DNA of 64,000 nucleotides, taken from positions 3,051,001 to 3,115,000 of the forward strand of contig NZ_CP035503.1 of NCBI RefSeq assembly GCF_006970865.1. The letters are read 5' to 3'. Positions 1 to 64,000 of the stretch are shown piece after piece. Position 1 is the first letter of the stretch; every line of letters begins with the position of its first letter. Made by a program: the position numbers and the translations under genes. The stretch comes from Rhodoferax sediminis. Lineage in GTDB: Bacteria > Pseudomonadota > Gammaproteobacteria > Burkholderiales > Burkholderiaceae_C. The notes under the pieces are model-generated. The model had not been told where the DNA came from, did not search any database, and saw only the letters and a program-made list of their open reading frames with translations.

Positions 1-315
1 CGCCAGCGTGGCCAGCGCCATGCCGCCGCCGACCAGCGCCAGTCCGGTGCACATCACGGCGCGCAGCCCCCAGCGCTCCATCAGCACGGCGGCAAACGGT
101 CCCATCAGGCCATACAGTGCAAAGCGCAGCGCCAGCGCGGAGGAGATCTGCTCGTTGGTCCAGCCGAACTCGTGGCTCAGCGGCTGCAAGATCACGCCCG
201 GCAGGCCCAGCGCGGCCGACATGGTGAGCATGGTGAGAAAGGTGACGGCCGCCATGACCCAGCTGTAGTGAATGCCGCGGCGTTGCAGCCAGATGGAGAC
301 TTGTTGGGCGAACAT
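1..315 (-). CDS. MFS transporter, N-terminal part (cut by window edge)
   Basis: The first 105 residues of a major facilitator permease are present; the rest lies beyond the window start. They show a short cytoplasmic N-terminus, a first hydrophobic helix (about residues 17-40), a polar loop and a second helix, with a loop reading GPFAAVLMERWG that resembles the MFS motif between helices 2 and 3. It begins 52 bp downstream of the MarR regulator on the same strand, so the two are probably co-transcribed and the transporter is a likely target of that regulator. The substrate cannot be told. Confidence 0.8.
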   Translation of the reverse strand, partial: MFAQQVSIWLQRRGIHYSWVMAAVTFLTMLTMSAALGLPGVILQPLSHEFGWTNEQISSALALRFALYGLMGPFAAVLMERWGLRAVMCTGLALVGGGMALATLA

Positions 316-367
316 GCTCGTCCTCGTGAAGATTTTTTGGGAACTACGGATGCACTGCAGCGATGGG

Positions 368-847
368 CTACGCTTGGGCGTTGCCGGAATCAACGCTAGA
401 GAGCAGGTCGATCGACTCATCGATCAGGCCGTGCAGCGCCAGCACCCGCTGCGTGCCCAGCAGCCGGTTCAGGCTTTGCTGCGCCGCCCTCCAGTGATGC
501 TGGGCCTCGGCGCGCTTGGCGCGCCCCTGCGCGGTGATGGTGACACTGCGGCTGCGCGCATCGCTGCCGGCAGACAGCTCGACCCAGCCGGCATCGACCA
601 GCGGTTTGAGGTTGCGCGTCAGCGTGGACGCGCCCAACTGCATGGCTTTGGCAAGCTCGGTGGGGCGGACCGGCCCCAGCTTGAGGACGTGCGACAACAG
701 CGAATACTGCGTCGTCCTGAGACCTACCTTGGCCATCTCAAGGTCGTAATGCTGGCCGACGTGCCGCATCAGCTGGCGCAGGCGCAGATTGGTGCAGCCC
801 AGTGTTTTGAGAGCCGCCTGCGGGGACGGATCGAGTACAGCATTCAT
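368..847 (-). CDS. MarR-family transcriptional regulator
   Basis: A 159-residue winged-helix regulator of usual MarR length. The DNA-binding part covers about residues 40-105 (RTTQYSLLSHV, then ELAKAMQLGASTLTRNLKPL and a wing containing SDARSRSVTIT), flanked by dimerisation helices. The ATG at 847 was chosen because the protein then starts just before the first helix. An upstream in-frame ATG at 871 would add eight residues and abut the candidate operator. It is divergent from the thioesterase and upstream of an MFS permease, so it probably represses one or both in response to a small ligand. The ligand is unknown. Confidence 0.85.
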   Translation of the reverse strand: MNAVLDPSPQAALKTLGCTNLRLRQLMRHVGQHYDLEMAKVGLRTTQYSLLSHVLKLGPVRPTELAKAMQLGASTLTRNLKPLVDAGWVELSAGSDARSRSVTITAQGRAKRAEAQHHWRAAQQSLNRLLGTQRVLALHGLIDESIDLLSSVDSGNAQA

Positions 848-875
848 GGGATGAGTCCGGAGTTCATGCATTATA

Positions 876-889
876 CTTGTATCTACAAG
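876..889. promoter_or_regulatory. candidate MarR operator, perfect inverted repeat
   Basis: The sequence CTTGTA-tc-TACAAG is a perfect 6-bp inverted repeat in the 74-bp gap between the MarR gene and the thioesterase, about 33 bp before the thioesterase start. MarR proteins usually bind such short palindromes between divergent promoters. Binding by this regulator is inferred. Confidence 0.6.
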
Positions 890-921
890 CATTGTATATG
901 CAACTAAAAAGGACTGCTGCC

Positions 922-1503
922 ATGGACACTGCAACAAAGATGGGCACGACGGAATCGGACGCCGAACAGGCCCTGGCCCGGTGGAACAACCAGTTGAACG
1001 AAGTGCGTGGCCACATGCTGGCCGGCGGCGGCAAACCGGGCCTCGCCAGCCCGTCCATGGTCGCTGGCAAAACCGGCCTGGAAATCATGCAGGCCATGCT
1101 GGCCGGCGAACTGCCCTACCCGCACATCGCCGAGACGCTGGATTTTGCGCTGGTAGAGGTAGGTCCCGGTATGGCCGTGTTCCAGGGCACGCCGCAGCTC
1201 AAGCACTACAACCCGCTGGGCAGCGTGCATGGCGGCTGGTACGCCACGCTGCTCGATTCCGCCGTGGGCTGCGCCGTGCACACCATGATGCCGGCCGGAC
1301 GCGGCTACACCACGGCCGAGCTCAGTGTCAACATCGTGCGCGCCGCCTCCATCAAGTCAGGGCCGCTGCGCGCCATCGGCAGCGTGATCCATTGCGGGCG
1401 CCAGCTGGCCACGGCGGAGGGCCGCATCGTCGGACCCGACGGCAAGCTGTACGCCCACGCCACCACGACCTGCCTGGTGTTTGAGTTGCCGAAGCAGGGC
1501 TAG
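922..1503 (+). CDS. PaaI-family hotdog-fold thioesterase
   Basis: A 193-residue protein with a PaaI-type hotdog domain in its C-terminal two thirds. The typical stretch HYNPLGSVHGGWYATLLDSAVG holds the HGG motif and the catalytic acidic residue on the long helix, followed by the YTTAELSVNIVR strand. The family hydrolyses acyl-CoA thioesters; the acyl group cannot be predicted. The start at 922 is preceded by an AAAAAGGA ribosome site. It is divergent from the MarR gene and shares its control region. About 60 N-terminal residues precede the hotdog domain, which is longer than in minimal PaaI proteins. Confidence 0.85.
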   Translation: MDTATKMGTTESDAEQALARWNNQLNEVRGHMLAGGGKPGLASPSMVAGKTGLEIMQAMLAGELPYPHIAETLDFALVEVGPGMAVFQGTPQLKHYNPLGSVHGGWYATLLDSAVGCAVHTMMPAGRGYTTAELSVNIVRAASIKSGPLRAIGSVIHCGRQLATAEGRIVGPDGKLYAHATTTCLVFELPKQG

Positions 1504-1598
1504 TTTGGCCCCCGCCCGCTCACAGCATGGATTTGCCCTGAGCGAGGACCTTGTTGCAGACCCGCTTCGTGACCTTTGGCTTCAGGCCGCCACGCTGG

Positions 1599-2246
1599 TC
1601 ATCGCGAGTTGCCCAGCGATTCCACGTAGCTCGCCACGGCCACCATGTCCGCTTCGGACAGGTTGTGCGTGACGCCTTCCATGATGGCGCCCCGGGGCCG
1701 CTGGCCTGTCAGCTTGAACACTTTGAGCTGCCGGACCACATAGTCCGCATGCTGGCCGGCCAGGCGTGGAAACTGGCCATTCCCATCGCCGCCTGCGCCG
1801 TGGCACGCACTGCACTGCGTCACGCCCTGCTCGGGCAAGCCACTGCGAAAGATCAGCTCGCCACGTGCATTCGGCGCCGTTTTGCCGGCTGCAGCATGCA
1901 TGGGCTGCTGGCTTGAAAAATAATCGGCCAGTTCATTGATCTGCGTGGGAGTCAGATGCGTGAATCCCCACATGTGCTGGACTCCGGCGGGGTCGCTTCT
2001 GGTATGCCCCTTGAAGTCCGTCAGCTGCGAGACAAGGTACTCCTTTTGTTGCCCAGCGAGTCTCGGGTACAGGGGGGAAACTGATTCTCCCGTAATCCCA
2101 TGGCACATCGAACATACTTTTTGAACCAGTGCCACCCCTGTCAGCGTCGATTCGTCCCCGGCGTGGTCGTCGACTCCCGCGCATCCCGAGAGCGCCAAGG
2201 CCAGCACGGACAAGACAAAACCTGATTTCTTGAAGTATTCAATCAT
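1599..2246 (-). CDS. diheme cytochrome c4-like lipoprotein
   Basis: This 215-residue protein has a hydrophobic signal ending in a lipobox (LSGC), so it is probably a lipid-anchored periplasmic cytochrome. Two tandem cytochrome c domains follow, each with one heme site (CSMCH near residue 46 and CSACH in the second half) and each with the PRLAGQ motif that marks the cytochrome c4/c553 family. The start at 2246 has an AAGAGA ribosome site. It lies 47 bp downstream of the cytochrome-porin fusion gene on the same strand and is likely co-transcribed with it. It could pass electrons from the outer membrane protein to the respiratory chain. Base composition looks less GC-rich than the surrounding genes. 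Confidence 0.85.
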   Translation of the reverse strand: MIEYFKKSGFVLSVLALALSGCAGVDDHAGDESTLTGVALVQKVCSMCHGITGESVSPLYPRLAGQQKEYLVSQLTDFKGHTRSDPAGVQHMWGFTHLTPTQINELADYFSSQQPMHAAAGKTAPNARGELIFRSGLPEQGVTQCSACHGAGGDGNGQFPRLAGQHADYVVRQLKVFKLTGQRPRGAIMEGVTHNLSEADMVAVASYVESLGNSR

Positions 2247-2293
2247 GTTGATTCTCTTCGGGGAGTTCGTCGAGCGAGCTTGCAGGAGGCATT

Positions 2294-3727
2294 TCAAAAG
2301 GCCGCCCACAGGTAAAGGAAGGTCGTATTGTTGTCTTTGGCGTTGCGGCCATTGCCGTCGTAGTTGGTACTGGCTCCGTTGAACCGGGTGAAATAGTTGT
2401 ATTGCAAGCCAATCCGCACATTCTGAATCGGCATCCAGAAGATTTCGGGTGTCCACATCTGGGTGTTGGGAACATTGCTCTCACTGCCGAAGTTCGGAGT
2501 GCCCGAGGGGTAAGCCAGCGCGTCGGCACTGCCGTTCACATTGGTATAAGCCAGGCTGGCACCATACTGGGCCCGGTAAACATAGCTGCCCTTCAACTTG
2601 AATGAATTCAGTGTGGCGGGGCCGGCGTAAAGGTTCTGGGTATCGTCGTTGATCCGTTCATGGATATACCGCATTTGGGCCGTGAAGGTATGGGGATAAA
2701 GCAGATACTGATACTGCGCATCCACGCCGACATCCCTGTATTGGGTGCTCGGGCCGAAGATGGGGAAGTTGTTGGAATCCAGCGGAAGGACCTTCGCGTT
2801 CATCGCAAAGGCGCCGAGCATGACGTTGTGGGCATCCCACTCATGCGTATAGGCGAGGCGCATATAGGGGTTGCTGCCACTCAGGTAGGTGAGCGGGTGA
2901 TCCGGATCGCCCGTTCTGCTGCCCAGACTGAGAAACTGCCAGAAGTTTTTCGCGGTCTGGTAAGAGGTCAACTCGGCGTAAAAGGAGTTGTTCAGGTACA
3001 CATAGGCGCCGACGCCTGCGAGTTGCTGCTGGCTTTCGAGAAAGGTCGAAACAGGGGCTCCGGAAAAGGCCCCAAGCGTGGTGGCCAGATATGGATAGCC
3101 CCACGCCGGGGATGAATTCCACACGTCTTGTACGGTCGGGTTGTTGTGAAGCGTCACGCCCCAAATGAAATCGGTGTTGGCGTCTACCCTGCGGTCGGCA
3201 TACCGGAGGTCAAAATTATCGGAATGCGCGAAGCCGAGCCAGTTGCCCTGCGCGTCCTGCCTGTCGTGAACGTTGTAGGTGAACTGCGCAAAGCCGCCAA
3301 CATTCTCCGTGACCTTGCCCGCAACAAATACGCTCGCAAAGTCGGCGATGAACTTCTCGTCTTTCGGGGAGAGGGTGCCGCCGGCGCCATCATCGTTGTT
3401 CGCCGTTTTGGTCATATCGCCAACGATCATGGCGGCCAGTGGGTTGCCACGAACTCCATTGGTGTAACCCGTCAGCTTGAAGAGCCGTCCATAAGGCGTG
3501 AGTTCAGGAAACTGGCCGCCCGCGTGACAGGCGACGCAACTCTGCCCGGTTTGGCGGGCGAAGGACGGAACTGCCTGGGCGGACTGGCTGAACACCAGAC
3601 ACAGCAGGATCGACCCAGGCAAATAAAGCTTCGAAAGCGCCTGGAGAAACCCCACCTTTATTTTGGTCAAGCCCGTGCATCGTTCGTCGCCTCGATCAAA
3701 GGCGCTTCCTGTCAGGTCGCAATGCAT
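2294..3727 (-). CDS. Cyc2-like outer-membrane cytochrome-porin fusion
   Basis: A 477-residue exported protein. A signal peptide ends at SAQA, and the mature protein opens with PSFARQTGQSCVACH, a single heme c site inside the FARQTG...CxxCH context. This is followed by PELTPYGRLFKLTGY. That order, a monoheme cytochrome and then about 400 residues of alternating beta strands ending in an aromatic residue, matches the Cyc2 family of fused cytochrome-porins, some of which oxidise extracellular Fe(II). The start at 3727 has a strong GGAGGGA site 8 bp upstream; this gives an unusually long n-region. A diheme cytochrome follows in the operon and an FNR-type box lies about 100 bp upstream. Iron oxidation is inference; the family also has members of unknown role. 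Confidence 0.75.
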   Translation of the reverse strand: MHCDLTGSAFDRGDERCTGLTKIKVGFLQALSKLYLPGSILLCLVFSQSAQAVPSFARQTGQSCVACHAGGQFPELTPYGRLFKLTGYTNGVRGNPLAAMIVGDMTKTANNDDGAGGTLSPKDEKFIADFASVFVAGKVTENVGGFAQFTYNVHDRQDAQGNWLGFAHSDNFDLRYADRRVDANTDFIWGVTLHNNPTVQDVWNSSPAWGYPYLATTLGAFSGAPVSTFLESQQQLAGVGAYVYLNNSFYAELTSYQTAKNFWQFLSLGSRTGDPDHPLTYLSGSNPYMRLAYTHEWDAHNVMLGAFAMNAKVLPLDSNNFPIFGPSTQYRDVGVDAQYQYLLYPHTFTAQMRYIHERINDDTQNLYAGPATLNSFKLKGSYVYRAQYGASLAYTNVNGSADALAYPSGTPNFGSESNVPNTQMWTPEIFWMPIQNVRIGLQYNYFTRFNGASTNYDGNGRNAKDNNTTFLYLWAAF

Positions 3728-3824
3728 GGCATCCCTCCAGTTCGAATTTGTTTGAGTACGTTTCGATACGGTCGCTACAGTAATCCCGTTTCGCGTGTTT
3801 GAGCAGGCCGCGTTACAAAAAAGT

Positions 3825-3838
3825 TTGATCCAGATCAA
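3825..3838. promoter_or_regulatory. FNR/ANR/DNR-type box
   Basis: TTGAT-ccag-ATCAA is an exact match to the Crp/Fnr-family consensus TTGAT-N4-ATCAA. It lies about 100 bp upstream of the cytochrome-porin gene and about 117 bp upstream of the divergent gloA. It suggests control of the cytochrome pair by oxygen or nitric oxide. Confidence 0.75.
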
Positions 3839-3954
3839 GCTCGAATCAAGTCACGTCGAAGCGCCGGCGAGGGTCTGCCATTGGGCAGCCTCCCCCAGTG
3901 ACCGTCGGCTACTTGCCGGATGCAGACTTCCCCCGCCCGCACGATAATCCGCTC

Positions 3955-4365
3955 ATGAGACTCCTTCACACCATGCTGCGCGTCGGCAACCTGCAACGCT
4001 CGATCGACTTCTACACCCAGGTGCTCGGCATGAAATTGCTGCGCACGTCCGAGAATCCCGAGTACAAATACTCGCTCGCGTTCGTGGGCTACGGCAACAA
4101 CCCCGAGCATGCCGAGATCGAGCTGACCTACAACCATGGCGTGGACCATTACGACATGGGCAACGCCTACGGGCACATCGCGCTCGGCGTGCCCGATGCC
4201 TACGCGGCGTGTGAAAAGATCAAGGCGTCCGGCGGGAATGTCACGCGCGAGGCGGGCCCCGTCAAGGGCGGCAGCACCGTGATCGCGTTTGTCACCGACC
4301 CGGACGGCTACAAGATCGAGCTGATCCAGCGCGCCGAGGGCGCGGGCGGCGCCGGCCTGCGCTGA
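3955..4365 (+). CDS. gloA: lactoylglutathione lyase (glyoxalase I)
   Basis: Glyoxalase I converts the hemithioacetal of methylglyoxal and glutathione to S-lactoylglutathione in the cytosol. The 136-residue length matches the bacterial single-domain enzyme. The four metal ligands expected from the E. coli enzyme are all present at the same positions: H5, E56, H74 and E122. The ATG at 3955 gives the standard N-terminus [10 protein letters not shown]. It stands alone between the cytochrome genes and the Entner-Doudoroff pair. Confidence 0.95.
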
Positions 4366-4376
4366 GTCGTTCCCCG

Positions 4377-4438
4377 CGTAGCTGCGCTTTTAATAGCGGC
4401 ATACGAAGACTGCATAAGGGCTACAGGCCTTTTTAACG
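4377..4438. repeat. short interspersed repeat A, copy 1 (overlaps eda stop)
   Basis: TTTTAATAGCGGCAT followed by AAGGGCTACAGGCC and a T run. The same layout (an ATAGC half-palindrome, about 15-25 bp spacer, a GGGCT motif, then a T-rich end) recurs five more times in this window. The copy runs across the convergent gloA/eda gap and supplies the eda stop codon. Confidence 0.7.
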
Positions 4439-5064
4439 CCTAAGTCCGGACGCTTCGCGTGCCAGCGTCTCGATGCGCGCCCAGTCGCCCTGCGCCAACG
4501 CGTCAAAGGGCACCAGCCACGAGCCGCCTACGCACGCCACGTTGGGCAAGGCCAGCAAGTCGGGCGCGTTGTGCAGCGTGACGCCGCCGGTTGGGCAGAA
4601 CCGCACGTCGCCGAACGGGCCGCCCCAGGCTTTGAGCATGGCGGCACCGCCGGCCTGCATGGCGGGAAAGAACTTCAGCTCGGTGAATCCGTCTTCCTGC
4701 GCCATCATGATTTCGCTGCCGGTGGCCACGCCCGGCAGCAGCGGCAAGCCGAGTTCGCGGCAGGCGTGGCCGACCGCATGGGTGTAGCCGGGGCTGACGG
4801 CAAACCGCGCTCCCGCCATCGCTGCGGCCTGGGCGTCGGAGGCGCTGCGTACGGTGCCGGCGCCCACCACGGCCTGCGGCACCTCGCGCGCGATCAGCTC
4901 CATGCAGGCCAGCGCCTGCGGGGTGCGCAGCGTGATCTCCAGCATGCGGATGCCGCCGGCCACCAGCGCGCGCGCCATCGGCACGGCATGCTTGGGATCG
5001 GTCAGCACGATCACCGGGATCACCGGCGCGTCCTGCATCACCTGCAGGGCGGTCAACGTTGGGG

Positions 5065-5074
<10 letters not shown>
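4433..5074 (-). CDS. eda: KHG/KDPG aldolase
   Basis: Eda splits 2-keto-3-deoxy-6-phosphogluconate into pyruvate and glyceraldehyde 3-phosphate, the last step of the Entner-Doudoroff pathway. The 213 residues carry the Schiff-base lysine in ELKFFPA (K134), the base in MLEITLR (E46), and the GAGT and CPTGG phosphate-binding segments. It overlaps the end of edd by 10 bp, so the two are translationally coupled. The stop codon lies in repeat A copy 1. Confidence 0.95.
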
Positions 5075-7050
<1,976 letters not shown>

Positions 7051-7209
7051 CGGCTCATCCAGAGTTGGTAACTAAATTACAACCGCTATCCTACTCCGGA
7101 ACCGGCACAAATAGACCGAAAAGGGTTACCAGTGCGTTACCAAAACGAAAGCCGGGACGCGCCGGGCTCCTTCCCGGAGTTGCCGGCCCGGTCGCTGTAA
7201 AGTGCGGTT

Positions 7210-7815
7210 ATGACAGAACCGCTCATGCCCGTGCGCGACCCGGGCCCCATGCTGGAGCAGGTACTGGCCGCCTGGGGTGGCCGCTCGGACTTGTGGATTT
7301 TTGGCTATGCCTCGCTGATCTGGCGGCCGGACTTTGAATTTGCCGAGCAGCGCGCCGCTCGCGTGCAGGGCTGGCATCGCGCGCTCAAGATGTGGAGCCG
7401 CGTGAACCGCGGCACGCCCGAGTACCCGGGCCTGGTGTTTGCGCTGCTCTCGGGGGGCAGTTGCCAGGGCGTGGCGTTCCGGGTGCACCGGCACGAGGCG
7501 TCCGAGGTGCTGTCCCGGCTGTGGCTGCGCGAGATGGTGACCGGCGTGTACGACCCGCGCTGGCTGCACTGCCGCACACCCCAGGGTCCGATCAGGTCGC
7601 TGGCCTTCACGCTGTCGCGCCACAGCCCGAGCTTCACCGGGGAGCTGACGCCTGCGCAGTACCGGCAGGTTTTTACCCAGTCGTGCGGACGCTACGGCAC
7701 GACCCATGACTACGCGCACCAGACCTTGCACAGCCTGCGCGCGCAGGGCATCCATGACCGGGCTCTGCAGCGATTGCTGGAGCTGGCCGGCGCGCCAGCC
7801 GCGCCTCCAAAGTAA
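7210..7815 (+). CDS. ChaC-like gamma-glutamylcyclotransferase
   Basis: A 201-residue ChaC-family protein. Known members cleave glutathione to 5-oxoproline and Cys-Gly. The substrate-binding loop reads FGYASLIWRPDF near residue 31, and the proposed catalytic glutamate falls in WLREMVTGVYDP (E108). A gene of this family often sits alone in proteobacteria, as here, upstream of the convergent MobA-like gene. The start at 7210 is the first ATG after a 159-bp gap from edd. Confidence 0.88.
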   Translation: MTEPLMPVRDPGPMLEQVLAAWGGRSDLWIFGYASLIWRPDFEFAEQRAARVQGWHRALKMWSRVNRGTPEYPGLVFALLSGGSCQGVAFRVHRHEASEVLSRLWLREMVTGVYDPRWLHCRTPQGPIRSLAFTLSRHSPSFTGELTPAQYRQVFTQSCGRYGTTHDYAHQTLHSLRAQGIHDRALQRLLELAGAPAAPPK

Positions 7816-7825
7816 CCGACGCGAA

Positions 7826-7850
7826 GCCCCGGCTTCAATGAGGCCGGGGC
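7826..7850. terminator. GC-rich hairpin between convergent genes
   Basis: GCCCCGGC and GCCGGGGC form a perfect 8-bp stem with a 9-nt loop just after the ChaC-like stop. It overlaps the last codons of the convergent MobA-like gene. No T run follows on either strand, so it is only a possible bidirectional terminator. Confidence 0.4.
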
Positions 7851-8368
7851 ACCAGCACCTGTGCCCGCGCCAGGTCCTCCAGCGTATCGATGTCGGTCAC
7901 GCAACCGATATCGTCCACTATTAATTCAATAGCGGCATGTGCACGTACCACGGGGGCTGCACCCTGATTTCCTTTCAAAGCCAGCAGCGCCGGGCCGCAC
8001 GCGGCGCCAAACCCCACCGGGTGGCCGCGGCTACCCTGATAGACGGGTACGACCACGTCATGGGTCTGCAGCGCCGCCGCCACTTGCAAGAGCGTGGCGG
8101 CCTGAATCAGTGGCAAATCCGCGGGCAGAATCAGCCAGCCCGTCGCATCTTGCGTGGCACGCACGGCGGCGGCAATCGAGTCGCCCATGCCGGGGTGGCC
8201 CGCATCTTCCAGATGCCAGGGCAGGCCGCTGGCGCGCACAGCGTCCAGCGTGTGCTCCAGCACGGTTTTGCCGGCCAGCAGCGCCTGCAGCTTGTGCACG
8301 CTGCCGCCCGACGCCGTGAAACGCTCGCCCCGGCCGGAGGCGAGCACCAGAATGGTGGGTTGTTGCAT
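7835..8368 (-). CDS. MobA-like NTP transferase (MocA type)
   Basis: A 177-residue nucleotidyltransferase of the MobA-like type. It has the nucleotide loop LASGRGERF near the N-terminus, KLQALLAGKTVLEH, the metal-binding LPADLPL, and VPVYQGSRGHPVGF. Relatives include the cytidylyl- and guanylyltransferases that finish molybdenum cofactor for particular enzymes. Without neighbouring xdhAB-type genes the client is unknown. Repeat A copy 2 is translated within it at about residues 131-151. The start at 8368 has an AAGGGA site. Confidence 0.8.
   Translation of the reverse strand: MQQPTILVLASGRGERFTASGGSVHKLQALLAGKTVLEHTLDAVRASGLPWHLEDAGHPGMGDSIAAAVRATQDATGWLILPADLPLIQAATLLQVAAALQTHDVVVPVYQGSRGHPVGFGAACGPALLALKGNQGAAPVVRAHAAIELIVDDIGCVTDIDTLEDLARAQVLVPRPH
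7917..7978. repeat. short interspersed repeat A, copy 2 (inside MobA-like gene)
   Basis: CTATTAATTCAATAGCGGCAT, with a near-perfect CTATT/AATAG dyad, is followed by GGGGGCTGCACCCTGATTTCC. It has the layout of the other repeat A copies and is read in frame within the MobA-like gene. Confidence 0.7.
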
Positions 8369-8429
8369 CAGGGTCCCTTGACCGCGCGGTCGCGCCCCGG
8401 TGAAGGGCAGAGTTTCTATACTGCCAAGT

Positions 8430-9080
8430 ATGACAAACACCGCCGCCCACCTTGCCGACCTGCGCAAAAGCTATGAGCGCGCCGAACTCGGCGAAGCCGC
8501 CTCGCACGCCGACCCGCTCAAGCAGTTCGACCAGTGGCTGACCGAAGCCATCGCCGCCCAGGTGCCCGAACCCAACGCCATGACGCTGGCCACGGTCGCC
8601 AGCAACCTGCGCCCCAGCACGCGCGTGGTGCTGATCAAGGGCTATGACGAGCGAGGCATTGTCTGGTTCACCAACTATGACAGCCGCAAGGGCCAGGAGC
8701 TGGCCGGCAATCCGTACGCAGCGCTGCAGTTCCACTGGGTCGAGCTGGAACGCGTGGTGCGCATCGAAGGCCTGGTCGAGAAGGTCAGCGACGAGGAAAG
8801 TGACGCCTATTTCAACAGCCGTCCGCTCGACTCGCGGATCGGCGCCTGGGCCAGCCCGCAAAGCCAGGTGATTGCCGGGCGCAGCGTGCTCGTGACCAAC
8901 GCCGCCAAGTACGGCGCCAAATTCATGCTGCAGCCGCCGCGCCCGCCGTACTGGGGCGGCTTTCGCCTGCAGCCCGACAGGTGGGAGTTCTGGCAGGGCC
9001 GCAAGAGCCGGCTGCATGACCGGCTGCGCTACACACAAGAGAGCGACTCACGCTGGATCCGCGAGCGCCTGGCGCCGTAA
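8430..9080 (+). CDS. pdxH: pyridoxamine 5'-phosphate oxidase
   Basis: PdxH oxidises pyridoxine or pyridoxamine phosphate to pyridoxal 5'-phosphate with FMN. The 216 residues fit the family, with the FMN/substrate segments [40 protein letters not shown] and the C-terminal [15 protein letters not shown] and WIRERLAP. The ATG at 8430 gives the usual N-terminus [16 protein letters not shown]. It stands alone. Confidence 0.95.
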
Positions 9081-9113
9081 ACGCCCGGACCGGCAAAGGG
9101 CGCAGCGCCCGGC

Positions 9114-9653
9114 TCAATCCTTCACACGGTCCGCAAAGGTCTTGCGGAATTTCGCCACCTTCGGGCCCGCCACGGCCACGCAGTAACCCTGGTTCGGGTG
9201 CTTCTCGTAGAAATCCTGGTGGTAGTCCTCGGCGGGCCAGTAGTTGGTCAGCGGCAGCACCTCGGTGACGATGGGCGCGTCAAACAGCTTGTCCTGGCTC
9301 ATCTGGCGGATCATGTCGTCGGCCACCTGTTTCTGCTCAGGCGTCGAGTAGTAGATGCCGCTGCGGTATTGCGTGCCCGTATCGTTGCCCTGCCGGTTCA
9401 GCGTGGTCGCGTCGTGCACCACGAAGAAGATCTCCAGAATCTCGCGCACGCTGATCTCGGCCGGGTCGTACGTGAGCTTGACCACTTCGGCGTGCCCGGT
9501 GTCGCCGCTGCAGACCTGCTCGTAGCTGGGGTTTTGGGTGTGCCCGTTGCTATAGCCGCTCTCCACATCGGTGACGCCACGCACGCGCACGTACACGGCC
9601 TCGGTGCACCAGAAGCAGCCGCCCGCCAGGGTGATGGTTTGCAAATCATTCAT
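9114..9653 (-). CDS. msrA: peptide methionine (S)-S-oxide reductase
   Basis: MsrA reduces methionine S-sulfoxide in oxidised proteins. The 179-residue protein has the hallmark GCFWCTEA with the catalytic cysteine at residue 13, then SGYSNGHTQNPSYEQVCSG and the FVVHDATTLNRQGND substrate segment. Convergent with pdxH and downstream of a LysR gene on the same strand, 40 bp away. Whether that regulator controls it is unknown; the regulator looks tied to gcdH instead. Confidence 0.95.
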   Translation of the reverse strand: MNDLQTITLAGGCFWCTEAVYVRVRGVTDVESGYSNGHTQNPSYEQVCSGDTGHAEVVKLTYDPAEISVREILEIFFVVHDATTLNRQGNDTGTQYRSGIYYSTPEQKQVADDMIRQMSQDKLFDAPIVTEVLPLTNYWPAEDYHQDFYEKHPNQGYCVAVAGPKVAKFRKTFADRVKD

Positions 9654-9693
9654 GTCGGTATTCCTTGATAGTTGAGTCTTCTGACTCGTGGCA

Positions 9694-10596
9694 TCAGCGC
9701 GCGTTCCCGCGCGGCGGGGTGGACGCCGCGCGCACGGCACTGACAAATGCCGCCAGCGCCGGATTGTCGCGGCTGGTTTTCCACAGGCAATGCGTATCGT
9801 ACGGCGTGGTGGCCTGCTGCAGCGGCACAAACGCCGTGCCGGCCATGGCCGACTGTTGCAACGCCGCCGGCACCAGCGCCACGCCCATGCCCTGCGACAC
9901 CAGCGACACCACGCTGAGCCAATGCCGCAGCTCGTAGCGGATCTCCGGGTAAAACCCGGCCTCGGTGCAGATGGCCATGATCCGCTCATGGTAGTCGGGC
10001 GACACCGTGCGCGACACCACCGCAAAAGGCTCGCCCTGCAATTGGGGGAGCGACAGCGTGCGCTTGCGTGCCAGCGCGTGGCCGGCGGGCAGGCAGCAAA
10101 CAAAGGCCTGGCGGGCCACCAGGATTTCGCTCAACTCGGGCGGCACGCGCGTGGTGTGCACAAAGCCCAGGTCGAGCCGGTCCTGTACCAGTTCCATCAG
10201 TTGCTCGCTCGAGCTCAGTTCCTTGAGCATCAGCCGCAGCAAGGGATGCCGGGCCTGAAAGCGCTCCAGGATCTTCGGCAGGCCGCTGTACAGCATGGTG
10301 CCGGCAAAGCCGATGGCCAGGCTGCCCGCCATGCCCTGCCCCACATCGCGGGCATGGCTGGCCGCCTGCGCCGCCTGCTCGAGCAGCGCGCGCGCCGCCG
10401 GCACGAAGGCCTGGCCGGCGGCAGTGAGTACGACCTGCTTGCTGTTGCGGGTGAACAGCCGGGCGCCGACGGACGCCTCCAGTTGCTGGATGTTCAGCGA
10501 CAGCGGCGGCTGCGAAATCGACAGGCGCCGCGCCGCGCGGCCGAAGTGCAGCTCTTCGGCCAGAACGAGGAAATAGCGCAGGTGCCGGAACTCCAT
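9694..10596 (-). CDS. LysR-family regulator, probably of gcdH
   Basis: A 300-residue LysR protein. The N-terminal helix-turn-helix covers about residues 1-60 (MEFRHLRYFLVLAEELHFGRAARRLSISQPPLS), followed by a periplasmic-binding-like effector domain. It is divergent from glutaryl-CoA dehydrogenase with a 156-bp gap holding a TATCG-N6-CGATA dyad. The arrangement matches the LysR-gcdH pairs common in Burkholderiales, so glutaryl-CoA or a relative is a plausible effector. Confidence 0.88.
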   Translation of the reverse strand: MEFRHLRYFLVLAEELHFGRAARRLSISQPPLSLNIQQLEASVGARLFTRNSKQVVLTAAGQAFVPAARALLEQAAQAASHARDVGQGMAGSLAIGFAGTMLYSGLPKILERFQARHPLLRLMLKELSSSEQLMELVQDRLDLGFVHTTRVPPELSEILVARQAFVCCLPAGHALARKRTLSLPQLQGEPFAVVSRTVSPDYHERIMAICTEAGFYPEIRYELRHWLSVVSLVSQGMGVALVPAALQQSAMAGTAFVPLQQATTPYDTHCLWKTSRDNPALAAFVSAVRAASTPPRGNAR

Positions 10597-10610
10597 GGAT
10601 ACGAATAATA

Positions 10611-10626
10611 TATCGTCGAATCGATA
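10611..10626. promoter_or_regulatory. candidate LysR operator
   Basis: TATCG-tcgaat-CGATA is a perfect interrupted palindrome 15 bp upstream of the LysR start, in the divergent gap with gcdH. Position and symmetry fit an autoregulatory LysR site; binding is inferred. Confidence 0.45.
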
Positions 10627-10752
10627 ATAGATATTGGACAGATATTGGTCGCCGTTGAACAATAGGCGGACGATGTGGTCAGGCACCAAGCCACCAAGGC
10701 CACCGGCATCACAGCTCCTTCACTTTGCCCACCACCTCAAAGGACACATGAC

Positions 10753-11949
<1,197 letters not shown>

Positions 11950-12020
11950 TCCAGGATGCCGACGCGCCGGGCCGGCCCTATAAAATGGGAGGTTTGTGCT
12001 GACCCCCCGGAGAAAACGCG

Positions 12021-12698
12021 ATGACGATCCCGATGAATTTCGAGCAGGCCCGTTTCAACATGATCGAGCAGCAAATCCGCCCCTGGGATGTGCTCGACAG
12101 CCATGTGCTGCAGCTGCTGTCGGTCGTCAAGCGTGAAGACTTCGTGCCGCTGGCGCACAAGGCGCTGGCCTTTGTCGACATGCAAATCCCGCTGCCGCCG
12201 CACACGCACCCGAGCCAGTGCATGCTCGAGCCCAAGGTGGAGGCGCGCATCCTGCAGGAAGTGGGCGTGCTAAAGCACGAGACGGTGCTGGAAATCGGCG
12301 CCGGCTCGGGCTACATGGCGGCGCTGCTGGCGCACCGCGCGCAGCGTGTGGTGTCGCTGGAGATCAATCCGGAACTGGCGCGAACCGCCCGCGGCAACCT
12401 ACAACGGGCCGGCATCTACAACGCCGAAGTGCGCGAGGCCGACGGCGCCCAGGGCATCCTGGCCGAGGCGCCGTTCGACGTGATCGTGCTCAGCGGCTCG
12501 GTCGCCCAAGTGCCGCAGGCCCTGCTCGCCCAACTCAAGGTGGGCGGCCGGCTGGCGGCCATCGTCGGCGACGACCCCGTGATGCGCGCCACCATTGTCA
12601 CGCGCGTGGGCGACAACGACTGGCGCACCGTGCAGCCGTGGGACACACTGGCGCCGCGCCTGATGAACTTCCCCGAACCTTCCCCGTTCGTTTTCTGA
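12021..12698 (+). CDS. protein-L-isoaspartate O-methyltransferase-like protein
   Basis: A 225-residue SAM-dependent methyltransferase of the Pcm family. The SAM-binding motif reads VLEIGAGSGYMAALLA, followed by VVSLEINPELA, with an N-terminal segment FNMIEQQIRPWDV typical of the Pcm-like proteins of Burkholderiales. True Pcm repairs isoaspartate; this branch often lacks proven activity. It is followed after 47 bp by a rhodanese gene, so they are probably one operon. Confidence 0.85.
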   Translation: MTIPMNFEQARFNMIEQQIRPWDVLDSHVLQLLSVVKREDFVPLAHKALAFVDMQIPLPPHTHPSQCMLEPKVEARILQEVGVLKHETVLEIGAGSGYMAALLAHRAQRVVSLEINPELARTARGNLQRAGIYNAEVREADGAQGILAEAPFDVIVLSGSVAQVPQALLAQLKVGGRLAAIVGDDPVMRATIVTRVGDNDWRTVQPWDTLAPRLMNFPEPSPFVF

Positions 12699-12745
12699 GC
12701 CCGTCCGCCCCCATCGTCATCCCCCCTTTTCTGGAACCCCACACC

Positions 12746-13087
12746 ATGATTTCCGAAGTCAGCCCCGCCCACCTGTCTGACTGGTTGCAGGCCGCCCGGG
12801 CGCACGGCCAGCCCGTCGTGCTCGATGTGCGAGAGCCTCAGGAACTGCAGACCGCCAGCATCCGGGCCGGGGATTTTGCGCTGGTGACGATTCCGATGGG
12901 GGAGATACCGGCACGGCTGGCCGAGCTGGACCCGGCGCAGCCGGTAGCCTGCCTGTGCCACCACGGGGGACGCAGCCTGCGCGTGGCAACGTTTCTGGCG
13001 CAAAACGGGTTCGAGCACGTGGTCAACATCACGGGCGGCATCGACGCCTGGTCACAGCAACGCGACCAGGCCGTGCCGCGTTACTGA
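12746..13087 (+). CDS. rhodanese-like sulfurtransferase
   Basis: A single-domain rhodanese of 113 residues. The active-site loop is C-HHGG-R (C72 to R77), the six-residue loop of sulfur-transferring members. VVLDVREPQEL and HVVNITGGIDAWS are the other family marks. It probably moves sulfane sulfur in the cytosol. It lies downstream of the Pcm-like gene and ends 9 bp from convergent waaA. Confidence 0.9.
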   Translation: MISEVSPAHLSDWLQAARAHGQPVVLDVREPQELQTASIRAGDFALVTIPMGEIPARLAELDPAQPVACLCHHGGRSLRVATFLAQNGFEHVVNITGGIDAWSQQRDQAVPRY

Positions 13088-13096
13088 GCACCGACT

Positions 13097-14398
13097 TTAC
13101 GATCCCAGCAGCGCCACCACGGCAGCCGCGGTCTTGTCGGCCGCACCCCGGTGCGCCGCCGCAAACCCGGTGCCGCGCTCGGCCATGGCCGTTCGGCCGG
13201 GTGCGTCGCGTGTCAGCGCCAGGGCCGTTTGCAGCGCCACCGCCATGGAGTCGGCCCGGCGGGCCGCGCCGGCGGCTTCGGCCAAGCGGGCAGCCTGCGC
13301 AAAATTGAAGGTCGACGGCCCCATCACCACCGGACAGCCGCAGGCCGCCGCCTCGATCAGGTTCTGCCCGCCCAGCGGCTCGAAACTGCCGCCGAGCAGC
13401 GCCACATCGGCCAGGCCGTAGTACAGCGCCATCTCGCCCAGCGAGTCGCCCAGCCAGACGTCGGCGGCCTGCGGTTGCGACGCCCAGGCACTGCGCCGCG
13501 ACACACTCAAACCGTGTCGCTCGATCAACGCGGCCACCTCCTCGAAGCGCTGCGGGTGCCGCGGCACGATCAGCCACTGCACTTTGTTCGCTATAGATTC
13601 AGTAGCTACTTGTGTATGCACGGCCTGGGCTTCAGCCCGAATTGACTGAAGAATCTGGAGAAACTGGGCTTCCTCGCCCTCGCGCGAACTGGCGAGCAAA
13701 ATCACGGGCCGACCGCACGCCGCGCGCCAGGCCTTGCCCTGCGCGATTTGCGCCGCGTCGGGCGCCGCATCGAACTTGAGATTGCCGAACACCGCGCTGA
13801 CCGGCGCACCGAGCTGGCGCAGGCGCTGCGCACCGATCTCGGTCTGGGCCCACACGGCGGCCAGAGACCGGTAGGCCGGTTTGGCGATCCAGGCCAGGCG
13901 CAGCGCGTTGCGCAGCGATTTCTCACTCAGCCGCGCATTCGCCAGCACCAGCGGCACACCCGCCTGCCGGCAGGCCGCCGCCAAGTTGGGCCACACCTCG
14001 GTCTCCAGCAGCACGCCGATGCGCGGCTTGAAGTGTTGCAAAAATCGCTGCACCGCGCCCGGCGTGTCCCAGGGCTGCCAGACCTGAATATCCCCCGGCT
14101 GCAGCAGGCCGGCGCCCTCGGCGCGTCCGGTCGCCGTGCCGTTGGTGAGCAGCAGGCGCATGCCGGGCAGGCGCTGGCGTAATTGCTTGATCAAAATGGC
14201 GGCGGTCCGCGTCTCGCCCAGCGACACCGCGTGCAGCCAGATAAAACCGGCACCGGACGGCGCGTCGTAGTAGCCAAAGCGCTCCTGCACCGCCTGCAGG
14301 TAGACGGGCTCCGCCGCGCCGCGCCGCGCCAGCTTGCGGCGCAACAGGGGCTGCGCCAGCCACATGAGCAGCGAATAGAGGCCGCGCAGGACGCTCAA
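13097..14398 (-). CDS. waaA: 3-deoxy-D-manno-octulosonic acid transferase (KDO transferase)
   Basis: WaaA adds KDO from CMP-KDO to lipid IVA on the cytoplasmic face of the inner membrane. The protein has an N-terminal membrane anchor (LYSLLMWLAQPLL), WLHAVSLGETRTA, ETEVWPNL, and the C-terminal nucleotide site GGSFEPLGGQNLIEAAA. The start is taken as a TTG at 14398 that overlaps the stop of the upstream mutase and has a GAGGAAG site; an internal ATG lies 33 bp further on. Repeat A copy 3 is translated at about residues 252-270 between two conserved blocks. Confidence 0.9.
   Translation of the reverse strand: MSVLRGLYSLLMWLAQPLLRRKLARRGAAEPVYLQAVQERFGYYDAPSGAGFIWLHAVSLGETRTAAILIKQLRQRLPGMRLLLTNGTATGRAEGAGLLQPGDIQVWQPWDTPGAVQRFLQHFKPRIGVLLETEVWPNLAAACRQAGVPLVLANARLSEKSLRNALRLAWIAKPAYRSLAAVWAQTEIGAQRLRQLGAPVSAVFGNLKFDAAPDAAQIAQGKAWRAACGRPVILLASSREGEEAQFLQILQSIRAEAQAVHTQVATESIANKVQWLIVPRHPQRFEEVAALIERHGLSVSRRSAWASQPQAADVWLGDSLGEMALYYGLADVALLGGSFEPLGGQNLIEAAACGCPVVMGPSTFNFAQAARLAEAAGAARRADSMAVALQTALALTRDAPGRTAMAERGTGFAAAHRGAADKTAAAVVALLGS
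13590..13645. repeat. short interspersed repeat A, copy 3 (inside waaA)
   Basis: CGCTATAGATTCAGTAGCTAC followed by a GGGCTTCAGCCC dyad and a TTGACTG end. The copy shares the GCTAT...GTAGCTAC core with copy 4 in alkA and is read in frame in waaA. Confidence 0.75.
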
Positions 14399-15777
14399 TG
14401 CGCAGCTTCCTCGATCGTCGCGTCGGGCTTGACCTGGCGCAGCAGCGCCAGCATCTCGCCTTCGATGCGCTGCAGGGCCTCGGGCGTGTGGCCCTCGAAG
14501 CGCAGCACCAATACGGGCGTGGTATTGCTGGAGCGCATCAGGCCGAAGCCGTCCGGCCAATCCACTCTCAGGCCGTCGATGGTGTTGATGCGGGCCGGCG
14601 CCGCAAAGTTGGCGAGTGCCACCGCGCGGGCCACCACCCCGGGCGGCTCGCCCTCGGCGCATTTCACATTGAGTTCGGGCGTTGAAAAGCTGGTCGGCAG
14701 CGCGTTGAGCACGGCGTTGGCATCGGGCGACCGGCTCACGATCTCGAGCAGCCGGCACCCGGCATAGGTGCCGTCATCAAAACCAAACCAGCGCTCCTTG
14801 AAGAAGATATGGCCGCTCATCTCGCCACCCAGCGGCGAGTCGATCTCTTTCATCTTGGCCTTGATCAGCGAGTGCCCGGTCTTGTACATCAGCGCCTTGC
14901 CGCCGGCCGCCTCAATGGCGGGCGCAAGACGCTGCGAGCACTTCACGTCGAACACGATCTCGCCGCCCGGCACGCGCGAGAGGACGTCCTGCGCAAACAG
15001 GATCATCTGCCGGTCCGGGTAGATGGTGTTGCCGTCCTTGGTGACGATGCCGAGCCGGTCGCCATCGCCGTCGAAGGCCAGGCCCAGTTCGGCATCGGAG
15101 GTTTGCAGGACCTGGATCAGGTCGCGCAGGTTCTCGGGCTTGCTCGGGTCGGGATGGTGGTTGGGGAAGTTGCCGTCGACCTCGCTGAACAGCTCGGTCA
15201 CCTGGCAGCCCAAGGCGCGGAAGATGGCGGGGGCCGATGCGCCCGCCACGCCGTTGCCGCAATCGACCACGATGTGCATGGGTCGCGCCAGCTTGGCATC
15301 AAGCACGATGCGCGCCTGGTACGGCGCCATCACATTGATGTGACGGATGCCACCACCCGGCTGCAGCACCCAACTCTCCTCTTCCATCATGCGGCGCAGC
15401 GCCTGGATGTCTTCGCCGTAGATGGCGCGGCCGCACATCACCATCTTGAAGCCGTTGTAGTCCTTCGGGTTGTGGCTGCCGGTCACCTGGATGCCGGAGC
15501 CAGCCAGCGTGCTGGCGGCAAAGTACAGCATGGGCGTGGTCACCATGCCAACGTCGATCACGTCCATGCCGGCGGCCAGCAGGCCGCGCACCAGCGCCGC
15601 GCTCAGCGACGGGCCGCTCAGGCGTCCGTCGCGCCCGACCGCGACCGCGCGCTCGCCCTGCGTGCGCGCGATGGTGCCAAACGCACGGCCGAGCGCCTCG
15701 GCGACCTGCGGCGTCAGCGTGGACGGCACCACGCCGCGAATGTCATAGGCCTTGAAAATGGAGGGCGCCAGCTGCAT
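14395..15777 (-). CDS. phosphomannomutase/phosphoglucomutase
   Basis: A 460-residue alpha-D-phosphohexomutase of the AlgC/ManB type, which interconverts hexose 1- and 6-phosphates for exopolysaccharide and LPS sugars. All four family loops are present: catalytic phosphoserine loop TGSHNP, metal loop DGDGDR, sugar loop GEMSGH, and the C-terminal phosphate loop RSSNTTPVLVLRFEG. Its stop overlaps the waaA start, so the two envelope genes are coupled. Confidence 0.93.
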   Translation of the reverse strand: MQLAPSIFKAYDIRGVVPSTLTPQVAEALGRAFGTIARTQGERAVAVGRDGRLSGPSLSAALVRGLLAAGMDVIDVGMVTTPMLYFAASTLAGSGIQVTGSHNPKDYNGFKMVMCGRAIYGEDIQALRRMMEEESWVLQPGGGIRHINVMAPYQARIVLDAKLARPMHIVVDCGNGVAGASAPAIFRALGCQVTELFSEVDGNFPNHHPDPSKPENLRDLIQVLQTSDAELGLAFDGDGDRLGIVTKDGNTIYPDRQMILFAQDVLSRVPGGEIVFDVKCSQRLAPAIEAAGGKALMYKTGHSLIKAKMKEIDSPLGGEMSGHIFFKERWFGFDDGTYAGCRLLEIVSRSPDANAVLNALPTSFSTPELNVKCAEGEPPGVVARAVALANFAAPARINTIDGLRVDWPDGFGLMRSSNTTPVLVLRFEGHTPEALQRIEGEMLALLRQVKPDATIEEAAH

Positions 15778-15892
15778 TGAATGATTTCCCTGGAGAGGTT
15801 GTTGCGCTGCTCGGGATTGTAGGCGCCGGCCCTGCGAGGGACATGTCCGAAAACGGCTAGTCAAAGTGGCCGCGCCGCGTATCATCAAGCCC

Positions 15893-17545
15893 ATGAGAAC
15901 CCTCGACGCGACCCGCACCGACGATGCCCGCTACCTGGCCCTGAAGGCCCGGGACGCCCGCTTCGACGGCAGCTTTTTCACCGGCGTGACCTCCACCGGC
16001 ATCTACTGCCGACCGGTCTGCGGCGTGAAGACGCCCAGGCGCGAGAACTGCCGCTTCTTCAGCCACGCCGCGCAGGCGGAGAGTGCCGGCTTTCGCCCCT
16101 GCCTGCGCTGCCGCCCCGAATTGGCACCGAACTCGATTGCGTGGTCGATCCAGGATGCCTCCTACATCCTGGCGCACCAGGCGGCCCGGCTGCTGGACGA
16201 GCCGGAAACCTGGGAAAGTAGCGCCCCCACGCGCGTCGCTTCGCGTACTGCGCTGCCCCTCGAGGGGGCGCATTTCACCTTGGGGCGGCCCGGCGGCGAA
16301 ACCCCGGCCTCGCCATCGATGGAGCAGCTGGCGCGCAGGCTGGGCGTGAGCGACCGCCACGTGCGGCGGATTTTCGAGGCGCAGTTCGGCGTCTCCCCGG
16401 TGCAGTATCTGCAAACCCGCCGCCTGCTCACGGCCAAGCAATTGCTGGCCGACACCGACCTGCCCATCACGCAGGTCGCGCTGATCAGCGGCTTTGGCAG
16501 CGTGCGGCGCTTCAATGCGGCGTTCGTGGCGCACTACAAACTGAACCCGACACAGCTGCGACGCGCGGGCGCCGCGCCAGCGGGTCCGGGCATCAGCGTG
16601 CGGCTCGGCTACCGGCCGCCATACGATATCGACGCGATGCTCGCGTTCTTCGGAAAACGGCAACTGGGTGCTATTGAATTCGTAGCTACAAGCCAGGACC
16701 ATCCAAGGGCTGGCATGACTTTTTGTCTTGAATCGGGTGGACGCACGCATGCCGGCTGGCTGGTCGCCGAATTCGACGGGGCGCACCATCAGGTGATTTT
16801 GCGCGTGAGCGATTCGCTGCGCGACGTGCTGCCCCAAGTCATCCGCCGGGCGCGTGCCGCATTCGACCTGGATGCCGACCCGCTGGCCATCAACAGTGTG
16901 CTGAACCCGCGCTTTCCGCAGGGCGACGGGCTGCGCGTGCCGGGCACGCTCGATGGCTACGAGCTGGCCGTGCGGGCCGTGCTGGGCCAGCAGATCACGG
17001 TGGCGGCGGCACGCACGCTGGGCACGCGGCTGGTGGAGAAATTCGGCGCGCCGATGCAAACGCCGTTCCCCGAACTGACGCGGCTCTTTCCCGCACCGGC
17101 CGTGCTGGCCCAGGTCGGCGGCGATGCGCTGGGCCAGCTCGGCATCGTGCGGCAGCGCCAGGCGGCCATCGTGGCGATCGCGCGCGCGGTGGCCGAGAAG
17201 CGCCTGCAACTGCATGGCGGAGCCGATGTGGGCGCCACGATAGCTGCGCTCAAGGAGCTGCCCGGCATCGGCGACTGGACGGCGCAGTACATCGCCATGC
17301 GGGCGCTGCGCTGGCCCGATGCGTTTCCGGCCGGCGATGTGGCGCTGCAAAAGGCGCTGGGCGTGCTTGAGCCCAAAAACCCGCTGCGCGCGGCGCGCGA
17401 GGCCGAGGCCGCATCAACGGCCTGGAAGCCCTGGCGCAGCTATGCCGTGATCCGCGCCTGGGCCACCTTGCCCGAGCCCGTTAAAAAACCAACAACTACT
17501 AAAAAGATAGCCATAAGTCCATGCAACACAAGGGCTACAGCCTGA
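15893..17545 (+). CDS. alkA: Ada-AlkA type DNA-3-methyladenine glycosylase II
   Basis: A 550-residue fusion. Residues about 1-80 are an Ada zinc domain with four cysteines (GIYCRPVC and CLRCRP). An AraC-type helix-turn-helix follows (ARRLGVSDRHVRRIFEAQFGVSP). The C-terminal half is an AlkA glycosylase with the helix-hairpin-helix LPGIGDWTAQYIAMRALRWPDAFPAGD, which includes the catalytic aspartate. It removes alkylated bases and may sense methylphosphotriesters. Three repeats lie within the frame: repeat B at residues 111-135 between zinc and HTH domains, repeat A at 260-279, and repeat A at the C-terminal tail. It is coupled to ogt downstream. Confidence 0.9.
   Translation: MRTLDATRTDDARYLALKARDARFDGSFFTGVTSTGIYCRPVCGVKTPRRENCRFFSHAAQAESAGFRPCLRCRPELAPNSIAWSIQDASYILAHQAARLLDEPETWESSAPTRVASRTALPLEGAHFTLGRPGGETPASPSMEQLARRLGVSDRHVRRIFEAQFGVSPVQYLQTRRLLTAKQLLADTDLPITQVALISGFGSVRRFNAAFVAHYKLNPTQLRRAGAAPAGPGISVRLGYRPPYDIDAMLAFFGKRQLGAIEFVATSQDHPRAGMTFCLESGGRTHAGWLVAEFDGAHHQVILRVSDSLRDVLPQVIRRARAAFDLDADPLAINSVLNPRFPQGDGLRVPGTLDGYELAVRAVLGQQITVAAARTLGTRLVEKFGAPMQTPFPELTRLFPAPAVLAQVGGDALGQLGIVRQRQAAIVAIARAVAEKRLQLHGGADVGATIAALKELPGIGDWTAQYIAMRALRWPDAFPAGDVALQKALGVLEPKNPLRAAREAEAASTAWKPWRSYAVIRAWATLPEPVKKPTTTKKIAISPCNTRATA
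16223..16298. repeat. interspersed repeat B, copy 2 (inside alkA)
   Basis: GCCCCCACGC...CGCTGCCCCTCGAGGGGG...CTTGGGGCGGCCCGGCGGCG. It aligns end to end with copy 1 inside edd at 6152-6226. It is translated in frame as a linker between the zinc and AraC domains of the alkA product. Confidence 0.75.
16670..16730. repeat. short interspersed repeat A, copy 4 (inside alkA)
   Basis: GCTATTGAATTCGTAGCTAC, then AAGGGCTGGCATGAC and a TTTTTGTCTTG end. This is the best example of the repeat A consensus here and is read in frame in alkA. Confidence 0.8.
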
Positions 17546-17546
17546 A
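17492..17546. repeat. short interspersed repeat A, copy 5 (alkA C-terminus)
   Basis: CTACTAAAAAGATAGCCAT, spacer, then AAGGGCTACAGCCTGAAAT. It codes the last roughly 17 residues and the stop codon of alkA and ends at the ogt start. Confidence 0.75.
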
Positions 17547-18104
17547 ATGACCATGAATCAAAAGGTGAATGAGATGAAATTCGATACGTCAGTCGTGCAA
17601 ACCACCTTCAACAGCCCGCTCGGCCCCGTCATCGTGGCCGCCACCGACCAGGGTTTGGCCGGCGTCTGGTTCGACGGCCAGCGCCACCTGCCCGACAGGT
17701 CCAGCTGGCGTGTCGACGACCGGCACCCGGTGCTGGTGCGCGCCGTGCAGCAGCTCACCGAGTATTTCGCCGGCCGGCGCACGGCGTTCGACCTGCCGCT
17801 GGACCTGCATGGCGGCACGCCCTTCCAGCAATCGGTCTGGCACGCGCTGCTCAAGGTCCCGCGCGGAGCCACCACCAGTTATGGCGCCTTGAGCTCAGGG
17901 CTCGGCAAGCCGGCGGCCGTGCGCGCCGTCGGGGCCGCCGTGGGACGCAATCCGATCAGCGTCATCGTGCCGTGCCACCGTGTGATGGGCTCGGATGGTT
18001 CGCTGACGGGCTACGCGGGCGGCCTCGATCGCAAGGCAGCGCTTCTCAAGTTAGAGGGCGCTGCCGTGCGTCCCCAGGCAGCCCGGCAGGAGAGCCTCGT
18101 TTGA
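17547..18104 (+). CDS. ogt: methylated-DNA-[protein]-cysteine S-methyltransferase
   Basis: A suicide repair protein that takes the methyl group from O6-methylguanine. The 185 residues include the active-site motif PCHRV, the GTPFQQSVWHALLKVPRG helix-turn-helix segment and the ATTSYGALS turn. The ATG at 17547 is one base after the alkA stop, which suggests coupling. An alternative ATG at 17574 has the better AAAGG site. Together with alkA it forms an alkylation-repair operon. Confidence 0.93.
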   Translation: MTMNQKVNEMKFDTSVVQTTFNSPLGPVIVAATDQGLAGVWFDGQRHLPDRSSWRVDDRHPVLVRAVQQLTEYFAGRRTAFDLPLDLHGGTPFQQSVWHALLKVPRGATTSYGALSSGLGKPAAVRAVGAAVGRNPISVIVPCHRVMGSDGSLTGYAGGLDRKAALLKLEGAAVRPQAARQESLV

Positions 18105-19051
18105 CGCCCGCCGCTTCTTCGTCCACCGCCCAACCGGGCGGCCCGGCCTGGGTGAGCGATTTCGTGTTGCTGTCCGCCATCTGGGGCGCTTCTTTCATGT
18201 TCATGGATCTGGCCGCGGCGGAATTCGGCGCTGTCCCCACGGCCGCCGTGCGCGTGAGCATTGCCGCGCTGTTCCTGTTGCCACTGCTCTTGAAGCGCGG
18301 GTTGGGTCCGCAGCTACGCCTGCACTGGAAACCGGTGTTTCTGGTGGGGCTGCTCAACTCGGGCATTCCGTTTGCTCTCTACTGCTTTGCGCTGCTGACG
18401 ATCTCGACAGGGCTGTCGGCCATCCTCAACGCCACGGCGCCGCTGTTCGGCGCGGCGGTGGCGTGGCTCTGGCTGAAAGACCGGCTCAGTGCCTCGCGCA
18501 CGCTGGGCCTGCTGATCGGACTCTCGGGGGTCGCCCTGCTGGTCTGGAACAAGGCAGACGGGGGTCCGAACCCGGCAGGCGCTTCCAGCCGGGCCAACCT
18601 GCTGGCGATCGGCGCCTGCCTGCTGGCCTGCCTGTGCTACGGCACAGCGGCCAGTTTTACCAAGCGCTACCTGACCGGCCTGCCGCCGCTCTTGACCGCG
18701 GCCGGCAGCCAGCTCGGCGCCGCGCTCGGGCTGGCGCTGCCCGCGCTCTGGTTATGGCCCGCCCATATGCCCGGCATCAGGTCCTGGCTGTCGCTGCTGG
18801 CGCTGGGCGTGCTGTGTACCGGCCTGGCCTACATCCTGTTCTTCCGGCTGATCGAACACGCAGGGCCGGCGCGCGCCCTGGCCGTCACCTTCGTGGTGCC
18901 GGTGTTCGCGGTGCTGTACGGTGTGGCGTTCCTCGGCGAGATTGTTACGCCCTGGATGGCGCTGTGCGCCGCCGTGATCGTGTGCGGCACGGCCTTGTCG
19001 ACGGGCCTGCTCAAGCTCGGGCGCCGAAACCGGCTCCCGGCCTCCCACTGA
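18101..19051 (+). CDS. EamA/DMT-family transporter
   Basis: A 316-residue membrane protein with two EamA repeats and about ten hydrophobic helices, the drug/metabolite transporter layout. The first repeat opens with the typical LLSAIWGASFMFMDLA. The start is taken as a TTG at 18101 that overlaps the ogt stop and has an AGGAG site about 8 bp upstream; no ATG fits. Substrate unknown; members export amino acids and other small molecules. Confidence 0.85.
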   Translation: MTPAASSSTAQPGGPAWVSDFVLLSAIWGASFMFMDLAAAEFGAVPTAAVRVSIAALFLLPLLLKRGLGPQLRLHWKPVFLVGLLNSGIPFALYCFALLTISTGLSAILNATAPLFGAAVAWLWLKDRLSASRTLGLLIGLSGVALLVWNKADGGPNPAGASSRANLLAIGACLLACLCYGTAASFTKRYLTGLPPLLTAAGSQLGAALGLALPALWLWPAHMPGIRSWLSLLALGVLCTGLAYILFFRLIEHAGPARALAVTFVVPVFAVLYGVAFLGEIVTPWMALCAAVIVCGTALSTGLLKLGRRNRLPASH

Positions 19052-19080
19052 AACCGGCGGCGCCCAAGCCGCACCAAGCG

Positions 19081-19740
19081 CTACTGGATGGCGCCGGCGA
19101 TCACGTTGATGCTGAGCGCGAGCACCACCATGTTGAAGGCAAACGAGGTCACGCTGTGGATCAGCATCAGGCGGCGCATCTCGCGCGAGGTCACCTGCAC
19201 GTCGGAGACCTGCGAGGTCATGCCGACCACGTAGGCACAGTACATGAAATCAAAATAGTCCGGTTCCAGCTTGCCGGGGAAGTCCAGCCCGCCGCCGTTC
19301 GGGCCCGGCTCCAGCAGTTCCTGGTAATAGCGGTGCGCGTAGCGGAACGCAAAAATGGTGTGCATCAACAGCCACGAGCAGGCCAGCGCCGTCATCGCCA
19401 GAATCAGATGCCCGGTGCGCTGCGCGGCCGACAGCCCCTTGACGCTCTGCAGCATCAGCACGATCGCCGCCACGCTGGCCAGCACCAGCACCAGCACCAG
19501 CAGGAACAGGATCATGCGGGACTGGTCCTGCGCCTGCGCGCGCTCGCGCGTGCGATCCGCGTCAAACTCCACCGCCAGCCACCAGGACAGCACCAGGAAG
19601 CAGCCCGCACCCACGCACCATCCCAGTAAAACGCGGCCCTGCATCGTGAGTGGCAGCGGCAGCCAGGTCGTCGCCACAGCCGCCGCAATGGCGTACCCCA
19701 GTCGCTGGTGGCTTGTTGTTTCGGAAAAGTGTTTGCGCAT
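19081..19740 (-). CDS. DUF1345 membrane protein
   Basis: A 219-residue protein with about five hydrophobic segments. The conserved DUF1345 stretch reads DFMYCAYVVGMTSQVSDVQV, followed by RRLMLIHSVTSFAFN. The function of the family is unknown. It lies convergent with the EamA gene and 38 bp downstream of the LitR-like gene on the same strand, so it might belong to that transcript. Confidence 0.8.
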   Translation of the reverse strand: MRKHFSETTSHQRLGYAIAAAVATTWLPLPLTMQGRVLLGWCVGAGCFLVLSWWLAVEFDADRTRERAQAQDQSRMILFLLVLVLVLASVAAIVLMLQSVKGLSAAQRTGHLILAMTALACSWLLMHTIFAFRYAHRYYQELLEPGPNGGGLDFPGKLEPDYFDFMYCAYVVGMTSQVSDVQVTSREMRRLMLIHSVTSFAFNMVVLALSINVIAGAIQ

Positions 19741-19778
19741 GCCAGCGATTGTGGCGTGGAAAACAGAAGTCGTTGACG

Positions 19779-20732
19779 TTAAGCTCCCTTCGCGTGGAGC
19801 GCAACATCGCGCTCTTCGCGTCGCCAGTGAGCTATCTGGTCGGGAAGGGATTCCAGTGCCTGCACCGCCAGCACCCCCTCCAAAGTGCGCTGGTAGAGAA
19901 CAGGACATTGACCGCCGACCCAGATTGCGGTCTTGGGGCCGAGCTGGCGCCGCAAATCGCGCAGGCCAGCGACGACGACGTGGGGGCTCAGGGCCGCTGT
20001 AAAGCTCAAGGCCACGATGTCCGCGTCATGCGCCTGCGCTGCCTGCACGATGTCGCCCATTGGCGTGCGCGTGCCCAAGGACAGGCAGGCGCAACCTTCC
20101 AGTGCAAACAAGGCCTCGGCCATGAGGAGCCCCAGGCCGTGCGCTTCCTGCGCAAACGTGGTCAGCACCACCCGGGGGACACCGGCGCCCAGGGGTGGCG
20201 GAATGCTGCCAATGGCGTTGCGCAGGACGCCCGTCACACATTCCGTGTACAGGTGCTCTTCGAACACCTGAAACCGGCCGTGCATCCACTCGTCCCCCAC
20301 AGCGATGTTCAGGGGCGCCACGACCGTCGTGACGAAACGCACCAGTCCAAGCCGCAACGCGGCCTGATCCAGCGCTCGCCGCAAAGGGTGTATGTCGTGA
20401 CGCGCGATCAAGTCCATGTAACGGCCAAGCTCGGGCTCGTCAGACGGGCCGGAGGGCGTCAAGGGTCGGGCCGCAGACAGCGCCCGCAGTGCATGCGGCT
20501 CCAGCGCCACGATGCGCCCCGGGCGATGCCCCGCATCCAGCAGGCGCCGGATGATGTGCAGGCGCTCGACCTGTTCGGGCGGATAGGCGCGATCGCCCGC
20601 GCTGTCGCGCTTGGGGCATGGAAATCCGTAGCGACGCTCCCATACGCGCAGGGTGTCTTTGGACAGACCGGTATCGCGCTCCACGGCAGCAATGGACAGG
20701 CACTGCGGCAACGCGCGCTCGTCGTCATTCAT
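19779..20732 (-). CDS. litR: CarH/LitR-type MerR regulator with cobalamin-binding domain
   Basis: A 317-residue light-sensing repressor candidate. Residues about 10-75 are a MerR winged helix (STGL-like SKDTLRVWERRYGFP). A four-helix domain follows and carries the W-x9-EH signature (W149, E159, H160) of CarH photoreceptors. The C-terminal B12 domain has the E-x-H-x2-G motif (E196, H198, G201) whose histidine ligates cobalt. In known CarH/LitR proteins the dark tetramer with adenosylcobalamin represses, and light breaks it apart. It is divergent from an operon ending in a photolyase, its expected target. Confidence 0.9.
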   Translation of the reverse strand: MNDDERALPQCLSIAAVERDTGLSKDTLRVWERRYGFPCPKRDSAGDRAYPPEQVERLHIIRRLLDAGHRPGRIVALEPHALRALSAARPLTPSGPSDEPELGRYMDLIARHDIHPLRRALDQAALRLGLVRFVTTVVAPLNIAVGDEWMHGRFQVFEEHLYTECVTGVLRNAIGSIPPPLGAGVPRVVLTTFAQEAHGLGLLMAEALFALEGCACLSLGTRTPMGDIVQAAQAHDADIVALSFTAALSPHVVVAGLRDLRRQLGPKTAIWVGGQCPVLYQRTLEGVLAVQALESLPDQIAHWRREERDVALHAKGA

Positions 20733-20816
20733 GACGCATCAAACCCCTGATTGCAAAAAATCCGCATCCAAAACCCCTGGGATCGCGTAGAGAACATCAA
20801 CCCGATTAAAGCGCAA

Positions 20817-20881
20817 TTGGACAAATTGTGCTGAAGTAATTAAACTGTCCTAGACAAATATATTTTTCGACCAATACAAAT
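20817..20881. promoter_or_regulatory. candidate LitR operator/promoter region with ACAAAT repeats
   Basis: In the 272-bp gap between the LitR gene and its divergent operon, ACAAAT occurs at 20821, 20854 and 20876, so the copies are 33 and 22 bp apart. These are multiples of 11. A TGTC-cta-GACA dyad spans 20846-20856. CarH proteins are known to bind direct repeats spaced by 11 bp. The rest of the gap shows nothing clear. Operator function is inferred. Confidence 0.5.
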
Positions 20882-21004
20882 GACTTCAACTTTCGATGTT
20901 CCGGCAGTCACGGCGCTGTCGCCTTTATCGCCTTTATCGCGTTTGGCGCGGATGGCGGGCCGCAGACCCATCGCGACCGCCGAGCCGTTCTCCCGGAGCG
21001 CGTC

Positions 21005-22309
21005 ATGAAGGTGGCGATCGTTGGCTCCGGTATCTCCGGCCTGGCCGTGGCCCACAAGCTGCAGGGCCATGCCGACATCACGCTGTTCGAGGCGGGGGAC
21101 TATTTTGGGGGTCACACCCACACGGTCGATGTCACGCTGCCCACGCCGCAGGGCGAGATCACGCATGGCGTGGATACCGGCTTTCTGGTGTTCAACGAGC
21201 TCACCTATCCCCACCTGATCGCACTGCTGGCCGAGCTGGACGTAACTACTGCCAGGTCGGACATGTCGTTCTCGGTCCGGGTGCCGGGCGCCTTGCGCGG
21301 GCGCGCGCTGGAGTGGAGCGGCTCCAGCCTGTCCACCGTGTTCGCGCAGCGCAGCAACCTGGTGAACCCGCGATTTCTGGGCATGCTGGCGGACCTGCTG
21401 CGCTTCAATGCGCTGGCCAGCCGCATCGCCGGCGCCCATGAAGAAGCCGCGCTGACGCAGCCGCTGGGTGAGTTCTTGAAGGTACACCGCTTTGGCGACG
21501 CCTTTCGCGACTGGTATTTTTTGCCCATGCTGGGCTGTATCTGGAGTTGCCCCACGGACCAGATGCTGCGGTTTCCGGTCGCTACCATGATCCGCTTTTG
21601 CCATAACCACGGCCTGATCCAGGTGAGCAACCGGCCCCAGTGGCACACCGTGCTGGGCGGTGCCAGGCACTATGTCGACAAAATCGTCGCGCGCATCGCA
21701 CACAAGCGCCTGAACACCCCGGTTCGCCGCATCGAGCGCGATGCCGCAGGCGTGCGCGTGGTGCTTGATTCCGGCGCCGAGCGCTTTGACCGGCTGGTTC
21801 TGGCCACCCACTCCGATCAGGCGCTGGCCCTATTGCATGACGCAACGGCGCAGGAGCGGGAGGCGCTGGGCGCCATACGCTACCAGCCGAACCGGGCCGT
21901 GCTGCACACCGACGCCTCGGTGCTCCCCGAGCGGCGCATCGCCTGGGCCGCCTGGAACTACGAGCGCGCGCAAGACAGCGGACGCGAAGCCGCACGTGTC
22001 TGCCTGCACTATCTGATCAACCGGCTGCAGCCTGTGCCATTCGGCCAGCCTGTGGTGGTGTCGCTGAATCCGGTGCGCGAGATTGCCGCGCAGCATGTGA
22101 TCGGCGAGCACGAATACGACCACCCGGTCTTTGACCTGCAGGCCATCCGTGCCCAGCAGCAAGTGGCGCAACTGCAGGGTGAACACCACACGTGGTTTTG
22201 TGGCGCCTGGACGGGTTACGGCTTCCATGAAGACGGGCTCAAGTCGGGCCTGGCCGTGGCGCAGCAGCTGCTCGCAGAGATTCAGGCGCCGTGGGCGCAG
22301 GCCGCATGA
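21005..22309 (+). CDS. FAD-dependent amine-oxidase-like oxidoreductase
   Basis: A 434-residue flavoprotein. The N-terminus is a Rossmann FAD site (VAIVGSGISGLAVAHKL) followed by FEAGDYFGGHTHTVDV, and the C-terminus closes with CGAWTGYGFHEDGLKSGL, as in the amine oxidase/phytoene desaturase superfamily. Homologues sit beside DUF1365 and Cfa-like genes in many light- or singlet-oxygen-induced operons, where a role in unsaturated or modified fatty acids is suspected. It is the first gene of the operon divergent from the LitR gene. Confidence 0.85.
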   Translation: MKVAIVGSGISGLAVAHKLQGHADITLFEAGDYFGGHTHTVDVTLPTPQGEITHGVDTGFLVFNELTYPHLIALLAELDVTTARSDMSFSVRVPGALRGRALEWSGSSLSTVFAQRSNLVNPRFLGMLADLLRFNALASRIAGAHEEAALTQPLGEFLKVHRFGDAFRDWYFLPMLGCIWSCPTDQMLRFPVATMIRFCHNHGLIQVSNRPQWHTVLGGARHYVDKIVARIAHKRLNTPVRRIERDAAGVRVVLDSGAERFDRLVLATHSDQALALLHDATAQEREALGAIRYQPNRAVLHTDASVLPERRIAWAAWNYERAQDSGREAARVCLHYLINRLQPVPFGQPVVVSLNPVREIAAQHVIGEHEYDHPVFDLQAIRAQQQVAQLQGEHHTWFCGAWTGYGFHEDGLKSGLAVAQQLLAEIQAPWAQAA

Positions 22310-23103
22310 ATCATCCACCCGCGTCCCGTGTGCCGGCCCCGCTGATCGGCTTTGGCCAGGTGCGCCATACGCGGCTGCGCCCCAGCCGCCACGCGTTTGC
22401 CTACCCTACGTTCTTCCTCATGCTGCCCATGCGCAGCCTGCGGGCGCAGCCGCAAACGCATGCGGGACTGGCCATCAACCGGCGCGGTGCCATCAGCTTT
22501 CACGACGCCGACCACGGCGACGGGCGCGCCCCCCGCGAAGGCGGCGCCCTCGCCTGGCTCGACGCGCTGCTGCGCGCCGAAGGCATCACCGATGCCACGG
22601 GCGAGGCCTGGCTGCACTGTTATCCGCGCGTGTGGGGGTACACCTTCAAGCCCGTGAGCTTCTGGTATTGCCACGCCGGCGACAACAGCCTGCGTGCCAT
22701 CGTGGTCGAGGTCAACAACACCTTTGGCGAACGCCACTGCTACCTGCTCGATGCGCCGCGCTACGGCGCGGAGCTGCATGCCCGCAAGGTCTTTCACGTT
22801 TCGCCGTTCTGCGACGTCAGTGGCGGCTACCGCTTCCGCTTCCTGCGCACCCGCCATGGCGGCGAGGACCGCACCGTGGTGCGCATCGACCACGACGACG
22901 AGGACGGACCGCTGCTGCAGACCAGCGTAAGCGGCCAGCTGCTGCCCATCACCCCGGCCACGCTGCGCCGCGCCCTCTGGGGCTACCCCGGCATGACGCT
23001 GGCGGTGATGGCCCGCATCCACTGGCAGGCACTGCAACTATGGATGAAGCGCCTGCCCTTTCACCGCAAGCCCGCCCCACCCGACGCCCCCGTGACCCGT
23101 TGA
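22306..23103 (+). CDS. DUF1365 family protein
   Basis: A 265-residue protein of a family with no proven activity. Typical segments are VRHTRLRPSRHAFAYPTFF, YPRVWGYTFKPVSFWYCH, EVNNTFGERHCYLL and KVFHVSPFCDVSGGYRFRF. Its ATG overlaps the stop of the FAD gene (ATGA), so the two are translated together. Family members almost always accompany a Cfa-like methyltransferase, as here. Confidence 0.88.
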   Translation: MNHPPASRVPAPLIGFGQVRHTRLRPSRHAFAYPTFFLMLPMRSLRAQPQTHAGLAINRRGAISFHDADHGDGRAPREGGALAWLDALLRAEGITDATGEAWLHCYPRVWGYTFKPVSFWYCHAGDNSLRAIVVEVNNTFGERHCYLLDAPRYGAELHARKVFHVSPFCDVSGGYRFRFLRTRHGGEDRTVVRIDHDDEDGPLLQTSVSGQLLPITPATLRRALWGYPGMTLAVMARIHWQALQLWMKRLPFHRKPAPPDAPVTR

Positions 23104-23123
23104 CAACCCGCCCGGACCTTTCC

Positions 23124-24347
23124 ATGAACAGCACCACAGCACCCCGCTCCAACCCCATCCTGCCCCATGGCATTCCTGCCGCCGCGCGCACCGCGCTGCA
23201 ACTTCTGCACCGTCTGCAGAAGGGCTCGCTCACGATGCAGCTGCCCGACGGATCGCTGCAGCACTTCGGTCCGGGCGGCGGCCCGGTGGCGGGGATCACG
23301 CTGCGCAGCTGGAATGTGTTCGGCGCCGCGCTCAAGTCCGGCGACATCGGCTTTGCCGAGAGCTACATTGCGGGCGACTGGACAACGCCCCATTTGAGCG
23401 AGCTGCTGAAGCTCTTCATCGCCAACCGCCAGCAGATCGAAGGCGCGATCTACGGCAGCTGGGCCGGCCGGCTGCTGTATCGCATCAGGCATCTGCTCCA
23501 TCGCAACACGCGCGCCAACAGCCAGAAAAACATCCACGCCCACTACGATCTGGGCAACGCCTTTTACGCGCTGTGGCTGGACGACACCATGAACTACTCG
23601 TCGGCGTGGTTCGAGGGCAACCCGCAAGGTGACATGCGCACGGCCCAGCAGGCCAAGGTACGCCGCGCGTTGCGCATGGCCGGCGTGAAGCCCGGGGACC
23701 GCGTGCTGGAGATCGGCTGCGGCTGGGGCGCGCTGGCCGAGATGGCCACCACAGAATTCGGCGCCTCCCTGACGGGCGTGACGCTGTCTACCGAACAGCT
23801 GGACTTCGCGCAGCAGCGCATGGTGCAGCAGGGCGTGGCAGACCAGGCCGATCTGCGGCTGCAGGACTACCGCGACATCCATGACGGACCCTTTGACGCC
23901 ATCTGCTCCATCGAGATGGTGGAGGCCGTGGGCCGCGAATACTGGCCCACCTACTTCCAGGCGGTAAGGCGACTGCTCAAGCCCGGCGGGCGCGCCTGCA
24001 TCCAGAGCATCGTCATCGACGACAGCCTGTTCAAGCGCTACATCGGCTCCACCGACTTCATCCAGCAATACATCTTTCCCGGTGGCTGCCTGCCTTGCCC
24101 GAGCGAATTCCGCCGCGAGGCCGAGGCTGCCGGCTTGCGGGTGGAAGACGAATTCGCCTTCGGCCAGGATTACGCGGAAACCCTCAGGCGCTGGCGCGAA
24201 CGCTTCGTCGCCCGGCGTGCGCAAATCCTGCGGCTGGGCTTTGACGAACGCTTCATGCGCATCTGGGAGTTCTACCTGTGCTACTGCGAAGCCGCGTTTT
24301 CCATGAACAACACGAACCTGATGCAATTCACCCTGGTCAGGCCATGA
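23124..24347 (+). CDS. cyclopropane-fatty-acyl-phospholipid synthase family methyltransferase
   Basis: A 407-residue Cfa-type enzyme that methylates double bonds of membrane lipids using SAM. The SAM site is VLEIGCGWGALAEMA, with the NIHAHYDLGNAFYALWLDDTMNYSSA block before it and the YIFPGGCLP segment after. It may make cyclopropane lipids, or act like UfaM, a relative in Rhodobacter that (from memory) makes methylated precursors of furan fatty acids that quench singlet oxygen. The setting in a light operon fits the second idea. Confidence 0.87.
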   Translation: MNSTTAPRSNPILPHGIPAAARTALQLLHRLQKGSLTMQLPDGSLQHFGPGGGPVAGITLRSWNVFGAALKSGDIGFAESYIAGDWTTPHLSELLKLFIANRQQIEGAIYGSWAGRLLYRIRHLLHRNTRANSQKNIHAHYDLGNAFYALWLDDTMNYSSAWFEGNPQGDMRTAQQAKVRRALRMAGVKPGDRVLEIGCGWGALAEMATTEFGASLTGVTLSTEQLDFAQQRMVQQGVADQADLRLQDYRDIHDGPFDAICSIEMVEAVGREYWPTYFQAVRRLLKPGGRACIQSIVIDDSLFKRYIGSTDFIQQYIFPGGCLPCPSEFRREAEAAGLRVEDEFAFGQDYAETLRRWRERFVARRAQILRLGFDERFMRIWEFYLCYCEAAFSMNNTNLMQFTLVRP

Positions 24348-24904
24348 CTATCAAAAAGATAGCTATTCGCGCATGCACAGTCTGCGCGACGGTCGTTTTT
24401 TGCTTGACCATTGCGAGCGCGCAGCCGGCCGAACCTGGCGCGCCGCTGCCCGGTATGCGTCCAGCTGGACAGGGCACACTGCGCTTTTTCGGTCTGGAGG
24501 TCTACCGCGCGCGCCTGTGGGTCAGCGCCGGCTTCCGGCCCGAGGATTATGTGGCTTATCCCCTGGCGCTGGAGCTTGCCTACCAGCGCGACTTCACCAC
24601 GCAAGCGATTGCGCGGCGCTCGATTCAGGAAATGCGCCGCGTGGGTCCGCTCACAGCGCAGCAGGCCTCACGCTGGGAGCAGGCGCTGCAGGCAGCGCTG
24701 CCCGATGTCAAGGCTGGTGACCGGATCACCGGGCTGTACCGGCCCGACCAAGGGGTCGTGTTCCAGATGCAGGGCCGCACTGTCGGCGAGGTGGCAGACC
24801 CTGCGTTTGCGCGCCTGTTCTTCGGCATCTGGCTATCGCCGCACACCTCCGAGCCGCGCTTGCGCGAGGCCTTGCTTGCCGCCCGGGCACCGGGGCAGCC
24901 ATGA
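24344..24904 (+). CDS. exported chalcone-isomerase-like protein
   Basis: A 186-residue protein with a signal peptide (cleavage near ASA-QPA, about residue 26). The mature part contains GTLRFFGLEVYRARLW and LALELAYQRDF, typical of the bacterial chalcone-isomerase-like family. That family is probably periplasmic and non-enzymatic, perhaps fatty-acid binding. The start overlaps the Cfa-like stop (ATGA). Oddly, the first roughly 22 codons, which code the signal peptide, lie in repeat A copy 6. Confidence 0.8.
   Translation: MTIKKIAIRACTVCATVVFCLTIASAQPAEPGAPLPGMRPAGQGTLRFFGLEVYRARLWVSAGFRPEDYVAYPLALELAYQRDFTTQAIARRSIQEMRRVGPLTAQQASRWEQALQAALPDVKAGDRITGLYRPDQGVVFQMQGRTVGEVADPAFARLFFGIWLSPHTSEPRLREALLAARAPGQP
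24345..24410. repeat. short interspersed repeat A, copy 6 (codes a signal peptide)
   Basis: CTATCAAAAAGATAGCTATTC, with an exact CTATC/GATAG dyad, is followed by a spacer and a TTTTTTGCTTGACC end like copies 4 and 5. It begins at the start codon of the chalcone-isomerase-like gene and is translated as its signal peptide. Confidence 0.7.
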
Positions 24905-26208
24905 AGCGGGCGTCGGCTGAAGTCCCGACCCGCCGGGGTCTGGCCTGCTATGGGTTGCTCGGATTGCCACTGGCCTTTGTGGCCCTGCCGCTTTATGTCT
25001 TGCTGCCCAATCACTACGCGCGGGTGTTCGGCATGCCGCTGGCCTCGCTGGGCGCAGTGCTGCTGGCGGCGCGACTCTTCGACGCCGCCATCGATCCGCT
25101 GCTCGGACGCCTGAGCGACTGGCTGTTTGCCCGTTCCCTGCACGCCGTACTGGCGGCGGGGGCGGTGTCTTCGCTGGTGCTGGCAATGGGGCTTGCCGGG
25201 CTGTTTTTCCCAGCGGTCGCGGAGCCGGGCGCACTCACCGCCTGGGCGGCGGCCTTTTTGCTGATCACCTGCACGGCCTACAGCCAGCTCAGCATTGCCC
25301 ACCAATCCTGGGGCGCCCGGCTCGGTGGCGACGAACTACAGCGCGGGCGCATCGTGGCGTGGCGTGAGGGCTGCGGCGTCTTCGGTGTCGTGTTGGCCTC
25401 CCTGCTGCCTGCGCTGCTGGGACTGCCAGTCATGCTGGGCGCCTTTACCGTCGCACTGGTGCTGGGCTGGCTGGCCTGGACGAGGGCGCCATCGCCAGCG
25501 CCGCCGGCACATCCGGGCCGCGCCACGAGGGCGGTGGCGAGCCTGTGGCGGCCCTGGGGCAGCGCCGCCTTCCGGCGCCTGCTGGCGGTGTTCATGCTCA
25601 ACGGCATCGCCAGCGCTGTGCCGGCTACGCTGGTGCTGTTTTTCATCCAGGACAGGCTGCAGTCGCCGCCGGCGCAGGAGCCCTTTTTTCTGGGCACCTA
25701 TTTTCTCTGTGCGGCGCTGTCTATTCCGCTGTGGCTGCGGGCGGTGGCGCGCTGGGGACTGGCCCGCACCTGGCTGGCGGGCATGCTGCTGGCGATTGCG
25801 GTGTTCGCCGGCGTCGCCGGCCTGGGCAAGAGCGACACGGCGGCGTTCCTGCTGGTGTGCGCGCTCTCCGGCGCTGCGCTGGGAACCGACCTGGCGCTGC
25901 CCGGTGCGATGCTGGCCGGGGTGATTGCCCGGCAGGGCGACAACGGCCGGTTTGAGGGCGCCTACTTTGGCTGGTGGAACTTTGCCACCAAGCTGAACCT
26001 GGCGTTGGCCGCGGGTTTGGCGTTGCCGCTGCTGGGTGCGCTGGGCTATTCCCCCGGCACGCGCAGCCCCGAGGCGCTCCAGGCCCTGGGCCTGGCTTAC
26101 GCCATCCTGCCCTGCGCACTCAAATTGCTGGCAGCAGCAGCGCTGTATTTTTTCATCATCCGCGACCCGGGCTCCGGGCGCACTCTTATCCCGGAAGGCA
26201 CACCATGA
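24901..26208 (+). CDS. MFS transporter, GPH symporter type
   Basis: A 435-residue permease with about 12 hydrophobic helices. Motifs such as ARLFDAAIDPLLGRLSDW and GTDLALPGAMLAGVIARQG resemble the glycoside-pentoside-hexuronide:cation symporters. The start overlaps the previous stop (ATGA). A GPH-type permease is, from memory, also part of the singlet-oxygen operon of Rhodobacter sphaeroides. Its substrate there is unknown; a lipid-like molecule is possible. Confidence 0.85.
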   Translation: MKRASAEVPTRRGLACYGLLGLPLAFVALPLYVLLPNHYARVFGMPLASLGAVLLAARLFDAAIDPLLGRLSDWLFARSLHAVLAAGAVSSLVLAMGLAGLFFPAVAEPGALTAWAAAFLLITCTAYSQLSIAHQSWGARLGGDELQRGRIVAWREGCGVFGVVLASLLPALLGLPVMLGAFTVALVLGWLAWTRAPSPAPPAHPGRATRAVASLWRPWGSAAFRRLLAVFMLNGIASAVPATLVLFFIQDRLQSPPAQEPFFLGTYFLCAALSIPLWLRAVARWGLARTWLAGMLLAIAVFAGVAGLGKSDTAAFLLVCALSGAALGTDLALPGAMLAGVIARQGDNGRFEGAYFGWWNFATKLNLALAAGLALPLLGALGYSPGTRSPEALQALGLAYAILPCALKLLAAAALYFFIIRDPGSGRTLIPEGTP

Positions 26209-26741
26209 TGCAACGACGTTTCCTTCTCTCGGCCGCCATTGCCGCGCCTGTCGCTCTGGCCGGCTGCGCCAGCCAGACGCTGGCGGACTATGCGGGCGAA
26301 AAGCCGCTACTGGATCTGGCGCAATATTTCAACGGCCGCATCGACGCCCACGGCATGTTTCAGGACCGCAGCGGCAAGATCGTCAAGCGCTTCACGGTAT
26401 TGATGGACTGCCAGTGGAATGGCAATCAGGGCGTGCTCGACGAAGCCTTCACCTATTCCGACGGCAGCAGGGAGCGCCGCGTCTGGCGACTCACCAAAGA
26501 AGCGCACGGCCGCTACACCGGCACCGCCGGCGACGTGGTGGGACGAGCCGTGGGGCAGACCTCGGGCAATGCTTTCCGCTGGAACTACACGCTGAATCTG
26601 CCGGTGGACGGCAAGGTCTACGAGGTAGAGTTCGATGACTGGATGTACCTGATGGACGACCGCGTCATGCTCAACCGCGCCACCATGAGCAAATTCGGCG
26701 TTCGGCTGGGCGAAGTCACCTTGGCCTTCACCAAGCGCTGA
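26205..26741 (+). CDS. DUF3833 lipoprotein
   Basis: A 178-residue protein with a signal peptide and lipobox (LAGC at about residue 20), so it is a periplasmic or outer-membrane lipoprotein. The DUF3833 core covers YFNGRIDAHGMFQDRSGK and DDWMYLMDDRVMLNRATMSKFG. Function unknown; family members occur in the same light-operon context. Start overlaps the transporter stop (ATGA). Confidence 0.88.
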   Translation: MMQRRFLLSAAIAAPVALAGCASQTLADYAGEKPLLDLAQYFNGRIDAHGMFQDRSGKIVKRFTVLMDCQWNGNQGVLDEAFTYSDGSRERRVWRLTKEAHGRYTGTAGDVVGRAVGQTSGNAFRWNYTLNLPVDGKVYEVEFDDWMYLMDDRVMLNRATMSKFGVRLGEVTLAFTKR

Positions 26742-26745
26742 GGCA

Positions 26746-27528
26746 ATGAGTCTCAACCCCCGCATCAGCCACTGGCAGGGCCGCAGGGCCTGGCTGGTCG
26801 GCGCCTCCAGCGGCATCGGGCACGCCACCGCATCGGCCCTGCACGCGCGGGGTGCGCAGGTGGTGGTATCGGCACGCGGCGAAGCCGCACTGCAGTCTTT
26901 TGTCGATCAGCACCCCGGCGCCAGCGCGTTGCCACTCGACACCGCCCGCCGCGACGACGTGCAGATCGCCGCTACGGAGCTGCTGACACAAGGCCCGCTG
27001 GACCTGGTCCTGTACTGCGCAGGCCACTACCACGAAATGCGCGCCACGGCCTTCGACCTGGACGAAGTGCTGCGTCACCAGCAGATCAACACCCTCGGCG
27101 CGCTGCATGTGTTGGGCGCGGTGCTGCCCGCGATGGTCGAAGCCGCGCGCGGCGGGCGAGCCGGCCACCTGAGCCTGGTCAGCAGCGTGGCCGGCTTTCG
27201 CGGTCTGCCGAAAAGCCTCGCCTATGGGCCCACCAAGGCCGCGCTGATCAACCTGGCCGAGGCGCTGTACCTGGATCTGCATGACCTTGGCATGGGCGTG
27301 AGCGTGATCAATCCCGGTTTTGTCGCCACTGCGCTGACCGCAGGCAACGACTTCCCCATGCCGGCGCTGATCTCGCCCGAGGCTGCGGCGCAGGCCATCG
27401 TGCACGGTTGGGAGCGGGGCGAGTTCGACATCCATTTTCCCAAGCGCTTCACCCGCGTGATGAAACTGCTGCGACTGCTGCCGTACCGTCTCTACTTCCC
27501 GGCCGTGCGCCGCTTTACCGGACTTTGA
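26746..27528 (+). CDS. short-chain dehydrogenase/reductase
   Basis: A 260-residue classical SDR. The cofactor loop is VGASSGIGHATA, the catalytic serine lies in LVSSVAGF and the Tyr-x3-Lys in YGPTKAAL. The cofactor is NAD(H) or NADP(H) and the substrate is unknown. Four bases separate it from the DUF3833 gene, inside the light operon. Related SDRs appear in the same order in other Cfa/DUF1365 operons. Confidence 0.88.
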   Translation: MSLNPRISHWQGRRAWLVGASSGIGHATASALHARGAQVVVSARGEAALQSFVDQHPGASALPLDTARRDDVQIAATELLTQGPLDLVLYCAGHYHEMRATAFDLDEVLRHQQINTLGALHVLGAVLPAMVEAARGGRAGHLSLVSSVAGFRGLPKSLAYGPTKAALINLAEALYLDLHDLGMGVSVINPGFVATALTAGNDFPMPALISPEAAAQAIVHGWERGEFDIHFPKRFTRVMKLLRLLPYRLYFPAVRRFTGL

Positions 27529-27530
27529 CC

Positions 27531-27983
27531 ATGCTGCCCACTGAGCATCCCGACGCTGACACGGCCGTGGCCCGTATCGCGGCATTTTTTGAGCAGCTCA
27601 CGCCCGACAGCGTGGACTCGATCAGCCGCATCTACGCGCCCGATGCGCGATTCAAAGACCCGTTCAACGAGGTGCAGGGCATCGCCCTCATCCAGCGCGT
27701 CTACCTGCACATGTTCGAGTCGCTGCAAGAACCGGGATTCAAGGTCACCGGCCACGTGGTACAGGGTACGCAATGCTTCTTGACGTGGGACTTCATGTTT
27801 CGCTTCAAGCGTTTTCAGCGGTCAGTGCCCCAAACTGTGCGCGGTGCGTCGCACCTGGTGCTGGACGCGCAGGGCCTGATCACACGGCACCGCGACTACT
27901 GGGATGCCGCCGAAGAGCTGTACGAAAAAATTCCCGCACTCGGCGTGCTGATGCGCTGGCTCAAGAAGCGCGCCAACAGCTGA
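27531..27983 (+). CDS. SnoaL/NTF2-like protein
   Basis: A 150-residue single-domain protein of the NTF2-like fold. The N-terminal helices are followed by IYAPDARFKDPFNEVQG, the strand pattern of SnoaL-like domains, and a C-terminal YWDAAEELYEKIPALG. It may bind or isomerise a small hydrophobic substrate made by its neighbours. The ATG at 27531 is two bases after the SDR stop. No catalytic residues can be assigned. Confidence 0.82.
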   Translation: MLPTEHPDADTAVARIAAFFEQLTPDSVDSISRIYAPDARFKDPFNEVQGIALIQRVYLHMFESLQEPGFKVTGHVVQGTQCFLTWDFMFRFKRFQRSVPQTVRGASHLVLDAQGLITRHRDYWDAAEELYEKIPALGVLMRWLKKRANS

Positions 27984-28021
27984 GCCCCGCCATTTTTCCT
28001 CCACACAGTGCGTTCAAACCC

Positions 28022-29605
28022 GTGACCTCCGCCCTTGTCTGGTTTCGCCGCGACCTGCGCTGCTTCGACCATGCTGCCCTTTACCAGGCGCTGCGCTTTG
28101 CCGACCGCGTGTACTGCGCTTTTGTGTTCGATACCGACATCCTGAACGCGCTGCCCGAGCGCCGGGATCGGCGCGTGGAATTTATCCACGCCAGCCTGGG
28201 CGAGCTCGACGGCGCGCTCCACGCCCTGTCGCTGGCCGCCGGGGGGCAAGGCTCCGGCATCCTGGTGCGTCACGGACGCGCTGTCGATTGCATCGTGCAA
28301 CTCGCCCGGAACCTGGGGGTCAGCCAGGTTTTTACGAATCGCGACTATGAGCCCGCCGCCATCGAACGCGATCGCCAGGTGGCAGCGCGCCTGGCGGCCA
28401 ATGGCATTGCCTTGGCGGACTTCAAGGATCAGGTCATTTTTGAGCGCGGCGAGGTGCTGACGCAGAGCGGCAAGCCATTCAGCGTTTTCACGCCGTACCG
28501 CAATGCCTGGCTCAAGAAGCTGGACGATTTCCAGCTCCAGCCCTACCCGATCGCCAAGTACGCCGCGCGCCTGGCGCCCAAGCCCCTCGGCGAAGTGCTG
28601 CCCGCGCTCTCCTCCATCGGCTTTGAGGCCACCGACCTCGCCATGCTGCCCCTCCCCACCGGCATGCGTGGCGGCAAACAGTTATTCAAGGATTTCTGCA
28701 CCCGTATGGAGGGCTACCGCCAGGCACGTGACTTTCCCGCACGCAAGGGGGTGTCCTACCTGTCGGTGCACCTGCGCTTTGGCACAGTGTCGGTGCGGGA
28801 GCTGGCCGCTCACGCACACCGCCGGGGTGGCGAGGGGGCGGCCACCTGGCTATCCGAGCTGATCTGGCGCGACTTCTATCACATGATCTTGTGGCATCAC
28901 CCGCATGTCGCCGAGCATGCTTTTCGCCCGGATCATGAGCACATCGTGTGGGATGACGCGCCCGAACTGTTCGCGGCCTGGTGTGAGGCGCGCACCGGCT
29001 ACCCACTGGTGGACGCGGCGATGCGCCAGTTGCATCAGACCGGTTACATGCACAACCGCCTGCGCATGGTGGTGGCGTCCTTTCTGACCAAGAGCCTGGG
29101 CATCGATTGGCACCTGGGCGAGCGACACTTTGCCCGCCACCTCAATGACTACGACCTGGCGGCCAACAATGGCGGCTGGCAGTGGGCCGCTTCCACCGGC
29201 TGCGACGCGCAGCCGTGGTTTCGCATCTTCAACCCGGTCACGCAGTCGCGCAACTTCGATCCGCAGGGGCGCTTCATCCGCCGCTACCTGCCGGAACTGG
29301 CGCGCGTGCCTGACAGGTTCATCCATGCGCCGGCGGCTATGGGCACGGCGGACCAGGCCGCAGCCGGGGTGCACATCGGTGTGGATTACCCAGCTCCGGT
29401 CGTTGACCATACCAGGGCCCGTCAACGCACGCTCATGCGCTTTAGCTTTGCCACTGCAAAAAACCGGGGAGAAGCGGAGCCCAAGGCCACGCTGTCTGCT
29501 ACACCGCAGGGCCTTCGGGGTGGCACCGACTACGATGTGGCGGCTGCTCTTCCAGAAAATGCGGTGAACCTCACGGACACCCGCATTCGAATTGGCTTGA
29601 CATAG
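28022..29605 (+). CDS. phrB: deoxyribodipyrimidine photo-lyase
   Basis: A class I DNA photolyase that splits cyclobutane pyrimidine dimers using blue light and FAD. The N-terminal antenna domain opens with LVWFRRDLRCFDHAAL. The FAD domain has GYPLVDAAMRQL, MHNRLRMVVASFLTK and DYDLAANNGGWQWAASTG. A GTG at 28022 is taken as start because the family sequence begins there; no clear ribosome site is seen, but coupling to the upstream gene 38 bp away is likely. It is 527 residues, about 45 longer than usual, owing to a low-complexity C-terminal tail after DHTRARQRTL. Confidence 0.92.
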   Translation: MTSALVWFRRDLRCFDHAALYQALRFADRVYCAFVFDTDILNALPERRDRRVEFIHASLGELDGALHALSLAAGGQGSGILVRHGRAVDCIVQLARNLGVSQVFTNRDYEPAAIERDRQVAARLAANGIALADFKDQVIFERGEVLTQSGKPFSVFTPYRNAWLKKLDDFQLQPYPIAKYAARLAPKPLGEVLPALSSIGFEATDLAMLPLPTGMRGGKQLFKDFCTRMEGYRQARDFPARKGVSYLSVHLRFGTVSVRELAAHAHRRGGEGAATWLSELIWRDFYHMILWHHPHVAEHAFRPDHEHIVWDDAPELFAAWCEARTGYPLVDAAMRQLHQTGYMHNRLRMVVASFLTKSLGIDWHLGERHFARHLNDYDLAANNGGWQWAASTGCDAQPWFRIFNPVTQSRNFDPQGRFIRRYLPELARVPDRFIHAPAAMGTADQAAAGVHIGVDYPAPVVDHTRARQRTLMRFSFATAKNRGEAEPKATLSATPQGLRGGTDYDVAAALPENAVNLTDTRIRIGLT

Positions 29606-29792
29606 CTTCCAGCGCGCCCGCAATAGCACAGGCTTCGCCGCTCGCCTTGGCGCCGCCAATCTGGCAGCTCGCCACTCGATCCGACCCAACATCGGCGAGC
29701 GATCAGTTGAGCATCAACGCGGACGTGCGCAAGCGCACGATCATCGCGGAACATTTCTGTCCCGGGGTACCACACTTTATGATTCGCCGATT

Positions 29793-29818
29793 CTGGACTG
29801 GATTGTTCGGTTGTCCAG
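29793..29818. promoter_or_regulatory. inverted repeat upstream of GMC oxidoreductase
   Basis: CTGGAC at 29793 and GTCCAG at 29813 form a 6-bp inverted repeat with a 14-bp centre, 22 bp before the GTG start. From memory the TauR site of Rhodobacter contains CTGGAC, so a TauR-type site is possible. The other 200 bases of this gap show nothing clear. Confidence 0.4.
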
Positions 29819-29840
29819 ATTGCGCTGCAAAGGAAACAGA

Positions 29841-31451
29841 GTGAGCGAACAATTTGATTACATCATCGTTGGTGCCGGCTCGGCGGGCTGCGTGCTCGCC
29901 GGTCGGCTCAGCGAAGACCCGGCCACCCGGGTTCTGCTGCTCGAAGCCGGTCCGCCCGACCGTTCGCTGTGGATCCACTTGCCAATCGGTTACGGCAAGA
30001 CGATGTGGAGCGACACCTACAACTGGCGCTTCAACACCGACCCCGATCCAAACATGAACGGCCGGCGCATCTACTGGCCGCGCGGCAAGACGCTGGGTGG
30101 ATCGAGCTCGATCAACGGCCTGATCTATATTCGTGGCCAGCGCGAGGACTATGACCACTGGGCAGCGCTCGGCAACACCGGATGGGGCTACGAAGATGTG
30201 CTTCCGTATTTCATCAAGTCCGAGGGCAATCAGCGTGGCGCGATTCCGTTCCACGGTAGCGAAGGACCACTGAAGGTGTCCGACATTAGCGCCAGGCATG
30301 AGCTGATCGAGGCCTTCATCGACGGTGCGGGGCAGATCGGCGTTCCACGCACGGACGACTTCAACGGCGCGCAACAGGAAGGCGCCGGCTACTACCAATT
30401 GACGACCCACAAGGGTTGGCGCTGCAGTACCGCCAAAGCCTACCTCGACCCGGGGCGCGGCCGCCAGAACCTTCGCATCGAGACCGGAGCATTCGCTGCC
30501 GGATTGATCATGGATGGCCGCCGCGCCGTCGGTGTGCGGTTTCGCCAGGGTGGCGAGATCAAGAGCGCACGCTGCAACGCCGAAGTCCTGCTCGCGGCCG
30601 GCTCGATCCAGTCGCCGCAGCTTCTGCAGCTCTCTGGCATCGGGCCGCGCGCGCTACTGGAACAGCATGGCATACCTGTGGTCCTCGACGCGCCCGGCGT
30701 CGGCGAGAACCTGCAGGATCACCTGCAGATCCGCCTGAGCTTCGAGTGCACCAAGCCGATCACGGTGAACGACCAGCTCAATTCGCTCGTCGGGAAAATG
30801 CAGATCGGCCTGCAGTGGCTGCTATTCCGCTCCGGGCCGCTTGCGGTGGGCATCAACCAGGGCGGCTGCTTCATGCGCGCGCTGGCGGACGAAGCGTCAA
30901 CCCCCGATATCCAGTTCCACGTCGCCACGCTCTCGGCCGACATGGCGGGGGGCAAGGTGCACCCGTATTCCGGCTTCACGATGTCGATTTGCCAGTTGCG
31001 GCCCGAGTCGCGCGGACACATCCGCATTCGCGGAGCGGACCCGTTCGAGCCGCCCGAGATGCAGCCGAACTACCTGTCAACCGATCTGGACCGGCGCACC
31101 GCCGTCGCCGGCGTGAAAGCCGTGCGCGCGATCGCCGCGTCCGTTGCCATGCGACCTTATGTCAAGCGCGAGGTCAAACCAGGTCCGCAGGACGCAACTG
31201 ATGATGCCCTGCTGGAGTTCTGCCGCAACAACGGCGCCACCATTTTTCATCCCACCGGCACCTGCCGTATGGGTATCGACCCGCTTGCGGTTGTAGACGC
31301 CCGGTTGCGCGTGAACGGCGTGGCTGGACTGCGAGTGGTCGATTGCTCGGTGATGCCGACGCTGGTCTCGGGCAACACGAACGCTCCTGCGGTGATGATG
31401 GCGGAGAAAGCCGTGGACATGATCCGCGCCGATGCCAAGAACAAGCGCTAG
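29841..31451 (+). CDS. GMC-family FAD oxidoreductase (alcohol dehydrogenase; candidate isethionate dehydrogenase)
   Basis: A 536-residue glucose-methanol-choline oxidoreductase. It has the FAD site YIIVGAGSAGCVLAGRL, WPRGKTLGGSSSINGLIYIRG (signature 1), GSIQSPQLLQLSGIG (signature 2), and the active-site pair in HPTGTCRMG and GNTNAPAVMMAEKA. The GTG at 29841 has an AAAGGAAA site. The family oxidises choline and other alcohols. In sulfonate clusters of Cupriavidus and Comamonas a GMC enzyme (IseJ) oxidises isethionate to sulfoacetaldehyde, the Xsc substrate, which would fit here. It converges on tauC with stops overlapping in CTAG. Confidence 0.85.
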   Translation: MSEQFDYIIVGAGSAGCVLAGRLSEDPATRVLLLEAGPPDRSLWIHLPIGYGKTMWSDTYNWRFNTDPDPNMNGRRIYWPRGKTLGGSSSINGLIYIRGQREDYDHWAALGNTGWGYEDVLPYFIKSEGNQRGAIPFHGSEGPLKVSDISARHELIEAFIDGAGQIGVPRTDDFNGAQQEGAGYYQLTTHKGWRCSTAKAYLDPGRGRQNLRIETGAFAAGLIMDGRRAVGVRFRQGGEIKSARCNAEVLLAAGSIQSPQLLQLSGIGPRALLEQHGIPVVLDAPGVGENLQDHLQIRLSFECTKPITVNDQLNSLVGKMQIGLQWLLFRSGPLAVGINQGGCFMRALADEASTPDIQFHVATLSADMAGGKVHPYSGFTMSICQLRPESRGHIRIRGADPFEPPEMQPNYLSTDLDRRTAVAGVKAVRAIAASVAMRPYVKREVKPGPQDATDDALLEFCRNNGATIFHPTGTCRMGIDPLAVVDARLRVNGVAGLRVVDCSVMPTLVSGNTNAPAVMMAEKAVDMIRADAKNKR

Positions 31452-32350
31452 ACCCGCCCCTTCCACGGCAGCAGCAGGCGCTCGACGTAACGCATCAACA
31501 GATCGAATGCAAAGGCAAACAGACCGATGACGATGATGCCCATAATGACCGTGTCGCTGGCCAGGAATTCCGCGGCATTGAGCACCATGAAACCCAAACC
31601 ACGGGTCGCGGCGATCATTTCCGCGGCCACCAGTGTGGTCCAGCCTACGCCGATGCCGATGCGCATGCCGGTGAAGATCTCCGGCAACGCCGCCTTGAGG
31701 ATCACATGCCAGACAATCTGCATCCGGCTCGCCCCCATTGCATAGGCGGCATGGATCTGTTCGATCGACACCGAGCGCACCCCGGCGCGCGCAGAGATCG
31801 CCATGGGGGCGAAGATCGCCAGGTAGATCAGCAGGATTTTTGAGGTCTCGCCGATGCCGAACCAGATGATCACCAGCGGCAGGTAGGCCAGCGGCGGCAG
31901 CGGTCGGTAGAACTCGATCGGCGGGTCAAAGATGCCACGCATCACGCGATTCGTGCCCATCAAGACCCCAATAGGAATTGCGGTGATGCAAGCCAGAAAA
32001 AACGCGCCAAAGATGCGCGACAAGCTCGCCACAGTGTGCTGCCAAAGCGTCGAGTTGGATACACCCTCGGTCGCGGCAAGGACGAATTTCCCCCAGACCG
32101 CCTGCGGCGAGGGCAGGAACAGGGGCTTGATCCAACCCATGTTGGTGATGACGAACCACCCTGCAATCAGCACAATGGCGGTAACGGTGCTGATCATGCC
32201 GCTGTCGCCGTGACCGGGAGCGCCATAGACTTCCCCGGGCGCGGCCGCCTTGCGGGCAAACAAACGCATCAACAGGCCGGGAGGGGCGGCGGCGCCGCTT
32301 GAGAGGTTGACGGCACCGGACTGTGTCGACGCCAATCGGGTTTTAGACAT
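31448..32350 (-). CDS. tauC: taurine ABC transporter permease
   Basis: A 300-residue SsuC/TauC-type inner-membrane permease with about six helices. The ATPase-contact EAA loop lies in [25 protein letters not shown]. The start at 32350 is preceded by an AGGAGGT site and lies within the last codons of tauB, an 8-bp overlap. It works with tauA and tauB to import taurine. The N-terminal roughly 50 residues before the first helix are longer than in E. coli TauC. Confidence 0.92.
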
Positions 32351-33167
32351 GGGATACCTCCTGTGCCGATTCAGCTGCCCGCTCATCACCGTAGATGATG
32401 CCCAGTATCTTTTCGCGCATCTGGATGAAGTCGGGACTCGACTTCACCGCGCGGGCATTGCGACACTCCAGGAAACGACGGTTGAAATCGAGTTCGTAGG
32501 AATTGGTAATGCGCCCGGGACGCGGCGACATGACGATCACGCGGCTCCCCAAAAACAGTGCCTCTTCAACGCTGTGCGTGATAAAGAAGAACATCTTTCC
32601 GGTTTTTTGCCAGACATCGAGCAGCAACTCCTGGATGGTTTCGCGCGTCAGTGCGTCAAGCGCCGCCATCGGCTCGTCCATCAACAGCGTCGCAGGGTTG
32701 CAGGTCAATGCGCGCGCAATGCCTACGCGTTGCTGCATGCCACCCGAGAGCTGGTAGATCATGTGCTGATGAAAATCCTGCAAACCCACGAGCGCGAGAT
32801 TGCGGGCGGCGATCTCGCGCCGCTCCTTCTTGCCCACACCCTGTAGCTTCAGGCCGAACTCGGTGTTGTCGATGACGCTGAGCCACGGCAGCAGCGCGTG
32901 CTTCTGAAACACCACGCCGCGGTCCGAACCGGGTCCGGTGATGGCCCGGCCAGCGAGCAGCAGCTCACCACTCGACGGAGAGAGAAATCCCGCCATCATG
33001 TTCAGCAACGTCGTCTTGCCACAACCTGACGCCCCCAGCGCCACCACGAAGTCGCCTGGGTTGATGGTCAGGTTAATGTTGTCCAGTGCCATGACTTTTT
33101 CTCCCGGAGTGCGCCCCGGAAAGATGACGCTGACCCCATTGACCTGCAAATCTTTAGTGTGATCCAT
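32343..33167 (-). CDS. tauB: taurine ABC transporter ATP-binding protein
   Basis: A 274-residue ABC ATPase. It has Walker [10 protein letters not shown], the Q loop [10 protein letters not shown], signature LSGGMQQR, and Walker [13 protein letters not shown]. The segment [13 protein letters not shown] is typical of TauB. It powers uptake through TauC and lies between tauA and tauC in a three-gene operon. Confidence 0.93.
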
Positions 33168-33203
33168 AGGTTTGCTCCTTCTTGACGTTGCCTCCTGGAA
33201 CCA

Positions 33204-34250
33204 TTACTTGGCCGCCGCCTGTGCGTACTTGTCAGTGACGTACGGACCATAGTCGGGAAGCGCCTTATCAATCTGACGCTGATTTTTCAGGAACTCGGCG
33301 CTGTTCGTGAGCGCGCGCAGCGCGCCGCCGCTCTTGCCACCGCCCAGCCATACGGCGGAAGCCTGCTCCTGCGCGGTCGGGAAGACCAGCAACTTGACGG
33401 CATCGGCGGCGTCCTTGGCCGTGCCACCGGCCAGCTTGACCATGGCCTTGATCTCGGGTGAGTCGGCATTCCATTTGGCGCCGTTGGCGCGATAGTCGGC
33501 ATAGGACTGGGCCAGCACTTTGGTAAATTTGTTCATGAAGTCGGCATGCTTTGCCGACCAGGTGCGATTGGCGACCAGGCCGTCGAAGGTTGGCACACTC
33601 TTCTTGCCCACCTCTTCGGAAGTGATAATGGTCGTGCCGGTCTTCTCGATTTCAGAGAGCGCCGGCGGCCACACATAGGCGGCGTCGATGTCACCGCGCG
33701 ACCAGGCCGCCACAATCTGCGGCGGCTTCATGTTCAGGATCTGCACGTCGCTCGGCTTGATGTGCCAGATCTGTTCCAGCGCAACCAGGAGGTGGAAGTG
33801 CGACGTGGAAACGAATGGCACGGCCACCTTCTTGCCTTTGAGGTCCTGCGGCCCCTTGATACCCGATCCGTTGCGTGCGACCAGCGCTTCCGAACGGCCG
33901 ATGTCGTCCAGAATCCAGAACAGCTCCATGTCAACCCCGCGCGTGGTCGCCGCGGCAATCCCGGTCGATCCAAGCACTCCGATCGGCACGTCGCCCGACG
34001 CGAATGCACTGGTGATATCGCCTGCCGAAGAAAACTGCCGCCAGTCGATCTTGTAACCGGTCGCCTTCTCAAAACTGCCGTTCGCGATGGCGGTGAGGAA
34101 TGGCCCATCGATCAGCTGATAGCCGATGGTGACCTTCGTGTCCTGCGCCTGTGCGCTGGCGGCACCCAGCACGGATGCACCGACCACTGAGCCGGCCAGG
34201 AAGTTCGCCGCTGTCAGGTTGAAATTTCGACGAGAGAGATTGGATTTCAT
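33204..34250 (-). CDS. tauA: taurine ABC transporter substrate-binding protein
   Basis: A 348-residue periplasmic binding protein. The N-terminus has a twin-arginine signal (SRRNFNLTAANF) ending at AQAQ. The mature protein reads VTIGYQLIDGPFL and later IVAAWSRGDIDAAYVWPP, typical of TauA. It captures taurine for TauBC. A GAGGT site precedes the ATG at 34250. The 180-bp gap to tauR upstream probably holds its promoter. Confidence 0.92.
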   Translation of the reverse strand: MKSNLSRRNFNLTAANFLAGSVVGASVLGAASAQAQDTKVTIGYQLIDGPFLTAIANGSFEKATGYKIDWRQFSSAGDITSAFASGDVPIGVLGSTGIAAATTRGVDMELFWILDDIGRSEALVARNGSGIKGPQDLKGKKVAVPFVSTSHFHLLVALEQIWHIKPSDVQILNMKPPQIVAAWSRGDIDAAYVWPPALSEIEKTGTTIITSEEVGKKSVPTFDGLVANRTWSAKHADFMNKFTKVLAQSYADYRANGAKWNADSPEIKAMVKLAGGTAKDAADAVKLLVFPTAQEQASAVWLGGGKSGGALRALTNSAEFLKNQRQIDKALPDYGPYVTDKYAQAAAK

Positions 34251-34430
34251 GTCAGACCTCAGGTTTAAAGACTTCGGGTTGCGGGACCAATGGAAAGGCG
34301 GCGCGGCGAGGCAAGATTTGCAGCGCCCTACCGCGCACGTCACACCGCTCAGCCGAATTGAATGTACCTCCAACCTCGAGCGCGCGGAAGTACCAGCCTG
34401 ACGCGCCGCATAGCACCAGCGCCTTGGTAC

Positions 34431-35942
34431 TTACCCTGAGAGTCGCGCGCCGCGCCCTTGTGCGAGTTCATCAACGGCCAGCGCCAGTGCGCGTATACCG
34501 GCTGGAATCTGAGCCGCCGCAATCGACGACAGCCGCAACCGGAAAAACGGACACGGGTACGGAGGCTTCAGAAAGAATACGGCGCCAGCCTCGATCAGTA
34601 CCCCGTGGCTGCGCGCCACCAGTGCCAACTCGCCGGCATCGACCCACGCCGGCGCCCGCACCCAGATCGACGCGCCGCCCTGCGGCAGCGCGAACTCGAA
34701 ATCCGGCAAGTGCTCGTGCAACGCTTGCGCGGCTAGCGCGAGGCGCTCCTGCATCGCGGCGTTGACGCGCCGCGCGTGCGACTCGTGGTGCCCGAGCGAC
34801 AGGAACAACGCATAGGCATGCTGCAGGAATGCGCTCGGGTGCCGCACCATTGCATGCCGGATCACCCGCAACTCCTTGATCAGCGCGAGTGGCGCAACAA
34901 TGTAGCCCAGCCGCAGCACTGGCGATAGACTCTTCGATACCGAGCCGATGTAAATCACGCGCCCACTGCGGTCCAGGCTCTTCAGCGCCGGCATCGGTTC
35001 GCCTGCATACAGATTTTCAGCCTCGTAGTCGTCCTCGATGATCACGAAGTCCCGTAGGCCGGCTTCGCGCAGCAGCCACTGGCGCCGATCCAGGCTAAGT
35101 GTCGCGGTGGTCGGGCTCTGGTGCGACGGCGTGACGAACAGGTAATCGAGTGCGGGTAGCCCCTCGACCACCACGCCGTCTTCGTCCACGGACACCTCCA
35201 CCCACTTCGGCTTGCGCAGCGCGAAACTGTTGCGCGCATGTGGGTGGCCGGGTTCCTCCAGGCCAACGCGAGTACATTCATCGAACAGTGCGTCGGCCAG
35301 CAGGTAGTACGCATGCTGCGCACCGATGGTAACGATGATCTCCTCTTTCAGCGCGAACACGCCACGCTTGGGCAGCAACCGTGTGCGGATTTGCTCGATC
35401 AGGTCAGGCACGTCATCCGTTTCAAAGTCGGGCGTCCAGTGCGACAGTTGCGAGCGCGCCAGGCTGCGCACGCAGCATTCACGAAAATCCTCGGTCGGAA
35501 ACAGCTGCGGGTCGTAGGTGCCGTAGACGAACGGGTAGGGGTAGTCTCGCCACTGCTCGGGCTTGGACAGGGTAGGCAGATCGACCAGCGAACGCAGTAC
35601 ACGCGCCGACCAGTCCGGCATCTGGCGGACGGTGCCAATCGGCGGTTCGGCGTGCGCGGCCGACAGTGGGCGCGCATTCGGCGCCACAAACACGCCGCTG
35701 CGTGGTCGCGCTTCAAGGAAGCCTTCATCCATCAACTGCAGGTAGGCTGAGGTGACCGTGTTGCGGCTCAAACCCAGCAACACCGACAATTCGCGCGACG
35801 ATGGCAGTGCCGCCCCCGAGGCCAAGCGCCCATCCAGAATCGCCTGCACAATAGCAAACCGCAATCGCCCCTGCAGCGGCAATACGGGTTGCTCGGGCAG
35901 CACGAACAGCTGCGCCCACTGGATCGTTCGCGGGTTAACCAT
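34431..35942 (-). CDS. tauR: MocR/GntR-type regulator of taurine use
   Basis: A 503-residue MocR-family regulator. Residues about 20-85 are a GntR winged helix (SGAALPSSRELSVLLGLSRNTVTSAYLQL). The rest is an aminotransferase-like domain with the PLP lysine in GSVSKSLSPVLRLGY and the IIEDDYEAE cofactor aspartate. In Rhodobacter, TauR activates taurine genes. Here it is divergent from tauXY and upstream of tauABC on the same strand, so it is placed to control both. Confidence 0.88.
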   Translation of the reverse strand: MVNPRTIQWAQLFVLPEQPVLPLQGRLRFAIVQAILDGRLASGAALPSSRELSVLLGLSRNTVTSAYLQLMDEGFLEARPRSGVFVAPNARPLSAAHAEPPIGTVRQMPDWSARVLRSLVDLPTLSKPEQWRDYPYPFVYGTYDPQLFPTEDFRECCVRSLARSQLSHWTPDFETDDVPDLIEQIRTRLLPKRGVFALKEEIIVTIGAQHAYYLLADALFDECTRVGLEEPGHPHARNSFALRKPKWVEVSVDEDGVVVEGLPALDYLFVTPSHQSPTTATLSLDRRQWLLREAGLRDFVIIEDDYEAENLYAGEPMPALKSLDRSGRVIYIGSVSKSLSPVLRLGYIVAPLALIKELRVIRHAMVRHPSAFLQHAYALFLSLGHHESHARRVNAAMQERLALAAQALHEHLPDFEFALPQGGASIWVRAPAWVDAGELALVARSHGVLIEAGAVFFLKPPYPCPFFRLRLSSIAAAQIPAGIRALALAVDELAQGRGARLSG

Positions 35943-36060
35943 AATACAGCGCGAGTTTACACAGGCGGCCGCCTGGCTCGGCCGAATCTTGCCATCTGGC
36001 CCTATCGCGCCGCGAAAAAGCTGTCTATGCTTGTTGACATCAAACCTTCAGGAGCACCCA

Positions 36061-36462
36061 ATGAGCGAAAATTCCAAACCCTTCACCGCCGCCACGCTGG
36101 CCGCATTCAGTGACGCCTGGAACCGCCACGACGTTGATGCGCTGATGAGCTTCATGAGCGACGATTGCGTGTTCCAGTCCATCGCCGGCCCCGATGCCTG
36201 CGGCACTCGCTTCAGTGGCCCGGACGCTGTGCGCAAAGCCTTCGCGGCCGCCTGGCAAGCGGTACCGGACGCGCAGTGGATCAACGGCCAGCACTTCGTG
36301 CAGGGCGACTTTGGCGTCTCCCAATGGACCTTTACCGGCACCGCGGCCGACGGCAGCCGCATCGAGGCCGACGGCGTCGACCTGTTTACCCTGAAAAACG
36401 GAAAGATCGCCGTGAAAAATGCATTTCGCAAAGTCCGGCCGAACCTGCCAGCGGCAAAGTAA
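36061..36462 (+). CDS. tauX: taurine dehydrogenase small subunit (NTF2-like)
   Basis: A 133-residue NTF2-like protein with FSDAWNRHDVDALMSFMSDDCVFQS and FRKVR at the end. It pairs directly with the large flavoprotein subunit (13 bp gap), the layout of tauXY in Paracoccus and Rhodobacter. TauXY deaminates taurine oxidatively to sulfoacetaldehyde and ammonia, passing electrons to cytochrome c. An AGGAG site precedes the ATG. The catalytic part of the small subunit is unknown. Confidence 0.85.
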   Translation: MSENSKPFTAATLAAFSDAWNRHDVDALMSFMSDDCVFQSIAGPDACGTRFSGPDAVRKAFAAAWQAVPDAQWINGQHFVQGDFGVSQWTFTGTAADGSRIEADGVDLFTLKNGKIAVKNAFRKVRPNLPAAK

Positions 36463-36475
36463 TCCGGGAGCCAAC

Positions 36476-37915
36476 ATGGCCACGACTCAATCTCTGCATT
36501 TCACGGGCGGCGACCTGCCCGCCGACAAACGCTACGACCCACGGTACGACCCACTCGTGGCGGCCGACCCCGGTACTGGTCGCGCCTACGCGCCGACCTA
36601 CTGGGTGGCCAGCGCAGGCACCCCACCGGAAGACGACGGGCCGATCATGCGCGACACTGACGCCGATGTCGTGATCATTGGTTCCGGTTCGACCGGCATG
36701 TCGACGGCGCTCTACCTTGCGCAGGAGCACGGCATCCGTGCCATCGTGCTGGAGGCGAACCAGGAATCATGGGGCTGCTCAAGTCGCAGCGGCGGCCAGG
36801 GCCAAAACGCCAGTGGCCGGCTCAAGCGCTCGCAATGGATAGCCCGCTGGGGCCTGGACGTGGCGAAGAAACTCGACACCGAGATCCGCACCGGCTTCGA
36901 GAACTTCAAGTCCCTCACGAAGGAAATCGACTGCGACGCCTTCGACGGCGGCCATCTCTACCTGGCACACCGGCCCGAGAAGCTGGAATACCTGCGCGGC
37001 GAAACCAAGGTGATGCGCGAAACCTTCGGTTACAACACGCGCATGCTCAGCGCGGAAGAGGTGCGGCGCGACTACTGCGACGAACGCGAAACCGCCGGCG
37101 CCATGTTCGAAGCCGAAGGTGTGGGCGTGCACCCGCTCAAGCTCACCTTCGGCCTGATCCGCAAAGCGCGCGCGCTCGGCGTCAAGATTCATACCGCCAG
37201 CCCGGTGCAGGGGTGGGAGACACGCAACGGCGTGCATTACCTGCGCACCCCCGGTGGCACCGTGCGTGCCAAGCGGGTTGCCGTGTGCACCGGCGGCTAC
37301 ACCGGCCAGAACCTGAACCCGCTGCTGAAGAACAAGATCATGCCGATCCTGTCGAACTCGGTGGTCACGCGTGTGCTCACCGACGCCGAGATGAAGGCCT
37401 GCAACTTTCGTTCGCAGACCTTTATGACTGACACCCGCACGCTGCGCTTTTACTACCGCCTGTTGAAAGGCAACCGCCTGCAACTCGGCAGCCGCAGCTC
37501 GGTGACCGGTGCTGACGCCGAGGACCCGGGGCATCTGAAGCTGCTGACCGATGCGATTGCACGCAAATTTCCGCCGCTCGCCGGTATTCAGATTGACTAC
37601 TCATGGTGGGGCTGGGTCGACGTGGCCCATGACATGATGCCGCGCATCACCCGCCCCGACCCCGCGCAAAGTGTCTGGTATGCCGTTGGCTACGGCGGCA
37701 ACGGCGTGTCGTTCTCGACCTGGGCCGGCAAACGGCTGGCCGAACGCGTGGCCGGCCAGGATGCCGGCCGTGAAGTGTTCAAGCTGCCCATCTATGACTC
37801 GCCGCTGGAGTATCCGAACCTGTTTGGCCTGGTCCGCTCGCAGGCCTTCGCGCCGTTCCGCCGCTTCGGCCAGCGTTTTCTGTACAAGTGGTATTGGCTA
37901 CAAGACGAGAAATAA
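36476..37915 (+). CDS. tauY: taurine dehydrogenase large subunit (FAD)
   Basis: A 479-residue DadA-like flavoprotein. After about 80 residues comes the FAD motif VVIIGSGSTGMSTALYLA, then LEANQESWGCSSRSGGQGQN, and near the C-terminus YAVGYGGNGVSFSTWAGK. It oxidises taurine to sulfoacetaldehyde with TauX. It has no signal peptide, so it acts in the cytosol or at the membrane. Two hairpins follow the stop. It supplies the substrate of Xsc, coded 22 kb away in the same island. Confidence 0.88.
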   Translation: MATTQSLHFTGGDLPADKRYDPRYDPLVAADPGTGRAYAPTYWVASAGTPPEDDGPIMRDTDADVVIIGSGSTGMSTALYLAQEHGIRAIVLEANQESWGCSSRSGGQGQNASGRLKRSQWIARWGLDVAKKLDTEIRTGFENFKSLTKEIDCDAFDGGHLYLAHRPEKLEYLRGETKVMRETFGYNTRMLSAEEVRRDYCDERETAGAMFEAEGVGVHPLKLTFGLIRKARALGVKIHTASPVQGWETRNGVHYLRTPGGTVRAKRVAVCTGGYTGQNLNPLLKNKIMPILSNSVVTRVLTDAEMKACNFRSQTFMTDTRTLRFYYRLLKGNRLQLGSRSSVTGADAEDPGHLKLLTDAIARKFPPLAGIQIDYSWWGWVDVAHDMMPRITRPDPAQSVWYAVGYGGNGVSFSTWAGKRLAERVAGQDAGREVFKLPIYDSPLEYPNLFGLVRSQAFAPFRRFGQRFLYKWYWLQDEK

Positions 37916-37919
37916 TTCC

Positions 37920-37968
37920 GAGCCGCTTCAGCGGCTCATTTCGATCAGAGTGCCGCTTGCGGCACTCT
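37920..37968 (+). terminator. two tandem perfect hairpins after tauY
   Basis: GAGCCGC-ttca-GCGGCTC (37920-37937) is followed 9 bases later by AGAGTGCCGC-tt-GCGGCACTCT (37947-37968), a perfect 10-bp stem. They lie between tauY and the peptide-type ABC operon. Only a short T stretch (ATTTC) follows the first. They could end tauXY transcription or protect its 3' end. Confidence 0.6.
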
Positions 37969-38084
37969 GGCTCCATCGATACCCGCCATCTGGACCCATT
38001 TCCTGCACTCTAGTTGAGGGGTTTCCTCGTTGACAGGTGATATCGCTTCACCCAACATTCAGCATCGCCTTTTGGAGCCTTTCG

Positions 38085-39677
38085 ATGCCATATTCTCGCC
38101 TTACCCGTCGCGACACTTTCGCACTTGCACTGGGCGCTGCTGCCACGACCTGCTCACTTCCAACTTTCGCGCAGGAAGCCAAGCGCGGCGGCACCCTGGT
38201 CATCGGCAGCACACAAACGCCACGCCACCTGAACGGCGCGGTGCAGTCCGGTATCGCCACCGCAGAGCCATCGACCCAGATCTTCGCGAGCCCGCTGCGC
38301 TTCGACGACAAGTGGGCGCCGCAACCCTACCTGGCCGAATCGTGGAAGCTGGCCGACGACGGCAAGTCGCTCACCCTGAACCTGCGCAAGAACGCGGTGT
38401 TCCACGACGGCAAGCCGGTCACCTCGGCCGACGTCGCGTTCTCGATCATGGCGATCAAGGCCAACCATCCGTTCACGACGATGATGGCGCCGGTTGACAA
38501 GATCGACACGCCCGATCCCTACACTGCGATCATTCGCATGAGCACGCCGCATCCGGCAATACTGCTGGCAATGTCGCCGGCCTTGTGCCCGATCCTGCCC
38601 AAGCATATCTATGGTGATGGGCAAGACCTGAAGAGCCATCCGCGCAACTCCAAAGACGTGGTGGGCTCGGGGCCCTTCAAGCTGGTCGAGTTCACACCCA
38701 ATCAGCGTATCGTGATGGAGCGCTTCGACAAATTCTTCCTGCCCGGCAAGCCGTACCTCGACAAGGTCATCATCACCATCTCGCCCGACCAGTCCAGCCT
38801 GATGCTGAACCTGGAGCGCGGCGATATCAACATGATGCCCTTCGTCAGCGTGCCAACCGACCTGCGGCGCCTGGCCAACGACAAGCAGTTCTCGCTCACG
38901 CCCAAGGGCTACGAAGGCATCGGCGCGCTGAACTGGCTCGCGTTCAACACCGCGAAGAAGCCGCTCTCCGACGTGCGCGTGCGCAAGGCGATCGCGACCT
39001 CGATCGACAAGAACTTCATCACCAAGGCCCTGATGGGCGGCTTCGCCCAGGTGTCCGATGGGCCGATCGTGCCGAGCAGCCCGTTTGCGGTGACCGACTT
39101 GGTGCGATATCCCTTCGACCTGAAGAAGGCTGCCGCCATGCTCGATGCCGCCGGCTACAAGGTGGATGCGAATGGCGAGCGCTTCAAATTGACGATCGAC
39201 TACCTGCCGGGCGTCGATGACCAGCAAAAGACCGTGGCCGAGTATGTGCGCGGCCAGCTCAAGAAAGTAGGTATTGCGGTCGAGGTGCGCACCTCGGCCG
39301 ACTTTCCTGCCTGGGCCAAACGCATGGCGACACACGACTTCGACATGTCGATGGACCTGGTGTACAACTGGGGCGATCCGGTCATTGGCGTGGCCCGCAC
39401 CTACCTGTCAACCAACATCAAGCCCATCGTCTGGACCAACACCCAGTCATACAACAACCCCAAAGTCGATGAGCTGCTGAACACGGCCGGCCAGACCCTC
39501 GATCCGGTCAAACGCAAGGCCTACTACGCAACGTTTCAGAAGATCGTCACGGACGAGTTGCCTATCGAGTTCATCAACGTGCTGCCCTACCATACGGTGA
39601 CGAACCGCAAGGTCGGCAACGTACCCATGACGATCTGGGGCCCTCTTTCGCCCTATGACAATGTCTACATCAAGTAG
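38085..39677 (+). CDS. peptide/nickel-type ABC transporter substrate-binding protein
   Basis: A 530-residue SBP family 5 (DppA/OppA-like) protein. It has a twin-arginine-like signal (LTRRDTFALALG) with cleavage near FAQ-EA. The core includes YLAESWKLADDGKSLTLNLRKNAVFHDGKP, the family signature. It delivers a peptide or other amide-like solute to the permeases coded next. A TGGAG site lies upstream of the ATG at 38085. Its position after tauXY suggests a taurine-containing substrate, which is inference. Confidence 0.88.
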   Translation: MPYSRLTRRDTFALALGAAATTCSLPTFAQEAKRGGTLVIGSTQTPRHLNGAVQSGIATAEPSTQIFASPLRFDDKWAPQPYLAESWKLADDGKSLTLNLRKNAVFHDGKPVTSADVAFSIMAIKANHPFTTMMAPVDKIDTPDPYTAIIRMSTPHPAILLAMSPALCPILPKHIYGDGQDLKSHPRNSKDVVGSGPFKLVEFTPNQRIVMERFDKFFLPGKPYLDKVIITISPDQSSLMLNLERGDINMMPFVSVPTDLRRLANDKQFSLTPKGYEGIGALNWLAFNTAKKPLSDVRVRKAIATSIDKNFITKALMGGFAQVSDGPIVPSSPFAVTDLVRYPFDLKKAAAMLDAAGYKVDANGERFKLTIDYLPGVDDQQKTVAEYVRGQLKKVGIAVEVRTSADFPAWAKRMATHDFDMSMDLVYNWGDPVIGVARTYLSTNIKPIVWTNTQSYNNPKVDELLNTAGQTLDPVKRKAYYATFQKIVTDELPIEFINVLPYHTVTNRKVGNVPMTIWGPLSPYDNVYIK

Positions 39678-39704
39678 GGTGGCTTCGTTCCTGGTCCATC
39701 GATT

Positions 39705-40679
39705 ATGAAGACTGCTAGCTACGTTGTCGTACGCCTGCTCCAGGCGCTGGCCCTGGTGCTTGCGGTCGTGGTGCTGAATTTCGTGCTGGTGCACGCCGCC
39801 CCTGGCGACCCGGTGGAAACCATCGCCGGCGCCAGCGGCGGTATGTCGACCGAGCTGATGGCGCAGCTGCGCACGCAGTACGGCCTGGACAAGTCGCTTC
39901 CGGTGCAGCTGGGCGTCTATCTTGGCAAAGTGATTCACGGGGATCTCGGCTACTCATACTTCTTCAATCTTCCGGTCTCGCAGATGATCCTCGAGCGGGT
40001 GCCGGCCACACTGCTGCTGGTACTCTCTTCTGTGGTCTGTGCATTCATATTCGGCACGGCACTCGGGGTGCTGTCATCGCGCAAGCCGAACGGGGTTCTC
40101 TCGCAGTTCATCACAGTGCTGTCGATGGTCGGCTTCGCGGCGCCGGTGTTCTGGACAGGGATCATGCTGGTGATCCTCTTCGCATCGGTCTTTCCGATCC
40201 TGCCGGTCTCCGGCATGCGCTCAATCGATTCGAGCGGCGGCGGTTTCCAGGACGTGTTGGATGTGCTTTACCACCTGGTCCTACCCATGGCGACGCTCGC
40301 CTTGGTCTACCTGGCGCAATACAGCCGACTGGCGCGCTCGTCGATGCTGGACGTTCTCGGTTCCGACTTCATTCGCACCGCCCGCGCCAAGGGCCTGGCC
40401 GAACGAGTCGTGCTGTACAAGCACGCACTGCGCAATGCACTGATCCCGGTAGTCACGGTACTCGGGTTGCAGTTCGGCAACGTGCTTTCCGGTGCGATTC
40501 TGGTTGAGACCGTGTTCAACTGGCCTGGTTTGGGCCGGCTCGCGTTTGACTCGGTGCTTCGGCGCGACTACCCGACCATCCTCGGTTTGTTGTTGTTCTC
40601 ATCGATCGTCGTCGTCGTCATGAACCTTTTGACCGATCTGTGTTATCGGCTGATCGACCCGCGGATCAAGACATCATGA
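39705..40679 (+). CDS. peptide-type ABC transporter permease (DppB-like)
   Basis: A 324-residue DppB/OppB permease with six helices. The N-terminus VVRLLQALALVLAVVVLNF is typical, and the EAA loop is in FIRTARAKGLAERVVLYKHALRNALIPV. It forms the membrane channel with the next gene. It follows the binding protein by 27 bp and overlaps the next gene by 4 bp (ATGA). Confidence 0.92.
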   Translation: MKTASYVVVRLLQALALVLAVVVLNFVLVHAAPGDPVETIAGASGGMSTELMAQLRTQYGLDKSLPVQLGVYLGKVIHGDLGYSYFFNLPVSQMILERVPATLLLVLSSVVCAFIFGTALGVLSSRKPNGVLSQFITVLSMVGFAAPVFWTGIMLVILFASVFPILPVSGMRSIDSSGGGFQDVLDVLYHLVLPMATLALVYLAQYSRLARSSMLDVLGSDFIRTARAKGLAERVVLYKHALRNALIPVVTVLGLQFGNVLSGAILVETVFNWPGLGRLAFDSVLRRDYPTILGLLLFSSIVVVVMNLLTDLCYRLIDPRIKTS

Positions 40680-41578
40680 ATACCCCTCCGTTGACGGCTT
40701 CGGCCGGCGCCGCGCCCGAGCAGGCAGTCCCCAAAGTCGAACATCCTACCGTCGAGGCACTGCGCATGTTCGTGCGCAATCCGTCGGCGATCGTCGGTAT
40801 CGTGCTGTTCCTCTTCGTGCTCGTTGTATCGATCGCCGGGCCCTGGCTCTACCCTGCTGACCCGTTCGAGATCCGCGCGGCCCCGCTCACGCCACCCTTT
40901 ACCGCTGACGCCTGGCTGGGAAGCGACTACCTGGGTCGCGATGTGCTCACGACGCTGATCTACGGCGGCCGCGCGACCTTGCTGATCGGTGCATTCGCGG
41001 CACTGCTCTCCGTCGTGATCGGTATCACGCTCGGCGCGTTCTCGGGCTATTACGGCGGAAAAGTCGACGCCGTGCTGATGCGTATCACCGAGTTTTTCCA
41101 GGTACTGCCGGCGTTGTTGTTCGCGATGGTGGTAGTGACACTGTTTTCTCCGACACTGGTGACGGTTACGATCGCCATCGGCATCGTCAGCTGGACCGGC
41201 ACCGCACGCCTGACCCGCGCCGAGTTCCTCAAGTACCGCGGCCTTGAGTTCGTACGTGCCGAACGTGCCATCGGCGCGCGCAACTCGCGCATCATCTGGA
41301 AGGTGATTCTGCCCAATGCGCTTCCACCATTGATTGTCTCGGCGGCCCTGGCGATTGGTGCCGCGATCCTGTTTGCAGCAGGTCTGTCGTTCCTGGGCTT
41401 GGGCGACCCGAACGAGATGAGCTGGGGCCTGATGATTGGCTCGAGCCGCCAGTATGTGTTGTCGTGCTGGTGGGCCGTGACCTTTCCAGGTGCAGCGATT
41501 TTCGTCACCGTATTGGCCATCAGCCTGATCGGTGATGGCCTGAACGATGCTCTCAATCCGAAACTGAGGGAGCGCTAA
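40676..41578 (+). CDS. peptide-type ABC transporter permease (DppC-like)
   Basis: A 300-residue DppC/OppC permease. It has the GSDYLGRDVLTTLIYGGRATLLIG segment that marks the family and an EAA loop in YVRAE-like FVRAERAIGARNSRIIWKVILPNALPP. The ATG at 40676 overlaps the upstream stop. It forms the heterodimeric channel with the DppB-like protein. Confidence 0.92.
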   Translation: MNTPPLTASAGAAPEQAVPKVEHPTVEALRMFVRNPSAIVGIVLFLFVLVVSIAGPWLYPADPFEIRAAPLTPPFTADAWLGSDYLGRDVLTTLIYGGRATLLIGAFAALLSVVIGITLGAFSGYYGGKVDAVLMRITEFFQVLPALLFAMVVVTLFSPTLVTVTIAIGIVSWTGTARLTRAEFLKYRGLEFVRAERAIGARNSRIIWKVILPNALPPLIVSAALAIGAAILFAAGLSFLGLGDPNEMSWGLMIGSSRQYVLSCWWAVTFPGAAIFVTVLAISLIGDGLNDALNPKLRER

Positions 41579-42612
41579 TGAGCACCACTGCACCACTGCT
41601 TCAGGTCGAAGACCTGCGCGTGGAATTCAAGACGCGTCGGGGCAAGGCCCTCGTGCTTAACGGCGTCGACTTTCAGATCCGCGGCGGCGAAACATTGTGC
41701 GTTGTCGGCGAATCGGGCTGCGGCAAAAGCATGACGGCGCTCGCATTGCTGCGCCTGATCCCGTCGCCACCCGGGCGAATCAGCGGCGGGCGCGTGCTTT
41801 TTCAGGGTGAGGATCTGGTGCAAGCGGACGAAGCTCGCATGCATAAAGTTCGCGGCAACCGGATTTCGATGATTTTCCAGGAGCCCATGACGTCGCTGAA
41901 CCCGGTGTTCAAAGTCGGCGATCAGATTGGGGAGTCCTTGCGATTGCACGCGGGGCTCGACGCCGCCGCGGCGCGCGCACGTACGATCGAGATGCTGCAG
42001 CAGGTCGGCATCCCTGCGCCCGAGCGGCGGGTCGACGAGTATCCGCACCAGCTGTCGGGTGGCATGCGCCAGCGCGTGATGATCGCGATGGCGTTGGCCT
42101 GCCGGCCCGATATCCTGATCGCTGACGAGCCGACCACGGCGCTCGACGTCACGGTGCAGGCTCAGATCTTCGACCTGCTGCGCGACCTGCAACGCGAAAA
42201 AGGCACGGCCATCCTGCTGATCACACATGACATGGGCGCTGTTGCCGAAATGGCCGATCGGGTGATGGTGATGTACGCGGGCCGTGTGATCGAACAGGGG
42301 ACCACGGAGCAGGTGCTGTCGCACCCGGGTCATCCCTATACCCAGGGCCTGATCGATTGCCTGCCCGAGCTCGGCAGCAGCCTCCAGCACGAGCGTGCCG
42401 AACTCGCCGAAATTAGGGGCGTCGTGCCCTCCATCTGGGAGCTGGGCAGCGGCTGCGCGTTTCGCGAGCGCTGCCCCCATGCCATGGCACGCTGCGCAGA
42501 ACAGGTGCCCCCGATGTTTGCGACCGGCGAGCACGGCGCGCTCGCAACGGGCGATGGCACCCACCGTGCGGCCTGCTGGCTGCATGCGCAAGACCAGATG
42601 GTGGCCGCATGA
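41578..42612 (+). CDS. peptide-type ABC transporter ATPase (DppD-like)
   Basis: A 344-residue ABC ATPase. Walker A is GESGCGKSM, signature LSGGMRQR, Walker [12 protein letters not shown], and the C-terminal oligopeptide extension has the [15 protein letters not shown] cysteine motif that holds an iron-sulfur cluster in some relatives. The ATG shares one base with the upstream stop. It is one of two ATPases of the importer. Confidence 0.93.
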
Positions 42613-43679
42613 GGACGATGGCAAGCCCTATTGAACAAGTAGCGCCTACTGCTTTGGCCTCGTCGAATACGCTCCTGTCAGTGCGCGACCTGCACGTGCA
42701 CTTTCCGCGCGCCAAATCGGGATGGTTTCAGCCGCCCGAGGTGGTCAAGGCCGTCGATGGCGTCTCCTTCGATGTCACGCGCGGCACGACGCTGGCGATC
42801 GTCGGCGAATCGGGCTCCGGCAAGACCACCACAGCGCTCGCGGTGATGCGCCTGTCACCGGTCACGTCCGGCCACATCCAGCTTGGCGACACCGACCTCG
42901 GCGCGCTTGAAGGCGAAGCGCTGCGCCAGGCGCGCACGCGGCTGCAGATCATTTTCCAGGACCCATTCTCGTCGCTGAACCCGCGCGAGCGCGCCGGCGC
43001 CGCAGTGCGCGCCCCACTTGACCTGATGCAAGTAGGCACGCCGGCACAGCGCACCGAGCGAGTCGCTGAACTATTCAAAGCGGTTGGTCTGCGGCCTGAG
43101 CAGCAGCACCTGTTTCCACACCAGTTCTCGGGTGGACAGCGCCAGCGCATCAACATCGCAAGGGCGTTGGCCACCAATCCCGAACTGGTCGTCTGCGATG
43201 AGCCCGTGTCCGCGCTGGACATCGCAATCCGCGCCCAAATCCTGAACTTGCTGGCAAGGCTGCAGCGCGAGCTCGGTTTGACCTACCTTTTCATCTCTCA
43301 TGACATGGCGGTGGTTGAGCACATCTGCGACGACATCGCAGTCATGTACCTGGGCCAGATCGTCGAGCGCGGGCCGCGCAAGGCCTTCTTCGCGAACCCA
43401 CTGCACCCGTACAGCGTGGCGCTGATGTCCGCGGTGCCCACGGTCCATGGCGGGCGCAAGCACGCCGCCCAGAGAATCAAGCTCAGCGGCGACCCGCCGA
43501 GCCCGATCAACCCCCCAGCTGGCTGCCGCTTCGCCGGCCGTTGTCCGATGGCTGAGCCGGCCTGCGTGGCCGAACTGCCCCCGCTACGTGAAGTGGTACC
43601 GGGCCACTGGGTGCGCTGTCGGCGTGTCGACATCGTCGACGGACTGCCGCGAGCGCCACTTCAGATGCCGACAGCCTGA
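42609..43679 (+). CDS. peptide-type ABC transporter ATPase (DppF-like)
   Basis: A 356-residue second ATPase. It has Walker A GESGSGKTT, signature FSGGQRQR, Walker B VVCDEPVSALD and the C-terminal GCRFAGRCPMAEPAC motif. It overlaps the DppD-like gene by 4 bp. With the four genes upstream it completes a full Dpp-type importer. Confidence 0.93.
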   Translation: MRTMASPIEQVAPTALASSNTLLSVRDLHVHFPRAKSGWFQPPEVVKAVDGVSFDVTRGTTLAIVGESGSGKTTTALAVMRLSPVTSGHIQLGDTDLGALEGEALRQARTRLQIIFQDPFSSLNPRERAGAAVRAPLDLMQVGTPAQRTERVAELFKAVGLRPEQQHLFPHQFSGGQRQRINIARALATNPELVVCDEPVSALDIAIRAQILNLLARLQRELGLTYLFISHDMAVVEHICDDIAVMYLGQIVERGPRKAFFANPLHPYSVALMSAVPTVHGGRKHAAQRIKLSGDPPSPINPPAGCRFAGRCPMAEPACVAELPPLREVVPGHWVRCRRVDIVDGLPRAPLQMPTA

Positions 43680-43703
43680 TTACTAGTTTTCCCCGACACC
43701 ATC

Positions 43704-45362
43704 ATGACCCACACGACTGTTTATTCGGCCCGCAAGATCATCACCATGAACCCAATGCAGCCCGAGGCTACGCACGTGGCCGTGCGCGACGGGCGCATCC
43801 TCGCGGTCGGTGACCTCGAACGCATGCAGGCCTGGGGCGCGTACACGCTCGACGAACGCTTCGCCGACAAGGTACTGATGCCCGGACTTGTCGAAGGCCA
43901 TTCACATCTAATGGCCGGAGGTCTTTGGCTATTTCCTTTTGTCGGCTTTCATGCCCGCACCGCACCGGATGGCAAGGTCTGGTCCGGCTGCCATAACTTC
44001 GACGAGGTCGTCGCGAGACTCATCGAACTCGAGGCGCAGATCGACGACCCGGCCAAGCCGCTGCTCGCATGGGGGTTCGATCCAATCTTCTTCGGCGCAG
44101 AGCGTATGACGGTGCATCACCTCGATCGCGTTTCGGCAACGCGTCCGGTCGTGATTCTGCACGCGAGTCAGCACCTGATGAACGTGAACTCCGCGGCAAT
44201 GGCCGCCGTTGGCATCACGCGCGAAACCGAGGTGGAAGGTATCGCACGGTTCGACAACGGTGAACCCACTGGCGAACTACAGGAGTTTGCCGCGATGTTC
44301 CCGATCGCGCGCCTGACTGGCAACATTTTCCGGATCGCCGGCACCACTGAACAAGGCTTGAGATTGTTCGGCCAGGTCGCGCAGCTCGCCGGCGTGACAA
44401 CCGCGACCGACCTGGTCAACGATCTGTCAGACAACAACGTAGAGGTGCTGCAAAAAGTCACTGCAGAAGCCGATTTCCCGGTACGGCTGGTGCCTGCCTA
44501 CATCGGGCTCGACGGTTCGACGTCGCGCGAAGCGGGCGCTGCACGCGTGCGCAGTCGCGTCGCCACGAATACCGACAAGCTGCACTTTGGCCTGGTCAAA
44601 ATCGTCACCGACGGCTCGATTCAGGGTTTTACCGCACGCGTGCGCTGGCCTGGCTATTTCAATGGTCACGACAACGGCATCTGGATCCAGCCACCGGCTG
44701 AACTGAAAGCGACGATCGCGCACTTCCATGCTGCCGGCTTCCAGTTGCATATCCACACCAATGGCGACGAGGCCACCGAGCTCGCGATTGACGGCATCGA
44801 GGAGGCTCTGGCAACACATCCGCGCGCCGACCACCGCCACACGCTGCAGCATTGCCAGATGGCCGACGCCGCGCAGTTCCGTCGCATGGCGCGCCTGGGC
44901 ATTTGCGCTAATCTGTTCGCCAACCATATCTACTACTGGGGAGATGCACACCACGCGCTGACGATGGGTCCGGATCGTGCCGAGCGCATGGATGCATGCG
45001 CCACCGCGCTGGAACACGGCGTGCCGCTGGCGATCCACTCCGACGCGCCGATCACGCCACTCGGGCCGCTCTTCACGGCGTGGTGCGCGGTCAACCGGCT
45101 CACATCATCAAGTCGTGTCCTCGGAGCGAGCGAGCGCATCAGCGTGGCGGACGCGTTGCAGGCAATCACACTCGGCGCCGCGTTCACGCTCGGGTTGGAC
45201 GATCGCATCGGTTCGATCGAAGTACGCAAATTCGCCGACTTCTGCGTGCTCGATGAAGACCCGCTGGCCGTGGTTCCCGAGGCACTCAAGGATCTGCGCA
45301 TTGCCGGTACGGTACTTGGCGGCCGTGTGCTGGAATTGCCGGGCAGTACGCCCGGAAAATGA
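43704..45362 (+). CDS. YtcJ-like amidohydrolase (Amidohydro_3)
   Basis: A 552-residue metal-dependent hydrolase. The HxH metal pair is in LVEGHSHLMAGG; later ligands lie in QLHIHTNGDEA, DHRHTLQHCQ and IHSDAPITPLGPL. The family cleaves amide or imide bonds, for instance in N-substituted formamides. It directly follows the Dpp-type importer (24 bp) and is coupled to a CobW GTPase. It probably hydrolyses the imported solute in the cytosol. A taurine amide is a guess from context. Confidence 0.85.
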   Translation: MTHTTVYSARKIITMNPMQPEATHVAVRDGRILAVGDLERMQAWGAYTLDERFADKVLMPGLVEGHSHLMAGGLWLFPFVGFHARTAPDGKVWSGCHNFDEVVARLIELEAQIDDPAKPLLAWGFDPIFFGAERMTVHHLDRVSATRPVVILHASQHLMNVNSAAMAAVGITRETEVEGIARFDNGEPTGELQEFAAMFPIARLTGNIFRIAGTTEQGLRLFGQVAQLAGVTTATDLVNDLSDNNVEVLQKVTAEADFPVRLVPAYIGLDGSTSREAGAARVRSRVATNTDKLHFGLVKIVTDGSIQGFTARVRWPGYFNGHDNGIWIQPPAELKATIAHFHAAGFQLHIHTNGDEATELAIDGIEEALATHPRADHRHTLQHCQMADAAQFRRMARLGICANLFANHIYYWGDAHHALTMGPDRAERMDACATALEHGVPLAIHSDAPITPLGPLFTAWCAVNRLTSSSRVLGASERISVADALQAITLGAAFTLGLDDRIGSIEVRKFADFCVLDEDPLAVVPEALKDLRIAGTVLGGRVLELPGSTPGK

Positions 45363-46363
45363 TGACAGCCGTGCCGCCAGCGGCCCGACCGCGATTGCCG
45401 CTGACCGTCGTCGGCGGCTTTCTCGGCGCCGGCAAGACGACACTGCTGAACCGGCTGCTGTGCCAGTCGCAAGGTCGCCGCCTGGCGGTGCTGGTCAACG
45501 ATTTCGGCGCGCTCAACATCGACGCCGAGTTGGTAGCTTCGAGTGCCGGCGACACTTTCGCACTGACCAATGGTTGCGTCTGCTGTTCGATCGGCGACGA
45601 CCTGACGGCGGCGCTGATCGCCGTGATCGAGTCGCCGATGCCGTTCGACGCGGTCGTGATCGAAGCCAGCGGCGTCTCCGACCCATGGCGGATCGCGCAA
45701 GTGGCACTAGTCGACCCCGGGCTCAGCCTGGACGGCGTGATCGTGCTGGTGGATGCGAGCGCCGCGCTGGCGCAGTCGCGCGCCCCCTTGCTGGCCGACA
45801 CGCTGGAGCGTCAGCTGAAGGCGGCCGACCTGATCGTCGTCAATCACTGCGACCGCGCGGCGGATGACGAGCGCGCCCGCGTGCGTGACTGGATCGCCTC
45901 GGTCGCCGGCGCCACGCCGCAGTTCGAGACCACCCAGGCGCAGGTGCCGCTGCCGATGCTCAGCGGCCTGGCGCTGCCCGACATGCAGCTGGCGCCGGCA
46001 TCTGAGCCAGCGCACCGTGATCCGCACGGGCACGCCGATGGTGCGCACGAACACGAGCATGATGACCCGGCCCATGGCGCGTTGTTCGACACCTGGTCGT
46101 GCCGCCCCGCGCGGGTGTTCTCGAGCACGGCGCTGCGCGCCTGGCTGACCGAACCGCCGCCCGGCATCCTGCGGCTGAAAGGCGTGCTGCGCACCGGGAC
46201 GCAGGACAGCGACAGCACATGGTCGGAGCTGCAGTTCGCCGGCCGCCACGGCACGCTGCGCACGGTCCCCGCTCCCGCAGCGGGCCCGGCGCTGGTGGCG
46301 ATTGGCTTGCGCGGGCGGCTGCCGATGGCGGCGCTGTCGGCACTGTTCGACGCGCCCGGCTGA
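45359..46363 (+). CDS. CobW/COG0523-family GTPase, putative metallochaperone
   Basis: A 334-residue G3E GTPase. Walker A is GGFLGAGKTT, the metal-binding CxCC is in TNGCVCCSI, and a His/Asp-rich loop (HRDPHGHADGAHEHEHDD) lies at about residues 218-236. The base-recognition motif reads NHCD rather than NKxD. Relatives deliver zinc or cobalt to client enzymes. Its start overlaps the amidohydrolase stop (ATGA), so that metalloenzyme is the likely client. Confidence 0.87.
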   Translation: MMTAVPPAARPRLPLTVVGGFLGAGKTTLLNRLLCQSQGRRLAVLVNDFGALNIDAELVASSAGDTFALTNGCVCCSIGDDLTAALIAVIESPMPFDAVVIEASGVSDPWRIAQVALVDPGLSLDGVIVLVDASAALAQSRAPLLADTLERQLKAADLIVVNHCDRAADDERARVRDWIASVAGATPQFETTQAQVPLPMLSGLALPDMQLAPASEPAHRDPHGHADGAHEHEHDDPAHGALFDTWSCRPARVFSSTALRAWLTEPPPGILRLKGVLRTGTQDSDSTWSELQFAGRHGTLRTVPAPAAGPALVAIGLRGRLPMAALSALFDAPG

Positions 46364-46394
46364 AGCACTGCGCCGCCGCGGTCATTCCCGCGGA

Positions 46395-47162
46395 TCACTT
46401 CATAACCAGCCCACCATCGACAAACAGGGTTTGCCCAGTCATGAAGCGGCTCCAATCCGATGCCAGAAACAAGACAGGACCGGCCACATCCTCGGGCGTG
46501 GCAATCCGGCGCAAAGGCGTCTGGGCCGTGATCATGTCTTTGACCTCCTCCTTAGTCTGACGGCTCGCTGCCGTGGGATAGACCAGTCCGGGCGCCACAC
46601 TGTTGACGCGAATTCCCAAGGGGCCAAGCTCGGCCGCCAGGTTGCGGCCGAACCCAATCAGTGCAGATTTGGCAGTCGTGTAATCGTGATAGGGCACGGA
46701 GGGGCGTTCAACCAGATCGCTCACCATGTTGATGATGCTCCCCTGGCCGCGTTTTCTGAAATGGGGAAGGACGGCTTGGCAGACGTTGTAGGTCGAGCGC
46801 AGCGCGCCATCCAGCTGGCGTTGATAGTCGGCCCATGCCAGTTCCCAAAACATGGTCCGCTGATCCGGATCAAAGCTGTAGGCCGCGAAAGCATTGTTGA
46901 CCAGCACATCAATTTTCCCCGTCTCGACGAGCACCTGCTCCACCATGCTGCGCACCGCAGGCTCGGACGTGACGTCGGCCTGAATGGCCCAGGCATCGCC
47001 GCCCATCTGTTTGCAAGCATCGACCACGGTCGTGGCCGCGGCCGCATCTTGCAGATAATTGACAACAACCGTGGCGCCCTCCTGGGCAAAAGCCCGCGCA
47101 ATCGCAGCGCCAATACCCCGGCCGGCGCCCGTCACAAGAATGGTTTTGCCCTTGAATTCCAT
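46395..47162 (-). CDS. SDR oxidoreductase of the TPP-riboswitch operon
   Basis: A 255-residue classical SDR (FabG-like). The cofactor loop is VTGAGRGIGAAIARA, NNAFAAY replaces the common NNAG, the catalytic serine lies near NMVSDL, and Tyr-x3-Lys is YTTAKSAL. It is the last gene of the operon headed by the TPP riboswitch, 14 bp after the binding protein. In the model proposed here it would reduce the aldehyde released by the LuxC-like enzyme to an alcohol, or act on a related carbonyl. It converges on cobW. Confidence 0.85.
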   Translation of the reverse strand: MEFKGKTILVTGAGRGIGAAIARAFAQEGATVVVNYLQDAAAATTVVDACKQMGGDAWAIQADVTSEPAVRSMVEQVLVETGKIDVLVNNAFAAYSFDPDQRTMFWELAWADYQRQLDGALRSTYNVCQAVLPHFRKRGQGSIINMVSDLVERPSVPYHDYTTAKSALIGFGRNLAAELGPLGIRVNSVAPGLVYPTAASRQTKEEVKDMITAQTPLRRIATPEDVAGPVLFLASDWSRFMTGQTLFVDGGLVMK

Positions 47163-47176
47163 GGCGCCGGTCGTCC

Positions 47177-48175
47177 CTATTTCTGCGGCAACAGGTCTTG
47201 CCGAACGACGTCGGACACCTTGATGTCGCGTTGAATCAAACCCAGTTTCTGATAGGTGTTGGCAGCTTTCTGCAAAACTGCCATGTCAAAGGAGCCCAGG
47301 CCGCGGAGGTTTGTCGCGGCTGACACGCTCGACAGGTTGCGCAACTGGATCACTTCGCGGTTGATCGCCTGGTTCTTGCCATCGATCGCACGTTTGACGG
47401 CCAGCGCAGCTGCCTCGTCGGGGTTCTTGATCATCCAGGCAGCACTGTCGCGGTACGCTGCAAGAAAACGTTTTAAGAGATCTTTCTTGTTTTGGTACGT
47501 GTCTTCAGTGACCACAAAGATGTCGCTGGGAATATTCAGATAGTTCCGGACTTCGATGACATTGACGTCGCCCAACCCCTTTTGTTTGCCTACGAGCAAA
47601 CCGGTATCTGTCGCAGCAGTCGCATCCACTTGACCTTGAATCAGGGGGGCAAAATTCAGCAGACCTGTGACCACGATCGTGACATCTGTCTCGGTCAAAC
47701 CAGCTTGATGCAGCAGCACCAGCAGGTTTTGGCGAGTTCCGCTTGACAGGCTGTAGACACCAATTTTCTTGCCCTTCAGGTCTGCGGGTTTGGTGATGTT
47801 GCGGCTCTTGAGCGAGACCACATTGAAGACGTTTTGTGGATAGATGTCGTAAATCGCACGCAATTTTTCACCCTTGTCCAGGGCGGCAAAAAATGAACCC
47901 GGATCGGTAAAGGCCACCGTTGCCTGCCCCGTCAACATGTTTCGAATGGCATCGCCTCCTCCCGCACCCGGTACATAGGTCAGATCAAGCCCCCTGGCCT
48001 TGAAGAACCCCTTGTCTTGCTCAACCAGCAGATTGGTGATTTCTGTAATGGGCTGACTCCAGCCGGCGACGGTGATCTTGTCCACTTCATCGGCATGGCT
48101 GACGCTGGTCGCGCCCAGAGAAACCAGCGTCGTAACGACAAAAGCAAGCATGAATCGTGTGACGGACCGTTTCAT
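47177..48175 (-). CDS. NMT1/ThiY-like ABC substrate-binding protein
   Basis: A 332-residue periplasmic protein with a signal peptide (cleavage near SHA-DEV). The mature part reads ITVAGWSQPITEITNLLVEQDKGFFKARGLDLTYVPGAGGGDAIRNMLTG in layout, the NMT1/THI5 fold of SsuA, TauA and ThiY. Being under a TPP riboswitch, it more likely binds a thiamine precursor (pyrimidine or thiazole) than a sulfonate. An AAGGAA site precedes the ATG at 48175. Composition looks less GC-rich than neighbouring genes. Confidence 0.85.
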   Translation of the reverse strand: MKRSVTRFMLAFVVTTLVSLGATSVSHADEVDKITVAGWSQPITEITNLLVEQDKGFFKARGLDLTYVPGAGGGDAIRNMLTGQATVAFTDPGSFFAALDKGEKLRAIYDIYPQNVFNVVSLKSRNITKPADLKGKKIGVYSLSSGTRQNLLVLLHQAGLTETDVTIVVTGLLNFAPLIQGQVDATAATDTGLLVGKQKGLGDVNVIEVRNYLNIPSDIFVVTEDTYQNKKDLLKRFLAAYRDSAAWMIKNPDEAAALAVKRAIDGKNQAINREVIQLRNLSSVSAATNLRGLGSFDMAVLQKAANTYQKLGLIQRDIKVSDVVRQDLLPQK

Positions 48176-48179
48176 TTCT

Positions 48180-48959
48180 TTATTCCTTTTCTCTATATTT
48201 AAGATGCGGCGACAGCAATAGCCGTTCAATCGCAATCGCCATCTGATAAACCAATAGTCCCAACACAGTAATGATCAAGAGCACGGCGAACATGAGGGGG
48301 GTATCCATCATGCCCTGAGAAGCAATGATCAACGCCCCCAAACCTTTGCTGCCACCAATGAATTCCCCGACGACCGCGCCCACGAGGGCCAGCACGACGG
48401 CCACCCGGAATCCCGCCATGATGCCCGGCAATCCCGAGGGGATCTTCAAACGCAGCAGGGTTTGCAGGCGTGTCGCTCCCAACATCCGGAATAGCTCGTG
48501 TTTTTGAGGATCAACCTGTTGCAAACTGGTTAGCGTGTTTTCCATCAGCGGGAAAAAGCAGATCAGCGCCGTGATGACCACGGTCGATTTCATGCCAAAT
48601 CCAAACCAGACGATAAAGAGTGGCGCCAATGCCAATTTGGGGACCACCTGGCTGACGATCACATAGGGAAATAGAAGAGACCGCAAAAATTCGGACTCAC
48701 CCATCACAACCCCACACAGGAACCCGACCACACAACCAATCGTCAGGCCCAGAACCAGTTCGGTGCCCGTCTGCACCAGATGCGGCCAGTAATAACCCGT
48801 CTTGACGCCGCTCCAAAGCGCATGCACCACCGCAGACGGGGCCGGCAGCACCAGCGCCGACATGTTCGACAGGCGAGAAAACAACTCCCATCCCACTATC
48901 AGGCTGATGAAAAGCGCCCAGGCACAAATACGGCTCGTGTTGGCGCGGCTCATCTTCAT
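48180..48959 (-). CDS. ABC permease (ThiX/SsuC-like)
   Basis: A 259-residue permease with six helices. The EAA loop is FRMLGATRLQTLLRLKIPSGLPGIMAG. The ATG at 48959 overlaps the upstream ATPase stop; a second ATG at 48953 is possible. It forms the channel of the putative thiamine-precursor importer. Confidence 0.87.
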   Translation of the reverse strand: MKMSRANTSRICAWALFISLIVGWELFSRLSNMSALVLPAPSAVVHALWSGVKTGYYWPHLVQTGTELVLGLTIGCVVGFLCGVVMGESEFLRSLLFPYVIVSQVVPKLALAPLFIVWFGFGMKSTVVITALICFFPLMENTLTSLQQVDPQKHELFRMLGATRLQTLLRLKIPSGLPGIMAGFRVAVVLALVGAVVGEFIGGSKGLGALIIASQGMMDTPLMFAVLLIITVLGLLVYQMAIAIERLLLSPHLKYREKE

Positions 48960-49702
48960 GCAGTGACGTCGTCCATGGCCTGGCGCACCTGAGAACACAG
49001 GGCGTTGAACTGGGCGCCATAACGCACATCTCGTCTGCGAGGCCGGGGCAAATCGACTGGCAGGTCTTCGCTGATCTGCCCTTGCGCCATCACGGCAACC
49101 CGATCCGCCAGATAAACGGCTTCGCCGATGTCGTGCGTCACAAAGAACACTGTCGTTTGACCCAGGTGGCAGATTTTCAGGAAGTCATCCTGCAGCTCCT
49201 CCCGGGTGATCGCATCAAGGGCAGCGAAGGGCTCATCCAGCAACAAGAGCGCCGGCTCCAGGAGAAGGGCTCGTGCAATAGCGACCCGGCTCTGCTGCCC
49301 CCCCGACAATTCGGTTGGATAGCGTGCGCAGCAGTCGGACAGACCCACGAGTTCAAGCAACTTCTCGGCTCTCACCCGGTCCTGGATTAGGGGATTGCGC
49401 TGAAGCGCAATCGGCAAAAGAACATTGTCAATTACCTTTTTCCACTCGAGCAAGGTCGGCGACTGGAAAACAAAACCCAACTGGCTGCCTGGCTTCAAAA
49501 GGCTTTTCCCATCCAGCGTGATCAACCCGGAATCCGGCAACAAGAGACCAGCGGCCAGCTTCAGCAGCGTGGTTTTTCCACAGCCACTGCGACCCACCAG
49601 ACAATGGAACTCTCCTCGCTCGATGTTCCAGTCAACCTGATGGACAACTTTCATCTGTCCCCGGTAGGTATAGCTCACGTGGCGCATCTCCAGGAAGCTC
49701 AT
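48956..49702 (-). CDS. ABC ATP-binding protein (ThiZ/SsuB-like)
   Basis: A 248-residue ABC ATPase. Walker A is GRSGCGKTT, Q loop VFQSPTLLEWKKV, signature LSGGQQSR and Walker B LLLLDEPFAALD. The same short type serves ThiXYZ, SsuABC and TauABC importers; the operon riboswitch points to thiamine precursors. It lies between luxC-like and permease genes. Confidence 0.88.
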   Translation of the reverse strand: MSFLEMRHVSYTYRGQMKVVHQVDWNIERGEFHCLVGRSGCGKTTLLKLAAGLLLPDSGLITLDGKSLLKPGSQLGFVFQSPTLLEWKKVIDNVLLPIALQRNPLIQDRVRAEKLLELVGLSDCCARYPTELSGGQQSRVAIARALLLEPALLLLDEPFAALDAITREELQDDFLKICHLGQTTVFFVTHDIGEAVYLADRVAVMAQGQISEDLPVDLPRPRRRDVRYGAQFNALCSQVRQAMDDVTA

Positions 49703-49711
49703 ACCGGATTC

Positions 49712-51166
49712 CTAGTCAACATACGGTGCAAAGGTTTCCGAAGCGGCCTCTGCCGATGCCTCGACGTCGACTGTGTAGGTGAGGTCCAGCAAACCAGGGC
49801 GTCCGTCGTGGTGCCAGCCAGCCTCTGGAGCCGTCATTTGCCCCACCGCGCTGATGCGGGTAACGCCAACTCGTCCCAATAATTCTGCCAGTTCAAAAAG
49901 TTCACGTGGCGCAGCCGCCAAACCGACCGTTTGCAAAAATGGTCGGTGGCGTGCGATCAGGGGAATGACTTGCGCCAATTGGTCGACAGCCATCACCCTG
50001 ATCGTCCGGTTCAACCCACTCGGCGTCAGTTCCTGCACAGTGTCGTTGTAGACGACTGTCCAGGGTCCATCACCCACCACATCCGGCCCCGGTTGCGAGA
50101 GACTCTTAAGTTCTTCACGTTGACGCCAGTCGGCAACGCTTGCGGCTTCATCCAGACTCAGGGCGCGCCGCGGAAACTTGCGCTCAAAACACGAGAGTTC
50201 ATTGGCGAGATAGCGCGAAAACGCCTCAGGGGTTATTTTTCCTCCCCGCTCCACATAGAACACATGGGGCGAGTAACAGCCCTGCTGGTCGTACCGCATC
50301 ACGTCGTAGGCGGCCTGCTGTGCGGTCTTCGAGGCCTTGCTGGCATCCAGTGCTCTCCTTGAGATCATGCCCAGACTGAGTTTGTGGCCATAGGGTAAAA
50401 ACCGTGTGGTGATGGGTACCTGACGGCGGACCTGTTCCAGCGATGCGCTTCCGCCGTAAGCGAGCACCAGGTCGGCTTGCTGGAAGAAATGCTTTTCTCG
50501 CGCTTCGTCACCCCCCTTCCACCACACCACCGCAAAGCAATTGGCCAGCAGGGGGTCCAAGTCCACCAGCAGTTGTGCAAACCACCCAGCAAAAAGAGGC
50601 TCCGTACTCGCGACCTTGCCAATCGTGCCCGACTTCACCAGCAATCCGGAGATCAGGCTCCACAATGACAGGCCGGGCACATTGCCCGCCCACACGTGGA
50701 CCGCCAGATCGACACCAAAGGCCTTGGAGAAGCCGCCTTTCGGGCGCGGCTGAAACTCATCGAGCAATTGCGGATTACCGAAATCCTCGACTACAAAGCG
50801 CTGCAACTGAGGTCGGCGGAATGTTTTCAAATAACCGGTCAAGCCAAGGCGAACCATTTCAGGGTCGTACCCCGTCACAAGGGGCAACAAGGTATCGGCC
50901 TTTTGGCGATAGGGGTCCTTTGGATCCAGCAGCCGCGCTATCGCCTGATCCACAATCGATACGATCTGGGCCACCGTCAGCGACTTCAGGTACGAACGGC
51001 TCGCTTGTTTGACCCTTGCTATCAACGCGATGGCTTGGTCATCGCCTAGAACGGGCACGGCAACTTCAAGGGGCTGGCCCCTGCTGCCGAAGGTGAGCGT
51101 CTGCCATTGCACCTCCTCTGCCCTGAGGCCCGGAAGGTAGCCGGCAATCTCGCGGATCGGCATCAT
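49712..51166 (-). CDS. LuxC-like acyl reductase
   Basis: A 484-residue LuxC-family protein. In luminous bacteria LuxC reduces an acyl group, handed over by LuxE, to an aldehyde with NADPH. The catalytic cysteine sits in RYDQQGCYSPHVF (C297), and the aldehyde-dehydrogenase-like VHVWAGNVPGLSLWS and YGGSASLEQVR segments are present. Its ATG overlaps the LuxE-like stop (ATGA). No luciferase (luxAB) genes are in the window. With a TPP riboswitch upstream, the likely substrate is a carboxylated thiamine precursor, which is inference. Confidence 0.88.
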   Translation of the reverse strand: MMPIREIAGYLPGLRAEEVQWQTLTFGSRGQPLEVAVPVLGDDQAIALIARVKQASRSYLKSLTVAQIVSIVDQAIARLLDPKDPYRQKADTLLPLVTGYDPEMVRLGLTGYLKTFRRPQLQRFVVEDFGNPQLLDEFQPRPKGGFSKAFGVDLAVHVWAGNVPGLSLWSLISGLLVKSGTIGKVASTEPLFAGWFAQLLVDLDPLLANCFAVVWWKGGDEAREKHFFQQADLVLAYGGSASLEQVRRQVPITTRFLPYGHKLSLGMISRRALDASKASKTAQQAAYDVMRYDQQGCYSPHVFYVERGGKITPEAFSRYLANELSCFERKFPRRALSLDEAASVADWRQREELKSLSQPGPDVVGDGPWTVVYNDTVQELTPSGLNRTIRVMAVDQLAQVIPLIARHRPFLQTVGLAAAPRELFELAELLGRVGVTRISAVGQMTAPEAGWHHDGRPGLLDLTYTVDVEASAEAASETFAPYVD

Positions 51167-52242
51167 CCTAAAGCCGCTTGCAGAAATTCTTCTACGGCAA
51201 GTGAGCATCCCTTGGCCGCGCTGCCTTGCGCGCGCCCCAGCAACAGAAAGCCCGAGTTCACTGCGACACCCACGTCCTCGGTCAGAATGGTGGTGACCGA
51301 ATTGAAGTTGGCCAGATCGCAATGGGCCAGAATCCCGCGCTCACCACGCGGCACCTCTTTTCCACTCAAGGGATCCACCACCCTGGATCTGATCCAGTGA
51401 GGGCCAGTCTTGACAGCTGGAAGAGCCGCATTGCCCGAGTCGTAAAACTGCGTGCTGAGTTCGGTCATGCCATACATATTGATGCATTGGCGTCTTTCGA
51501 TGCCCAGCACAGAGGAAAGCTGCGCATAGAAATCCTCCATGGAAAGTTCACGCGACAGTCCCTTGAATCCACCCGTATCCAATACCTTGCTGCCCTGCGG
51601 CAAAACAAAGGATTTTCCCAATTTGTGCAGTTCATCCAAAAGGTGTACGAAGCTATAACTCGCCCCCAACAGGGCATAGGGCTCCGCGACACGCTCAGCT
51701 CGCTCCAATTCGGCGATGAGGCGCACGATGTCCAGCCCCTCTCGCGCCAAAAAATAGTGACTCTCCTGCGCGCCGAACTCCTTGACTGCGAGCGCCAGAT
51801 AGTGCGCCAGAGACGAATTCGGCAGCAGCGTTTCCGTTGGGAAGAGAACACCCATGCGGATCCTTTCGCGGCCTTGCATGAACCTTTGCCTGAAATTTTT
51901 CGTCATCGAGTAATCGTAGACCGACAGGGTGGGATGGTGATGTTTTCCCTTGACATCGCCTTGCGTCGTGCCGCTGGTCATGAAGACGCGCTCTGCATCA
52001 CTCGCAGGAATACAGCTCAAGGTCAGCTCCTTGAATCCGTTGATGGGAACTGCAGGGATATCCCGCCAGCTTTTTACAGTGCGTACGGTCTTGCCTCGTT
52101 GCTGGCAGAAACGCTGAAAAGGGCGATTATGTTGATACTGATAAGCAAACAACTTCAATGCTTGCTGATCAAACTCATCCTCTGGCGAATGATCTGTGGC
52201 CATATAAGCCAGCAGGCCGTCGATCACGGCACCTTGGGTCAT
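51163..52242 (-). CDS. LuxE-like acyl-protein synthetase
   Basis: A 359-residue LuxE-family enzyme, which activates a carboxylic acid as acyl-AMP and transfers it to its own cysteine for LuxC. The adenylate motif is FMTSGTTQGDVKG near residue 88, the MYGMTELSTQFYDS segment recalls the A5 motif of adenylating enzymes, and the acceptor cysteine lies near the C-terminus in KGCSLAVEE (C346), as in LuxE. It is the first full-length gene after the TPP riboswitch. A 30-codon reading frame overlaps its start. Confidence 0.88.
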   Translation of the reverse strand: MTQGAVIDGLLAYMATDHSPEDEFDQQALKLFAYQYQHNRPFQRFCQQRGKTVRTVKSWRDIPAVPINGFKELTLSCIPASDAERVFMTSGTTQGDVKGKHHHPTLSVYDYSMTKNFRQRFMQGRERIRMGVLFPTETLLPNSSLAHYLALAVKEFGAQESHYFLAREGLDIVRLIAELERAERVAEPYALLGASYSFVHLLDELHKLGKSFVLPQGSKVLDTGGFKGLSRELSMEDFYAQLSSVLGIERRQCINMYGMTELSTQFYDSGNAALPAVKTGPHWIRSRVVDPLSGKEVPRGERGILAHCDLANFNSVTTILTEDVGVAVNSGFLLLGRAQGSAAKGCSLAVEEFLQAALG

Positions 52243-52331
52243 TTTGAGCCTGCCTGCGAAATAAGCAGTTGCCTTTTAGCCGGAGTATGCCCAGACTGGA
52301 ACAAGAAGTTGTCGAACGCATTCACTGTCAT
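52239..52331 (-). CDS. possible 30-residue leader peptide upstream of luxE-like gene
   Basis: A short frame starting at 52331 codes MTVNAFDNFLFQSGHTPAKR plus ten more residues and ends in TGA overlapping the luxE-like ATG (ATGA), the same coupling used between genes of this operon. A GAAAGAG stretch precedes its ATG. It lies between the riboswitch and luxE. No homologue is recognised; it may be a coupled leader or chance. Confidence 0.4.
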   Translation of the reverse strand: MTVNAFDNFLFQSGHTPAKRQLLISQAGSK

Positions 52332-52369
52332 CACTCTTTCGGTTGCCTGATTGCAAATTTACTCCGAAA

Positions 52370-52395
52370 GATGCGGCGGACGCTTATGGCGCATC
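52370..52395 (-). promoter_or_regulatory. hairpin just downstream of TPP riboswitch (possible expression platform)
   Basis: In the transcript sense GATGCG and CGCATC pair around 14 bases, followed by TTT. It begins 7 bases after the aptamer. A second dyad, CTTTCGG...CCGAAAG, follows and overlaps its end. The mechanism (termination or sequestering) cannot be decided by eye. Confidence 0.45.
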
Positions 52396-52401
52396 CCAAG
52401 G

Positions 52402-52508
52402 CAGCTCTTCTTACGTCGGCATGATCCGATTCAAGTTCGCGGGTTTGGTTCTGACCATCTCAGCCACCCTTGTCGCCACCGACAAGACTGCACCCCGGAG
52501 CAGTTGGA
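52402..52508 (-). promoter_or_regulatory. TPP riboswitch (THI element)
   Basis: Read on the minus strand the region has every conserved block of the TPP aptamer in order: CTCCGGGGTGC, a variable hairpin (CTTGTCGGTGGCGACAAG), GGCTGAGA, ACCC, GAACTTGAATCGGATCATGCC and GACGTAAGAAGAGC. GCTC and GAGC at the ends close helix P1. It lies 160 bp upstream of the luxE-like gene and 45 bp past the soeC stop. It implies that thiamine pyrophosphate represses the luxE-luxC-ABC-SDR operon. This and the leader frame account for the 52243-52553 gap. Confidence 0.92.
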
Positions 52509-52553
52509 ATTCTAGCGGAATCGCGAATCAACACTGCCGATTCCAATCACGCC

Positions 52554-53476
52554 TCAGGAAACAACCTGGTAGTACAGGTTCTGTGGGTGCTTGGCTTGCG
52601 CGAAGAAAAACCAGCGCTCGGCCAGCAGTCCAGGCGCCTGCACCAGCACCGCGAGCGCCCAAGCCAGTGTGCCCCCCCAGCCAGGCCCCACAGCGCCAAC
52701 GCAGCCGGCAGCACGAAGCCCAGCATGATGAAGAGCAGTTTCACTTGCTTCAGCGCCAACAACGTACGGCCGTGAAAGAACTCTCGCGTGTTGAATGAAC
52801 CGGCGGACATGCCCATCGATTTCTGCACGATGTTCCCGGACTTGATGCCGGTGGCCGACTGCAGGGTTGACTTGTGTTTGAGCGTGGCGTTGTGACGCAG
52901 CGACAGCATGCGCGTGGCCCAAGCCGCCAGCGTCACGGCCAGCGCGCACGGGCCCGCCAGCTGTACCAGGCGCACTTCGCCCGCGAGCGAGCCGAGTGCG
53001 CACGTCAGCACGAGGCCAGACGACAAGCCGATCAGCACAAAGTTCACCAGAGTCAGAGGCTGCGCCCACTCCTCGATGAAGCGCAGGCAGGCGTATATCA
53101 TTGCGGTGCAGTACCACAGCAGCGCGGCGAAGAGGATAGCGATCAAGGGTAGTAGGGGCGTGTCGATTCCGCTGCGCAGCGCCAGCCACCACAACACATT
53201 GATGCCGATAAAGGCCGGCAGCACAATTACCTCGCGCGATAGCCACGAGGTGCGCCACATCATCGCCGCGCGCCAAGCGCGCTCAGGTCGACCCAAGTGG
53301 CCGAAGGAGGCGCCCAGGCCGATCAGCAGCATCACCACCGCGACGATCAGCGCGAGACTCATGAAACCTTGCGGCAGTGGCAGGCCCGCGAGCAGCGCAA
53401 GTGCGAGCGTCACGACCAGCCCCTGCGCGGCGCCGGCGATCGTCGTGAAAACCACTACCGAGAACGCCGGCTTCAT
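52554..53476 (-). CDS. soeC: sulfite dehydrogenase membrane subunit SoeC (frameshifted)
   Basis: A DmsC-type membrane anchor of about 307 residues with eight hydrophobic helices that should pass electrons from SoeAB to quinone. The frame from 53476 runs well to a G7 tract (plus-strand C run at 52672-52678), after which it reads unrelated residues to a stop at 52547. The conserved C-terminus (LLAERWFFFAQAKHPQNLYY) continues in another frame to the stop at 52554. One extra G would restore it. It is either a sequencing error or a real frameshift or phase switch. The ATG overlaps the soeB stop. Confidence 0.8.
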
Positions 53477-54246
53477 GGCTCGCCCTTCGCGCGGGTGTCG
53501 CCCGCAACCTCGGTAATGCGTCGCGGCAGGTACTGGTTCGCCGGGTTCGTCTCCCATTCCGGCATCAGCGAATAGCCACCGCGCTCGCGGATTGCAATCG
53601 ACACGTCGGAGTTCGGATCCTTCACATCGCCGAACAGACGCGCGCCGGTCGGGCAGGCCATCACGCAGGCGGGCCTGCGGTCTTCCTTGGGCAGGCGCTC
53701 GTCGTAGATGCGGTCGACGCACAAGGTGCACTTGGTCATCACCTGGCGCTCTTCGTCGATCTCGCGCGCACCATACGGACAAGCCCAGGCGCAATATTTG
53801 CAGCCGATGCATTTGTCATAGTCGACCAGTACGATGCCGTCTTCCTTGCGCTTGTAGCTCGCACCGGTGGGGCATACCGGCACACAGGGCGGGTCTTCGC
53901 AGTGCAGGCAGCTCTTCGGGAAGTGGATCGTCTCGGTGCCGGGGAAGCTGCCGGCCTCGTAGGTTTGCACCCGGTTAAAGAAGGTGCCGGTCGGGTCGGC
54001 GCCGTAGGCGTGCTCATCGACCAATGGGCCGGCCGATCCCGAGGTGTTCCATTGCTTGCACGAGGTCACGCAGGCGTGGCAGCCCACGCAGACGTTCAGG
54101 TCGATCACCAGTGCGAGCTGCTTGGCCAGCGTCTCGCCCGGCTCGGCACGTACTCTGGTCGCAGCCTTTGGTGGTGCCGTAACGACGCGTGCCGGGGCTT
54201 CGGCGACGGCATTGCGCTTGATCAAATCTTGAAGCCAGTGGATCAT
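53473..54246 (-). CDS. soeB: sulfite dehydrogenase iron-sulfur subunit
   Basis: A 257-residue ferredoxin-like subunit with four cysteine groups for [4Fe-4S] clusters: CVGCHACVTSC, CLHCEDPPCVPVC, CIGCKYCAWAC and CTLC...CVMAC. It is of the DmsB/PsrB type and lacks a signal peptide, so it faces the cytosol. It carries electrons from SoeA to SoeC. It overlaps both neighbours by 4 bp (ATGA). Confidence 0.9.
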   Translation of the reverse strand: MIHWLQDLIKRNAVAEAPARVVTAPPKAATRVRAEPGETLAKQLALVIDLNVCVGCHACVTSCKQWNTSGSAGPLVDEHAYGADPTGTFFNRVQTYEAGSFPGTETIHFPKSCLHCEDPPCVPVCPTGASYKRKEDGIVLVDYDKCIGCKYCAWACPYGAREIDEERQVMTKCTLCVDRIYDERLPKEDRRPACVMACPTGARLFGDVKDPNSDVSIAIRERGGYSLMPEWETNPANQYLPRRITEVAGDTRAKGEP

Positions 54247-57197
54247 GATTTTTTCACTCCCTTCAGCCGAGCCTTGAATTCGCCCTGCCCCGCAAAATAT
54301 GCCTGGAACACGCGCTTCACAACACTGGTCGTGCCGGGTAACACGGGCATCGCATCGAACTGCGGCAACGTCGTGCGGGCCTCTGCCTCGGCGGGATAGA
54401 CCCGCACCCGCACGTCGTACCACGCCGCCTGCCCGGTGATCGGATCGGAGTTCGACACGCGCCCATGCGCGGCCGGCAACTCGTCGGAGATCAGGTGGTT
54501 CAGCAGGAAGCCGCGCTGAGATTCGTTCGCGTCAGGGCCCAGGTTCCACGCGCCCGCAGCCTTGCCAATCGCGTTCCAGGTCCACACGGTGCCGGGCTCG
54601 ACCGCTTCGCTGTAACGGGCCATGCACCGAACCCTGCCCCACTGCGACTCGACGTAGATCCAGGCGCCGTCCTCGATACCCGCAGCAGCGGCCATACCCG
54701 GATTCACGAACAGGTAGTTCTCGGCGTGGATCTGGCGCAACCAGGCGTTTTGCGAATCCCAGGAGTGGTACATCGCCATCGGCCGCTGGGTAATCGCCGC
54801 AAGCGGATATTTCTTCATCTCGGTCACGTCGTGCTCAAGCGGCTCGTACCAGAATGGCAGTGGGTCGAAATGACGGGCGATCCGTTCGCGCAGATGCTCG
54901 GGCGGCTGGCGTCCGCGTGTCTTGCCTTGTGCGGCGAGACGAAATTTCTGCATGACGTCCGAATACAGCTGGATAACGATCGGCTCCTTGAACTTGCGCA
55001 TCCCGTTGTCCTGCGCCCATTGCAGGTAGGGGCCATTGCAGTTGCGCATGTACTGCAGCGATTCATCCAGCGTGTAATGGAACACGCAATTGTTCTTCGC
55101 ATACTGTTCCCACTGGTTCGGGTTCGGCTCGCCAACGAGCGCCTTGTCTCCGTTCTTGCCGCGCCAGCCGATGAGGAAGCCCGTACCGGAATCCGGGGCG
55201 GTCTGAAAGTTGACGATGAAATCGGGATAGTCCTTGAACTTGCGCGTGCCGTCGGCGGCGGTAAAAGCCGGGAATTTCAGGCGGCCGGCCAGTTCAATCA
55301 GCACCTCCTGAAACGGCTTGCATTCGCCGGTACGCGGCACAACCGGCACGCGCACCGAATCGACGGGACCATCGAATTCGGAAATCGGCCGATCCAGCAC
55401 GGACATCGCGTCGTGCCGTTCGAGATAGGTCGTGTCGGGCAGGATTAGATCCGCGAATGCCGTCATTTCCGACTGGAATGCGTCGCACACGACGATGAAC
55501 GGGATTTTGTACTCACCCTTATCAGGACCGTTATCGTGCTTGTCGTTCAGCATCTGGCGAACTTCCACGGTGTTCATCGAGGAGTTCCACGCCATGTTTG
55601 CCATGAAGATCATCAACGTGTCGATCGGGTAAGGGTCGCCGCGCCATGCATTGGTGATGACGCTGTGCATCAACCCGTGTACCGCGAGCGGGTATTCCCA
55701 TGAAAACGCCTTGTCGATACGCAGTGGGCCGCCATCGGCGTCAATGAACAAGTCTTCCGGCGCCGCCGGCCAGCCTAGCGGCCCCACCGGCAGCGGAGTG
55801 TTCGGTTGAACCTGGTCCGGACTGTTCGGCGGTTTGGCCGAGGGCGGCACCGCACGCGGGTAGGGCGCCTTATGGCGAAAGCCGCCGGGCCGGTCGATGG
55901 TGCCGAGCAGCGACATCAGAACCGCCAGTGCGCGAATCGTCTGGAAACCATTCGAATGCGCCGCAAGGCCGCGCATCGCGTGAAACGCCACCGGGTTGCC
56001 GGTAACGGTGTCATGGGTCTCGCCCCAGGCGTCGGTCCAGCGTATGGGCAATTCGATCTTGTGGTCCCGGGCGGCAACGCCCATTTCGAGCGCAAGGCGC
56101 CGAATGGTGGCAGCGGGAATGCCGGTAATACCTTCCGCCCATTCCGGCGTGCAGCTTTGAACCTGTTCCTGCAGCAACTGAAATGCGGGCTTGACGGGTG
56201 TCCCACCGGGTAGCGTGAATTCGCCCGTCAGGCATGGGTCGGCGCCGCGTGTGTGGGTCTTGACCGGTCGCCCGGTATGACGATCCCACCACATCTTGTT
56301 TTGCGGGTAGAGCACATTGCCCACCGGACTGGCATCGTCCTGCACGAACAGGCCGAAAACGTCACTGGCCGCATCCGCGTTGACCAGTTCCCCTGCATTT
56401 GAATAGCGTGCGATGAACGGCTGATCGTAGAGACCTTTGGCGATCAGTTCGTGAATCAGTGCCATAAAGAGGGCACCATCGGTGCCTGGACGAATCGGCA
56501 CCCACTCGTCGGCAATCGCCGAGTAACCCGTGCGCACCGGGTTGATCGACACAAACCGGCCGCCCGCACGCTTGAACTTCGACAGGGCAATCTTGAGTGG
56601 GTTCGAGTGGTGATCCTCGGCGGTGCCGATCATCACGAACAACTTGGCGCTGTCGAGATCGGGGCCGCCGAATTCCCAGAATGACCCGCCAATCGTATAG
56701 ATCATGCCGGCCGCCATATTGGACGAACAGAAGCCGCCATGCGCCGCGTAGTTCGGCGTGCCGAACTGCTTGGCGAAGAGGCCTGTCAGCGCCTGCATCT
56801 GGTCGCGTCCGGTGAAAAGCGCGAAGCGCTTGGGGTCGGTGGCCCGAATGTGCGCGAGACGTTTTTCCAGGATGTCAAATGCCTCATCCCATGAGATGGG
56901 CTCGAACGCCGCCGTCCCCCGCTCGGCATCCGGCTTGCGCCGCAGCGGCTGCGTCAGTCGCGCGGGCGAGTATTGCTTCATGATGCCCGACGACCCTTTC
57001 GCGCAGATCACGCCCTGGTTCAACGGGTGGTTCGGGTTGCCGTCGATATAGCGCACCTCGCCATCGCGCAAATGCACGCGAATGCCGCAGCGGCAGGCGC
57101 ACATGTAGCAGGTGGTGGTCTTGATCTCGGTGTTTGCCGTCGGCGTCGGCGATGCGAGCGGGTTGTGTAGCGGTTCGCTAGAGAGAAACTTGAACAC
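54243..57197 (-). CDS. soeA: sulfite dehydrogenase molybdopterin subunit
   Basis: A 984-residue molybdopterin oxidoreductase of the DMSO reductase family. An N-terminal [4Fe-4S] site (CYMCACRCG...CAKG) comes first, then a likely Mo-ligand cysteine in GGFCSSNMAAG, and GTAEDHHSNPL. There is no Tat signal, which separates SoeA from periplasmic relatives and fits cytoplasmic sulfite oxidation as shown in Allochromatium. The GTG at 57197 has an AAGGAG site. Being in one run with xsc and pta, it should oxidise the sulfite released by Xsc. Confidence 0.88.
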   Translation of the reverse strand: MFKFLSSEPLHNPLASPTPTANTEIKTTTCYMCACRCGIRVHLRDGEVRYIDGNPNHPLNQGVICAKGSSGIMKQYSPARLTQPLRRKPDAERGTAAFEPISWDEAFDILEKRLAHIRATDPKRFALFTGRDQMQALTGLFAKQFGTPNYAAHGGFCSSNMAAGMIYTIGGSFWEFGGPDLDSAKLFVMIGTAEDHHSNPLKIALSKFKRAGGRFVSINPVRTGYSAIADEWVPIRPGTDGALFMALIHELIAKGLYDQPFIARYSNAGELVNADAASDVFGLFVQDDASPVGNVLYPQNKMWWDRHTGRPVKTHTRGADPCLTGEFTLPGGTPVKPAFQLLQEQVQSCTPEWAEGITGIPAATIRRLALEMGVAARDHKIELPIRWTDAWGETHDTVTGNPVAFHAMRGLAAHSNGFQTIRALAVLMSLLGTIDRPGGFRHKAPYPRAVPPSAKPPNSPDQVQPNTPLPVGPLGWPAAPEDLFIDADGGPLRIDKAFSWEYPLAVHGLMHSVITNAWRGDPYPIDTLMIFMANMAWNSSMNTVEVRQMLNDKHDNGPDKGEYKIPFIVVCDAFQSEMTAFADLILPDTTYLERHDAMSVLDRPISEFDGPVDSVRVPVVPRTGECKPFQEVLIELAGRLKFPAFTAADGTRKFKDYPDFIVNFQTAPDSGTGFLIGWRGKNGDKALVGEPNPNQWEQYAKNNCVFHYTLDESLQYMRNCNGPYLQWAQDNGMRKFKEPIVIQLYSDVMQKFRLAAQGKTRGRQPPEHLRERIARHFDPLPFWYEPLEHDVTEMKKYPLAAITQRPMAMYHSWDSQNAWLRQIHAENYLFVNPGMAAAAGIEDGAWIYVESQWGRVRCMARYSEAVEPGTVWTWNAIGKAAGAWNLGPDANESQRGFLLNHLISDELPAAHGRVSNSDPITGQAAWYDVRVRVYPAEAEARTTLPQFDAMPVLPGTTSVVKRVFQAYFAGQGEFKARLKGVKKS

Positions 57198-57198
57198 A

Positions 57199-58185
57199 TC
57201 AGCTCCTTGGCGGCTCGAGTGGGGTATCCAACGGGATTGACGCGAGCACCGCCAACGCCACCGATGCAATCCGCGAGTGCAGCGAATCGGCACGCGAAGT
57301 CAACACTATCGGCACTTTGGCCCCGAGCACCAAGCCAGCGCAGTCACCACCGCCGATGTAATTGAAGCTTTTGTACAGCATATTGCCGGCATTCAGATCT
57401 GGCATCAGCAACAGATCCGCATCGCCGCTGACCTGGGAGTTGATTTTCTTGATGCGCGCCGCATCGGCGGATATGGCATTGTCGAAACCAAACGGGCCTT
57501 CCACGATCGCACCCGGCCACGCACCCTGCCGCGCCATCTCGACCAGCGCCCGGGCGTCCACGGTGGCCGGAATCGCCGGGTTCACGGTTTCGACCGCCGC
57601 GACGATGGCGACTTTAGGATGCGCGACGCCGAGTCGTTGCAACAGCGCGATTGCGTTGCCGATGATGTCGCGCTTGGTGTGCAGGTTGGGGGCGATATTG
57701 ACAACGCAGTCGGCGAGCGCGAGCAGCTTTGGATAGCGTGGCAAGTCAAACACGAACGCATGGCTGATGCGCGTATTGCCGCGCAGTCCGGAATGCTTGT
57801 TCACGACCGCTGACATCAACTCGTCGGTATGCAACGAGCCCTTCATCAGTGCGCCAATCACACCCTCACGCGCCAGCATGGTCGCGCGCAACGCCGCTTC
57901 GGGACCAGCGTCAGCCGTATCAATGAGTTCGAATTGCGCCACGTCCACGCCAGCGGCGCTGGCCGCGCGGGCGATTGGCCCGGCGGGGCCAATCAGCACC
58001 GGCCGGGCAATGCCGGCTGCAGCAATCTGCGCGGCCGCACCCAGCGCAAGTGCGTCGCACGGGTATACCAAACCCACAGCCGGTGCCTGAGTGCCAGCCC
58101 GCTGCCGTGCGCGCTCAACCAACTCGTGCAATCGGGGGTGTGTAGCGGCAGCGCTGCGCAGATCAGGGGATGCATGTTCATTCAT
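57199..58185 (-). CDS. pta: phosphate acetyltransferase
   Basis: A 328-residue short-type Pta/Ptb-family protein that converts acetyl phosphate and CoA to acetyl-CoA. Marks include GALMKGSLHTDELM, HAFVFDLP, DLNAGNMLYKSFNYIGGGDCAGLVLGAKVPIVLTSRAD near the C-terminus. The short form typically accompanies xsc. The ATG at 58185 gives a start NEHASPD; an earlier GTG at 58197 is possible. It ends just before the soeA start. Confidence 0.9.
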   Translation of the reverse strand: MNEHASPDLRSAAATHPRLHELVERARQRAGTQAPAVGLVYPCDALALGAAAQIAAAGIARPVLIGPAGPIARAASAAGVDVAQFELIDTADAGPEAALRATMLAREGVIGALMKGSLHTDELMSAVVNKHSGLRGNTRISHAFVFDLPRYPKLLALADCVVNIAPNLHTKRDIIGNAIALLQRLGVAHPKVAIVAAVETVNPAIPATVDARALVEMARQGAWPGAIVEGPFGFDNAISADAARIKKINSQVSGDADLLLMPDLNAGNMLYKSFNYIGGGDCAGLVLGAKVPIVLTSRADSLHSRIASVALAVLASIPLDTPLEPPRS

Positions 58186-58207
58186 GACGGGGTTCACCGT
58201 GACGAGC

Positions 58208-59635
58208 CTAGAGTTCCTGGTAGCCATGAGGCTCTTGCGCGATAGTGGCTATCTGAGGACTCTTGCCCCAAACCATTCGCGCCCCGTACGCCAGCACGAG
58301 AATGCCCAGACTGATCACCCCCAGCAGCAATGGCGTTCGCTGATCGGGGATGAACCACATCGCCACGACAATCGCCACCATTGCGAAGATCGCCACGTAT
58401 GTCAGATACGGATAGCACCACATGCGCACCCGCAGCCGTGCGGGATCCTCGCGCTCGAGCCGCGAGCGCAGGCGCAGCTGCGAGACTGCAATCAGGATAT
58501 AGACAAATATCGCAACCGTACCGTAGGAGTTGACCAGAAACGCAAACACCTTGTCCGGCGAAACGTACGACATGATCACAGCCACGTAGCCGAACAGTGT
58601 GCCGATCAGGATCGCACGGATAGGTACCCCGTTACGGCTCAGCTTGGCCAAGCCGCGCGGCGCGTCGCCGCGCCTGGTCAGGGCGAACAACATCCTTGAA
58701 GAGGCATACAGCCCCGAGTTCAGCGCCGACAGCACGGCGGTCAGGATGACGGCGTTCATGATTTCCGCCGCCGCCTTGATACCTATGACGTTGAGCGCAC
58801 TGACATACGGGGTCTTCATGCCGATCGAGTTCCAGGGCACCAGGCAAACGACAAGGAATATCGAGCCAACGTAGAACACCAGCACACGAGTGATCACGGA
58901 ATTGGTGGCCTGCGCAACTGCCTTTTCCGGCTCCGCCGTCTCGGCCGCCGCGATCGTCACAATCTCCGCACCGAAATAAAACCCGGTGGCCGCGACCGCG
59001 CCAGTCAGCACCGGCACGATACCGTGCGGAGCGAAGCCGCCGTCCGCGGTGAGGTTGGCCACGCTGGCCGAGACGCCTGGCCACAGGCCGAGTACGTATA
59101 ACCCCCCCAGAAACAGGAACACAACGATCGCCGCAACCTTGATTGACGCAAACCAGAATTCGAACTCGCCGAACGACTTCACGGAAATCAGATTCGTCAG
59201 GGTCAGCAAAACCAGCAGCGTCAGGCTGATGACCCAACCCGGCACGTCAGGGAGCCAAAATTGCACGATAGTGGCGCCCGCGACCGCCTCGAGTGCGACG
59301 ACAATGACCCAAAAGTACCAGTACATCCAGCCGGTCAGGAAACCAGCCAGTTCGCCCACAGCCGGCCGGTCGCTCCAGGCCAGCCGGGCGTACTCATAAA
59401 AGGATCCAACGGTCGGCAGCGCCACGGCCATTTCGCCAAGCATGCGCATCACCAGCACCACCAACACGCCGGTAATCAGAAACGAGATGACGGCAGCAGG
59501 GCCAGCCTGCTGGACCACTACACCGCTACCCACAAACAGACCGGCACCGATCACGCCACCCAGAGCGATCATGGTCATGTGGCGCTGCTTCAGACTATGC
59601 TGGAGACCGCTTGAACCGCGGGATTCGCTTGTCAT
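58208..59635 (-). CDS. AAT-family amino acid permease (GABA permease-like)
   Basis: A 475-residue APC transporter with 12 helices. The N-terminal helix-1 motif is MIALGGVIGAGLFVGSGV, and SFYEYARLAW, GFLTGWMYWYFWV and AETAEPEKAV are typical of the GabP/AnsP branch. It lies between xsc and pta on the same strand, 22 bp from pta. It may import an amino acid or sulfonate related to taurine (for example homotaurine or alanine), or export one. The 184-bp gap to xsc shows no clear signal. Confidence 0.88.
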   Translation of the reverse strand: MTSESRGSSGLQHSLKQRHMTMIALGGVIGAGLFVGSGVVVQQAGPAAVISFLITGVLVVLVMRMLGEMAVALPTVGSFYEYARLAWSDRPAVGELAGFLTGWMYWYFWVIVVALEAVAGATIVQFWLPDVPGWVISLTLLVLLTLTNLISVKSFGEFEFWFASIKVAAIVVFLFLGGLYVLGLWPGVSASVANLTADGGFAPHGIVPVLTGAVAATGFYFGAEIVTIAAAETAEPEKAVAQATNSVITRVLVFYVGSIFLVVCLVPWNSIGMKTPYVSALNVIGIKAAAEIMNAVILTAVLSALNSGLYASSRMLFALTRRGDAPRGLAKLSRNGVPIRAILIGTLFGYVAVIMSYVSPDKVFAFLVNSYGTVAIFVYILIAVSQLRLRSRLEREDPARLRVRMWCYPYLTYVAIFAMVAIVVAMWFIPDQRTPLLLGVISLGILVLAYGARMVWGKSPQIATIAQEPHGYQEL

Positions 59636-59819
59636 TTTATTGCTCTCGCTGAACGTAATGAGTGCTCGAACGCCCATGCCTCATAGGGGCCGTCACTCCG
59701 TGCAGGAGGCGTACACGCCCGCCCGCACAGCACCTATCCAGGGGCGGGTGCTCGCGCGCGAATGCACCAGCGCCCCAAGATAAGACCGAACCCATTTCAG
59801 GGCTTCCCCGTTCGGGTTG

Positions 59820-61646
59820 TCAGACGTAGTCCTTGTACTTCTCAAGCAGGCGCACCGGCTTGGCCAGCGCGTCGCGGCGGAACGGGTCACCCAACTCGCG
59901 TGTGCACATGATCTCGATCACACAAGTCTTGCCTTCGTTCATCTGCATGTCAACGGCCTTCTTGAGCGCCGGGCCGACGTCTTCCAGGTGATCCACGATG
60001 ATGGCTTCGGCGCCCATGGCCTTGGCCATGCCGGACCAGCTTTCGTTCTCCAACTCGGCGGCCACGAAGCGGCGGTTGTAGAAGTCAACCTGGTTCTTCT
60101 TCTCGGCACCCCACTGGCGGTTGTGAAAGACCACGGCGGTGACCGGGATGTTGTGGCGCACAGCGGTCAGGATTTCAACCATGCTCATGGCCCAGGCGCC
60201 GTCCCCGGCGTAGGCAATGGCAGGACGGTCCATCGCGGCCAGCTTGGCACCGATCATGGTCGGCAGCGCGTAGCCGCAGTTGCCGAAGCTCATCGGGGCA
60301 AAGAAGCTGCGCGGCTCTTCAAAACGCAGGTAGCTGTTGGCCACCGAGTTGATGTTACCGATGTCGGTGGACACCATGGCGCGCGGCGGCATCGCTTTTT
60401 CGAGTTCGCGCAGAACCTGGCGGGGATGCAGGTACTCGCCACCGTTGAAGGTCTTTTCCTTAGCGTTCTCTTCGATCATGTCGAGGCTGAACGCGTCTTT
60501 TTCGTGCGTCCACTCGTTCAGCTCCTTTTCCCAGGCGTCTTTTTCGGCCTGGACGGTCTTGGCGCGCGCTTCCTTAGTGGCATCGCAGGCCAGGGTCTTG
60601 CCGACCAGACGGCGCGTCAGTTCAGCGGCGGTAGCCTTGGCGTCGCCGCAGATGCCGACCGTGATCTTCTTGACCAGGCCCAGGTTGGTGTGATCGGCCT
60701 CGACCTGGATGATCTTGGCGTTCTTGGGCCAGTAGTCCATGCCGTGCTGCGGCAGCGTGCCGAAGGGGCCCATGCGCGAACCCAGCGCCACCACCACGTC
60801 AGCCTGGGCGATCAGCTTCATTGCAGCCTTGGAGCCCTGGTAGCCCAGCGGGCCGGCCCACAGCGGGTGGCTGGCGGGAAAAGCGTCATTGCGCAGGTAG
60901 CCGGTGACCACGGGCGCGCCCAAGCGCTCGGCCAGAGCCTTGCACTCCTCCACCGCGTTGCCCATCACCACGCCGCCACCGGCCAGAATGACCGGGAACT
61001 TGGCCGTGGCCAGCAGTTCGGCCGCGGCGGACAGCGTTTCTTCGCCGCCAGCGCCACGGTCAACGCGCATTGGCTTGGGAATCTCGCACTCGATCTCGCC
61101 GTAGAAGTAGTCGCGGGGAATGTTGAGCTGGGTCGGGCCGTTGTCGGACATGGCGCGGTCAAAGCAGCGTGCCGTGTATTCAGCCATGCGCTTGGGATGC
61201 GTCACATGGCCCTGGTACCTGGTGAACTCCTCGAACATGGGCAGCTGGTTGGCTTCCTGGAAACCACCCAGGCCGATGCCGGTGGTGCCGGTCTCGGGGG
61301 TAATGATGACGACCGGGCTGTGTGCCCAGTAAGCGGCGGCAATGGCGGTCACGCAGTTGCTGATGCCTGGGCCATTTTGGCCGATGGTCACGCCGTGGCG
61401 GCCCGACACGCGGGCGTAGCCGTCAGCCATGTGGGCAGCACCTTGTTCGTGCACGACCGGGATCAAACGGATACCGGCGGGCGCGAAGATATCCATCGCA
61501 TCCATGAAGGCCGAACCCATGATGCCAAACATGTCGGTCACGCCATTGGCGACCATAGTCTCGACAAAGGCCTCGGAAGGGGTCATCTTTTGCACACCGC
61601 TAACGACAGTTCGAGCGGTTGCGGAAGCGGCTGGTTTTTGACTCAT
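59820..61646 (-). CDS. xsc: sulfoacetaldehyde acetyltransferase
   Basis: Xsc, a TPP enzyme, converts sulfoacetaldehyde and phosphate to acetyl phosphate and sulfite, the central desulfonation step. The 608 residues fit the family. The catalytic glutamate lies in VVHEQGAAHMADGYAR, and the TPP/Mg site in GDGAWAMSMVEILTAVRHNIPV with NRQWGAEK. TGTTGIGLGGFQEANQLPMF and LNIPRDYFYGEI are typical of Xsc rather than acetolactate synthase. A GGAGA site precedes the ATG at 61646. Divergent from an IclR regulator with two palindromes between. Confidence 0.95.
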   Translation of the reverse strand: MSQKPAASATARTVVSGVQKMTPSEAFVETMVANGVTDMFGIMGSAFMDAMDIFAPAGIRLIPVVHEQGAAHMADGYARVSGRHGVTIGQNGPGISNCVTAIAAAYWAHSPVVIITPETGTTGIGLGGFQEANQLPMFEEFTRYQGHVTHPKRMAEYTARCFDRAMSDNGPTQLNIPRDYFYGEIECEIPKPMRVDRGAGGEETLSAAAELLATAKFPVILAGGGVVMGNAVEECKALAERLGAPVVTGYLRNDAFPASHPLWAGPLGYQGSKAAMKLIAQADVVVALGSRMGPFGTLPQHGMDYWPKNAKIIQVEADHTNLGLVKKITVGICGDAKATAAELTRRLVGKTLACDATKEARAKTVQAEKDAWEKELNEWTHEKDAFSLDMIEENAKEKTFNGGEYLHPRQVLRELEKAMPPRAMVSTDIGNINSVANSYLRFEEPRSFFAPMSFGNCGYALPTMIGAKLAAMDRPAIAYAGDGAWAMSMVEILTAVRHNIPVTAVVFHNRQWGAEKKNQVDFYNRRFVAAELENESWSGMAKAMGAEAIIVDHLEDVGPALKKAVDMQMNEGKTCVIEIMCTRELGDPFRRDALAKPVRLLEKYKDYV

Positions 61647-61685
61647 GATGCAATGTCTCCTTGCGAGTGCGGGTAAAAAAATAGA

Positions 61686-61705
61686 TTCCGGAACAGCAAG
61701 TTCCG
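61686..61705. promoter_or_regulatory. candidate IclR operator near xsc start
   Basis: TTCCGGAA (61686-61693) overlaps CGGAAC-agcaa-GTTCCG (61689-61705), a perfect 6-bp inverted repeat 43 bp upstream of xsc. TTCCGGAA recurs at 61785 inside the second dyad of this 167-bp gap. IclR-type binding is inferred. Confidence 0.5.
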
Positions 61706-61776
61706 TTTTTCGTACAATCGAACTATAAATGTGAGCCTTCATTTGGTCAACAATAATTTACAAATCGATACGCCAT

Positions 61777-61809
61777 GTACTAATTTCCGGAATTTGACTA
61801 TATTAGTAC
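61777..61809. promoter_or_regulatory. inverted repeat at the iclR start
   Basis: GTACTAAT and ATTAGTAC form a perfect 8-bp inverted repeat with TTCCGGAA inside, ending 4 bp before the IclR start codon. The position suits autorepression. Confidence 0.5.
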
Positions 61810-61813
61810 CCTC

Positions 61814-62608
61814 ATGAAAATCGTCCAGAGTGCCATACCCGATGCAGCAGAAGTGAACGGCGACACGCCAACGATGCGGCTGTTCGCGCTGCTCGAAGTG
61901 ATCGCTGCCAGAGATCAGCATCACTCGCTGCAGAGCCTTGTCGAAGAAACCGGCCTGCCCAAGGCCACGCTGCATCGGATGTTGCAGCAACTCGAATCCG
62001 CCGAGCTATTGCAGCGCGAGAGCGATAACCGTCACTATGGCATCGGTACCCGGCTGCGGCGCTTGGCGGAGAACCTGTTGTTGAACGACAGCCACCGCGG
62101 CGCACGCCACACGGTACTGAAAAAACTGGTCGAAGAGGTTGGTGAAAGCTGCAACATCACGTCGCTGTCGGGCGACGAAGTGATCTACCTCGATCGGGTC
62201 GAAACTGCGGCACCGTTGCGCTTTTTCCTGCGCGCGGGTTCGCGCGTGCCGGTTCACTGCTCGGCCAGTGGGAAAATCCTGCTGACGCAGATGAGCGCGG
62301 CCCAGCGCCGGCGTCTGCTGGCGCACGCGCCGCTCGAAAAATACACCGCCGGAACCAACACCGACCTGGACCGTCTCGAACGCGACATCCTGCGTGCACG
62401 CAAGGACGGCTATGCGCTCGACGAGGGAGAGTTTCTTCCCGGCCTGATGTGCATTGCCGTTCTCGTGCCGCGCGACAGCGGACCGTCGAATCTGTGCGTC
62501 GCAATCCAGGCGCCGACCATTCGGGCAAGCGTCGAAAAGGCCAAGCAATGGTTGCCGGCGCTCAAGGGCGCTGCATTGGCGCTGAGCCGCATCGATGCGG
62601 GCACATGA
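61814..62608 (+). CDS. IclR-family regulator of the xsc operon
   Basis: A 264-residue IclR protein. The N-terminal helix-turn-helix is SLQSLVEETGLPKATLHRMLQQLE, followed by the effector domain with CNITSLSGDEVIYLDRVE and HCSASGKILL, and LPGLMCIAVLVP near the end. It is divergent from xsc and so probably controls sulfonate breakdown; the related IseR of isethionate clusters is also an IclR protein. The effector may be sulfoacetaldehyde. Confidence 0.88.
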   Translation: MKIVQSAIPDAAEVNGDTPTMRLFALLEVIAARDQHHSLQSLVEETGLPKATLHRMLQQLESAELLQRESDNRHYGIGTRLRRLAENLLLNDSHRGARHTVLKKLVEEVGESCNITSLSGDEVIYLDRVETAAPLRFFLRAGSRVPVHCSASGKILLTQMSAAQRRRLLAHAPLEKYTAGTNTDLDRLERDILRARKDGYALDEGEFLPGLMCIAVLVPRDSGPSNLCVAIQAPTIRASVEKAKQWLPALKGAALALSRIDAGT

Positions 62609-62621
62609 ACCGAAAGCTTCC

Positions 62622-63602
62622 ATGACTGATACTGCTGCTCTCCAGCCCGACCTTCTGCTCTCCGTACGGGAGGTTTTCGGCATCGACTCCGACCTGACGG
62701 TGCCCGCATTCAGCGAGCGCGACGATCACGTGCCCGACATCGACACGGTCTATCGCTTCAACCCAGCCGTGACCCTCGCAATCCTCGCCGGCTTTACGCG
62801 CGACCGGCGCGTCATGGTGCAAGGTCTGCATGGCACGGGAAAGTCCACGCACATTGAGCAAGTGGCCGCACGGCTGAACTGGCCCTGTGTTCGCGTTAAC
62901 CTTGACGGCCACATCAGTCGGCTCGACCTGGTCGGCAAGGATGCGGTCGTGCTGCGCGACGGCCAGCAGATCACCGAATTCCAGGAAGGCATCGTGCCTT
63001 GGGCCCTGCAGCGCCCGGTTGCGCTGATCTTCGACGAGTACGACGCCGGCCGGCCAGACGTGATGTTCGTGATCCAGCGCATCCTGGAGCGCGACGGCAA
63101 GTTCACGCTGATGGACCAGAATAAAGTGATCCGGCCGCACCCGCACTTTCGCCTGTTCGCAACCGCCAACACGGTGGGACTCGGTAATCTGAACGGTCTG
63201 TACCATGGTGCGCAACGCCTCAACCATGCGCAAATTGACCGCTGGAACATTGTCGCGTCTCTCAACTACCTGCCGCGTGACGAGGAAGTGGCGATCGTGC
63301 AGGCGCGCGTGCCATCGCTCGTGAGCGCGGCGGGCACTTCGCTCGTGCAGGCGATGGTCGCCGTTGCCGACCTGACCCGCAAGGGTTTCGCGGCCGGCGA
63401 CCTGTCGACCCTGATGTCACCACGCACCGTGATCACCTGGGCCGAGAATATCGAGATATTTCACGATCCGGCCGTGGCATTCCGCCTCTCGTTCGTCAAC
63501 AAATGTGACGAGGCCGAACGACCGGTGGTCGGCGAGTACTTCCAGCGCTGCTTCGATCGCGAACTCGACGAGTCCTACCAGATCACCCACAAGGACTCTT
63601 GA
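62622..63602 (+). CDS. CobS-like AAA+ ATPase (MoxR/cobaltochelatase type)
   Basis: A 326-residue AAA+ protein closely resembling CobS, the ATPase of aerobic cobaltochelatase. Walker A is GLHGTGKSTHIEQVA, Walker B LIFDEYDAG, sensor ATANTVGLG, and the opening FGIDSDLTVPAF is CobS-like. CobS works with CobT and CobN in B12 synthesis, but no cobN is visible. Beside xsc it may instead remodel or load metal into a sulfonate-pathway enzyme. The ATG at 62622 lies 13 bp after iclR. Confidence 0.85.
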   Translation: MTDTAALQPDLLLSVREVFGIDSDLTVPAFSERDDHVPDIDTVYRFNPAVTLAILAGFTRDRRVMVQGLHGTGKSTHIEQVAARLNWPCVRVNLDGHISRLDLVGKDAVVLRDGQQITEFQEGIVPWALQRPVALIFDEYDAGRPDVMFVIQRILERDGKFTLMDQNKVIRPHPHFRLFATANTVGLGNLNGLYHGAQRLNHAQIDRWNIVASLNYLPRDEEVAIVQARVPSLVSAAGTSLVQAMVAVADLTRKGFAAGDLSTLMSPRTVITWAENIEIFHDPAVAFRLSFVNKCDEAERPVVGEYFQRCFDRELDESYQITHKDS

Positions 63603-63606
63603 GGCG

Positions 63607-64000
63607 ATGAGCGAAACCCAAGCCAGGGTACGCCACCAGCAGCGCGTGGAAGAGCTCTGCGCCGCCACAATCCGCGCCTTGAGCGGCGAGGCTGATTTGC
63701 ACTTTCGCGCACGCCGCCTTCACCGCGGGCGACGTGCACTGCCCCTATTTGCGCCGCATCTGCATCCTTCGCTGGACACCGATGATTTCGGCTCGTTCCG
63801 TGGCGCTGCGGACGGCTTGGCACTGCGCCTTTCGAAAAGCGACGCCGCGCTGCATCGAAGCCTGTGCCCGTCCGATCCGGTCGAGCGACTGGTGTTCGAT
63901 CTGCTTGAACAGATTCGCGTCGAGGCCCTCGCGCCAGCCGACATGCCCGGCGTTGCACACAATCTGCGGCACCGTTTCGAGGCCTGGTCGCTCGCGTTTC
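63607..64000 (+). CDS. CobT-like protein, N-terminal part (cut by window edge)
   Basis: The first 131 residues of a protein starting four bases after the CobS-like gene, with the segment FGSFRGAADGLALRLSKSDAALH and EQIRVEALAP, as in CobT-type proteins, which end in a VWA domain not included here. It would pair with the CobS-like ATPase. The remainder lies outside the window. Confidence 0.75.
   Translation, partial: MSETQARVRHQQRVEELCAATIRALSGEADLHFRARRLHRGRRALPLFAPHLHPSLDTDDFGSFRGAADGLALRLSKSDAALHRSLCPSDPVERLVFDLLEQIRVEALAPADMPGVAHNLRHRFEAWSLAF

Follow-up and report, generated by a model that had tools for sequence, protein, structure and literature searches.

The operon described here lies on the minus strand of a 64,000-nucleotide stretch of the Rhodoferax sediminis genome (contig NZ_CP035503.1, positions 3,051,001 to 3,115,000), referred to as the window. 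It consists of six genes preceded by a TPP riboswitch aptamer, with the following features in window coordinates:

52391..52507, minus strand: TPP riboswitch aptamer (THI element); RF00059, model positions 1-105, 53.3 bits, E 1e-9
52243..52390, minus strand: leader from the aptamer to the luxE-like gene; no terminator-like site in a simple scan, folding not better than that of shuffled sequences (z 0.48)
51163..52242, minus strand: LuxE-like adenylating acyl-protein synthetase, 359 aa; PF04443, 85.9 bits; Cys346
49712..51166, minus strand: LuxC-like acyl-protein/acyl-CoA reductase, 484 aa; PF05893, 304.3 bits; Cys297
48956..49702, minus strand: ABC importer ATPase, 248 aa; PF00005
48180..48959, minus strand: ABC importer permease, 259 aa; PF00528
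47177..48175, minus strand: periplasmic binding protein (SBP) of the NMT1/THI5 family, 332 aa; PF09084, 176.5 bits
46395..47162, minus strand: SDR, 255 aa, likely the aldehyde reductase of the pathway; PF13561, 218.7 bits; NF006393, 302.9 bits

The gene order proposed in the initial annotation (luxE-like, luxC-like, ABC ATPase, permease, NMT1-type binding protein, SDR) is matched gene by gene by these Pfam assignments, and the genes are closely packed, with two 4-base overlaps and remaining gaps of 9, 4 and 14 bases. Family annotation, which covered these six genes and seven more on their flanks, found no luxA, luxB or luxD, which bears out the earlier remark that luciferase genes are missing from the locus.

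The THI element, first recognized by its conserved blocks, gave a match to the full RF00059 covariance model on the expected strand. Its score of 53.3 bits falls 1.0 bit short of the curated Rfam gathering score of 54.3 bits, and a default Rfam scan of the window consequently lists no hit. The match is nonetheless full-length and contains the GCUGAGA core motif. The score is also ordinary for R. sediminis, since the two further TPP sites in the genome, which stand upstream of thiO/thiG and thiC genes, reach 59.4 and 54.7 bits. Among 73 TPP sites (72 related loci and the window), CTGAGA was found in every one, and the gathering score was exceeded in 51. On these grounds 52391-52507 is taken to be a TPP riboswitch aptamer, with a predicted response to TPP.

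We then compared the operon with related loci, taking the best 80 of 220 relatives, which form one LuxC clade; Rfam hits were paired with loci by their coordinates and each was then checked for CTGAGA. A TPP element lies just upstream of the operon in 74 of the 80 loci. Four of the other six end at contig ends and two show no TPP element, giving 74 of 76 loci with a readable upstream region. These counts include a truncated site of 28.7 bits (L021) and one site recognized by sequence motif alone (L077). Carrier genomes contain between 0 and 7 TPP matches each, so that a match just upstream in 74 of 76 loci exceeds what chance would produce. The same arrangement was seen in 13 of 13 further loci of the family, picked from 40 carriers (one shares a contig with L090), and in all four plasmid loci examined, drawn from 27 plasmid records. 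The complete six-gene order occurs in 64 of the 80 loci, LuxE-LuxC-SDR without the importer in 6, and cut or incomplete runs in 10; an SDR was found in 71, the other nine being cut or incomplete contigs. The importer may be of the NMT1/THI5-type ABC class, may be replaced by an NCS2 nucleobase permease (in two lactobacillus plasmids and Niallia, by gene content), or may be missing from the run. LuxE-LuxC-SDR is the constant core and the importer the variable part, and the link between operon and TPP riboswitch is conserved within this LuxC clade with few exceptions, across many distantly related bacteria.

Genes of thiamine synthesis adjoin the operon in some genomes, which extends the proposed linkage beyond the riboswitch. 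ThiD, the HMP kinase, is found inside nine operons, where it is placed between the TPP element and LuxE (L046, L048, L050, L063, L065, L085, L090, L139 and L144), and in 5 more loci it lies convergently, directly after the SDR. The SDR is followed by ThiM-ThiD-ThiE in L039, by ThiM in L052, by a ThiE-like gene in L144 and L145, and by a ThiO-like gene in L050, L063 and L065, with ThiG behind the latter on the same contig in L050 and L065. Together with the conserved TPP element, these neighbors make a tie between the operon and thiamine metabolism well supported. The R. sediminis genome itself contains thiD-, thiG- and thiE-like genes; a ThiM match is absent from it and from others among the carriers examined (27 of 50 in all).

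The distribution of ThiM bears on which half of thiamine is at stake. Hydroxyethylthiazole (HET) is a primary alcohol for which an acid form exists, and import of 4-methylthiazole-5-acetic acid, its reduction to HET and phosphorylation by ThiM would account for the ThiM genes behind the SDR in L039 and L052. We regard this salvage of the thiazole half as quite unlikely. In the 27 carriers, R. sediminis included, that have no ThiM match, free HET would lead nowhere, and it is therefore an improbable product; ThiD is a commoner partner than ThiM, the runs in L050 and L065 already hold ThiO and ThiG of the thiazole branch, and an NCS2 nucleobase permease fits a pyrimidine better.

The presence of ThiC was also surveyed. 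Among the 80 carrier genomes, 12 keep ThiG and have no ThiC, and none shows the reverse pattern; 10 of these 12 are MAGs by record title. Ramlibacter montanisoli, for one, has no ThiC match. We rejected the idea that the operon replaces ThiC: in 398 family genomes, which we assume to be the same set for both the carrier and the ThiC counts, ThiC is missing in 9 of 40 carriers and 98 of 358 non-carriers, and its absence is not commoner in carriers, which counts against the pyrimidine reading set out below. For the same reason, the 12-to-0 split between ThiG-only and ThiC-only genomes gives that reading weak support.

The enzymes of the core retain the residues expected for acid reduction. The LuxE-like protein scores 85.9 bits against PF04443, over the cut-off of 24.9 bits, and its Cys346 aligns with the Cys of the LuxE KGCS motif, pairing with residue 364 of chain E in the solved LuxC-LuxE structure 7xc6, the C-terminal Cys that we take to be the acylated residue; it is kept in 33 of 33 aligned sequences. 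Cys297 of the LuxC-like protein aligns with the active-site Cys, its QGCYSP motif (invariant in 7 of 7 sequences) pairing with QACFS in chain A of 7xc6. The SDR exceeds the NF006393 cut-off of 292 with a score of 302.9 and contains both TGxxxGxG and Ser...YxxxK; among the sequences compared the former is present in 53 of 53 and the latter in 42 of 53, the other 11 having Thr at the Ser position. From these conserved catalytic residues and from family membership, reduction of an acid by LuxE-LuxC is predicted. Carboxylic acid reductases (CAR) likewise carry out ATP-driven conversion of an acid to an aldehyde; in CAR a single large polypeptide that includes a phosphopantetheine carrier does this, whereas two separate proteins with Cys residues are present here.

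The acid need not be a thiamine precursor. An aromatic or fatty acid could be reduced to serve some demand that grows under TPP shortage: the LuxE and LuxC relatives are fatty-acid enzymes, and members are labeled in databases as 'long-chain fatty acid--CoA ligase'. In Foldseek searches with the LuxE model, the closest folds among the matches listed are PaaK-type aromatic-acid ligases (phenylacetate-CoA ligases), and the LuxE of 7xc6 does not appear among them; this fold may be shared by the whole LuxE family and for that reason was not counted toward an aromatic substrate. Against a fatty acid, both proteins fall far short of the bioluminescence equivalog cut-offs, with 70 versus 550 bits for LuxE (NF052244, long-chain fatty acid) and 105.5 versus 750 bits for LuxC (NF052251). 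Since thiD, thiM, thiE, thiO and thiG occupy the same runs in some genomes, and the SBP model is nearest to binders of thiamine pyrimidines, we consider an acid outside thiamine synthesis unlikely.

The importer points in the same direction. Behind the TPP match, a PF09084 binding protein is combined with PF00005 and PF00528 proteins in a ThiXYZ-type layout. The best NCBIfam models for the ATPase are of the nitrate/sulfonate/taurine type, all below cut-off among the matches listed. For the SBP model, VIA-align gave the FAMP-binding protein 3ix1 as the best structural match and Thi5 HMP synthase as the next among named functions, and the top Foldseek match was 4nmy, a thiamin-bound binding protein. 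The last of these would suit thiamine acetic acid, a known oxidation product of thiamine, as a substrate reduced to the whole vitamin. We find this very improbable given that the partners ThiD and ThiE act upstream of thiamine assembly and that NCS2 permeases are named for nucleobases. The match to 3ix1, along with all other evidence for a pyrimidine, could equally be claimed for a pyrimidine product other than HMP, formed by reduction of a different 5-carboxypyrimidine or by amination of the aldehyde, which would give the aminomethyl pyrimidine on which TenA acts. Neither an aminotransferase nor TenA is present among the six operon genes, and the SDR accompanies the core in every locus except the nine cut or incomplete contigs, which makes such a product highly unlikely.

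The initial annotation had proposed that an oxidized thiamine fragment is imported and reduced, naming a thiazole acetic acid and a pyrimidine carboxylic acid as examples. Of the three outcomes that it named as refuting, two were checked and neither spoke against it: the covariance model hits the site, and operons of this LuxC clade are linked to thiamine regulation. Its thiamine link stands, on the TPP linkage and the thi neighbors; of the two fragments, the pyrimidine acid is favored over the thiazole by the occurrence of ThiD in the operon, the 27 of 50 carriers without ThiM, the NCS2 alternative importer and the likeness of the SBP model. We therefore think it somewhat probable that the TPP-linked importer and LuxE-LuxC-SDR salvage an oxidized thiamine pyrimidine, likely 4-amino-2-methylpyrimidine-5-carboxylate, by reducing it to hydroxymethylpyrimidine (HMP). 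In the proposed pathway, low TPP would permit expression of the operon, as expected of this aptamer family, and the pyrimidine acid would be taken up by the NMT1/THI5-type ABC importer or, in some loci, by the NCS2 permease presumed to substitute for it. LuxE would adenylate the carboxylate and transfer the acyl group to its own conserved C-terminal Cys, from which it would pass to the conserved Cys of LuxC for NADPH-dependent reduction to the aldehyde, and the SDR would convert the aldehyde to HMP. The remaining steps would follow established chemistry, in which ThiD phosphorylates HMP to HMP-PP and ThiE couples HMP-PP with thiazole phosphate.

Several known systems share parts of this arrangement. 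LuxCDE fatty-acid reductase has homologous LuxE and LuxC proteins, with the Cys residues described above; the present operon differs in its lack of luciferase and LuxD, in its distance from the equivalogs, and in having a TPP riboswitch, an importer and an SDR. A parallel in regulation and transport is ThiXYZ-YlmB-TenA, described in passages of PMC5627462 as a TPP-regulated system in which an NMT1/Thi5-type ABC importer takes up damaged thiamine pyrimidine and HMP is regenerated. According to the same passages, salvage of base-degraded thiamine uses deacylation by YlmB together with TenA. The TPP element and importer type are common to both systems; here, in contrast, the operon's six genes include no member of the YlmB or TenA family, and its LuxE-like synthetase, LuxC-like reductase and SDR point to carboxylate reduction. 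The operon also shares its riboswitch class, and the theme of biosynthesis and precursor transport, with the TPP-riboswitch thiamine regulons covered in passages of a 2013 survey (PMC3766115), whose main text contains 'lux' 0 times (the supplementary tables lie outside this count) and whose passages drawn on here mention no such genes. In the open-access literature, searched by titles and abstract starts with supplements aside, no paper listed connects LuxE/LuxC to thiamine salvage or to TPP riboswitches, and the seven papers that contain LuxE, LuxC and thiamin together concern other subjects by title; the initial annotation likewise knew of no described pathway of this kind.

On a broader scale, we put at about even the chance that at least two bacterial phyla share an undescribed LuxE-LuxC route from 4-amino-2-methylpyrimidine-5-carboxylate to HMP, with the acid as an unrecognized environmental B1 vitamer. 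If this is true, a reductive route would be added to the known hydrolytic rescue of damaged thiamine, and LuxE-LuxC would have a role outside light production. Database labels of family members, such as 'long-chain fatty acid--CoA ligase' or 'acyl-CoA reductase', would be corrected, and the environment would hold a new vitamer usable by B1 auxotrophs.

The initial annotation had placed a THI element ahead of a luxE-luxC operon, and a covariance-model search bore this out:

52391-52507, minus strand: TPP riboswitch aptamer (RF00059, full-length model match, 53.3 bits, E 1e-9)

The element is real; because it scores 1 bit below the Rfam gathering score of 54.3, a default Rfam scan of the window shows nothing. 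Two further TPP sites in the host genome (59.4 and 54.7 bits in the RF00059 search) precede thiO/thiG-like and thiC genes. Located 3′ of the window element are six close-packed genes on the same strand, and family matches confirmed their annotated order: LuxE-like, LuxC-like, ABC ATPase, ABC permease, NMT1/THI5-type binding protein (SBP) and SDR. No luciferase was found among the seven genes flanking the operon. Upstream neighbours at 52547-57293 (minus strand), a DmsC-like anchor, a 4Fe-4S subunit and a molybdopterin oxidoreductase, likely form a DMSO-reductase-type operon, and convergent neighbours at 41578-46363 (plus strand) comprise two oligopeptide-type ABC ATPases, an amidohydrolase and a CobW-type protein.

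LuxC matches at E <= 1e-10 occurred in 8 of 60 genomes (the host and relatives): the host itself, six close genomes (57-96% identity) and one outlier at 30% identity. The six-gene order is identical in five of the six close genomes, the sixth being represented by a contig of 3 kb that bears LuxE and LuxC. Scanning one genome per species gave 220 LuxC relatives, of which the analysis took the best 80 (56-96% identity). The complete order is kept at 64 of these best 80 loci, while six (five Pantoea or Enterobacter, plus locus L036) have LuxE-LuxC-SDR without ABC genes; the remaining 10 run off contig ends or lack some genes in the match list. From this pattern of retention and absence, the operon core is LuxE-LuxC-SDR. 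At L071, L077, L079, L082 and L087 (Pantoea, Enterobacter) the TPP element is followed by LuxE-LuxC-SDR, in a run without ABC genes of the window type.

We then consider linkage to the riboswitch, for which the Rfam TPP model was run on 79 of the 80 locus genomes (all except that of L077) and pairing was judged by coordinates plus the CTGAGA motif. Within the window-LuxC clade the linkage of luxC/luxE to THI elements, on which the initial annotation depended, held: a TPP element lies directly 5′ of luxE, or of thiD-luxE, at 74 of the best 80 of 220 loci, comprising 72 full-length Rfam matches, a truncated match at a contig edge (L021) and one assigned by sequence alone (L077). Including the window, 51 of 73 sites exceed the gathering cut-off and all 73 contain CTGAGA. 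Four of the six other loci end at a contig edge (L070, L078, L086, L088); at L037 and L057 no TPP element was found upstream of the operon by model, coordinates or motif. Thirteen extra loci, picked for low similarity or missing ThiC from 40 carriers in a family-wide search, all have an upstream TPP element (one of them, L145, being the L090 contig again). Since loci were chosen by similarity to the window LuxC, the link holds for that clade, not for LuxC at large; in the genome of the 30%-identity LuxC (G056), the sole TPP match is on another contig. A tie between the operon and both the TPP riboswitch class and thiamine metabolism is strongly supported.

Plasmid records with a LuxC relative numbered 27, of which four were opened. 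Three, from Lactiplantibacillus plantarum, Levilactobacillus brevis and Niallia taxi (LuxC 40% identical), have the order permease-LuxE-LuxC-SDR. In L. plantarum the permease belongs to the NCS2 nucleobase:cation symporter type (PF00860; NCS2_1 model above cut-off, pbuX and ncs2 models below theirs), and the Niallia permease is 59% identical to it. A 67.6-bit TPP element precedes the permease in each lactobacillus, and on the Niallia taxi megaplasmid (L133) tandem aptamers at 2540-2648 and 2727-2836 (85.0 and 72.9 bits) precede NCS2-LuxE-LuxC-SDR. The fourth, a Priestia plasmid, carries the six-gene form with a 49.0-bit TPP element. The importer is thus exchangeable, and LuxE-LuxC-SDR and the riboswitch are constant. 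On the lactobacillus plasmids (L131 and L132; 10 and 21 kb, food strains) the operon lies near a YafQ-type toxin-antitoxin pair and an integrase.

Profiles built from the LuxE set and from the LuxC set both matched 7xc6, a solved LuxC-LuxE entry. In the LuxE-like protein, Cys346 is invariant (33/33) and aligns with residue 364 of 7xc6 LuxE, which we take as the Cys that is acylated; in the LuxC-like protein, Cys297 lines up with the Q-x-C motif of 7xc6 LuxC, and both aligned Cys are retained in the permease-LuxE-LuxC-SDR form. Neither window protein reached the fatty-acid equivalog cut-offs. All 53 SDRs have TGxxxGxG and 42 have Ser-Tyr-Lys, with Thr replacing the expected catalytic Ser in 11 (e.g. 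L037, L041, L047). By the established chemistry of LuxE and LuxC, the enzyme set would convert an acid, via acyl-enzyme and aldehyde, to an alcohol, and it likely performs acid reduction.

ThiD, the HMP/HMP-P kinase (HMP, hydroxymethylpyrimidine), lies between TPP element and LuxE at L046, L048, L050, L063, L065, L085 and L090, and also at L139 and L144; all three tested (L046, L050, L063) pass the NCBIfam TIGR00097 cut-off. It is convergent, directly after SDR, at L134, L135, L136, L142 and L143. The thiD, thiM and thiE neighbours sought for luxE-luxC thus adjoin it at some loci, as in Metabacillus L039 (TPP-LuxE-LuxC-ATPase-permease-SBP-SDR-ThiM-ThiD-ThiE). SDR is followed by ThiM at L052, by a ThiE-like gene at L144 and L145 (29% identity to the query) and by a ThiO-like gene at L050, L063 and L065, the L050 protein scoring 208 against TIGR02352, under the cut-off of 251. 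ThiG occurs further along the same contig at L050, and at L065, where the contig end cuts it. In these comparisons, the cassette has no adjoining thiamine gene at the majority of other loci.

Salvage of an oxidized thiamine fragment had been proposed with the fragment left open. The thiamine link and probable acid reduction stand, and the best single reading, which we favour with moderate confidence, is that 4-amino-2-methylpyrimidine-5-carboxylate would be reduced to HMP. Counted against this are the family-wide ThiC comparison given below, ThiM beside the cassette at L039 and L052 and the two loci without a detected riboswitch (L037, L057). The closest described system is ThiXYZ-YlmB-TenA, which salvages base-degraded thiamine (PMC5627462); the common theme there is TPP-linked salvage of damaged thiamine pyrimidine, by hydrolysis in that system and, as predicted, by reduction in the LuxE-LuxC-SDR operon. 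Open-access papers, judged by title and abstract start, gave no link between LuxE/LuxC and thiamine salvage or TPP riboswitches, and "lux" is absent from the main text of a 2013 regulon survey (PMC3766115). Members are labelled in databases as long-chain fatty acid--CoA ligase, LuxE/PaaK family acyltransferase, acyl-CoA reductase or hypothetical.

The family comparison covered 398 genomes, each at least 95% complete (40 carriers, 358 non-carriers). A role for the operon as a ThiC replacement was dropped: ThiC loss is no commoner in carriers, with no match in 9/40 versus 98/358 non-carriers (Fisher p 0.58). Loss of ThiC is frequent across the family and shows no tie to the operon. The split among the 80 carrier genomes, 12 with ThiG only and none with ThiC only (ThiG counted in carriers alone), may therefore reflect family background; 10 of the 12 are MAGs. 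In one MAG (G077, C9:13751-14800) the ThiC match is split over three frames, by a broken gene or sequencing error. A ThiC match is absent from 107 of the 398 genomes, which suggests that HMP auxotrophy, or an alternative source of HMP, is widespread in the family. Both ThiC and ThiG are present in most carriers, for which the operon would be an economy rather than a requirement.
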